A stretch of 64,000 bases of DNA from Diprion similis. Taxonomy: Eukaryota > Arthropoda > Insecta > Hymenoptera > Diprionidae. The translations under genes and the position numbers were made by a program. Below the pieces are notes generated by a model. It saw only the letters and a program-made list of their open reading frames with translations. It was not told where the DNA came from and made no database searches. The stretch covers positions 4,340,001 through 4,404,000 of the forward strand of contig NC_060115.1 in the NCBI RefSeq assembly GCF_021155765.1. Direction: 5' to 3'. Below, piece after piece: positions 1-64,000 of this stretch. Within the stretch, counting starts at the first letter, position 1. Every line of letters starts with the position of its first letter.

Positions 1-2624
1 ACTCGACGTTCAATAATGATTGCGATATAAATTCTGCTGGGGTCAAGTGTATAGCTACTGCGACCCATGGATTCTATTATACGTTTTGCAATACTGGTTC
101 TATAGATACGAGAAATTCGTTTTGTCTGTTTTCTAGAGTAAACTCTAATGTGGTACTTCAGGGTTTATCGCAACTCTCATTAATGTACATTATTCATACG
201 CAGTTCGTAATCGCTGTACGAAAGTTCACGACGCGTCACGTCTATGCCTGAACAAATATATTCATCAGCTGTTAATGTTATATTTCTTTCAACTTGGAAA
301 TCTTTCGCCACTATTAATCGTGGTGGTAAAAAATGCAATAAAATACTCCGTTCAACGTCATCTCCGATGTGTTTTTGTTCGTATACCTACTTTTATCTAC
401 TTTTAAACAGCTCAGAGGCTTGTTCAGCTCAGTTTAACTACTTTACACTACGAGTATCTAAATGGCCATACCATAGAGTTATAACGTTTTTCATACTGGT
501 CTTACGATTAGTTTGCTTTTAGATCACATGAATTACGTCTCGATTTTTTGGAACACTCAGAGATGCACTGAGCCAGCTGATGTATGCGACACCGACCACA
601 CATTCGTGCACGATGCGCTAACGGACGCTTTGGTACATGATTTATTTCTGCGTGTATTTTCGAAAGCAAGGACATTTTTCACCGCGATTTATACATCGAG
701 AAAAGCGGACGTTCAATTACGTTTAGAATTACTTCTTTAACCGCGGAATTGAATTTTCAAAACTCCCTGAAAATGTCCTCGATATCTGACCTGCAGATTT
801 ATTCGCTATATAATGTTTAAATAATTGTGTCTACGCCACTCCAGTTTCCGGTGTGAATGGTTATTTCTATTAAATATGCAATCCGAGTCCCCGGACTGAT
901 TTTCGAAAAGAAAATTGTACAATCACGTCCATCAGTTGTCGAATAACTTCGGCTGCTTCGGCAAGTTTTTCGTGCCGATATAAGGTGATGTAATTTCAGC
1001 TGCCTTCGTAATTATTTCGTTACAACATTATTCGGTAATTCCGTGTATCCCCCTATAAATATTTGGCAAGAGGAACTATTTATAAAATCCGAAATAAAAC
1101 TGATTCACTGTGTACCTAACTATACGGGCAATAAATAATCAGCCTACACGTATATCTGCGGGGTGTATTTTATCCCGCAGAGCTTATTATACAATCCGCA
1201 TCACATCCGTCCGTGTAATCCTGCAGCGCAAGCTTGGTGGAAATCCCGGAATTATGTAACGGCGAGAGAAAAAAATAAATAAATTCAGCCAAGTATTAAC
1301 GATGAAGTAAATAAAATTGACCGAGAAAAAAATCTGGAACAAGATGCAAAACTAACGTGAAATCCGATAAGCCATCGGAGATGATATCAAATATTCGAAT
1401 AACTATATTTACACCAGACCTTGAATCACAGGCATTTGAAAATATGTAAAACTAGTCGATGACGGAGGTCCTGCATCACTCTTCAGAATTTTGGATAGGT
1501 AGGGGAAGACGATTAAAATACATCGAATTTTCAAGGCTGCCAAGACGATTATCAACGGTTTTCAAAGTCAATTATCATTCCCAACTACTGCTGATAAATA
1601 TGAATATAATATCTATGATAAATAGTGTAAACATATGTGTAACGATTCTGCTGTTTCATCCCTTAACCAATATAAGTATGAACAGTTATAATACTTATTT
1701 ATAAACGGTGTGAAAAGTTCGCGGTGTTTGAAGGGGGGGTTGGCTGTGGTTGTGTTATACCCTAACTGTTGGAAAGTCTCACGTTCGCACAGATATTATT
1801 GGAGTCTGACGAAACTCTCGTCGATGAATGTATTTCCATCCAACGCATACCTAGACGTACGTAAAATCCATGCGCACCTACCTTATATGTACGTATTTGG
1901 GAAAATTGTGCGCAAAATTTTGTGCTTTGTTAAAGCGAAAATTACACGTACCTATCAAATTTCAAGGATGACAGTCACTCCCTCGTTCGTGTCTTGGATT
2001 TAATTCGATCATAAGACACGCGCGGTAATTGGGTTATTCAATTTTGTCTGAATGTAAAATGATAATCATTGAATTGCGAACGTTCTCCGAATAATCCTAT
2101 AATCCTATAACAAGCATGCTTGTGTTTAAGTCTCGAATGAATTATTACACATTTTGAGACTAGATTTGACTTTCGATTGATGGTGTCACAACGAGATATT
2201 TATAACGATCATTCAAAAATCCTTGAAAGTTCGCTGGGTCAATCTACACACGCATATACGCACTAAAAGGAACAAATTGCGGTGATTGGCTGTAGTAAAT
2301 AACAAAGGGTGAGTGAATACGAACGAAAGTTTGGCTGATTTTATTAATAATTTACCTGTCTAGTTATAAAGACAATTATCATTGTGGAAAACTTTCGAAT
2401 AATGTGTAAATAATACCGTTATATTATTTTTCAGTTACAAAAATTAAAATAAATAAATATATAATATATATAATATATATACATACAAAATATAAATTTA
2501 AGTTTGTGCCGACTGGGAGAAGGCATCTCTGCAGATATATGGTTGTCGATATCGTCGTTGTTGTCGTTGTTCTTGTTCTTGATGGTTGATTCATTTTTCA
2601 CGTACGTTTATTACGATCGACTGT
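1..2624. other. Intergenic region, no gene recognised
   Basis: I see no open frame on either strand that resembles a known protein. The ORFs here are short, lack plausible splice partners and have no family-like sequence. Low-complexity patches are present: an AT-rich (TA)n-like run near 2450-2485 and an imperfect GTT/GTC-rich run near 2540-2584, just beyond the 3' end of Mp20. The region could hold distal regulatory DNA or part of an intron of a gene to the left, but nothing in the sequence proves this. Confidence 0.6.
2607..2612 (-). promoter_or_regulatory. Poly(A) signal candidate for Mp20
   Basis: AATAAA on the minus strand, 12 bases after the Mp20 stop codon. It would give a very short 3' UTR, so a more distal signal may be the main one. 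Confidence 0.4.
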
Positions 2625-4477
2625 CTACTTTCCCAGGAGGATTTTGCGGGTTGCTCCAAGGCTCTGACCAGCCTGGGTGGCACCCTTGTTGGAACCAGCC
2701 TGAAGACCGATGACTCCTTGTCCTGCACGAAGGGTCTCCTCGGAGAAGTCGCGCTTGCATTCTTCGGAGGGCTTGGGTCCCAGGTAAGGTCCGGTCCATT
2801 CCGGATGTCTGTATGTCTGCGTAAAAAAGATTGAAAAAATAATCATAGGTATGAAATTTGTGTATCAAAGAATTGAGCGTGTAACTACCGGATGTTTTAT
2901 ATCACATCGCATAAATTTTTCACCTATAAAAAGCTCAAACTCGGAATAATTTATCGTTTTCTTCGCATCGAGTTGTAAAATGTTTATCTGCCGGTTTATT
3001 CGGCAGCAAACTTTATCGGTCGCAATAGTTTTTAGAAAGCTCGGAACGATTATTGAGCTAAGGATTCCAGAAAATTATCGCGAATTTAAAAGATTCGGTC
3101 GTCACTTGTCACAACGAAGTAAAAAATAATGTCTCTACTAGGATTTTGATTTCGATATGAGATATTGTATCGGCCAATTTAGAATTGGAAATAATTTTTC
3201 GTCGATTACAGAAAAAATGCGATAAAATTTTTTCAAGTTCTGTTCAAATTGTTTACACGTGATTCTGACTATTTATGTGTTGTTTGGAGAATAAAACTAA
3301 TTTCAAGACGATTACTCGATTTGTCTCACGCTAAATCAAATAGTGCGATCAAATTTGACACTTCTGAATTTTCACGGTAAATATATTGTCTATTCGCAGG
3401 TTTTACCATAGTTCACGATTTTCATGTATATTATATACAATTCTATTATGGAAATAAAAAAAGTTACGTACAATGTAAACTAAAGATTACATAATATCTA
3501 GTTGATGTTGCGAATTAAGAACAGAGTGACGAAAGTGGGGCGTGAAGGCTTCGCTCGTTGCCTGGACCAGAATGGAATAGCAAAGATATTTTCGGTGATT
3601 TGTAAAATGGCTGATGCGCAGAAAGGCAAAACTATAACGAAGGTAGACACGCCAGTTCGAGGGCGGGATTCGCGATTCCAGGAATCAAAACGTTTGCAGA
3701 ATTTTCGTAAGGAAAAATTCCGGTTAACCCAGCAGCGAATCGATGTAGCGAATAATGAATAGTTAACTCACCTGTCGACCAAGAGCGAAGAGAGTTGTGG
3801 TCACTTGGGAGATGTCCTTCTTCTCCCAAAGATCGACTGTCTGGAAAACGTCGACGTCTGCCACTCCGTATTCTTTCAGAGCTTTTTGGAAACTGCAAAC
3901 ACGACGAATCAATTATAATAACCCCGTAATAATTTTTGAGCGAGAAAAATGATTTAGAGTAATTCGAAACTAAAGGTGTTCAATTGTGCAACGATTTGCT
4001 CCCGATATTCGATCTAATTTCGTATAATTATACTCACACGTTGATGTTCTCCATCATTTTGAATTGTCCACCGGTGGTGTTGATCTTGGGGATGGAACCA
4101 GGCTTCAGCTTGTTCATCAGCTGGCAGAGGACTTGTCCGTCACGGAGAACATCTTCGTAGGCCTCGGTGGCGAAGATTTTCTTTCCAAGGATGGACTCGA
4201 TCCATTCCTTGGCCTCTCTCTCCTGTTCGGGGTCGCGTTTTCCTGCGAGCTGTTACAACGACGATAAGTGTGAGAATAAATTGCATCACAGTATATACGT
4301 GTAATGAGAGTCGTCTGATTGAAAGAAAGGAGTGAGAAACGAAATTGATTTAAAAATAAAAGAATTGATGCTTTTTCAATCAGAATGATATTCTTTATTT
4401 CCGGTGAATGTAGCACGGATGTCGACGAAATCTCGTAATGCGTATACCTTGGCGCGGACTTGACGTTCTAGAGCCAT
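2625..4477 (-). CDS. Mp20: Muscle-specific protein 20 (calponin/transgelin family)
   Basis: Actin-associated muscle protein of the transgelin/calponin family. Four coding exons on the minus strand: 4448-4477, 4038-4249, 3772-3892 and 2625-2816. All have GT-AG junctions and phases agree, giving 555 nt and 184 residues, the usual Mp20 length. The protein starts MALERQVRAKLAGKRDP. A single calponin-homology domain covers roughly residues 22-130 (AKEWIESILGKK, DGQVLCQLMNKLKPGSIPKIN, QFKMMENINVFQKALKEYGV, DVFQTVDLWEKKDISQV). A C-terminal calponin-like repeat follows (GLQAGSNKGATQAGQSLGA) and the chain ends RKILLGK. The start ATG at 4475-4477 is the family start and lies about 25 nt downstream of a plausible initiator. 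The identity is clear from the calponin repeat and the exon phases. The 955-bp third intron holds a plus-strand ORF that I take as chance. Confidence 0.95.
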
Positions 4478-4496
4478 CTTGACTTGCTTTCTGCAG

Positions 4497-4537
4497 AGGA
4501 CTGAAGTGTCGAGGACGTTCGCCAACTGTTCTTATAC
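4497..4537 (-). promoter_or_regulatory. Mp20 core promoter: TATA box plus initiator
   Basis: On the minus strand GTATAAGAAC places a TATA box at 4530-4536. About 32-34 nt downstream TCAGTC (4499-4504) matches the arthropod initiator TCAKTY. This would start transcription near 4502 and leave a 5' UTR of about 24 nt before the Mp20 ATG. The alternative is that CTCTGCAG at 4491-4498 is an acceptor for an upstream non-coding exon. Confidence 0.5.
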
Positions 4538-4897
4538 CCCATCGCAACGCAGCGCAACGCAACGAATCCTGCCCACGCTTTCGTCTCTCCAACTCCGCGT
4601 AAGCTCACTGTTTCCACAATTTTCGATTCTAATATTAGCACATTATTCATTTGGGTATAACAACTCGTTGATGATTTGCTAAATACCGACGCCATCTCGG
4701 TATACATATAATAAATATAGATCGTATCCAGCCAGCGTTGTACCTACATTAGCAAAGTACGAGTGTAACTTACACGCGAATCTGAGTATAAATGGAAACA
4801 AAATAAAATTAAATTGCGAGAAGATCACAAACGCGGCATGCTCCAAATTACAGTCCTAGTTCTTTAAATAGGAATGCCGCGATATGGGGCAGGTTGA

Positions 4898-4927
<30 letters not shown>
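4898..4927. repeat. (TGT)n microsatellite
   Basis: About ten uninterrupted TGT/GTT triplets, followed by interrupted GGT/GTT and ATT triplets to about 4958. Confidence 0.9.
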
Positions 4928-4929
<2 letters not shown>

Positions 4930-6532
4930 TGGTGGTGTTTGTTATCATTATTATTATTCAACTCATTACGCTACGTGCACCCCGTAAAGAGTGGCGAGTG
5001 TAATGGAGTTTTAAAACTCTTGACAACGGCTGAAGGGTAAATTCGTGAAACTAGGGTAATCCTTTGTTTACGCTAGACGGTAAAACTAATCGACATTTAG
5101 GAGTTGATGCCAATGTGCATACGTAATATGCACAATTATGCAATACCCCGTTTAGTTTAATTATACGAGAAATATTTACTTCTGGAATAACTCGGCAGTT
5201 GACTCAGGTTTAAATATACCCCGCATCTGCGGGGCCCCGATTATAATTATAGGTATATACCAGTCGCTATATAATATTCTCCAAGATACCGAAAGGTTTT
5301 ATGACATTTTTACGCTTTCAATACTGGTCGCAAGTCTCCGCGGTGCTAGGAATTTTCAACATTCACAGCTTACATCCTTCCAGCCGTTGCTGTACGGCTA
5401 TTGTTTTCTTTGAAACATTTTTACATCTACATCTACAAGAATCAATGTAATTATAGAACGAGGAAAGCGATATAACGATTGAACGGAAAACTAAAAATTC
5501 GATGCCTATTCTACGACGCGTGAAACATGGGCGAAGAATGTCGTACGTCGAGTAAGAAGAATAATAGTTTACACGAATAGTGGTTGGTTAATGTTGGTGA
5601 GTAGAACCAGCGAGGTGGCAAAAAATAGAAAAATGTCATAATCCATGCCCTAGCTCAAACCTAGATACGAAATGGGCCAGGAGAATTTATCAACTACACA
5701 AAGTGTGACCTTGTACTAATTTATGTGATATCTTTTCTTTCCGACACAGAATTCAGTTGACTCTCAAGGGTGTCGTAGAAGGACGGTCCCTTCTGCACAA
5801 CCTTTAGTGTACAAGTACTCTCAGAGAATACACTGAGAAGTCGTAATTATAACGAGGAACCGCACTTCCATCTGCTAGTCAAGGTTTTATTCATTTCTAT
5901 TAATATAACAAATGTGACAGTTGTTGCAATCAATTCTCCTATGACAATATTATACGTAGACTAATTTCCACATAATCATATACTATATATTTTCTCTTTT
6001 ACGAAATACTCGCGTTCAGCTTCAACATTAGAAAACCATCTAACAGTCTTCTACTTTGTAATTGTTTGCTGAGATTTATATTCATGCAAGTTGTAGTTCT
6101 TACGACTTGCTGTCGCGCTGCCAAGGCAAGTTTAAACTTGAATAAATGAATTTATGGCGTGTGTATAATGCTGTGATGTAGTTTTGAGTTTGTATTTTGT
6201 CTAAATTTTATCAAGTATACGTATAAAAAAAAAGATAGACCAGCAGAGAAAACACGTGGAAAAAAATACAGCTGACTTTCTCCTAAGTGACAAATTGACC
6301 CGTTTTGGAATTACTTGAATTGACGATCAAAGCCGCAAATTGGTTTCTAATTTTGAAATCTCCGGCGACATATACTGTATGCATAAGAATTTTGCAGTGT
6401 GTGTGTAAAAAAAGAAATTATTTCCTATGAATTCTAACAATCTTCTTTATTTATTTATTTTCACATCTACAGCGTATATAGTTAAACAACATAACATCGG
6501 GGTTTTGCGATAGCTATCTTCGTAGTCGTCGG

Positions 6533-6769
6533 TCAACTTGTAATAACGTAGAGAATTCGGCAGTCAAAATCAGAGGCAAGGTTGGTGAGCATCAGTTGAG
6601 TGGGTCGAGGGATATTTTTTACTTTGTTGGTCTCCGCGACGACATTGGTAGGCGTTCGTCGCTCACACGAGCTGCAAAATTCTGCAGATTGATTGGAGGC
6701 TATAAAAATCACAGGAGGCCGCATGCGCTTTTTCCCCCTTAAATCTTTGCCTAAAAAGGCGCGAAACAT
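6533..6769 (-). CDS. Possible small ORF, 78 residues, unrecognised
   Basis: I do not recognise this protein. It is basic, with no clear signal peptide or membrane helix, and has three cysteines in a short stretch (EFCSSCERR plus FDC). The reason to list it is context. On the minus strand, about 160-180 bp upstream of its ATG, lie a perfect CRE (TGACGTCA, 6927-6934) and a palindromic GGAAATTTCC (6942-6951). Overlapping AATAAA signals on the minus strand lie about 75-90 bp past its stop (near 6443-6460). A chance ORF next to an enhancer or a non-coding RNA promoter fits just as well. Confidence 0.15.
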   Translation of the reverse strand: MFRAFLGKDLRGKKRMRPPVIFIASNQSAEFCSSCERRTPTNVVAETNKVKNIPRPTQLMLTNLASDFDCRILYVITS

Positions 6770-6926
6770 TTTTCATTGCGAATAATTCCCAGCGATCCTC
6801 GTCGAGCGATACGTTTTAAATTATGCGTAAAATTTATATTTGAAAGAATTTTCTTGTCCCTCGTTTTACACATTTTTATTTTTCTTCATTATGTTTCATA
6901 GACATAAGCACAAGCTGCGAGTTGGA

Positions 6927-6951
6927 TGACGTCAGGGGCGCGGAAATTTCC
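6927..6951. promoter_or_regulatory. CRE and kappaB-like palindrome pair
   Basis: TGACGTCA (6927-6934), the full CREB/ATF palindrome, is followed 7 bp later by GGAAATTTCC (6942-6951), which resembles a Rel/NF-kappaB half-palindrome. The spacing and the local GC rise (GGGGCGCGG) look like a promoter or enhancer. Which gene it would serve is unknown. Confidence 0.35.
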
Positions 6952-7631
6952 TTTCCAAAACTTTGCACGTTCCGCGTATTATGCCTTCGTATCTTAAAAT
7001 AGGAGATATCGGTAGACTGTTTTCTAGCTCTTCAGCAGAATTCAAACGTCGATGAGAACAGAGTTGAACATAAGCCTTGGATTAATTAAAGATAGTCACC
7101 CGATTTTTCCTCCGATAATTCATACAATCTGAACAATCGACTTTCCACGTTAAAATTTCAACTAGTAGAACAGTTACGAATCGTAATCAGATTTGAAACG
7201 TAGCGAAGAGAACATCCAACGTGTCTGAGAAATGAAAGAAATGTTTAGATAATCGGTCTTCAGGCTATGCTCGACTCGTTATACGTCAAACGCATTTAAT
7301 GGAATAAAATGTAGAAGTATAGCCAATAGGGCTCGTTTATTAACAGATCACTATTAACCGACGTACGTGAAATCAATATCAGGCTACATTCGTATTAATA
7401 TTCAATATTTTTTACGTGCACCCGGTACATTGAATTCAAGAACTAGTCTGATGTGTTACAAACGAATAATAATTGGTCGCTCATAGTCATTATTTGTATT
7501 TCTTGCGGAAAACGAAGCTAAGACGGGAGCGAGTATTATATGGATTTTCATAAGTTTGTGTTGTTACTCTTATTTGAGAATATAAATCACAATCTAATAT
7601 TATTTGGCATTATATTTCGCAAGCATTTCGA

Positions 7632-7962
7632 AATATGTTATAGTAGACTAATACTAAAAGACACGTATTTTTTTATCTGCCGTCAAACACTTTAAGGGGG
7701 TGAAACGAGCCTCCAAGGTAAGGCATGCCAAGGAGCAATTTTTTTTTTTTTTTTTTAATGGAGAGAATTACATTTTTCATTTCTCGTTACGAGAAAATTT
7801 TTCCGGTTGGATTGGTTAAAAGTTATTATGTCTTCTGAGTGAAACTGTCAAATCACCCCTTGACATGCCTTTCTTTGGAAGGTGGTTTCACCCCCTTAAA
7901 ATGTTTAATGACGTATAAAGAAAAATACCTGTCGCTTAGTTTTTAGTCTACTGTAACATATT
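7632..7962. mobile_element. Palindromic MITE/foldback-like element
   Basis: The two ends are long imperfect inverted repeats. The left arm starts AATATGTTATAGTAGACTAA and the right arm read in reverse starts AATATGTTACAGTAGACTAA. Similarity continues inward for roughly 100 bp, through a shared TTTAAGGGGGTGAAAC and AAGGCATG(C/T)CAAGG. The centre holds a 17-19 nt T run and no ORF. I find no clear target-site duplication: the flanks are CATTTCGA and AAAACAG. It is therefore an old, non-autonomous element or a foldback repeat of unassigned family. Confidence 0.65.
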
Positions 7963-8412
7963 AAAACAGAAATAAAATTGGAGAGATCGACCTGGGAAAC
8001 CTTTCTTGTGAGTAAAATTTTGACTGTTATATAAACATTTCATGCAAACATAACCTCACCCTAATAATCGATATTTCGAATTATAGTAACACAGCTGAGC
8101 TTTTCTCAGGTTGACAGATAAAGCAACCAATCTTGTTAATATCTAGATTGTCCAATAGTTTTGAAGTTGTCAGTTCTCTTATTAATCAATCGAAATGTAG
8201 TTCCAATTATCAGTAGTTTATCGATATGACTTCAAAATTGCCTCAAGTAAATAATAACTTGACCAGATTGTGATTGCTAAAAAGTAGGTGATTAAAAAGA
8301 TCGAATAATCAATGATAATTCCGAACACTTTGAAAGAAAAGGATGGGATCATAGTATCAAGGACAGGGCAACAATATATGAACAAAAACTGTGTTGATAT
8401 TAGCCAAAATTA

Positions 8413-8418
8413 TTTATT
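8413..8418 (-). promoter_or_regulatory. Poly(A) signal candidate for RpL31
   Basis: AATAAA on the minus strand, 13 bases beyond the stop codon. A short 3' UTR is usual for ribosomal protein genes. Confidence 0.5.
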
Positions 8419-8420
8419 GC

Positions 8421-8441
8421 TCAAGAATAAATTATTCTTGA
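8421..8441. repeat. Perfect palindrome over the RpL31 stop codon
   Basis: A 10-bp arm, one central base and the exact reverse complement (arm TCAAGAATAA). It covers the last codons, the TAA stop and the start of the 3' UTR, and can form a 10-bp RNA hairpin. Confidence 0.8.
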
Positions 8442-9340
8442 CTAGCATCCACATTTTCTGTCTGGAGTCCCTTGAAGGTGGCAACAGGGATGTATGTAAC
8501 TAGTGTGTACAATTTGTTTGCAGAGTCTTCATCGTCGTTCCTTCTCCTGCTAAGACGTACTCGAACACGGAAGGGGACATTTCTGAAAACAAGAATGAAA
8601 AATGTTTAATACAATTTGAACACAGGTACTACAACAGCATTTGTTTCAATACTACAATGTCAAGGAGTTCAGTAACTAGACTGTGAAGCAATTGTAATTA
8701 TATTTAGATAGAATGTGAAAGACTGCCATCTAAAATCAACCAGGACACAACTGCAGTTCATGAATCAATTACGAAGGGTCTCCTGAACCTTTTGAGACAG
8801 TCAATCAACATGAGGCTATCTGGGCGTATTAATTTCCGATAAAAAAAAGAATCATTATCCTATAAAGTGATTCGACTAGACAAACAAACTTATTCACATT
8901 TGCTGTTATATCTTACAGGCTGCAACCTTATCGATTACTTGCAGCAGCCAGCAGACCATAATGCGATGCTCGCAGTATTAGAAGTGGTGCACGTACCATT
9001 ACACAGTAGGATTAGCTTATCGATGCGTTTGACATGCTACGTTTTCAGGAATCTATTTAATGGGTAACGTGCGAACCGGAGATTAACTGACAATTGTGTG
9101 TGTTCAGTCTGTATACCTGATTCCCTTGGACCACAGCTGCTTGTTAAGACGTGTGTCGATCCTAACGTCAGGTGTGCCCATTTGTTTTTCGGCGAACTTC
9201 CTTATTTCCTTGATGGCTCGAGGTGCCCGTTTCTTGAAACCGACGCCATGCAATCGTTTGTGGAGATTGACCGTGTATTCACGTGTCACGACCTCATTCA
9301 TCGCGCTTTTTCCCTTCTTTTCGCCCGTGGATTTCGCCAT
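8432..9340 (-). CDS. RpL31: 60S ribosomal protein L31 (eL31)
   Basis: Component of the large cytosolic ribosomal subunit near the peptide exit tunnel. Two coding exons on the minus strand, 9117-9340 and 8432-8582, joined across a 534-bp GT-AG intron (AG|GTATAC donor, TTTTCAG acceptor). They give 375 nt and 124 residues, the family length. The sequence is diagnostic: [87 protein letters not shown], then [21 protein letters not shown]. The split codon at the junction restores the invariant R-N-V-P-F. I chose the ATG at 9338-9340 by family length; an in-frame ATG seven codons upstream (MVRYK) is unlikely. The gene is divergent from THOC2, with 662 bp between start codons. Confidence 0.97.
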
Positions 9341-10002
9341 CTTATACCTAACCATGTAAACAACGAAAAAGTGGTTAACCTCGTGTGCTCTAGTAAGATC
9401 ACAGAATAATCCAATTTTCAAGCTACAATATTACTGAATATATATTTAATGGGGTATTGAGAAGCACTTGGCACTGCCGGTATTAATTATTATTCAACAC
9501 AATCGCCGATGTTTTCAGATTTTATTTTCAACAAATTTCTCATTACCTCTCCGATAAAATGGAAGTACTCAAAAGAGCCACTAACCGCTTGTGTTCCGAA
9601 AACAATCAAGGATTTCCTTGGAGGAGGACATATTTCTTCACTGGAGGCCGGGAAAATTGGACAAATATTACATTTTTATCCGCTGGGGAAATTTTGCTAT
9701 TAATTTGTCATACAATGTATCTAATCTTAGATATTTATAAAAATAATTAACAACCGCTGCAACATGAATATAGTAAAGAATAGAGTAAAAGTATTGTGTA
9801 AATGTAGTGAAAACTACAAGAATTTCAGCTGTTTCACTAGCAAGCATCTAGGGATTTTGTTTTTCGAAGAATGGCATATGATGCCCTGGGCTACTTTTCA
9901 ACCAGTTTATGAACGCACACGCGAGCCTGTAAAATGGTCTCCGTTAACCTGCGATGTTGATACTAATGTTTGTAAGCTAAAATTCGTATAATTAATATTA
10001 AA
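9341..10002. promoter_or_regulatory. Shared divergent promoter region of RpL31 and THOC2
   Basis: The 662 bp between the two start codons must hold both 5' UTRs and promoters. Near the RpL31 side, minus-strand CACTTTTTCG (around 9363-9373) is a poor match to the polypyrimidine TCT initiator of ribosomal protein genes. No TATA box is evident on either side. The ORFs in this stretch look random. Confidence 0.45.
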
Positions 10003-13000
10003 ATGGCTGGTAAAATATGGAATTCCGAGTTATGGAAATCATGGGATAAGCATGGAAAAAATGATTTGTAAGTGATTATCAAAATTGCGCCGCGCTCGCA
10101 TTTGATTAATATTGAATTGATACCTACCTGCCTTCTCTGTGAAATGATGGTTGCAACCACCCAACTTATCTCTCCTGTTTCTCGCTCTTCTCAAGAGTTA
10201 ATGTCAATTACCAACTGTTTGCAGCCTCAAGTTAATCAAGCAAAAATATAAGGAAGGGAACACAACAGGTATTTATGTATTTCAATATCCAATTTACGTC
10301 ACTTCTACCACCTCACTTTGTCTTTGGCATCATCTTTTTGGCTTTATCCTTTATCTCCAAGCAACCTTATTCTTTAGCAGGAAACTTTCTCTGAATTTTG
10401 TTTTCAATCACCTGTCACATAATTTTGTATTTGTTTGAACTTTTCTATTTGTACCCTGGGCAGCTGACTGTTGTACTAAATGCATGATGCAAGTGATAGT
10501 TTCAGTCACCAGACAAAGTCAGATTGTATGCTTACGTTTTCTGCAAAATAACCTGAAATCAACCGTTGTCTTTATGCTTTCAATAATTTCAGAATGGAGA
10601 AGAGGTTTATACCAATTGATATCAAATGGGATCCGAGGAAACGTAAAAAAGGATAGTGTAGTTGCGACACTTGGTGAACTTATGGTAAGTGAGATGAATT
10701 CGTTGCCCTTGCAGCTCACATATCTCAAAACTATCGATGTTTCAATTCAAGCTTAGACACTGTACATAAAAAATAAGCTCACTACTGTGAATCTGTCTTT
10801 GCGAACTTTAATGATCATACAGTTACCCGAATCATTGTTAAATTATATATTTTTTTTTACAGAATATTGATGGTGCGATTCCATCAGCTGTTGTGGATAT
10901 ATTTACACTAATCGATGCTGAAGCGCATAATGAGGACAGAAACAATTTGTATTACATCGTTAAAGAATCGGAAAAGGTAATACTTAATTGCAAGCAGTAA
11001 AGAAGAATGTAGATCACTTCCTTAGTGTGACATATTAATCAGTATTTCTGTTTTTTAGTTTCTCACAGATAGAATTCTGAAAGAGCGTCTGGAAATAGAT
11101 ACTCTTCAAGATGTTGGGACGTTGAAGAATCGCAATTTTCAAACTAAGTTCATCAAAGTTAAAACCAAACTCTAGTACGTATGATTTTTTGTGAAGAAAA
11201 TCATCTGTTACATCTCACTGGATTTAGTATACACAAATTTTGTCTTACCTCAAATTCTTACCACCTGCTTGCAGTAATCTATAAGATCAATTTATTATTT
11301 CAGCTACAAACAACGAAAATTCAATTTGTTTCGTGAAGAGAGCGAAGGATATTCTAAACTGATTGTTGAATTAAATCAAGAATATCAAGAAAATGAAGTT
11401 GCATCTACCTTGGAGATCGTCAAGTCTCTCATTGGTATGATATATGCACTGAGTATTTGACTTCCATTAAGAAGTTATTTCTTGTCCAAGATGTCGCAAC
11501 GATGAAAAAAAACTTGATAAACTTGAGATAAAACTTATTCGCTCCTATTATAGCCCCAAGCGTGTAACTTTAAATTAATATATTGATATTGATTTCAGGC
11601 TATTTCAATCTTGATCCTAATAGAGTACTTGATATTTTGCTGGAAACATTTGAGAATCGGCCAGATGACGACAGTTTATTTATTCCTCTCATTCGTTCTT
11701 ACATGAGTGATCAGCAAGTACTTTGCGAAGTTCTAGGCTTTAAATATCGGTCTACAACAGCAGCAACCCCATTTTCTTTACAGAAAGTTACAGCATTAAT
11801 GCTGCAGCATCATGTTATCAAACTGGATGATATTTTACCCTGGCTTGTGCCAGACGACAAGGATATAATTAAGGATCATGAATTGGCAATGAAACAAGCT
11901 AAAGAATATGTTAGAAAAATGAGCGTTATATCCACTAAAGATAAAGAGGAAGTTCCTGAAGAAAAAGATGTTGTACAGGTTTGTATCATTTATTGTACTA
12001 AGTATCATATTGAACTTTTTTTGTATAATTTAAAGTCTAGGTACAGATGTCCAATAATTATTTATTTGGCAGGATAAATACATTACCAATCAAAAGTTTG
12101 GACTTTGTCAAGCATTATTAGAAGTTGGTGCATGGGAAATAGCACAGAATTTATTTAAACGACTACCAGACCATTGCTTTACTGATCAACGACCAATTGC
12201 ACTGGCACTCTGCAGAATGATCCAGTCAATCATCGAACCAGCCTATAGAAAGTGAGTTAAGATCTTTCAGAATAGATCTTTTTCCCAAAACTAAAGTTAA
12301 TCAGCTTGCGAATTGGCACTAAGATATTATTCTAAGCGTGACCCGGAACTATCACGCCATAGGCTACCAATGTATTCTTCATCTAAATCTGTAATTGAGA
12401 CGTTTTTACTTCTGATAGGAAATTTGTGCTTTGCGAATTCCAGCTGTTTGAAATTGCCTTATCCGAGAGTATTTAAAGGCTCAGAACAGGGCAGGTGTAT
12501 CGTCAGTTGATCATTGTGCACTGTCCTGAGCCATCAGATGTTAGCGAATAATAAATAATAAATATAAATAATAAATTCAATTATACTATGAGTTTTTCTA
12601 GACGTGGAACGATTTGTATGTCTGATTTAGGCAATATTTGTTTTGAAAATGCATGTGATGGCTGTGGCGGACTTGGTCTGTTCAACCTGAACATCAGCTG
12701 TAACTTCAATTCACTGAATCAGGTGCACGGATCGTTGCGCGTCTAGGAAAATTCACAGTATAGAATATAACATACCGCCAACAGTATACATTTTATCCAA
12801 AATAACATTCAGTACAGTTTCGATGATTTATTCAAAGTATCAATTTCCAGATACTGCATCATATCACCAAAGTTACCGGGTAGAAAAGTACCGCCAATGA
12901 AAAGTCCTCTGGCTCCACTGCCTTTTCATAAATTAGAAGACATACACGATCGTTTACTGCCAATGCTAATAACACTCGGACCTAACTTACATCATGATGC

Positions 13001-16000
13001 AATTTTGATGTACAAAATTATGCGTCTGTGTCACGTTGCTATTAAGCAATGCGAATTGGACTCAAATAAGCAACCTATAAGCAAAGAAAACAATCTTTAC
13101 TATGATGTGCTAACAGTTTTGGACGTGGCACTATTGCCTTCTCTTTCGTTCATGGATTGCAACTGTTGCGTAGCTGAAGAGATTTGGAATATACTAAAAT
13201 ATTACCCTTACCAAAGCCGGTACTGTCTTTACGCACGTTGGAAAAATGATACACCTTTACAACATGCAGCATTGCTTAGAAAAAGAGCAGATGCTCAAAA
13301 AAAGATTAAGTCAATAATGAAGCGTGTCAGTAAAGAAACCATAAAACCAGTAGGAAGATCTATTGGCAAGCTAACCCATTCTTCTCCTGGAGTTTTGTTT
13401 GATTATGTACTGATACAAATTCAATTGTACGACAACCTTATTGGTAGGTAACAGTAGATAATATCTGCCAAACAATTCTGACTGAATTTTATTTTAGTAA
13501 TAATATAATGTACAAACATTCTTCAACGTCTTAATTATTAAAACAATTGCATCCTCCTTAGGGCCTGTCGTGGATTCACTTAAATATTTGACAAACATTT
13601 CGTACGACATACTTGGCTATTGCCTAGTAGAAGCTTTAGCTGGAGCTGATAGGGACAGATTTAAACATGACGGTACAAGCATTTCTCTCTGGCTACAGTC
13701 ACTGGCTTCTTTTTGTGGAGCTATCTTCAAAAAATACAATATTGAGCTTACTGGACTTCTACAATATGTGGCCAATCAACTTAAGGCACAGAAAAGGTAG
13801 ACAGTTTCACTTTGTGCATTCAGTAATACGCTGGATTGGGATTATTTTATTTTAGACTACAGTCTACTACTAACGTCAGTTGAGCACAACACAAACTAGA
13901 TACATTCTTCTGTCCCTACTTGCAGCTTAGACCTGTTAATCGTAAAGGAAATTGTGCAAAAAATGGCCGGTATAGAAGCTGCCGAAGAAATGACTCGTGA
14001 ACAATTGGATGCAATGGCAGGCGGCGATCTTCTCAAAAATGAAGTAATTACATGCATGCTTTAGCTTACCCCAGTGGCTTGGTAAAAGTGAAACTAGTTA
14101 TAACCCTAATCACATTTTTTCCAGGCTGGATATTTCAGTCAGGTTCGAAATACAAAAAAATCATCACAGCGTTTGAAAGATGCACTGTCGGAACATGACT
14201 TAGCTGTAGCTCTTTGTCTACTCATGGCCCAACAAAAACACTGTGTTGTATACAGAGAGACCGACAAGTCTCACCTCAAGCTTGTAGGTGTGTATTCAAA
14301 CAATTAATATTTGACACGATTGGATGAAGTTTCCTTAAAGTTAAACACAAATCACTCATTTATGCAACAGGTAAATTATATGACCAGTGTCAAGATACAC
14401 TCGTTCAATTTGGCACATTTCTTGGATCAACTATGACTGTGGACGAATATGTAGAAAGGCTACCGTCGATACACTCCATGCTTCAAGATAATCACATACA
14501 TTCTGATGTTGCATTTTTTCTTGCACGACCAATGTTCGCTCATGCCATTAATGTAAGTTCTAGTACAACTCAAGTTTTTTTTGTACATATTTATGTAATT
14601 GAGAATCTGTGGCTTACAGATAAAGTACGATGCACTTAGGAAAGCTGATCCTAATTATAAAAAAATGTCAAGCGCATTGAAACAGGCAAAGTATGCTGAG
14701 GCAGCACAAGCTGTTATGGCTCCTGTCGCTCTTTCTGTCAGACCATTACACCCACTTAAAGTATGGGAAGATATTTCACCACAGTTCTTGGTGACCTTCT
14801 GGTCACTTACAATGTATGATTTGTATGTTCCTGTTGAGAGCTATGAAAGAGAAATAAACAAGCTCAAACAGCTTGCTTTACAGGCTGCTGATTCCAAAGA
14901 TATGGTTAGTTACTTCAAAGTTAGCACTATAGACTTCTATGCTGGTTAAATTTGTTATTTATTTTTATTAACCAATTAATTTTACTAGAACATGAGCAAG
15001 GGTAAGAAGGAACAAGAACGTTACACGACCTTGACTGAAAAACTACAGGATGAGAAGAAAAAACAAGAAGAACACGTTGGAAAAGTTTTTGCCTATTTAA
15101 GGTGAATAAGATTCTATTCTTGAGAGTTTCAAGTCGCAGTACTTTCTCTAATATGACTAACTTCATTAACCTGTGTTAATACTGGCAATGCTTTCAGGCA
15201 AGAAAAAGACTCATGGTTTTTATCAAGGAGTGCTAAATCTGCTAAAAACGAAACAATCACACAATTTTTACAGTTATGTTTGTTTCCTCGTTGCACATTC
15301 ACAACCGTTGATGCTATGTACTGTGCCAAATTTGTACACACTATTCACTCTCTGAAAACCGCGAATTTCTCCACACTTCTTTGCTATGATAGAGTAAGTA
15401 ATTTACTAGTGATGTTCTATTACATTAACAGTTCAGCCATTTTGGATTTTGACCAATAGCTTTTGATTTTAGCTCTTTTGTGATATCACTTACTCGGTAA
15501 CATCATGTACAGAAAACGAAGCTAATCGATATGGTAGATTTTTATGTGCTATGTTGGAGACTGTGATGCGATGGCATTCCGAAGAAGCTCTTTTCGATAA
15601 GGTATAATAGAAAAATATTTCCAACTACATTATTAAGGCTGTCATCTTGGTTAATGTTTGGTTAAAATGTATTATTCTTTCAGGAATGTAGTAACTACCC
15701 TGGTTTTGTAACCAAATTTCGTGTCAGCAATCAGTTCTCAGAAGCAAATAACATGGTTGGATTTGAAAATTACAGACACGTGTGTCACAAGTGGCATTAC
15801 AAAATAACAAAGGTATGCTTTCAAAATTTCAGACCAAGACAAAGGTATGTTTGGTCATAGGTCTAATGTTCATGAGCATACATAATCATGTTTCTGAGTT
15901 GTGCAGTGCTAATGCTGATTATTTGTTCTCAGGCAATCGTAGTTTGTCTTGATTCAAAAGATTACGTGCAAATAAGAAATTCCTTGATAATACTTATCAA

Positions 16001-18567
16001 AATATTACCACATTTCCCCGTTCTGGCAAAACTCTCGCAAATACTTGAAAGAAAAGTTGAAAAAGTACGTGAGGAGGAGCGTGGTCAGCGCCAAGACTTG
16101 CATGTGTTAGCAACATCATACAGTGGACAATTGAAGGCAAAAACTCCAAGTATGATCCGTGAATCGGAATTTCATCACGTTGGCGATAAGGTCAGTATCG
16201 TTATTGCTCACTCGTGTGCGAAGTTGAAGTAAGTTTTCTTACATATGTCTTGAGACCTTAATACTCCTGCAATCCTTATCAATATAGTTCGTTAATTATA
16301 TGGTTATTGATATTTGCATAGGCTGGAAAAAACCTCGAGTCGAATAATGATGATACGGTGGAAAAAGTTAGTAATGGAGTTGCAATTAAAGAAGTTAATA
16401 ATGGAGACACACGCACGGAAAAAGATGGACAGGAATTACGTGAAAAACGCAGTATATCAGGGCAAGCCCATCAGTAAGAAACATATTTTAATTAGGTAAT
16501 GGAAATATTATTCTGAAAAATATGATTTTAAGTTGCACTTTTCTTGAATAGTGACACTACTGAAAAACTCCGTAAAAAAGAAGAAAGTAAAGATCTGATA
16601 GAAGGAAGGGAGAAGTCAATTAAAAAAGAGGAACCAAAATCAGATGATACGGCTGATAAAAAGGAACGAAAATATTACAAGGTAATGGGAGGAGTTCTAC
16701 TTTGTAAATTTATACGAATATGCTGCGTGATAATGAAGTGAATGTCAGAAGTTGGTATTAGAATCTCCGTAATTGTTGATCGTACTTAATTGAATATCAT
16801 GTTTAAGGATGAACATTATTATGGTGGAGCTGTTGACAATTTGGATCGTGATCTTTCGAGTGTGTCTAATAGCAGCGGTAGTTCGGGTCCATCGCAAGAT
16901 GCACCTGAGAGAGGTACGTGAAATATGTTATCTGTAAAAACACGAAGCCTACGAACATAAAGAAGTATTGCAAAACAAGTACGTGGTATTATTGGTATTA
17001 TTCTGTCCGATTGTTTGATTATACTGTTACTTTATTTGTTTCAGATACTAAACGAAGGAAAGTCGAAAATGTTCCCAAAGTACGTTAATTACTATCATTT
17101 ACTCCTTAACAACCATTGACATCTTGTCATTATCTACAGTATCTTATTCTTTGATTTTGGTGGTGCAGAATAAACAAGAGAATAGGAGAACAGAAGTAGC
17201 TGCTGAAAAGAAGGAACGTTCTGGGAAAACAAAAATACGAACAGACGAAGAGAAAGAACTTCGCAGAGAACGGAAACTTGGTCGTAAAAGGGTACGTCTG
17301 CTATCTCTGTTATTAATAAAATTTAGTGGCATATGTATAGATGCATTTGTAAAACATTTCTATCTAATTTCAGGATCGAACAGAAGAGTCTATTGTACCT
17401 GCAGAACAAAAACGAAGGAAAGATGACGAAAGAGGTAACTGCATAATTCTTATAGTGGCAAGCACTTGGCAGTCCCTGCATCCTATATTTAAAACTTTGT
17501 TTTGTCGTTTTCATAATGTCTCATATGTACATCTTGACCAAGTTCTGAAAGATTTATCTAATTGTAAGTCTAAACATTCAATTTGTTGATGGATTTTCCC
17601 TTTATTTTTATAAGCAGTTCGTTCAACTCGTATTACTTCAGTGATTCATCACATTTATTGTGTATAGAAAGTTTGAGGACGGTTACACATTTTAATTAGT
17701 AATGACCACACTATTTTGTATGAAATTAAACTCTGTTTCAGCGAAGGGAACGCATCAAAATGGTGATGTTCCAGAACACAGAGAAAAACATCATTATAAT
17801 AAGGTCAGTCTTGAGTTTGGATTAAATAAGTTGTCTGAATTTTGTTATTGGGTGGGGGTACATAGTAGTAGTATTAATTTTTCCTCATCATTCCTTGTAT
17901 CAGAATATATGGAGACGATGAATCCGGTTTAGTATAAATAACATTATACCCCATTTTAACACTGTTATTCAAGTTATTATTTCTGAGTTTGTTTCAACTG
18001 TTACAAGGTGATGTTTGGAATGCAATTTTGATTTAATCCTCTGACGTTTTGATTTGTGTTACTTTATCTAACATCAACTGCTTGGCCCCTCAGTTATTAA
18101 AGACGTCCGCATCAAGTATATTGAAAAGACGAGTTGGAAGACAATAACAATGCCCACAAAGAATATATAGGTGATACTAACAAGTACACAAGTCATTTTC
18201 AATACATTTATCCATACTAAAAACTCAGAACCAATATGATTTCAGGAAAAATCACCATACACAAAGGAACGAGTTCACGAACGAGAAGGTCGGGAAACAC
18301 GAGATAAACAATATCCTTTTCTATCAGTTTTAGTGTGTTAATAAAAATGAAAGTGGAATGAATAAGAGAGTATAGTAATGAATCTGTTGGTGCTGCATCT
18401 GTGTATTGGCTTAAAAATTTTTACCAAAAACTACCGATAAATTGCAGCAGTGAAGGAAGCCCAAGAAATGCTCTCAGAAAATTAAACTACTCCACTATTT
18501 TTATCTTCATTCTGTAATTCCTTAACCTATTTTTACCAGGCGAAGTTCAGATCCGAAACGGAGGTGA
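10003..18567 (+). CDS. THOC2: THO complex subunit 2
   Basis: Scaffold subunit of the nuclear THO/TREX complex, which couples transcription to mRNA packaging and export. There are 28 coding exons totalling 4287 nt and 1428 residues (human THOC2 is about 1590). Exons: 10003-10067, 10225-10268, 10593-10684, 10863-10976, 11059-11174, 11304-11434, 11599-11978, 12073-12251, 12851-13443, 13562-13796, 13926-14043, 14125-14287, 14371-14552, 14620-14904, 14989-15101, 15198-15393, 15473-15601, 15684-15812, 15933-16190, 16322-16473, 16552-16681, 16808-16913, 17045-17079, 17169-17291, 17374-17434, 17742-17803, 18246-18310, 18537-18567. Every phase agrees. Conserved blocks include [16 protein letters not shown] (about residue 188), [18 protein letters not shown] (about 573), [12 protein letters not shown] (about 655), [31 protein letters not shown] and WHYKITKAIVVCLD (about 1085). 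From about residue 1175 the tail is Lys/Arg/Glu-rich and disordered, as in the family. The start gives [14 protein letters not shown]. Confidence 0.95.
12478..12532 (+). repeat. Inverted repeat in THOC2 intron 8
   Basis: GGCTCAGAACAG (12478-12489) can pair with CTGTCCTGAGCC (12521-12532) with one mismatch. This would make an 11-of-12-bp stem with a 31-nt loop inside the 599-bp intron. It is too short for a typical miRNA precursor and its function is unknown. Confidence 0.5.
18311..18536 (+). other. Predicted U12-type (AT-AC) intron of THOC2
   Basis: The 226-nt last intron begins ATATCCTTTT, an exact match to the minor-spliceosome 5' site. Near its end TTCCTTAAC (18518-18526) is an exact U12 branch-point consensus, with the branch A at 18525, 11 nt before a terminal AC at 18536. 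Splicing there joins GAT AAA CA to C AGG CGA, so the protein ends [12 protein letters not shown]. Using CAG at 18537-18539 as the 3' site instead changes only one codon and keeps the frame. Without splicing, the frame runs into intron sequence and stops after about ten codons. No usable GT donor fits at this position. Confidence 0.8.
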
Positions 18568-18982
18568 TGTAGATCAATGGAAGAAGTTTGACTTACATTT
18601 TATATCATATGTTTGAATGTTGTATGTAATTAAGATAGATTTCGGAAACAATAAAGAAGCATAGTGAATAATTTGTATATTACGCTTATATTCAATTTTA
18701 TACAATAAAATAAATATTCCAAACTTTACATATTCTTAATTTCGGTATCATTACTTATAGTTAACTGAACATTCTTCATCACCTGTTCAGTCACCTGTTG
18801 TTATCATATTAAGCGCAATGTTTTGCGATTGTTGTGAACGCTATTGAAAGAATATACAATACTAGCTATAAGAATCGAATTCTTAATAGAAAAGTAAATA
18901 CTCGGAGAAGTAGATTTACGAATTCAGTATGTGAAAACAAATTATAAATACTATATTAAATATTTAATTATTAATTCATTTA
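18568..18982. other. Convergent 3' region of THOC2 and the OFD1-like gene
   Basis: The 415 bp between the two stop codons is AT-rich. THOC2 has AATAAA at 18650-18655, 83 nt past its stop, and further AATAAA copies near 18703-18712. The 3' UTRs may overlap on opposite strands. Confidence 0.7.
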
Positions 18983-18984
18983 TT
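18979..18984 (-). promoter_or_regulatory. Poly(A) signal overlapping the OFD1-like stop codon
   Basis: On the minus strand the stop TAA is followed directly by TAAATG, so AATAAA overlaps the stop codon itself. If used, the 3' UTR would be only about 15-30 nt. Confidence 0.35.
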
Positions 18985-20640
18985 ATGGAGAAGTAGTTAT
19001 ACAGCTCTGAAAATATTGATCTGCTTTTAAACTTTCTGCTTCTAGTCGCCTAAGTCGCATTTTTGCATCTTGCAAGATATCTTCGGTTGAACTACTTTCG
19101 CTGAATCCATTATTCACATTGACATTTCTATTATCGGGAGGCCTTGATAATACAGCCTCCTCTAATTGTCTGGACAATGTAACAACGCGCAACGTTAATT
19201 CTTCGATTCTTGACTGCTGTTCTCTTATAAGACTAGATAATTCTTGTTTTTCTTCACAAAGCAGACGCACTTCTTCTGTGTTTGACGAGCTAACGGAAAT
19301 ACCTGTTTGTACACACCCATCTTTTTTTATTGTACTAAAATTCGCAGATTCAGCAGGAATTTCATTTCGAACTTTAATTAATTCTTCCTGCAGCTTTTTC
19401 ATGTCTCCTTCAAACGTTCTATAACTAACTCGTTCTTTTTGTAACCTGAAAAATTGTCAAGAGTTAATCGTATTTTTATCAATGCGGTTTGTACTTATTG
19501 ATTCAAATACTTGAGTAACAAACCTGTCAGCTTCTTGAGAAAGTAGCTTTTCTTTTACCGACAACTCTAGTTCTCTGCTCGCCAGTCTTTGTTCATTTTT
19601 CAATTTCTCTTGTGCCAGACGATTTTCTTTTGAATCCGCGAGTTGCATAAGGTTCTAAAATTGTCGAGTTATCAATTAACTTTTATAATGAAAACAGTAT
19701 TTGATAGGTCAGTAAGATAAAAAAAAAAAATATGTTACTTTTTGACTATGGAATATTGTAATACATAAGTGATAGAGTGTGATGAAATAACAATATTATC
19801 ATTTTTATGAATCATGGATGAAAAATAAAATTAACATACCTGCGCATGTTGGAGTTTTCCATTGAGTGTAGCTAATTGTCGTTCTATTGATAATGCCTGT
19901 TCCCTTAACTCGAATTCCTTATTCTTTAACTGAGTAGTAAAAAGTTCCTTTTGTTGAAACAACTTTTTCTTTGCATCCAACAGAGCAATTGTTTCGAAAG
20001 ACTCAGTTGGAATGGTATGATCAGTTTGTATTTGTCGGTTATGGGTATGTACTTTCGCCGCCTCATTTTTATCAAACATTGTATTGGAAAAACATAGAAT
20101 TAAAGATTTAAGAATGCACAGAATCAGTGGCGAATCACCATCAGCGTAACAAGACAGAATATCTTGTCCATTAGATTTCTCAGGGCTTATTCCCAGAGTT
20201 TGGAGTGTGTGATAAACGTAGTCATTAGGTAGCTTATTTTTCTTGCACTTTTCAGTGCTCTGAGTGTATGCTTCGGCTTGTTGATGAAGGTTAATTAGTA
20301 GAGGTGTTTCACTTGCAAATACCGATAACGTGTAAAAGTAATTATAATTCAACAAATATTCAGCAATTAACATGTCGTAGACATATTGCTTTGCTGATCT
20401 GAAGTCTGTCTTAATTTCACGAGAAGACGCGTTGTTTTTCAGAGCAATTACCAAATTTTGTCTAAGATGTGTTCGTATACTTGATATGACTCCAGACTTT
20501 TCGAACCTGAATGGAGAGGTGAAGATTGATTAATAAGTATAAATTTCAGTAAAAATATAGAGTGTAGACTAAAATTCTTATTGTATAAATGAAAACATTT
20601 GATACCATGAATGTACTTCTGAGTAATTACTGTTACTCAT
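18983..20640 (-). CDS. OFD1-like LisH/coiled-coil centriolar protein
   Basis: Four coding exons on the minus strand, 20606-20640, 19840-20506, 19524-19654 and 18983-19445, total 1296 nt and 431 residues with consistent phases. The first exon is tiny (MSNSNYSEVHSW). Residues 13-30 (FEKSGVISSIRTHLRQNL) resemble the opening of OFD1/FOP-type proteins. A LisH motif follows at about 52-84 (YDMLIAEYLLNYNYFYTLSVFASE). From about 165 to 400 the chain is rich in Lys, Glu, Gln and Leu heptads, so coiled coil. OFD1 caps distal centrioles and is needed for cilia. This protein is less than half the length of the vertebrate one (about 1010), so it may be a short insect form, or further exons may be missed. 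Another LisH/coiled-coil family member is possible. An X-box-like site upstream supports a ciliary role. Confidence 0.6.
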
Positions 20641-20814
20641 GCTGAAATTATTTTGTGAACCCCATTCCCGAGAAAAAAAATATTTTTTTTGCTTGTTCAA
20701 CTTCTGAGTAAGCGATCGTTCACATTACACGAAAAAAAAACTCGAGGCACTTGAGTTCACGTCCAAACTGACAGCCCGAATCGTTATTGTGATGTTGTCA
20801 GTTAGAATGTACTC

Positions 20815-20841
20815 GTATCTATGGATACCGTTGCTAAGTAC
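20815..20841. promoter_or_regulatory. RFX X-box-like sites
   Basis: GTATCTATGGATAC (20815-20828) matches 13 of 14 positions of the X-box pattern GTHNYYATRRNAAC. It is followed directly by GTTGCTAAG (20830-20838), an RFX half-site. The pair lies about 175 bp upstream of the OFD1-like start codon, the usual range for RFX targets encoding ciliary proteins. Confidence 0.45.
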
Positions 20842-21120
20842 AGCCGCTTTGACACGTCCTCCACGTCCTCCACGAGGGAAATAGGAGGGAATAGCCACTG
20901 AGGAAGGAGAAGGTGTGGAGGCTCCGATGTTTGCATGAGTGGTGTAGAATGAAGTCCTACCCTACTCCGTGGTCCCTTGAGAACGAAAACTAGGATTCAC
21001 CGCTGCATGTGATTGGAATACATGCGAACCAAAGACGTTTCTGAGCTAACCGAGAGGGTAGGCCGCTCTTTGATTGCGATTATGAGTCTGGCCTTATTAT
21101 TTGTTCAAGCCAAGTGTTCT

Positions 21121-21136
21121 GTCTCGGAACCGAGAC
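21121..21136. repeat. Palindrome at the left edge of the satellite
   Basis: GTCTCGGAACCGAGAC has two perfect 7-bp arms with a 2-base centre. It sits about 15-30 bp before detectable satellite homology begins. No counterpart was seen at the right edge. Confidence 0.8.
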
Positions 21137-24100
21137 GGGGTACCCTTTCTCAACTATTCGAACCCGAGGAACTCTAAATTCGTGTAAGGAAACTCGTGGG
21201 GCTAACAGCACAAAAATAGCGATTGAAATCCTCAGTTTTTCGGCTGTAACTTTTGATCCGCTGCTCGCAGCGTATTGGGACTGCGCTCAATCGATTTCTC
21301 TCGCAAAATTACGTCGGAATAGCGCCCCACAGAATCGATTGCAGCACTTTTCAAAATCGTCGAAATTTTCGTCAAAAATCCAAAGGGGTTAGCCTTACTT
21401 TTTTTTGCGATTTAGAAGCTGAAAATTTCTGGTCTCCGAATTGATTTGTATGACCGTTTCTAGACTAATTGGGACCCCAGGAACTCAAAAAACACTTTGA
21501 AATAAGCGTAGGAACAACAGCAGAGAAATGACGATGAAAATCTGCAGTTTTTCGGCTGTAACTTTTGATCCGTTGCTCGCAGCGTATTGGGACTGCGCTC
21601 AATCGATTTCTCTCGCAAAATTACGTCGGAATAGTGCCCTACAGAATCGATTGCAGCACTTTTCGAAATCATCGAAATTTTCGTCAAAAATCCAAAGGGG
21701 TTAGCCTTACTTTTTTTGCGATTTTTGGGGCTGAAAACTTCTGGTCTCCGAATTGATTTGTATGACCGTTTCTTGACTAATTGGGACCCCAGGAACTCAC
21801 AAAACACATTGAAAAAAGCGTAGGAGCACCAGCAGAGAAATGACGATGAAAATCTGCAGTTTTTCGGCTGTAACTTTTGATCCGTTGCTCGCAGCGTATT
21901 GGGACTGCGCTCAATCGATTTCTCTCGCAAAATTACGTCGGAATAGTGCCCTACAGAATCGATTGCAGCACTTTTCAAAATCGTCGAAATTTTCGTCAAA
22001 AATCCAAAGGGGTTAGCCTTACTTTTTTTGCGATTTTTGGAGCTGAAAATTTCTGGTCTCCGAATTGATTTGTATGACCGTTTCTAGACTAATTGGGACC
22101 CCAGGAACACAAAAAACACATTAAAAATAGCGTAGGAACAACAGCAGAGAAATGACGATGAAAATCTGCAGTTTTTTGGCTGTAACTTTTGATCCGTTGC
22201 TCGCAGCGTATTGGGACTGCGCTCAATCGATTTCTCTCGCAAAATTACGTCGGAATAGCGCCCCACAGAATCGATTGCAGCACTTTTCAAAATCGTCGAA
22301 ATTTTCGTCAAAAATCCAAAGGGGTTAGCCTTACTTTTTTTGCGATTTTTGGAGCTGAAAATTTCTGGTCTCCGAATTGATTTGTATGACCGTTTCTAGA
22401 CTAATTGGGACCCCAGGAACTCACAAAACACATCAAAAAAAGCGTAAGAGCACCAGCAGAGAAATGACGATGAAAATCTGCAGTTTTTCGGCTGTAACTT
22501 TTGATCCGTTGCTCGCAGCGTATTGGGACTGCGCTCAATCGATTTCTCTCGCAAAATTACGTCGGAATAGTGCCCTACAGAATCGATTGCAGCACTTTTC
22601 AAAATCGTCGAAATTTTCGTCAAAAAAGCAAAGGGGTTAGCCTTACTTTTTTTTGCGATTTTTGAAGCTGAAAATTTCTGGTCTCCGAATTGATTTGTAT
22701 GACCGTTTCTAGACTAATTGGGACCCCAGGAACTCAAAAAACACTTTGAAATAAGCGTAGGAACAACAGCAGAGAAATGACGATGAAAATCTGCAGTTTT
22801 TCGGCTGTAACTTTTGATCCGTTGCTCGCAGCGTATTGGGACTGCGCTCAATCGATTTCTCTCGCAAAATTACGTCGGAATAGTGCCCTACAGAATCGAT
22901 TGCAGCACTTTTCGAAATCATCGGAATTTTCGTCAAAAATCCAAAGGGGTTAGCCTTACTTTTTTTGCGATTTTTGGAGCTGAAAACTTCTGGTCTCCGA
23001 ATTGATTTGTATGACCGTTTCTTGACTAATTGGGACCCCAGGAACTCACAAAACACATCAAAAAAAGCGTCAGAGCACCAGCAGAGAAATGACGATGAAA
23101 ATCTGCAGTTTTTCGGCTGTAACTTTTGATCCGTTGCTCGCAGCGTATTGGGACTGCGCTCAATCGATTTCTCTCGCAAAATTACGTCGGAATAGTGCCC
23201 TACAAAATCGATTGCAGCACTTTTCAAAATCGTCGAAATTTTCGTCAGAAAAGCAAAGGGGTTAGCCTTACTTTTTTTTGCGATTTTTGAAGCTAAAAAT
23301 TTCTGGTCTCCGAATTGATTTGTATGACCGTTTCTAGACTAATTGGGACCCCAGGAACTCAAAAAACACTTTGAAATAAGCGTAGGAACAACAGCAGAGA
23401 AATGACGATGAAAATCTGCAGTTTTTTGGCTGTAACTTTTGATCCGTTGCTCGCAGCGTATTGGGACTGCGCTCAATCGATTTCTCTCGCAAAATTACGT
23501 CGGAATAGCGCCCCACAGAATCGATTGCAGCACTTTTCAAAATCGTCGAAATTTTCGTCAAAAATCCAAAGGGGTTAGCCTTACTTTTTTTGCGATTTTT
23601 GGAGCTGAAAATTTCTGGTCTCCGAATTGATTTGTATGACCGTTTCTAGACTAATTGGGACCCCAGGAACTCACAAAACACATCAAAAAAAGCGTAAGAG
23701 CACCAGCAGAGAAATGACGATGAAAATCTGCAGTTTTTCGGCTGTAACTTTTGATCCGTTGCTCGCAGCGTATTGGGACTGCGCTCAATCGATTTCTCTC
23801 GCAAAATTACGTCGGAATAGTGCCCTACAGAATCGATTGCAGCACTTTTCAAAATCGTCGAAATTTTCGTCAAAAAAGCAAAGGGGTTAGCCTTACTTTT
23901 TTTTGCGATTTTTGAAGCTGAAAATTTCTGGTCTCCGAATTGATTTGTATGACCGTTTCTAGACTAATTGGGACCCCAGGAACTCAAAAAACACTTTGAA
24001 ATAAGCGTAGGAACAACAGCAGAGAAATGACGATGAAAATCTGCAGTTTTTCGGCTGTAACTTTTGATCCGTTGCTCGCAGCGTATTGGGACTGCGCTCA

Positions 24101-27100
24101 ATCGATTTCTCTCGCAAAATTACGTCGGAATAGTGCCCTACAGAATCGATTGCAGCACTTTTCAAAATCGTCGAAATTTTCGTCAAAAAAGCAAAGGGGT
24201 TAGCCTTACTTTTTTTTGCGATTTTTGAAGCTGAAAATTTCTGGTCTCCGAATTGATTCGTATGACCGTTTCTAGACTAATTGGGACCCCAGGAACTCAA
24301 AAAACACTTTGAAATAAGCGTAGGAACAACTGCAGAGAAATGACGATGAAAATCTGCAGTTTTTCGGCTGTAACTTTTGATCCGTTGCTCGCAGCGTATT
24401 GGGACTGCGCTCAATCGATTTCTCTCGCGAAATTACGTCGGAATAGCGCCCTACAGAATCGATTGCAGCACTTTTCGAAATCATCGAAATTTTCGTCAAA
24501 AATCCAAAGGGGTTAGCCTTACTTTTTTTGCGATTTTTGGAGCTGAAAACTTCTGGTCTCCGAATTGATTTGTATGACCGTTTCTTGACTAATTGGGACC
24601 CCAGGAACTCACAAAACACATTAAAAAAAGCGTAGGAGCACCAGCAGAGAAATGACGATGAAAATCTGCAGTTTTTCGGCTGTAACTTTTGATCCGTTGC
24701 TCGCAGCGTATTGGGACTGCGCTCAATCGATTTCTCTCGCAAAATTACGTCGGAATAGTGCCCTACAGAATCGATTGCAGCACTTTCCAAAATCGTCGAA
24801 ATTTTCGTCAAAAAAGCAAAGGGGTTAGCCTTACTTTTTTTTGCGATTTTTGAAGCTGAAAATTTCTGGTCTCCGAATTGATTTGTATGACCGTTTCTTG
24901 ACTAATTGGGACCCCAGGAACTCACAAAACACATCAAAAAAAGCGTAAGAGCACCAGCAGAGAAATGACGATGAAAATCTGCAGTTTTTCGGCTGTAACT
25001 TTTGATCCGTTGCTCGCAGCGTATTGGGACTGCGCTCAATCGATTTCTCTCGCAAAATTACGTCGGAATAGTGCCCTACAGAATCGATTGCAGCACTTTT
25101 CGAAATCATCGAAATTTTCGTCAAAAATCCACAGGGGTTAGCCTTACTTTTTTTGCGATTTTTGGAGCTGAAAACTTCTGGTCTCCGAATTGATTTGTAT
25201 GACCGTTTCTTGACTAATTGGGACCCCAGGAACTCAAAAAACACTTTGAAAAAAGCGTAGGAACAACAGCAGAGAAATGACGATGAAAATCTGCAGTTTT
25301 TCGGCTGTAACTTTTGATCCGTTGCTCGCAGCGTATTGGGACTGCGCTCAATCGATTTCTCTCGCAAAATTACGTCGGAATAGTGCCCTACAGAATCGAT
25401 TGCAGCACTTTTCAAAATCGTCGAAATTTTCGTCAAAAATCCAAAGGGGTTAGCCTTACTTTTTTTGCGATTTTTGGAGCTGAAAATTTCTGGTCTCCGA
25501 ATTGATTTGTATGACCGTTTCTAGACTAATTGGGACCCCAAGAACTCAAAAAACACATTAAAAAAAGCGTAGGAACAACAGCAGAGAAATGACGATGGAA
25601 ATCTGCAGTTTTTTGGCTGTAACTTTTGATCCGTTGCTCGCAGCGTATTGGGACTGCGCTCAATCGATTTCTCTCGCAAAATTACGTCGGAATAGCGCCC
25701 CACAGAATCGATTGCAGCACTTTTCAAAATCGTCGAAATTTTCGTCAAAAATCCAAAGGGGTTAGCCTTACTTTTTTTGCGATTTTTGGAGCTGAAAATT
25801 TCTGGTCTCCGAATTGATTTGTATGACCGTTTCTAGACTAATTGGGACCCCAGGAACTCAAAAAACACATCAAAAAAAGCGTAGGAACAACAGCAGAGAA
25901 ATGACGATGAAAATCTGCAGTTTTTTGGCTGTAACTTTTGATCCGTTGCTCGCAGCGTATTGGGACTGCGCTCAATCGATTTCTCTCGCAAAATTACGTC
26001 GGAATAGTGCCCTACAGAACCGATTGCAGCACTTTTCGAAATCATCGAAATTTTCGTCAAAAATCCAAAGGGGTTAGCCTTACTTTTTTTGCGATTTTTG
26101 GAGCTGAAAATTTCTGGTCTCCGAATTGATTTGTATGACCGTTTCTTGACTAATTGGGACCCCAGGAACTCACAAAACACATCAAAAAAAGCGTAAGAGC
26201 ACCAGCAGAGAAATGACGATGAAAATCTGCAGTTTTTCGGCTGTAACTTTTGATCCGTTGCTCGCAGCGTATTGGGACTGCGCTCAATCGATTTCTCTCG
26301 CAAAATTACGTCGGAATAGTGCCCTACAGAATCGATTGCAGCACTTTTCAAAATCGTCGAAATTTTCGTCAAAAAAGCAAAGGGGTTAGCCTTACTTTTT
26401 TTGCGATTTTTGGAGCTGAAAACTTCTGGTCTCCGAATTGATTTGTATGACCGTTTCTTGACTAATTGGGACCCCAGGAACTCACAAAACACATCAAAAA
26501 AAGCGTAAGAGCACCAGCAGAGAAATGACGATGAAAATCTGCAGTTTTTTGGCTGTAACTTTTGATCCGTTGCTCGCAGCGTATTGGGACTGCGCTCAAT
26601 CGGTTTCTCTCGCAAAATTACGTCGGAATAGTGCCCCACAGAACCGATTGCAGCACTTTTCGAAATCATCGAAATTTTCGTCAAAAATCCAAAGGGGTTA
26701 GCCTTACTTTTTTTGCGATTTTTGGAGCTGAAAACTTCTGGTCTCCGAATTGATTTGTATGACCGTTTCTTGACTAATTGGGACCCCAGGAACTCACAAA
26801 ACACATCAAAAAAAGCGTAAGAGCACCAGCAGAGAAATGACGATGAAAATCTGCAGTTTTTCGGCTGTAACTTTTGATCCGTTGCTCGCAGCGTATTGGG
26901 ACTGCGCTCAATCGATTTCTCTCGCAAAATTACGTCGGAATAGTGCCCTACAGAATCGATTGCAGCACTTTTCAAAATCGTCGAAATTTTCGTCAAAAAA
27001 GCAAAGGGGTTAGCCTTACTTTTTTTTGCGATTCTTGAAGCTGAAAATTTCTGGTCTCCGAATTGATTTGTATGACCGTTTCTAGACTAATCGGGACCCC

Positions 27101-28956
27101 AGGAACTCAAAAAACACTTTGAAATAAGCGTAGGAACAACAGCAGAGAAATGACGATGAAAATCTGCAGTTTTTTGGCTGTAACTTTTGATCCGTTGCTC
27201 GCAGCGTATTGGGACTGCGCTCAATCGATTTCTCTCGCAAAATTACGTCGGAATAGTGCCCTACAGAACCGATTGCAGCACTTTTCGAAATCATCGAAAT
27301 TTTCGTCAAAAATCCAAAGGGGTTAGCCTTACTTTTTTTGCGATTTTTGGAGCTGAAAACTTCTGGTCTCCGAATTGATTTGTATGACCGTTTCTTGACT
27401 AATTGGGACCCCAGGAACTCACAAAACACATCAAAAAAAGCGTAAGAGCACCAGCAGAGAAATGACGATGAAAATCTGCAGTTTTTCGGCTGTAACTTTT
27501 GATCCGTTGCTCGCAGCGTATTGGGACTGCGCTCAATCGATTTCTCTCGCAAAATTACGTCGGAATAGTGCCCTACAGAATCGATTGCAGCACTTTTCAA
27601 AATCGTCGAAATTTTCGTCAAAAAAGCAAAGGGGTTAGCCTTACTTTTTTTTGCGATTCTTGAAGCTGAAAATTTCTGGTCTCCGAATTGATTTGTATGA
27701 CCGTTTCTAGACTAATTGGGACCCCAGGAACTCAAAAAACACTTTGAAATAAGCGTAGGAACAACAGCAGAGAAATGACGATGAAAATCTGCAGTTTTTA
27801 GGCTGTAACTTTTGATCCGTTGCTCGCAGCGTATTGGGACTGCGCTCAATCGATTTCTCTCGCAAAATTACGTCGGAATAGTGCCCTACAGAATCGATTG
27901 CAGCACTTTTCAAAATCGTCGAAATTTTCGTCAAAAATCCAAAGGGGTTAGCCTTACTTTTTTTGCGATTTTTGGAGCTGAAAACTTCTGGTCTCCGAAT
28001 TGATTTGTATGACCGTTTCTTGACTAATTGGGACCCCAGGAACTCACAAAACACATTAAAAAAAGCGTAAGAGCACCAGCAGAGAAATGACGATGAAAAT
28101 CTGCAGTTTTTCGGCTGTAACTTTTGATCCGTTGCTCGCAGCGTATTGGGACTGCGCTCAATCGATTTCTCTCGCAAAATTACGTCGGAATAGTGCCCTA
28201 CAGAATCAATTGCAGCACTTTTTAAAATCGTCGAAATTTCCGTCAAAAAAGCAAAGGGGTAAGCCTTCCTTTTTTTTGCGATTTTTGAAGCTGAAAATTT
28301 CTGGTCTCCGAATTGATTTGTATGACCGTTTCTAGACTAATTGGGACCCCAGGAACTCAAAAAACACTTTGAAATAAGCGTAGGAACAACAGCAGAGAAA
28401 TGACGATGAAAATCTGCAGTTTTTTGGCTGTAACTTTTGATCCGTTGCTCGCAGCGTATTGGGACTGCGCTCAATCGATTTCTCTCGCAAAATTACGTCG
28501 GAATAGTGCCCTACAGAATCGATTGCAGCACTTTTCGAAATCATCGGAATTTTCGTCAAAAATCCAAAGGGGTTAGCCTTACTTTTTTTGCGATTTTTGG
28601 AGCTGAAAACTTCTGGTCTCCGAATTGATTTGTATGACCGTTTCTTGACTAATTGGGACCCCAGGAACTCACAAAACACATCAAAAAAAGCGTAGGAGCA
28701 CCAGCAGAGAAATGACGATGAAAATCTGCAGTTTTTCGGCTGTAACTTTTGATCCGTTGCTCGCAGCGTATTGGGACTGCGCTCAATCGATTTCTCTCGC
28801 AAAATTACGTCGGAATAGTGCCCTACAGAATCGATTGCAGCACTTTTCAAAATCGTCGAAATTTTCGTCAAAAAAGCAAAGGGGTTAGCCTTACTTTTTT
28901 TTGCGATTTTTGAAGCTGAAAATTTCTGGTCTCCGAATTGATTTGTATGACCGTTT

Positions 28957-31454
28957 CTAGACTAATTGGGACCCCAGGAACTCAAAAAACACTTTGAAAA
29001 AAGCGTAGGAACAACAGCAGAGAAATGACGATGAAAATCCGCAGTTTTTCGGCTGTAACTTTTGATCCGTTGCTCGCAGCGTATTGGGACTGCGCTCAAT
29101 CGATTTCTCTCGCAAAATTACGTCGGAATAGTGCCCTACAGAATCGATTGCAGCACTTTTCAAAATCGTCGAAATTTTCGTCAAAAATCCAAAGGGGTTA
29201 GCCTTACTTTTTTTGCGATTTTTGAAGCTGAAAACTTCTGGTCTCCGAATTGATTTGTATGACCGTTTCTTGACTAATTGGGACCCCAGGAACTCACAAA
29301 ACACATTAAAAAAAGCGTAAGAGCACCAGCAGAGAAATGACGATGAAAATCTGCAGTTTTTCGGCTGTAACTTTTGATCCGTTGCTCGCAGCGTATTGGG
29401 ACTGCGCTCAATCGATTTCTCTCGCAAAATTACGTCGGAAGAGTGCCCTACAGAATCGATTGCAGCACTTTTCAAAATCGTCGAAATTTTCGTCAAAAAA
29501 GCAAAGGGGTTAGCCTTACTTTTTTTGCGATTTTTGGAGCTGAAAACTTCTGGTCTCCGAATTGATTTGTATGACCGTTTCTTGACTAATTGGGACCCCA
29601 GGAACTCACAAAACACATTAAAAGAAGCGTAGGAGCACCAGCAGAGAAATGACGATGAAAATCTGCAGTTTTTCGGCTGTAACTTTTGATCCGTTGCTCG
29701 CAGCGTATTGGGACTGCGCTCAATCGATTTCTCTCTCAAAATTACGTCGGAATAGTGCCCTACAGAATCGATTGCAGCACTTTTCAAAATCGTCGAAATT
29801 TTCGTCAAAAAAGCAAAGGGGTTAGCCTTACTTTTTTTTGCGATTTTTGAAGCTGAAAATTTCTGGTCTCCGAATTGATTTGTATGACCGTTTCTAGACT
29901 AATCGGGACCCCAGGAACTCAAAAAACACTTTGAAAAAAGCGTAGGAACAACAGCAGAGAAATGACGATGAAAATCTGCAGTTTTTCGGCTGTAACTTTT
30001 GATCCGTTGCTCGCAGCGTATTGGGACTGCGCTCAATCGATTTCTCTCGCAAAATTACGTCGGAATAGTGCCCTACAGAATCTATTGCAGCACTTTTCAA
30101 AATCGTCGAAATTTTCGTCAAAAATCCAAAGGGGTTAGCCTTACTTTTTTTGCGATTTTTGGAGCTGAAAATTTCTGGTCTCCGAATTGATTTGTATGAC
30201 CGTTTCTAGACTAATTGGGACCCCAGGAACTCAAAAAACACTCTGAAAAAAGCGTAGGAACAACAGCAGAGAAATGACGATGAAAATCTGCAGTTTTTCG
30301 GCTGTAACTTTTGATCCGTTGCTCGCAGCGTATTGGGACTGCGCTCAATCGATTTCTCTCGCAAAATTACGTCGGAATAGTGCCCTACAGAATCGATTGC
30401 AGCACTTTTCAAAATCGTCGAAATTTTCGTCAAAAATCCAAAGGGGTTAGCCTTACTTTTTTTGCGATTTTTGAAGCTGAAAACTTCTGGTCTCCGAATT
30501 GATTTGTATGACCGTTTCTTGACTAATTGGGACCCCAGGAACTCACAAAACACATTAAAAAAAGCGTAAGAGCACCAGCAGAGAAATGACGATGAAAATC
30601 TGCAGTTTTTCGGCTGTAACTTTTGATCCGTTGCTCGCAGCGTATTGGGACTGCGCTCAATCGATTTCTCTCGCAAAATTACGTCGGAAGAGTGCCCTAC
30701 AGAATCGATTGCAGCACTTTTCAAAATCGTCGAAATTTTCGTCAAAAAAGCAAAGGGGTTAGCCTTACTTTTTTTGCGATTTTTGGAGCTGAAAACTTCT
30801 GGTCTCCGAATTGATTTGTATGACCGTTTCTTGACTAATTGGGACCCCAGGAACTCACAAAACACATTAAAAGAAGCGTAGGAGCACCAGCAGAGAAATG
30901 ACGATGAAAATCTGCAGTTTTTCGGCTGTAACTTTTGATCCGTTGCTCGCAGCGTATTGGGACTGCGCTCAATCGATTTCTCTCTCAAAATTACGTCGGA
31001 ATAGTGCCCTACAGAATCGATTGCAGCACTTTTCAAAATCGTCGAAATTTTCGTCAAAAAAGCAAAGGGGTTAGCCTTACTTTTTTTTGCGATTTTTGAA
31101 GCTGAAAATTTCTGGTCTCCGAATTGATTTGTATGACCGTTTCTAGACTAATCGGGACCCCAGGAACTCAAAAAACACTTTGAAAAAAGCGTAGGAACAA
31201 CAGCAGAGAAATGACGATGAAAATCTGCAGTTTTTCGGCTGTAACTTTTGATCCGTTGCTCGCAGCGTATTGGGACTGCGCTCAATCGATTTCTCTCGCA
31301 AAATTACGTCGGAATAGTGCCCTACAGAATCTATTGCAGCACTTTTCAAAATCGTCGAAATTTTCGTCAAAAATCCAAAGGGGTTAGCCTTACTTTTTTT
31401 GCGATTTTGGAGCTGAAAATTTCTGGTCTCCGAATTGATTTGTATGACCGTTTC
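28957..31454. repeat. Tetramer higher-order repeat, two 1249-bp units
   Basis: Diagnostic variants recur exactly 1249 bp apart. GGAAGAGTGCC occurs at about 29437 and 30686, AATCTATTGCAG at about 30081 and 31330, and TCTCTCTCAAAA at about 29731 and 30980. Related blocks carrying GGAAGAGTGCC recur at about 32246, 34744 and 42243, at multiples of the monomer length. Confidence 0.85.
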
Positions 31455-34400
31455 TAGACTAATTGGGACCCCAGGAACTCAAAAAACACTCTGAAAAAAG
31501 CGTAGGAACAACAGCAGAGAAATGACGATGAAAATCTGCAGTTTTTCGGCTGTAACTTTTGATCCGTTGCTCGCAGCGTATTGGGACTGCGCTCAATCGA
31601 TTTCTCTCGCAAAATTACGTCGGAATAGTGCCCTACAGAATCGATTGCAGCACTTTTCAAAATCGTCGAAATTTTCGTCAAAAATCCAAAGGGGTTAGCC
31701 TTACTTTTTTTGCGATTTTTGGAGCTGAAAACTTCTGGTCTCCGAATTGATTTGTATGACCGTTTCTTGACTAATTGGGACCCCAGGAACTCACAAAACA
31801 CATTAAAAAAAGCGTAAGAGCACCAGCAGAGAAATGACGATGAAAATCTGCAGTTTTTCGGCTGTAACTTTTGATCCGTTGCTCGCAGCGTATTGGGACT
31901 GCGCTCAATCGATTTCTCTGGCAAAATTACGTCGGAATAGTGCCCTACAGAATCGATTGCAGCACTTTTCAAAATCGTCGAAATTTTCGTCAAAAATCCA
32001 AAGGGGTTAGCCTTACTTTTTTTGCGATTTTTGAAGCTGAAAACTTCTGGTCTCCGAATTGATTTGTATGACCGTTTCTTGACTAATTGGGACCCCAGGA
32101 ACTCACAAAACACATTAAAAAAAGCGTAAGAGCACCAGCAGAGAAATGACGATGAAAATCTGCAGTTTTTCGGCTGTAACTTTTGATCCGTTGCTCGCAG
32201 CGTATTGGGACTGCGCTCAATCGATTTCTCTCGCAAAATTACGTCGGAAGAGTGCCCTACAGAATCGATTGCAGCACTTTTCAAAATCGTCGAAATTTTC
32301 GTCAAAAAAGCAAAGGGGTTAGCCTTACTTTTTTTGCGATTTTTGGAGCTGAAAACTTCTGGTCTCCGAATTGATTTGTATGACCGTTTCTTGACTAATT
32401 GGGACCCCAGGAACTCACAAACCACATTAAAAGAAGCGTAGGAGCACCAGCAGAGAAATGACGATGAAAATCTGCAGTTTTTCGGCTGTAACTTTTGATC
32501 CGTTGCTCGCAGCGTATTGGGACTGCGCTCAATCGATTTCTCTCGCAAAATTACGTCGGAATAGTGCCCTACAGAATCGATTGCAGCACTTTTCAAAATC
32601 GTCGAAATTTTCGTCAAAAAAGCAAAGGGGTTAGCCTTACTTTTTTTTGCGATTTTTGAAGCTGAAAATTTCTGGTCTCCGAATTGATTTGTATGACCGT
32701 TTCTAGACTAATCGGGACCCCAGGAACTCAAAAAACACTTTGAAAAAAGCGTAGGAACAACAGCAGAGAAATGACGATGAAAATCTGCAGTTTTTCGGCT
32801 GTAACTTTTGATCCGTTGCTCGCAGCGTATTGGGACTGCGCTCAATCGATTTCTCTCGCAAAATTACGTCGGAATAGTGCCCTACAGAATCGATTGCAGC
32901 ACTTTTCAAAATCGTCGAAATTTTCGTCAAAAATCCAAAGGGGTTAGCCTTACTTTTTTTGCGATTTTTGGAGCTGAAAATTTCTGGTCTCCGAATTGAT
33001 TTGTATGACCGTTTCTAGACTAATTGGGACCCCAGGAACTCAAAAAACACTCTGAAAAAAGCGTAGGAACAACAGCAGAGAAATGACGATGAAAATCTGC
33101 AGTTTTTCGGCTGTAACTTTTGATCCGTTGCTCGCAGCGTATTGGGACTGCGCTTAATCGATTTCTCTCGCAAAATTACGTCGGAATAGTGCCCTACAGA
33201 ATCGATTGCAGCACTTTTCGAAATCATCGAAATTTTCGTCAAAAATCCAAAGGGGTTAGCCTTACTTTTTTTGCGATTTTTGGAGCTGAAAACTTCTGGT
33301 CTCCGAATTGATTTGTATGACCGTTTCTTGACTAATTGGGACCCCAGGAACTCACAAAACACATTAAAAAAAGCGTAGGAGCTCCAGCAGAGAAATGACG
33401 ATGAAAATCTGCAGTTTTTCGGCTGTAACTTTTGATCCGTTGCTCGCAGCGTATTGGGACTGCGCTCAATCGATTTCTCTCGCAAAATTACGTCAGAATA
33501 GTGCCCTACAGAATCGATTGCAGCACTTTTCAAAATCGTCGAAATTTTCGTCAAAAATCCAAAGGGGTTAGCCTTACTTTTTTTGCGATTTTTGGAGCTG
33601 AAAATTTCTGGTCTCCGAATTGATTTGTATGACCGTTTCTAGACTAATTGGGACCCCAGGAACTCACAAAACACTTTGAAAAAAGCGTAGGAACAACAGC
33701 AGAGAAATGACGATGAAAATCTGCAGTTTTTTGGCTGTAACTTTTGATCCGTTGCTCGCAGCGTATTGGGACTGCGCTCAATCGATTTCTCTCGCAAAAT
33801 TACGTCGGAATAGTGCCCTACAGAATCGATTGCAGCACTTTTCAAAATCGTCGAAATTTTCGTCAAAAAAGCAAAGGGGTTAGCCTTACTTTTTTTTGCG
33901 ATTTTTGAAGCTGAAAATTTCTGGTCTCCGAATTGATTTGTATGACCGTTTCTAGACTAATTGGGACCCCAGGAACTTAAAAAACACTTTGAAAAAAGCG
34001 TAGGAACAACAGCAGAGAAATGACGATGAAAATCTGCAGTTTTTCGGCTGTAACTTTTGATCCGTTGCTCGCAGCGTATTGGGACTGCGCTCAATCGATT
34101 TCTCTCGCAAAATTACGTCGGAATAGTGCCCTACAGAATCGATTGCAGCACTTTTCGAAATCATCGAAATTTTCGTCAAAAATCCAAAGGGGTTAGCCTT
34201 ACTTTTTTTGCGATTTTTGGAGCTGAAAACTTCTGGTCTCCGAATTGATTTGTATGACCGTTTCTTGACTAATTGGGACCCCAGGAACTCACAAAACACA
34301 TTAAAAAAAGCGTAGGAGCACCAGCAGAGAAATGACGATGAAAATCTGCAGTTTTTCGGCTGTAACTTTTGATCCGTTGCTCGCAGCGTATTGGGACTGC

Positions 34401-35512
34401 GCTCAATCGATTTCTCTCGCAAAATTACGTCGGAATAGTGCCCTACAGAATCGATTGCAGCACTTTTCAAAATCGTCGAAATTTTCATCAAAAATCCAAA
34501 GGGGTTAGCCTTACTTTTTTTGCGATTTTTGGAGCTGAAAATTTCTGGTCTCCGAATTGATTTGTATGACCGTTGCTAGACTAATTGGGACCCCAGGAAC
34601 TCAAAAAACACATCAAAAAAAGCGTAGGAACAACAGCAGAGAAATGACGATGAAAATCTGCAGTTTTTTGGCTGTAACTTTTGATCCGTTGCTCGCAGCG
34701 TATTGGGACTGCGCTCAATCGATTTCTCTCGCAAAATTACGTCGGAAGAGTGCCCTACAGAATCGATTGCAGCACTTTTCAAAATCGTCGAAATTTTCGT
34801 CAAAAAAGCAAAGGGGTTAGCCTTACTTTTTTTGCGATTTTTGGAGCTGAAAACTTCTGGTCTCCGAATTGATTTGTATGACCGTTTCTTGACTAATTGG
34901 GACCCCAGGAACTCACAAAACACATTAAAAGAAGCGTAGGAGCACCAGCAGAGAAATGACGATGAAAATCTGCAGTTTTTCGGCTGTAACTTTTGATCCG
35001 TTGCTCGCAGCGTATTGGGACTGCGCTCAATCGATTTCTCTCGCAAAATTACGTCGGAATAGTGCCCTACAGAATCGATTGCAGCACTTTTCAAAATCGT
35101 CGAAATTTTCGTCAAAAAAGCAAAGGGGTTAGCCTTACTTTTTTTTGCGATTTTTGAAGCTGAAAATTTCTGGTCTCCGAATTGATTTGTATGACCGTTT
35201 CTAGACTAATCGGGACCCCAGGAACTCAAAAAACACTTTGAAAAAAGCGTAGGAACAACAGCAGAGAAATGACGATGAAAATCTGCAGTTTTTCGGCTGT
35301 AACTTTTGATCCGTTGCTCGCAGCGTATTGGGACTGCGCTCAATCGATTTCTCTCGCAAAATTACGTCGGAATAGTGCCCTACAGAATCGATTGCAGCAC
35401 TTTTCAAAATCGTCGAAATTTTCGTCAAAAATCCAAAGGGGTTAGCCTTACTTTTTTTGCGATTTTTGGAGCTGAAAATTTCTGGTCTCCGAATTGATTT
35501 GTATGACCGTTT

Positions 35513-38500
35513 CTAGACTAATTGGGACCCCAGGAACTCAAAAAACACTCTGAAAAAAGCGTAGGAACAACAGCAGAGAAATGACGATGAAAATCTGCAG
35601 TTTTTCGGCTGTAACTTTTGATCCGTTGCTCCCAGCGTATTGGGACTGCGCTCAATCGATTTCTCTCGCAAAATTACGTCGGAATAGTGCCCTACAGAAT
35701 CGATTGCAGCACTTTTCAAAATCGTCGAAATTTTCGTCAAAAATCCAAAGGGGTTAGCCTTACTTTTTTTGCGATTTTTGGAGCTGAAAATTTCTGGTCT
35801 CCGAATTGATTTGTATGACCGTTTCTAGACTAATTGGGACCCCAGGAACTCAAAAAACACATCAAAAAAAGCGTAGGAACAACAGCAGAGAAATTACGAT
35901 GAAAATCTGCAGTTTTTTGGCTGTAACTTTCGATCCGTTGCTCGCAGCGTATTGGGACTGCGCTCAATCGATTTCTCTCGCAAAATTACGTCGGAATAGT
36001 GCCCTACAGAACCGATTGCAGCACTTTTCGAAATCATCGAAATTTTCGTCAAAAATCCAAAGGGGTTAGCCTTACTATTTTTGCGATTTTTGGAGCTGAA
36101 AACTTCTGGTCTCCGAATTGATTTGTATGACCGTTTCTTGACTAATTGGGACCCCAGGAACTCACAAAACACATTAAAAAAAGCGTAAGAGCATTAGCAG
36201 AGAAATGACGATGAAAATCTGCAGTTTTTCGGCTGTAACTTTTGATCCGTTGCTCGCAGCGTATTGGGACTGCGCTCAATCGATTTCTCTGGCAAAATTA
36301 CGTCGGAATAGTGCCCTACAGAATCAATTGCAGCACTTTTCAAAATCGTCGAAATTTTCGTCAAAAAAGCAAAGGGGTTAGCCTTACTTTTTTTTGCGAT
36401 TTTTGAAGCTGAAAATTTCTGGTCTCCGAATTGATTTGTATGACCGTTTCTAGACTAATTGGGACCCCAGGAACTCAAAAAACACTTTGAAATAAGCGTA
36501 GGAACAACAGCAGAGAAATGACGATGAAAATCTGCAGTTTTTCGGCTGTAACTTTTGATCCGTTGCTCGCAGCGTATTGGGACTGCGCTCAATCGATTTC
36601 TCTCGCAAAATTACGTCGGAATAGTGCCCTACAGAATCGATTGCAGCACTTTTCGAAATCATCGAAATTTTCGTCAAAAATCCAAAGGGGTTAGCCTTAC
36701 TTTTTTTTGCGATTTTTAAAGCTGAAAATTTGTGGTCTCCGAATTGATTTGTATGACCGTTTCTAGACTAATTGGGACCCCAGGAACTCAAAAAACACTT
36801 TGAAATAAGCGTAGGAAACACAGCAGAGAAATGACGATGAAAATCTGCAGTTTTTCGGCTGTAACTTTTGATCCGTTGCTCGCAGCGTATTGGGACTGCG
36901 CTTAATCGATTTCTCTCGCAAAATTACGTCGGAATAGTGCCCTACAGAATCGATTGCAGCACTTTTCGAAATCATCAAAATTTTCGTCAAAAATCCAAAG
37001 GGGTTAGCCTTACTTTTTTCGCGATTTTTGGAGCTGAAAACTTCTGGTCTCCGAATTGATTTGTATGACCGTTTCTTGACTAATTGGGACCCCAGGAACT
37101 CACAAAACACATTAAAAAAAGCGTAGGAGCTCCAGCAGAGAAATGACGATGAAAATCTGCAGTTTTTCGGCTGTAACTTTTGATCCGTTGCTCGCAGCGT
37201 ATTGGGACTGCGCTCAATCGATTTCTCTCGCAAAATTACGTCGGAATAGTGCCCTACAGAATCGATTGCAGCACTTTTCGAAATCATCGAAATTTTCGTG
37301 AAAAATCCAAAGGGGTTGGCCTTACTTTTTTTTGCGATTTTTAAAGCTGAAAATTTCTGGTCTCCGAATTGATTTGTATGACCGTTTCTAGACTAATTGG
37401 GACCCCAGGAACTCAAAAAACACTTTGAAATAAGCGTAGGAACAACAGCAGAGAAATGACGATGAAAATCTGCAGTTTTTCGGCTGTAACTTTTGATCCG
37501 TTGCTCGCAGCGTATTGGGACTGCGCTCAATCGATTTCTCTCGCAAAATTACGTCGGAATAGTGCCCTACAGAATCGATTGCAGCACTTTTCGAAATCAT
37601 CGAAATTTTCGTCAAAAATCCAAAGGGGTTAGCCTTACTTTTTTTGCGATTTTTGGAGCTGAAAACTTCTGGTCTCCGAATTGATTTGTATGACCGTTTC
37701 TTGACTAATTGGGACCCCAGGAACTCACAAAACACATTAAAAAAAGCGTAGGAGCTCCAGCAGAGAAATGACGATGAAAATCTGCAGTTTTTCGGCTGTA
37801 ACTTTTGATCCGTTGCTCGCAGCGTATTGGGACTGCGCTCAATCGATTTCTCTCGCAAAATTACGTCGGAATAGTGCCCTACAGAATCGATTGCAGCACT
37901 TTTCGAAATCATCGAAATTTTCGTGAAAAATCCAAAGGGGTTAGCCTTACTTTTTTTTGCGATTTTTAAAGCTGAAAATTTCTGGTCTCCGAATTGATTT
38001 GTATGACCGTTTCTAGACTAATTGGGACCCCAGGAACTCAAAAAACACTCTGAAAAAAGCGTAGGAACAACAGCAGAGAAATGACGATGAAAATCTGCAG
38101 TTTTTCGGCTGTAACTTTTGATCCGTTGCTCCCAGCGTATTGGGACTGCGCTCAATCGATTTCTCTCGCAAAATTACGTCGGAATAGTGCCCTACAGAAT
38201 CGATTGCAGCACTTTTCAAAATCGTCGAAATTTTCGTCAAAAATCCAAAGGGGTTAGCCTTACTTTTTTTGCGATTTTTGGAGCTGAAAATTTCTGGTCT
38301 CCGAATTGATTTGTATGACCGTTTCTAGACTAATTGGGACCCCAGGAACTCAAAAAACACATCAAAAAAAGCGTAGGAACAACAGCAGAAAAATTACGAT
38401 GAAAATCTGCAGTTTTTTGGCTGTAACTTTCGATCCGTTGCTCGCAGCGTATTGGGACTGCGCTCAATCGATTTCTCTCGCAAAATTACGTCGGAATAGT

Positions 38501-40512
38501 GCCCTACAGAACCGATTGCAGCACTTTTCGAAATCATCGAAATTTTCGTCAAAAATCCAAAGGGGTTAGCCTTACTATTTTTGCGATTTTTGGAGCTGAA
38601 AACTTCTGGTCTCCGAATTGATTTGTATGACCGTTTCTTGACTAATTGGGACCCCAGGAACTCACAAAACACATTAAAAAAAGCGTAAGAGCATTAGCAG
38701 AGAAATGACGATGAAAATCTGCAGTTTTTCGGCTGTAACTTTTGATCCGTTGCTCGCAGCGTATTGGGACTGCGCTCAATCGATTTCTCTGGCAAAATTA
38801 CGTCGGAATAGTGCCCTACAGAATCAATTGCAGCACTTTTCAAAATCGTCGAAATTTTCGTCAAAAAAGCAAAGGGGTTAGCCTTACTTTTTTTTGCGAT
38901 TTTTGAAGCTGAAAATTTCTGGTCTCCGAATTGATTTGTATGACCGTTTCTAGACTAATTGGGACCCCAGGAACTCAAAAAACACTTTGAAATAAGCGTA
39001 GGAACAACAGCAGAGAAATGACGATGAAAATCTGCAGTTTTTCGGCTGTAACTTTTGATCCGTTGCTCGCAGCGTATTGGGACTGCGCTCAATCGATTTC
39101 TCTCGCAAAATTACGTCGGAATAGTGCCCTACAGAATCGATTGCAGCACTTTTCGAAATCATCGAAATTTTCGTCAAAAATCCAAAGGGGTTAGCCTTAC
39201 TTTTTTTTGCGATTTTTAAAGCTGAAAATTTGTGGTCTCCGAATTGATTTGTATGACCGTTTCTAGACTAATTGGGACCCCAGGAACTCAAAAAACACTT
39301 TGAAATAAGCGTAGGAAACACAGCAGAGAAATGACGATGAAAATCTGCAGTTTTTCGGCTGTAACTTTTGATCCGTTGCTCGCAGCGTATTGGGACTGCG
39401 CTTAATCGATTTCTCTCGCAAAATTACGTCGGAATAGTGCCCTACAGAATCGATTGCAGCACTTTTCGAAATCATCAAAATTTTCGTCAAAAATCCAAAG
39501 GGGTTAGCCTTACTTTTTTCGCGATTTTTGGAGCTGAAAACTTCTGGTCTCCGAATTGATTTGTATGACCGTTTCTTGACTAATTGGGACCCCAGGAACT
39601 CACAAAACACATTAAAAAAAGCGTAGGAGCTCCAGCAGAGAAATGACGATGAAAATCTGCAGTTTTTCGGCTGTAACTTTTGATCCGTTGCTCGCAGCGT
39701 ATTGGGACTGCGCTCAATCGATTTCTCTCGCAAAATTACGTCGGAATAGTGCCCTACAGAATCGATTGCAGCACTTTTCGAAATCATCGAAATTTTCGTG
39801 AAAAATCCAAAGGGGTTGGCCTTACTTTTTTTTGCGATTTTTTAAGCTGAAAATTTCTGGTCTCCGAATTGATTTGTATGACCGTTTCTAGACTAATTGG
39901 GACCCCAGGAACTCAAAAAACACTTTGAAATAAGCGTAGGAACAACAGCAGAGAAATGACGATGAAAATCTGCAGTTTTTCGGCTGTAACTTTTGATCCG
40001 TTGCTCGCAGCGTATTGGGACTGCGCTCAATCGATTTCTCTCGCAAAATTACGTCGGAATAGTGCCCTACAGAATCGATTGCAGCACTTTTCGAAATCAT
40101 CGAAATTTTCGTCAAAAATCCAAAGGGGTTAGCCTTACTTTTTTTGCGATTTTTGGAGCTGAAAACTTCTGGTCTCCGAATTGATTTGTATGACCGTTTC
40201 TTGACTAATTGGGACCCCAGGAACTCACAAAACACATTAAAAAAAGCGTAGGAGCTCCAGCAGAGAAATGACGATGAAAATCTGCAGTTTTTCGGCTGTA
40301 ACTTTTGATCCGTTGCTCGCAGCGTATTGGGACTGCGCTCAATCGATTTCTCTCGCAAAATTACGTCGGAATAGTGCCCTACAGAATCGATTGCAGCACT
40401 TTTCGAAATCATCGAAATTTTCGTGAAAAATCCAAAGGGGTTAGCCTTACTTTTTTTTGCGATTTTTAAAGCTGAAAATTTCTGGTCTCCGAATTGATTT
40501 GTATGACCGTTT
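35513..40512. repeat. Octamer higher-order repeat, two adjacent 2500-bp units
   Basis: 35513-38012 and 38013-40512 share rare variants in the same order: GCTCCCAGCG, TTACTATTTTTGCG, GAGCATTAGCAG, TCTCTGGCAAAA, AAATTTGTGG, GGAAACACAGCAG, GCGCTTAATCG, CATCAAAATT, GGGGTTGGCC. By eye I found only two differences: GCAGAGAAATT against GCAGAAAAATT, and ATTTTTAAAG against ATTTTTTAAG. A third, partly altered copy begins at 43011. Confidence 0.88.
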
Positions 40513-43500
40513 CTAGACTAATTGGGACCCCAGGAACTCAAAAAACACTTTGAAATAAGCGTAGGAACAACAGCAGAGAAATGACGATGAAAATCTGCAG
40601 TTTTTCGGCTGTAACTTTTGATCCGTTGCTCGCAGCGTATTGGGACTGCGCTCAATCGATTTCTCTCGCAAAATTACGTCGGAATAGTGCCCTACAGAAT
40701 CGATTGCAGCACTTTTCGAAATCATCGAAATTTTCGTCAAAAATCCAAAGGGGTTAGCCTTACTTTTTTTGCGATTTTTGGAGCTGAAAACTTCTGGTCT
40801 CCGAATTGATTTGTATGACCGTTTCTTGACTAATTGGGACCCCAGGAACTCACAAAACACATTAAAAAAAGCGTAGGAGCTCCAGCAGAGAAATGACGAT
40901 GAAAATCTGCAGTTTTTCGGCTGTAACTTTTGATCCGTTGCTCGCAGCGTATTGGGACTGCGCTCAATCGATTTCTCTCGCAAAATTACGTCGGAATAGT
41001 GCCCTACAGAATCGATTGCAGCACTTTTCAAAATCGTCGAAATTTTCGTCAAAAATCCAAAGGGGTTAGCCTTACTTTTTTTGCGATTTTTGGAACTGGA
41101 AATTTCTGGTCTCCGAATTGATTTGTATGACCGTTTCTAGACTAATTGGGACCCCAGGAACTCACAAAACACTTTGAAAAAAGCGTAGGAACAACAGCAG
41201 AGAAATGACGATGAAAATCTGCAGTTTTTTGGCTGTAACTTTTGATCCGTTGCTCGCAGCGTATTGGGACTGCGCTCAATCGATTTCTCTCGCAAAATTA
41301 CGTCGGAATAGTGCCCTACAGAATCGATTGCAGCACTTTTCAAAATCGTCGAAATTTTCGTCAAAAAAGCAAAGGGGTTAGCCTTACTTTTTTTGCGATT
41401 TTTGGAGCTGAAAACTTCTGGTCTCCGAATTGATTTGTATGACCGTTTCTTGACTAATTGGGACCCCAGGAACTCACAAAACACATTAAAAGAAGCGTAG
41501 GAGCACCAGCAGAGAAATGACGATGAAAATCTGCAGTTTTTCGGCTGTAACTTTTGATCCGTTGCTCGCAGCGTATTGGGACTGCGCTAAATCGATTTCT
41601 CTCGCAAAATTACGTCGGAATAGTGCCCTACAGAATCGATTGCAGCACTTTTCAAAATCGTCGAAATTTTCGTCAAAAAAGCAAAGGGGTTAGCCTTACT
41701 TTTTTTTGCGATTTTTGAAGCTGAAAATTTCTGGTCTCCGAATTGATTTGTATGACCGTTTCTAGACTAATTGGGACCCCAGGAACTCAAAAAACACTTT
41801 GAAAAAAGCGTAGGAACAACAGCAGAGAAATGACGATGAAAATCTGCAGTTTTTCGGCTGTAACTTTTGATCCGTTGCTCGCAGCGTATTGGGACTGCGC
41901 TCAATCGATTTCTCTCGCAAAATTACGTCGGAATAGTGCCCTACAGAATCGATTGCAGCACTTTTCAAAATCGTCGAAATTTTCGTCAAAAATCCAAAGG
42001 GGTTAGCCTTACTTTTTTTGCGATTTTTGAAGCTGAAAACTTCTGGTCTCCGAATTGATTTGTATGACCGTTTCTTGACTAATTGGGACCCCAGGAACTC
42101 ACAAAACACATTAAAAAAAGCGTAAGAGCACCAGCAGAGAAATGACGATGAAAATCTGCAGTTTTTCGGCTGTAACTTTTGATCCGTTGCTCGCAGCGTA
42201 TTGGGACTGCGCTCAATCGATTTCTCTCGCAAAATTACGTCGGAAGAGTGCCCTACAGAATCGATTGCAGCACTTTTCAAAATCGTCGAAATTTTCGTCA
42301 AAAAAGCAAAGGGGTTAGCCTTACTTTTTTTGCGATTTTTGGAGCTGAAAACTTCTGGTCTCCGAATTGATTTGTATGACCGTTTCTTGACTAATTGGGA
42401 CCCCAGGAACTCACAAAACACATTAAAAGAAGCGTAGGAGCACCAGCAGAGAAATGACGATGAAAATCTGCAGTTTTTCGGCTGTAACTTTTGATCCGTT
42501 GCTCGCAGCGTATTGGGACTGCGCTCAATCGATTTCTCTCGCAAAATTACGTCGGAATAGTGCCCTACAGAATCGATTGCAGCACTTTTCAAAATCGTCG
42601 AAATTTTCGTCAAAAAAGCAAAGGGGTTAGCCTTACTTTTTTTTGCGATTTTTGAAGCTGAAAATTTCTGGTCTCCGAATTGATTTGTATGACCGTTTCT
42701 AGACTAATCGGGACCCCAGGAACTCAAAAAACACTTTGAAAAAAGCGTAGGAACAACAGCAGAGAAATGACGATGAAAATCTGCAGTTTTTCGGCTGTAA
42801 CTTTTGATCCGTTGCTCGCAGCGTATTGGGACTGCGCTCAATCGATTTCTCTCGCAAAATTACGTCGGAATAGTGCCCTACAGAATCGATTGCAGCACTT
42901 TTCAAAATCGTCGAAATTTTCGTCAAAAATCCAAAGGGGTTAGCCTTACTTTTTCTGCGATTTTTGGAGCTGAAAATTTCTGGTCTCCGAATTGATTTGT
43001 ATGACCGTTTCTAGACTAATTGGGACCCCAGGAACTCAAAAAACACTCTGAAAAAAGCGTAGGAACAACAGCAGAGAAATGACGATGAAAATCTGCAGTT
43101 TTTCGGCTGTAACTTTTGATCCGTTGCTCCCAGCGTATTGGGACTGCGCTCAATCGATTTCTCTCGCAAAATTACGTCGGAATAGTGCCCTACAGAATCG
43201 ATTGCAGCACTTTTCAAAATCGTCGAAATTTTCGTCAAAAATCCAAAGGGGTTAGCCTTACTTTTTTTGCGATTTTTGGAGCTGAAAATTTCTGGTCTCC
43301 GAATTGATTTGTATGACCGTTTCTAGACTAATTGGGACCCCAGGAACTCAAAAAACACATCAAAAAAAGCGTAGGAACAACAGCAGAGAAATTACGATGA
43401 AAATCTGCAGTTTTTTGGCTGTAACTTTCGATCCGTTGCTCGCAGCGTATTGGGACTGCGCTCAATCGATTTCTCTCGCAAAATTACGTCGGAATAGTGC

Positions 43501-43947
43501 CCTACAGAACCGATTGCAGCACTTTTCGAAATCATCGAAATTTTCGTCAAAAATCCAAAGGGGTTAGCCTTACTATTTTTGCGATTTTTGGAGCTGAAAA
43601 CTTCTGGTCTCCGAATTGATTTGTATGACCGTTTCTTGACTAATTGGGACCCCAGGAACTCACAAAACACATTAAAAAAAGCGTAAGAGCACCAGCAGAG
43701 AAATGACGATGAAAATCTGCAGTTTTTCGGCTGTAACTTTTGATCCGTTGCTCGCAGCGTATTGGGACTGCGCTCAATCGATTTCTCTGGCAAAATTACG
43801 TCGGAATAGTGCCCTACAGAATCAATTGCAGCACTTTTCAAAATCGTCGAAATTTTCGTCAAAAAAGCAAAGGGGTTAGCCTTACTTTTTTTTGCGATTT
43901 TTGAAGCTGAAAATTTCTGGTCTCCGAATTGATTTGTATGACCGTTT

Positions 43948-45823
43948 CTAGACTAATTGGGACCCCAGGAACTCAAAAAACACTTTGAAATAAGCGTAGG
44001 AACAACAGCAGAGAAATGACGATGAAAATCTGCAGTTTTTCGGCTGTAACTTTTGATCCGTTGCTCGCAGCGTATTGGGACTGCGCTCAATCGATTTCTC
44101 TCGCAAAATTACGTCGGAATAGTGCCCTACAGAATCGATTGCAGCACTTTTCGAAATTATCGAAATTTTCGTCAAAAATCCAAAGGGGTTAGCCTTACTT
44201 TTTTTTGCGATTTTTAAAGCTGAAAATTTGTGGTCTCCGAATTGATTTGTATGACCGTTTCTAGACTAATTGGGACCCCAGGAACTCAAAAAACACTTTG
44301 AAATAAGCGTAGGAAACACAGCAGAGAAATGACGATGAAAATCTGCAGTTTTTCGGCTGTAACTTTTGATCCGTTGCTCGCAGCGTATTGGGACTGCGCT
44401 TAATCGATTTCTCTCGCAAAATTACGTCGGAATAGTGCCCTACAGAATCGATTGCAGCACTTTTCGAAATCATCAAAATTTTCGTCAAAAATCCAAAGGG
44501 GTTAGCCTTACTTTTTTCGCGATTTTTGGAGCTGAAAACTTCTGGTCTCCGAATTGATTTGTATGACCGTTTCTTGACTAATTGGGACCCCAGGAACTCA
44601 CAAAACACATTAAAAAAAGCGTAGGAGCTCCAGCAGAGAAATGACGATGAAAATCTGCAGTTTTTCGGCTGTAACTTTTGATCCGTTGCTCGCAGCGTAT
44701 TGGGACTGCGCTCAATCGATTTCTCTCGCAAAATTACGTCGGAATAGTGCCCTACAGAATCGATTGCAGCACTTTTCGAAATCATCGAAATTTTCGTGAA
44801 AAATCCAAAGGGGTTAGCCTTACTTTTTTTTGCGATTTTTAAAGCTGAAAATTTCTGGTCTCCGAATTGATTTGTATGACCGTTTCTAGACTAATTGGGA
44901 CCCCAGGAACTCAAAAAACACTTTGAAATAAGCGTAGGAACAACAGCAGAGAAATGACGATGAAAATCTGCAGTTTTTCGGCTGTAACTTTTGATCCGTT
45001 GCTCGCAGCGTATTGGGACTGCGCTCAATCGATTTCTCTCGCAAAATTACGTCGGAATAGTGCCCTACAGAATCGATTGCAGCACTTTTCGAAATCATCG
45101 AAATTTTCGTCAAAAATCCAAAGGGGTTAGCCTTACTTTTTTTCGCGATTTTTAAAGCTGAAAATTTGTGGTCTCCGAATTGATTTGTATGACCGTTTCT
45201 AGACTAATTGGGACCCCAGGAACTCAAAAAACACTTTGAAATAAGCGTAGGAAACACAGCAGAGAAATGACGATGAAAATCTGCAGTTTTTCGGCTGTAA
45301 CTTTTGATCCGTTGCTCGCAGCGTATTGGGACTGCGCTTAATCGATTTCTCTCGCAAAATTACGTCGGAATAGTGCCCTACAGAATCGATTGCAGCACTT
45401 TTCGAAATCATCAAAATTTTCGTCAAAAATCCAAAGGGGTTAGCCTTACTTTTTTCGCGATTGTTGGAGCTGAAAACTTCTGGTCTCCGAATTGATTTGT
45501 ATGACCGTTTCTTGACTAATTGGGACCCCAGGAACTCACAAAACACATTAAAAAAAGCGTAGGAGCTCCAGCAGAGAAATGACGATGAAAATCTGCAGTT
45601 TTTCGGCTGTAACTTTTGATCCGTTGCTCGCAGCGTATTGGGACTGCGCTCAATCGATTTCTCTCGCAAAATTACGTCGGAATAGTGCCCTACAGAATCG
45701 ATTGCAGCACTTTTCGAAATCATCGAAATTTTCGTGAAAAATCCAAAGGGGTTAGCCTTACTTTTTTTTGCGATTTTTAAAGCTGAAAATTTCTGGTCTC
45801 CGAATTGATTTGTATGACCGTTT
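43948..45823. repeat. Trimer higher-order repeat, two 938-bp units
   Basis: Within the third copy of the octamer block a three-monomer segment is doubled. AAATTTGTGG recurs at about 44227 and 45165, GGAAACACAGCAG at about 44311 and 45249, and GCGCTTAATCG at about 44396 and 45334, each 938 bp apart. Confidence 0.85.
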
Positions 45824-48660
45824 CTAGACTAATTGGGACCCCAGGAACTCAAAAAACACTTTGAAATAAGCGTAGGAACAACAGCAGAGAAATGACGATG
45901 AAAATCTGCAGTTTTTCGGCTGTAACTTTTGATCCGTTGCTCGCAGCGTATTGGGACTGCGCTCAATCGATTTCTCTCGCAAAATTACGTCGGAATAGTG
46001 CCCTACAGAATCAATTGCAGCACTTTTCAAAATCGTCGAAATTTTCGTCAAAAAAGCAAAGGGGTTAGCCTTACTTTTTTTTGCGATTTTTGAAGCTGAA
46101 AATTTCTGGTCTCCGAATTGATTTGTATGACCGTTTCTAGACTAATTGGGACCCCAGGAACTCAAAAAACACTTTGAAATAAGCGTAGGAACAACAGCAG
46201 AGAAATGACGATGAAAATCTGCAGTTTTTCGGCTGTAACTTTTGATCCGTTGCTCGCAGCGTATTGGGACTGCGCTCAATCGATTTCTCTCGCAAAATTA
46301 CGTCGGAATAGTGCCCTACAGAATCGATTGCAGCACTTTTCGAAATCATCGAAATTTTCGTCAAAAATCCAAAGGGGTTAGCCTTACTTTTTTTTGCGAT
46401 TTTTGAAGCTGAAAATTTCTGGTCTCCGAATTGATTTGTATGACCGTTTCTAGACTAATTGGGACCCCAGGAACTCAAAAAACACTTTGAAATAAGCGTA
46501 GGAACAACAGCAGAGAAATGACGATGAAAATCTGCAGTTTTTCGGCTGTAACTTTCGATCCGTTGCTCGCAGCGTATTGGGACTGCGCTCAATCGATTTC
46601 TCTCGCAAAATTACGTCGGAATAGTGCCCTACAGAATCGATTGCAGCACTTTTCAAAATCGTCGAAATTTTCGTCAAAAAAGCAAAGGGGTTAGCCTTAC
46701 TTTTTTTGCGATTTTTGGAGCTGAAAACTTCTGGTCTCCGAATTGATTTGTATGACCGTTTCTTGACTAATTGGGACCCCAGGAACTCACAAAACACATT
46801 AAAAGAAGCGTAGGAGCACCAGCAGAGAAATGACGATGAAAATCTGCAGTTTTTCGGCTGTAACTTTTGATCCGTTGCTCGCAGCGTATTGGGACTGCGC
46901 TCAATCGATTTCTCTTGCAAAATTACGTCGGAATAGTGCCCTACAGAATCGATTGCAGCACTTTTCAAAATCGTCGAAATTTTCGTCAAAAAAGCAAAGG
47001 GGTTAGCCTTACTTTTTTTTGCGATTTTTGAAGCTGAAAATTTCTGGTCTCCGAATTGATTTGTATGACCGTTTCTAGACTAATTGGGACCCCAGGAACT
47101 CAAAAAACACTTTGAAAAAAGCGTAGGAACAACAGCAGAGAAATGACGATGAAAATCTGCAGTTTTTCGGCTGTAACTTTTGATCCGTTGCTCGCAGCGT
47201 ATTGGGACTGCGCTCAATCGATTTCTCTCGCAAAATTACGTCGGAATAGTGCCCTACAGAATCGATTGCAGCACTTTTCAAAATCGTCGAAATTTTCGTC
47301 AAAAAAGCAAAGGGGTTAGCCTTACTTTTTTTTGCGATATTTGAAGCTGAAAATTTCTGGTCTCCGAATTGATTTGTATGACCGTTTCTAGACTAATTGG
47401 GACCCCAGGAACTCAAAAAACACTTTGAAAAAAGCGTAGGAACAACAGCAGAGAAATAACGATGAAAATCTGCAGTTTTTCGGCTGTAACTTTTGATCCG
47501 TTGCTCGCAGCGTATTGGGACTGCGCTCAATCGATTTCTCTCGCAAAATTACGTCGGAATAGTGCCCTACAGAATCGATTGCAGCACTTTTCAAAATCGT
47601 CGAAATTTTCGTCAAAAATCCAAAGGGGTTAGCCTTACTTTTTTTGCGATTTTTGGAGCTGAAAATTTCTGGTCTCCGAATTGATTTGTATGACCGTTTC
47701 TAGACTAATTGGGACCCCAGGAACTCAAAAAACACATCAAAAAAAGCGTAGGAACAACAGCAGAGAAATGACGATGAAAATCTGCAGTTTTTTGGCTGTA
47801 ACTTTTGATCCGTTGCTCGCAGCGTATTGGGACTGCGCTCAATCGATTTCTCTCGCAAAATTACGTCGGAATAGCGCCCTACAGAATCGATTGCAGCACT
47901 TTTCAAAATCGTCGAAATTTCCGTCAAAAATCCAAAGGGGTTAGCCTTACTTTTTTTGCGATTTTTGGAGCTGAAAATTTCTGGTCTCCGAATTGATTTG
48001 TATGACCGTTTCTCGACGAATTGGGACCCCAGAAACTCACAAAACACTTCAAAAAAAGCGTAGGAGCACCAGCAGAGAATCGACGATGAAAATCTGCAGT
48101 TTTTCGGCTGTAACTTTTGATCCGTTGCTCGCAGCGTATTGGGACTGCGCTCAATCGATTTCTCCCGCAAAATTACGTCGGAATAGTGCCCTACAGAATC
48201 GATCGCAGCACTTTTCAAAATCGTCGAAATTTTCGTCAAAAATCCAAAGGGGTTAGCCTTACTTTTTCTGCGATTTTTGGAGCTGAAAATTTCTGGTCTC
48301 TGAATTAATTTGTATGACCGTTTAACGGCTAATTGGAACCCCAGGAACTCAAAAAACACATTTAAAAAAGCGTAGGATCAACAGCAGAGAAATGACGATG
48401 AAAATCGGCAGTTTTTTGGCTGTAACTTCTGATCCGCTGCTTGCAGCGTATTGGGCCTGGGCTTAATCGATTCCTCTAGCAAAATGACGTCGGAATAGTG
48501 CCCTCAAGAATCAATTGCAGCACTTTTTAAAGTCGTCGAAATTTTCGTCAAAAATCCAAAGTAGTTAGCCGTGCCTATTTTTGTCAGCAAAACATTTCAC
48601 GTCCCGGAATTGATCGGTATGATATCCCCTCAACTAATCGGATTTTCAAGAATGTAAAAA

Positions 48661-49484
48661 AGATACCTGGCACAGCAAGTAGCCAACAGCTGAGGGATCT
48701 CGGAAAGATTCAAGAGTAAAATTGAGAAAAGAGAAAACACAAATATATCCAAGTACCAATGGAAGTCCTTGTTTCAATGAATTTGATAACAAATAATGTT
48801 CACTTAGGATTTCAATTATGATTAAAGATTTATTATTAGCAAACAAAGCACGGTTGGGCACGTTACTGTGGAGGCAAGACTCAACAGATTACGAAAATGC
48901 CGTCACGGGTTTACGGGGGTGACGTCACTGGCGTCTTAGCCTTATAAGATGGCGGCGAATCCGCTGGTCTAGCATGGTTTCACATTGTGCCGCGATGGGC
49001 AGCACGAACCTGTATACAGAGCACTAGATCCGTAATTCATGGTAAAACGCACCCAATGTGGTATAGTATACCACAGACCTAAAATCATAAGTTTATAGTC
49101 GAGTGGTTTTGTATACGCAAACGCGATACCATCATATCTGAAGCAAAGCGTATAGATCTGAAGTTAATTATTGAAAACAATGTGAATAAAATCTTTGATA
49201 TTCTGTGTTTGGAACAGCTCCCTAGTAATCATTTTTTAACGTGTTACTGTTCATAAATGACATTAGTTTATATATTGACCCTACTCTTCGACGAGGGTAT
49301 TCGAGTTGTCAAACTATCTCACTCAAAGCCAATTTGAATTATGTAGAGTGTCTCTCGCATTCGATTTAGGTTAGTTCTGAGCAGCAGATATCACTGTAGT
49401 ATAGAAATTCATCACCGCATACGACTTGCAAATTTATGAATAAACATCTATCACAGGGGGACGGTTATTACGGAATCGTTAACT
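48661..49484. promoter_or_regulatory. Upstream region and probable promoter of the 1792-residue gene
   Basis: Between the satellite edge and the start codon lie a perfect CRE, TGACGTCA (48920-48927), and, 18 bp later, AAGATGGCGGC (48946-48956), the YY1/Pho-type motif often found at transcription starts. The ATG in that motif opens a seven-codon upstream ORF (stop about 48970). The rest is AT-rich, and an in-frame TGA lies 48 nt before the main ATG. Confidence 0.5.
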
Positions 49485-52400
49485 ATGAACATAGATATCA
49501 GAGGTGTAGATTACATGCTGTTTCAAGGAACTGTTGACGCTGGATTGACGGGAGATGTTCAGAACGCCTTATGCGTTAACCAGAAACAGACAGATCCAGC
49601 CTTTGACAAGGTATAAAAACAATGCTTTTAGATAAAAGTAATCTGATGGAAAATGAATCACAAAAAATATGTATCCAAACTTGCATTTGTTTTCTATAAC
49701 AATTTATCCTACTATAGTTTTGAACATCATGTATTCATTATTCAAATCCAATTTAGAGTTTAATTAATCTAGTAGTCAGTTTCTTTCTCTATTTAAATAA
49801 GATATAACCTCACTCTAATCCTATTAATTATCGATTTTACCACAGGTGGTGGATGAACCACTGACATCATCTGCTTATGAAAAGACGACGGGAATTGTGC
49901 CATCAGAACGGCCTAAAAGTCGATTCAAAAGTTCAGTGGTGCTTGGATCCATAGACGCAACCACATTGCTAGAGGAAAACAACGGGCAGAGTGTTGAGTT
50001 TGATGATAACGTTCCCTTCGATGGCCTGTTAGCGATATCTGCAATGGAAGAAAACGAAGAATATATACAGAATGTTTCTAATACTCAAGATTTATTGGAT
50101 AAGGAAGGAAATGATTTTACATTTTTTAAAAAACTACATGAGGATCAGAAATTCCGTTATGATTCCAATCACTCCCTATCTTCTACTGGTTATGAAACCT
50201 TAGAAATGATCGATGATGATGTAAATAACAGTTTAGATAGTTTGCGGCAAAAACTTGATGAAGGTTCTAGCGAGAATTTGCACAATGCCAAAACCAGTAA
50301 TATGAAGTTCAATTTTGAATCAAAATGGAACGACGTTAGCAATAATCGTCAAATAAAGACAGATAATATTACGGATTCTACCAAAAGTCATCATGAATCA
50401 GAAATCGAATCAAATTCAGATTTCGTGAATAAGAAATATGTAATATTACTTGATGCATCAGATGATGAGGATGGAGATGATAATTCTATAGTCAATTTTC
50501 TGATGGCAAATCGCGATATGCTTAACACAAATAAATTGGAACAGGAGGATGAAACTTTGCAACTGATTGCATATCGTCAAACCTTTCATTTGGATGACCA
50601 ATCGACTTGTAGGGAACTTCGTAAACAAAATTCGTCAGAAATCAATGATCTATCACCTGTTAGTGCCAAGAATTCTACTAGTCAAAATCTACCAACAGAT
50701 GAATTCGGGTCAGTGAATACGACGATATTGGACTACAATCAAAACTTCAATGAAACATACACCGTGTCTATATCTACTTCGAATAAAAAGACTAAACAAA
50801 TGGTAACTTTTAGCACCAACGACTCTGAAAGTGCCAGTGGACAGGACAAAAAGGAGCTACACTCATGTAATAGAAGGCCTGAGGCTCTGAAAATGTCCGA
50901 AAATCAAAATACCAAAAGTAATTCCGATTTCAGAAATAATTGTGCCACAATACATTCTTTCAATGAAGAAACGTCTCTACAATCCATGAACCTCTTTCAG
51001 CCCCATTCTTCCTGTGAAAATCACATTCAGGATATTGATAACAGAATAAAGATGGAAGTGGGCAGAGTGTCGTTAAACTCGAACACTTCATATTCAGTCA
51101 AAAAAAATGTGACAGACTCTCTTAAAACAGCAACGAATCAACGAAAAAGTTGTGACATAACTAGTAGAAGGAGACGTACCTCACACCAAAGTTTTCGTCG
51201 CTACACAAGAAGCACAACTATGCCCTTGATGAAAGCAAAGAACTTTCCGATGCTATGTATGAGAAATGCTTCTGTAGTTAGAAAACGATACAGTATGCAA
51301 ACAAGTCGAAAGTTATCAGCATTCCGAAAATTGAGAAAGCTAAATCAGAAAGTTTTTGCAGATTCTATTAGAATGAGAGCTTTTGAAGATTCGAACTACA
51401 CGAAGGTATCAAACAAGTCTGAGAGTATTGAAAGATCTTGTATAATAGATTTGCCAGTAGCAGATACCAAAGATGTGTTTAAAACAAATGTAAACAATGA
51501 TTCTGGAATATTGAAATCGCGAAATTTGTTGGAAAAACAGATGAATAAAAATCCAACCTCTGAACAGCAGTTTGCGAATTCAATAGCTGGATGCACAGAA
51601 ATGAAATTGGAAACTGTAATTAATTGGACAGAAAGTACCGATGATTCTACAAGTGACTGTACTACAGCACCTACTATTAAAATTGAAGTAGAATCTGATG
51701 ATGAAGCTGAAGATTCTAACGTTGACATGCTTCATTTTATGTTGTTGAAAGAAATGTGGAGTAATAAAAATGCAAATGAACAATTAGACATTAGCGAGAC
51801 ATACCTAGAACAAAATGAACTTTTCGTTACTTTGTTGAAGGAATTTTTGAACAAAAAAAATTGTTCTATGTACATACCTCAGTTAACAGGGATCGATAAA
51901 TTTCTGAAGGAACGAAATATCAATATAGTCACAGCCGGTACACATAATAATATAGTAAGCCAGAAAAAGGCATATCCTTCAAAAAGTGATGCAGATACAT
52001 TTTCAACAAAAACTGCATTTACCAAGTCATTTGAATCTTTGGACGCTAATATAAAAAGCAATTCTAACCATTCTCGATCTCTGCGAAAGCAAACCACAGT
52101 ATCCGATGTGCCTTATCTGGAAGATGAGAAATTTCTTTATCGTCATGATATGTCCTCAATGAGAAAAAATCTATCACCAGTACCAACACCTACTTTCAAT
52201 GATGACCTAAAAATTGAGAAACCAAATTGCGAATGCAGTATGCAAGACGAAGTGCACGTAAAAACGGAATTTTGCAATGTTAACTACTGTGAACAATATG
52301 ATACTGCAAGCAATGTTATGCTATCAATGCATAAAATTTATGATGCGAACGAGACCAGCACTGTGAAATCAGAGATGGAAAATTTTGAAGATGAAATGGA

Positions 52401-55312
52401 CATTGATGAAACTAAAGAAATAATATTCCCTGAAGGTATAGGAAGTATGAACTTACCTTTCAATTGCAAGTGCAGTGAAAATTTTATATATGGAACACAT
52501 ATCGGTACTGCCTGCGATGCAGTTCAAAAATATTCTTGTAACTGTAATGAATCACAAGATTTTGATTGTAAGGACTTGGATAACAGTTCTGGAGTAACTA
52601 AGAGTCAATATTCCTCCTATACATACAGCGTTAGAAAGAGCCAAAGATTAGAATGCCCCAGAAATCAAATTTCACAGCCTGTTGTGAAATTAGAAATAAT
52701 GGACCCAGAAAACTGCAGAGCCCAACCAACTGTGATATTGAAAGAGAGAAGAAAAAAGTCAGGACATCAGGATTCTTGTCGGACTCTTCCAGATAAAAAA
52801 AGAAGAGTGAAACGGGCTCTCCAACATTCTGCTAAAAGAAAACTAGAACCTCAAGAATGTATAAGTGCAAGAACCAGAAGTAGATGTACCAGAAGTTCAA
52901 AGAATTCACAAACTCAAATTCAACATTCTTCCGATCCTTTGGCACGTCAGAAAAGAAAGCGACCCAAAAATTCAACCGCAATTGAATCAAGATGCACAAA
53001 ACGCAAGGCTAGACGTACTAGAAGAGTTTCTACACCGACTCGAACAATTACAGCCAATGAACAGGGCAAAAGAGATACAGATATGGAAATAATAGAACGC
53101 ACTTCAGAATGTTCAGTGAATCAATCTCCTCGGAAAAACAGTTTTAGTACAAAACGAAAACTCAGACCACAACCTCAACATCAAATGAAAGATAAAGCAC
53201 ATGAACCGATAATACACGAAACAAAATCTAAAAGTTCTCTGGAATCAAAAACATTGCCGAATTTACAATCTCGAATTTCTGCATCGACTCGAATAATTTC
53301 AAGTAATGAACAGGGCGAAAAAGATTCAGATATGGAAATAAGAGAACGCATTTCAGAATGTTCAGTGAATCAATCTCCTCGCAAAAACATTTGTAGTACA
53401 AAACGAAAACTCAGACCACAACGTCAAAATCCAATGAAACACAAAGCACATGAACCGATAATACACAGAACAAAATCTAAAAATTCTGTGGAATCGAAAA
53501 CGTTGCCAAATTTACAACTTCGAGTTTCTGCATCGACTCGAATAATTGCAGGTAATGAACAGGGCGAAAAAGATTCAGCTATGGAAATAATAGAACGCAA
53601 TTCAGAATGTTCAGTGAATCAATCTCCTCGGAAAAACAGTTTTAGTACAAAACGAAAACTCAGACCACAACGTCAAAATCCAATGAAAGACAAAGCACAT
53701 GAACCGATAATACACAGAACAAAATCTAAAAATTCTATGGAATCAAAAACATTACCAAATTTACAACTTCGAGTTTCTGCATCGACTCAAATAATTTCAG
53801 GTAATGAACACGGCAAAAACAATTCAGATATGGAAATAATAGAACGCACTTCAGAATGTTCAGTGAATCAATCCCCTCGCAAAAACATTCGTAGTACAAA
53901 ACGAAAACTCAGACCAAGACGTCAAAATCCAATGAAGGACGAAGCACATGAACTGATAATACACAGAACCAAATCTAAAAATTCTATAGAATCAAAAACA
54001 TTGCCAAATTTACAACTTCGAGTTTCTGCATCGACTCAAATAATTTCAGGTAATGAACAGGGCGAAAAAGATTCAGATATGGAAATAATAGAATGCACTT
54101 CAGAATGTTCAGTAAATCAGTCCCCTCAGAAAGACATTTGTAGTACAAAACGAAAACTCAGACCACGACGTAAAAATCCAATGAAGGACGAAGCACATGA
54201 ACCGATAATACACAGAACGAAATCTAAACATTCTATGGAATCAAAAATATTGCCAAATTTACAACTTCGTATAGCAGATCAGATATCTGACATTTGCAAG
54301 GCAAACAAGGATAATATCGCTAGAAACAATCGTACTAAAGATATGTCTAAAAGCTTAGTCAAGACGAAAGGTGAGAAAAATATACCGAGAATTTTGAAAC
54401 GTAACGCAAAGCCTTCAAATTCTAAAAATCAAATGGAAACTGACCAACAAAGTATAGACGGCGAAAACACGGTCCATTTGACATACCAAGTTCTGCGATC
54501 TACATTGCAAAAAACACATCCTATTGGAAACGACAAAGCTGTATCAACAGAAAAAGATTCCACAGTATTATCTACCAATGGATACACATCTGATACTTCC
54601 AACAATATACAAGGCGAAAAAGAGATATCTGAGGAGCCTGTGGAAACAACAGAAACAGTGGAAAATATTCGAGCACCAACAATAAATTTATGCAATGTAA
54701 GTAAATTTATACCATTTACTATGGACCTTTGATTTGATATTAATTTCATTACTGAACATGTATCTTGATATCATAGATGGATAATTTAATACCTTTTTAT
54801 GCCTTTCCCACATAGGATCTCTATACACGATACTTTACAAATTTCATCACTGCAAGCGGCTACAAAGTGAAATTTTGCTATGTTAATAGAAGACTTGCAG
54901 TATTGAACGCTGTCATAGCAAACGCAGATGAAGCAGACAGTTTTGTAAAAGCATTTTCACAGTTCGACTGTGCAAATTACAATGTGTGGAGAGATACCAA
55001 ACAGGGAAGGTAAATTTTTGACAGGTCTTGTTCAAATATTGAAAATATACTACCAAGTAAGTTCTTGTTCCGACACTGACGAAAATCGAATAATTCTATT
55101 ACAGGTATATTTTACATCGTACATGGCTTTGTGGGATTAACGGATCTCAAGATCCAGATGTTAATTACAAAAATTTGTCATGTCAAGCAAGGATACACAT
55201 TTCTGTAGACAATCCCACCACTCATGATTTTAATGCTCATGTTTTGATTTATAAAGAACACACTCATTATTCAGCAAATAAAGAACAGTTATTACGTATT
55301 ATTCCTCTGTAA
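49485..55312 (+). CDS. Large repeat-rich protein with SUMO-type motifs and C-terminal FLYWCH/WRKY-GCM-like zinc finger, unrecognised
   Basis: Four exons, 49485-49610, 49846-54696, 54816-55009 and 55105-55312, have consistent phases and encode 1792 residues. An upstream in-frame TGA supports the ATG. I do not recognise an orthologue. Residues 1-1100 are polar, acidic and Ser/Asn-rich. They contain VILLDASDDEDGDD (241-254), a SUMO-interacting-motif shape, and six SUMO-acceptor motifs at K444, K629, K654 (IKIEVESDDE), K848, K883 and K990. Residues 1103-1517 are five tandem 83-residue repeats, each with NQSPRK- and STKRKLRP-like basic elements. The last exons give VWRDTKQGRYILHRTWLC with C1733, C1750, H1776 and H1778 (C-x16-C-x25-H-x-H). 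This resembles FLYWCH, GCM-WRKY or FAR1/MULE zinc fingers. I infer a nuclear, DNA-binding, SUMO-linked protein; the function is not shown. Confidence 0.8.
53026..54270 (+). repeat. Coding minisatellite, five 249-bp units
   Basis: Units at 53026-53274, 53275-53523, 53524-53772, 53773-54021 and 54022-54270 lie inside exon 2 of the 1792-residue gene. The period of 249 bp is exactly 83 codons, so the frame is kept. Each unit runs from (I/V)S(A/T)(S/P)T through ECSVNQSP and KRKLRP to LPNLQ. Units 2-5 are more alike than unit 1, which points to recent expansion. Confidence 0.95.
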
Positions 55313-58300
55313 CATTAATTACATTAAAAGTATAATTATATTGACTTCTGAGAACCGAAGTGTATATTTTTTTACGTCTATAATAAATCCTATAGCTTAA
55401 GATAGTAAGTTAAGGTTGGGGTTTACAAATTTGTTTACCTATAAATTAAAAAATTTCTCAATTTTGGAAGCCCTAAAGTTTTTGCACGTTTTCTCAAAGT
55501 CGACAACGATGCAAAATCAAAATTCAAATCACGCAAAAGCTATTCATTAAAAAACTATCTACCTTACGGAAAATGCTCATTCGTGACTAAAATTAGTACA
55601 AGGTTTTTTTTTTCAAATAGCATTATTGTGCACGTTATTTTTAAAAACCCACTACAAATTCAAATATTATTACGAAAGAACTTATCACTTCGGCGCTTAA
55701 ATCTATATTAAGAAAAGATAACTCGTTAAACATGCTTCTTTACCAAAGGTATAAGAAGAGTTAAAGTTTATGTTTTTAATATTCATTAATTTAAAGTCGT
55801 AATTTGTTTTGTATCAATTATTTATTTTTCCATACAAATTATAAACATGTTTTTTTCAAATACTGTACATATACTGAGTTCTATTATACTTTTAAACCTC
55901 TAATTTAATGATATATTTCATTTATTTTCATTTACTTGTTAAGTCAACTACTTTGATCCTCATTTCGTTTCATTTATGATAATATAATATACAGGTAGAT
56001 TTTCTTCATCTCCATTATTTTCAATTTTTTTTTTATCTGTTTCATTATGATCAAGCTCAATTCATTGATATGGCAGTTCCAGATATGGACATATTAAAAC
56101 TTTACTTCAGGTGTGTTATAATGGTTTTCCCACTGCAGAATAGTACGCTCTTCGGTAAAAATTACAAATAAACATAGAGAAAAACTTAGGAGTTGGATTC
56201 TGCAGATCAAAAGTCTAAGTAACATAATCTTTGAAACGCGAATTTGTGATGGAGTCCATGTAAATATATACAAAGTTACTTAAAAAATCTGAACATGCTA
56301 TAAGATGTGTTGATGTATATAGTGCGAACTGATTTTCATTTATTGTTACTCTGCCATTTTTTGTATCTTTGCTGGTTACTGATTTTCGATATCATCAATA
56401 TAGAGTCAGAGAGTACTATTTTCTATCTTCACAGAAGACATAGATAAATATATATTTTCATAATCTTTTCTTATAAATGTAATTCGCTTACGTTAAAATC
56501 ATTAATGTTAATAATATTAGTGCCGGTACTTCTTTTTTTATGCTCAATTCAAATTTTTGTTTCCGCACAAAAAACACACATAATTAAAAGAAATTTATTT
56601 GAACATCACTCGTTAATATTGCGTGGTATGAATAAAAAATTTCACATATGTAAAATCGTTTTAGCCTTAAAATAAAAACCTAAAATTTGCTATACCATAT
56701 TTCATCTGCTAGCAAACAAAAACTTTTTTGCTTTATAATTAATTATTATAAAAATAACAATAACTAAGAAGTACTGAAGCTGCCAATTTGCAAGTACAAA
56801 TAAACATAAAAATAGATAATTTTCTTTTTCTTCGAATAAAATTCCTTCCTCATTGATCAGCCATACAGCGAATTTGTTTCTCACCAAGAAAATACAAAAA
56901 AAAAATTAAAAAAAAAATAAAACACCAAAGAAAAACATATTTCTGACTAAAAGAGAGATCAAAATACATTGCCACTTGTTTCGTTATAATAATTAAAGTA
57001 ACGATACGGTAATTAATAGTAATGTATTCTTAAAATAAACCTATGTGTTTTTATCGGTTATGGGTAAATTTGTTACTGATAGGCAAGTTCTATGTCAAGA
57101 TAAAACAACAAATCGAAATATATTGTGTTTAAGTAGAAGGAGTAAGTAATTTTTGATACGTCGTTTTTACCAAAATACCTTGGTATCCGAAAGTGCGAAT
57201 GACTTACTCAGTATAAAATCGTGTCAACAATAAATGTTGTGAAGTATTTCCATTGAAAATTACCAGGGTTTACGCGATGAACACTTAAATACTACAGTAC
57301 TAACTGAAGATATGGTACAAAGCATTCTTTCAAATTGATCTGATGTTTGGAAGTAGTTTTCGTCGACAATTACGCATCAAAGATTAAGTACAAAACAATT
57401 CAAAGGACGAACGCGGCATATTTTTTTTAGTCTGTCTTAGGTTTTGAAAAATGCATTAAAATTACGGTGACCTAAATAAACCCTGGACTTGAAAAAATCT
57501 AAAACTTGCCGAATCAAAATCGTGTTAAGAACTGAGAAACAGGTGGGCGTGTGCTGAGAAAATATTGCTTTGTAAATGTAGTATAAAGTTAAAAACGAAA
57601 ACAGTACGCTAAAGTAAGAAAGTAATTCGTGTGTAAACTACAGAAAAAAGGAGCTTAGAAATATAATGTAGACTGATTATAACAAGTACGAACACATTTC
57701 TATTCTACGTGTTGCTGCCAAAAAGATAAGGGTAGCATCGCACAAGTATTAGGTATTGTTAAAAAAGATTGTCTGCATTCTCGAAAATCAAAAAACCTTC
57801 ACTAAGATAAAAATAAAAATAGTCATCTCACTAGATGATTGAAAATTGAAGGAGCTCCAAAAAAGCTCTCAGTATAAATTGTAATAGTTTAAAAACAATC
57901 TGTATAGAGTGTAATAAAAATGTGCAAAACTACTTTATTTCTCTTTCTTTTCCTTTCACTATTAAAAAGAATTATAAAAATCAGAAGATTTATAAATTTG
58001 TAATGGCATTCCTTTAGCTTTCATTTCCATTAAAACTTAAAATCACTTTGATAGCTTTATACATGACCATTTACAACAATGAAAATCGCAAACATTGTCA
58101 TAATATTTCATTCAGCAACATATACTATTATTCGTAATAATATAATATGTTATTTACGTGTGGATGTCTTGCCTGATCTCCTATTAGCTAGTTCAATAAT
58201 AAAACTATAATACTAAGTAAAGTTGGTACTGAGCCACTCCGATATCTAAGTTTTTTGTTCGCTCCAAATTCCAGTATGACATGTTCTCTATACCATTATT

Positions 58301-59424
58301 ATTTATTGTCATATACATATATTTCTTTTCCATTTTTTCACTTGCCGTCAGAAATTTGACCAACAAAATACCATATACACATGTTGTAGGTCCTTCTAAG
58401 AAATTGGATTCACCATCTTTTTGAAGTTGTTCATTTTTCGTAAAAATGTTAGTAACCTTTCGCTCTATGATTTCTTTTCTTTTTGTTACTAGTTTATTAG
58501 CGATAATGATTATTGCACGTTACTATTAGCCTGTTACTCTTTGGACCTTTCATTGCGACTAATGAACAGTGTTACATTATGGTTGTTATCTCATACTATT
58601 TCAAACTTTCCATGTTGAAGTTTGCACATTGTATATATAACATTTTTTTAGAAAAATAAAGTTAAAACATCATGGTTTACTGCAAATTGGAAATTTGAAC
58701 TAACCATGAGCTCGGGCTGGCTAGTACGCTTCTATGTCTCTGGGTGCATTTGTGTTCTATTATGGAGATTCTAAGCTTCGAGGATGTTTTCAAACTGTAT
58801 GTGAAATAACCAAGCCGATTAAATACGCGAAACATCATGTCAAGAAGAAAAATCTTGTATCGTTGAAAAACTTTTAAGAATAAATGTTTTTAATAAAAAC
58901 AATTGTCGTTGGAATATTTCCTGACAAATTACTAAAGTATGACTATTAAGTTTGAAAGATGTGATTTATAATAAGAGATATCAAATTGAACATCCCAACG
59001 TATTGCACAAGAATTACTAGGCTTGGTAATATCACTGAATTTAGTGCAATAAACAGGAACCAACGAATTATAAAGCGCATTACTTTGACCAACAGAAAGA
59101 AGACAAAAATACAACATTGAACAGAGCATGAAACATAATTTCATCTCATCGAATTCTTCGACAATGTCAAATAGTTACCCAAGTGTTTGTCGCAGGTAAA
59201 AATCGAAAAAAATTTGGGAAAACAACAACAGCGCTTCAAAAGTTCGTGTAAACGCTGGGCTAGTTTCTCATGCATATGCTCTTTGTAACTCGTTGACCAA
59301 AACATCCTCTTTAGAGACCCCTTAAAATGATGTGTGTTATTATATGTATGTTTGTGTGGATGAGTAGTGGGTGTAGGCACTGATGGGGGTGGATGGCTGC
59401 GTGACGAGCAGATAAAAAAACAGA
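55313..59424. other. AT-rich convergent region, no gene recognised
   Basis: About 4.1 kb between the stop codons of the 1792-residue gene (+) and scalloped (-). AATAAA at 55382-55387, 70 nt past the first stop, is a good poly(A) signal for that gene. On the minus strand AATAAA at 58302-58307 could end a scalloped 3' UTR of about 1.1 kb; others occur further left. No ORF here resembles a known protein. A-rich runs lie near 56890-56930. Confidence 0.6.

Positions 59425-64000
<4,576 letters not shown>

Follow-up and report, generated by a model that had tools for sequence, protein, structure and literature searches.

A 27.4-kb array of near-identical 312-letter repeats between two genes of Diprion similis

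Background

Why should 27.4 kb of near-identical 312-letter repeats lie between two genes? The question is raised by a window of 64,000 bases, the whole stretch of DNA analysed here, in the genome of Diprion similis (Hymenoptera, Diprionidae). The window is C11:4340001-4404000, where C11 is contig NC_060115.1 of the assembly GCF_021155765.1. This assembly holds 269,008,206 bases in 60 contigs, and the 14 chromosome-sized contigs (C1 to C14) amount to 264.5 Mb, or 98.3% of it. The first-pass annotation of the window offered two readings of the repeats: an interstitial euchromatic satellite, or a pericentromere with embedded genes.

Results and Discussion

Structure of the array

Satellite DNA consists of long head-to-tail arrays of near-identical units, and this is the organization found in the window (Table 1). 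In the core of the array, TRF reports a period of 312, 87.6 copies, 95% matches, and 0% indels. The core motif is found at 88 positions on the forward strand and at none on the reverse strand, and no unit is inverted. Successive cores are spaced by 312 bases (53 intervals), 313 bases (33), or 311 bases (1). As this spacing is unbroken, the array is therefore continuous and without insertions. The first-pass annotation had counted about 88 copies in one array uninterrupted by transposons; both the TRF result and the motif count agree with the copy number, and spacings of only 311-313 bases throughout leave nothing inserted. BLAST extends the right edge to 48622, and decayed satellite sequence can be followed by eye at both edges to about 21150 and 48660, the same limits as had first been proposed.

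A composite origin of the unit from two halves (312 = 2 x 156) was considered and rejected. Compared with itself, the 312-bp unit matches best at shifts of 150 and 160, with 38%, and is no recognizable dimer. Since 312 is a multiple of 3, long open frames run through the array on the minus strand, and they are shifted by the 313-bp units. Two of the 26 array reading frames were scanned with Pfam, and they gave weak matches only, none at the curated cut-off. A link to viruses was also rejected: one exact 19-base match to the core, in single copy, in a 3.7-kb IMG/VR contig is attributed to chance. From its sequence, this contig may be a leviviricete.

Table 1. Coordinates of the array, of its duplicated blocks, and of the neighbouring genes in the window
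Feature	Position	Strand	Remarks
Left neighbour gene, 5' part	18983..20640	-	Pfam LisH_2, E 2.4e-10; inferred start codon 20640
312/313-bp satellite array, 88 head-to-tail units	21150..48660	+	TRF core 21204-48570; outermost decayed edges by eye
Nine-unit block, recurring 24 units on near 42130	34632..37443 (end approximate)	+	99.75% identity
Two adjacent eight-unit blocks, from 35569 and 38069	35569..40568 (end approximate)	+	99.84% identical
Right neighbour gene, uncharacterized	49485..54732	+	Inferred start codon 49485, short first exon, open frame 49828-54732

Neighbouring genes and flanks

By their inferred start codons, the array appears to separate two divergent genes. The left-hand gene, with its LisH domain, is presumably OFD1-like, and THOC2 lies farther to the left (Pfam THOC2_N). 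In the right-hand gene, the open frame has no Pfam match. TRF detects a 249-base (83-residue) repeat in this frame, in five copies, at 53024-54269 of the window. The inferred start codons at 20640 (-) and 49485 (+) lie about 0.5 and 0.8 kb from the edges of the array, in agreement with the first estimate of 0.5-0.8 kb. That these genes look active, as the first-pass annotation put it, is an impression. Reading frames near five other arrays of the family were also listed, and one of these loci had no frame of at least 80 aa.

The flanks of the window array appear to be almost single-copy. In genome searches that skipped very common words, the 604 bases on the left matched only themselves; the 601 bases on the right matched themselves and gave two weak partial matches covering 73 and 129 query bases.

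Abundance and distribution in the genome

A search of the source genome for the monomer shows that the family is not local. With two mismatches or fewer allowed, the 29-base core has 14,017 matches on the plus strand and 13,754 on the minus strand (27,771 in all), and the backwards control has 0. If every 312 bases carry one core, these matches correspond to about 8.7 Mb, or about 3.2% of the 269-Mb assembly. Two satellites were counted in this genome, and the window holds one array of the commoner; the other is a 279-bp satellite with 16,156 core matches.

The 312-bp family was located at 76 places, 33 on the plus strand and 43 on the minus strand, which together cover 12 of the 14 chromosome-sized contigs. 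Three sources led to these places: core variants that are rare, the top matches of a single unit, and the first core matches listed. Hits at most 40 kb apart on one strand were merged into one place, and some neighbouring places may belong to one array. The located places are spaced by a median of 1.17 Mb and range from near the contig starts to relative position 0.95. This is the pattern of a dispersed satellite, which has many arrays along the chromosome arms and not a single block on each chromosome.

Rare variants account for 69 of the 76 places. From these, a Chao2 estimate puts the total near 168 places, which is only approximate because neither size nor variants are the same from array to array. 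The 69 places are spread unevenly over the contigs (chi-square P 0.0007; C8 with 16 and C3 with 11 are rich), although the sampling by rare variants is itself uneven. No array was located on C5 or C14, where 2.8 and 3.7 places are expected by length; this may be due to chance or sampling. On C6, two arrays in opposite orientation, near 4.88 Mb (-) and 4.96 Mb (+), are at most about 77 kb apart. They carry different variants, and the mean identity between them is 0.893-0.895.

Similarity of units within and between arrays

In the window array, the mean identity of units is 0.960-0.970 at lags 1 to 24 when the outer units are left out. The window and 17 fetched loci supplied 541 full-length units for comparison, which were assigned to 14 stretches representing 11 arrays. 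Within a stretch, the mean identity ranges from 0.891 to 0.978, compared with 0.866-0.949 between different arrays; for pairs of stretches cut from one array it is 0.903 (C1), 0.954 (C6), and 0.970 (C8). The nearest neighbour of a unit lies in its own stretch for 92% of the 541 units, where 10% is expected, and by this measure the units evolve in concert. By mean identity the same holds for 11 of the 14 stretches, whose internal identity exceeds that to any other array. The three exceptions, which resemble some other arrays at least as much as they resemble themselves, have internal identities of 0.894 (C11 at 11.6 Mb), 0.891 (C1 at 0.12 Mb), and 0.908 (C6 at 4.97 Mb).

The order of units in the window array carries a record of its own. 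There are 16 runs of at least three consecutive units with a second copy in the array at 99% identity or higher, and the longest comprises nine units. In 200 shuffles of the unit order there were on average 0.6 such runs and at most 4, and the longest run had 5 units. Judging from their near identity, the two adjacent eight-unit blocks in Table 1 are a recent block duplication inside the array. A higher-order repeat of fixed period was rejected, as identity is barely raised at lags 2, 4, and 8; block duplications at mixed lags are found instead.

Units at the edges of arrays are often more diverged. The first unit of the window array differs from the consensus in 21 columns and the last unit in 82, compared with a mean of 8.2 in the middle. 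Five other array edges were compared with the window consensus; the identity of the outermost units is 81, 81, 72, and 86% at four of them and 93% at the fifth. This undecayed edge belongs to the C8 array at 7.26 Mb. These data would fit unequal exchange and conversion on a local scale, together with decay at many of the edges, and the exceptions suggest that the process is not uniform.

Origin and spread of the arrays

Taken as a whole, the array in the window is best read as part of a dispersed interstitial satellite that is kept uniform by unequal exchange, with no function needed to explain the data. The probability of this reading is put at roughly three in four. Arrays would grow, shrink, and stay uniform as units that lie side by side undergo unequal crossing-over and gene conversion. 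New arrays would be seeded elsewhere, for example by the reinsertion of excised circles, and, being nearly harmless, would be retained between genes. A satellite that is selfish or neutral is enough to account for the data. A counterpoint to plain random seeding is the uneven spread over contigs (see above), though with uneven sampling.

Arrays on most chromosomes require some route of spreading. One such route would be a transposable element, Helitron-like or other, that supplied an original short array and carried or spread the units. Short arrays borne by Helitrons are a known route (PMC10048060, PMC12692304). However, when seven flanks of six arrays and two stretches outside the window were compared, no shared carrying element was found. 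The sole match between array flanks is 89 bases at 75%, and it falls inside decayed satellite units; one flank matches an outside stretch over 40 bases at 80%. The almost single-copy flanks of the window array also speak against such a carrier, and this route is considered unlikely.

Possible function

A role in chromosome organization or gene regulation is suggested by the position of the window array between divergent genes, close to both inferred start codons. The arrays might, for example, nucleate repressive chromatin or form a boundary between divergent promoters. The spread over contigs is uneven, and so is the variability along the unit, which is more uneven than under column shuffling (P 0.006; lowest window P 0.175, highest window P 0.053). 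Such unevenness could be constraint, but linked variants and gene conversion may also produce it. Fixed differences between arrays are not uneven along the unit (P 0.118). The unevenness is suggestive only, and a conserved functional block was rejected as a candidate. A structured RNA was likewise rejected, as there is no Rfam match within the window and one unit folded as RNA is not unusual (z -0.64). On balance, a functional role of the arrays seems quite improbable.

A more specific proposal goes further. The arrays would be chromosome-wide, non-random sites, and a core under constraint would attract a protein or repressive chromatin to them. If true, such sites would tune divergent gene pairs like the one in the window, or help chromosomes recognize each other. 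We regard this as a long shot.

Centromeres, chromosome ends, and other satellites

The family could instead mark a pericentromere or centromere with embedded genes. Its unit is about two nucleosomes long, a length common in centromeric satellites (PMC10218199), and it outnumbers the other satellite counted. A centromeric satellite is expected at one major site per chromosome, but of the 12 contigs with located places, 11 have at least two, with array sizes compared for part of the arrays. Coding DNA lies on either side of the window array, and the many places per contig run from contig starts almost to the other end (see above). Neither strand of the consensus holds a CENP-B-like box, the best candidate having 6 of the 9 fixed bases; such a box is not required in insects. 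Because the family lies at so many places on most chromosome-sized contigs, the pericentromeric reading is disfavoured and we consider it very unlikely. Of the two readings first offered, the interstitial one is supported by the same distribution, and the word euchromatic describes the gene context of one array.

The ends of C1 to C14 provide another view of the chromosomes. Nineteen end stretches were fetched, one of which is all N. Among the 18 that hold sequence, 15 are telomere-like or periodic, or match one that is, and the 312-bp unit has no match in any examined end stretch. TTAGG telomere repeats are found at both ends of C1, at the end of C6, and at the starts of C2, C3, and C13. Shorter or diverged TTAGG-like stretches are found at the end of C4 and at the starts of C7 and C11. 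A 148-bp satellite, periodic at 296 bp too, is found at the end of C11 and the start of C14.

The 279-bp satellite is unrelated to the 312-bp family. It is found at the start of C6, at both ends of C8, and at the start of C12, and it amounts to about 4.5 Mb genome-wide (6,628 core matches on the plus strand and 9,528 on the minus strand; control 0). With copies at both ends of C8, it does not follow a simple rule of one block on each chromosome. Of the first 100 exact places listed, none is on C1, those on C2 form one cluster at 3.53-3.56 Mb, and those on C3 begin at 17.17 Mb. As judged from these positions, the 279-bp satellite may be a better centromere candidate than the 312-bp family, and it may be centromeric or subterminal.

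Finally, long arrays are easily collapsed or expanded in assembly, but an assembly artefact in the length or place of the window array is very improbable given that its units differ among themselves, its flanks are nearly unique, its spacing is unbroken, and arrays elsewhere carry their own variants; the presence of the array is secure, and its exact length holds only as assembled.

Comparison with known satellites

The first-pass annotation suggested that the 312-bp family may be undescribed, and no description of it came up in searches of open-licence PMC papers. When strings of the unit were searched for in the full text of open-licence PMC papers, none of the matches listed was a satellite paper by its title.

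Satellites dispersed mainly in euchromatin, abundant ones included, are an established pattern according to several reports (PMC10048060, PMC12692304, PMC8199985, PMC10218199). Some euchromatin-dispersed satellites of insects are described as exceeding 1% of the genome (PMC8199985, PMC12692304). As such abundant satellites are already known, the window array is less of a surprise than the first-pass annotation had suggested.

The resemblances to particular systems are in organization or unit length. The euchromatin-dispersed satellites of Rhodnius prolixus were located by FISH (PMC8199985), whereas the arrays here are placed by assembly position. In Tribolium castaneum, Cast1-Cast9 are described as lying mainly in euchromatic arms, with units near one or two nucleosome lengths (e.g., Cast5, 334 bp); each makes up at most 1%, whereas a single family accounts for about 3.2% of the assembly here (PMC10218199). 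Another example is FvarSat01-306 of the stingless bee Frieseomelitta varia, a dominant satellite of similar unit length (306 bp by its name), which differs in being heterochromatic by FISH (PMC11764717). The 312-bp family is thus an abundant but ordinary dispersed satellite of a kind already known in insects.

As abundant euchromatic satellites have been described in other insects, current views are unchanged by this finding alone. With about 3% of a compact genome present as long interstitial arrays, here adjoining two genes, Diprion similis is a good natural test case for how such arrays arise and lengthen and what they may do to the promoters beside them. The 312-bp arrays also supply a marker set for this species.
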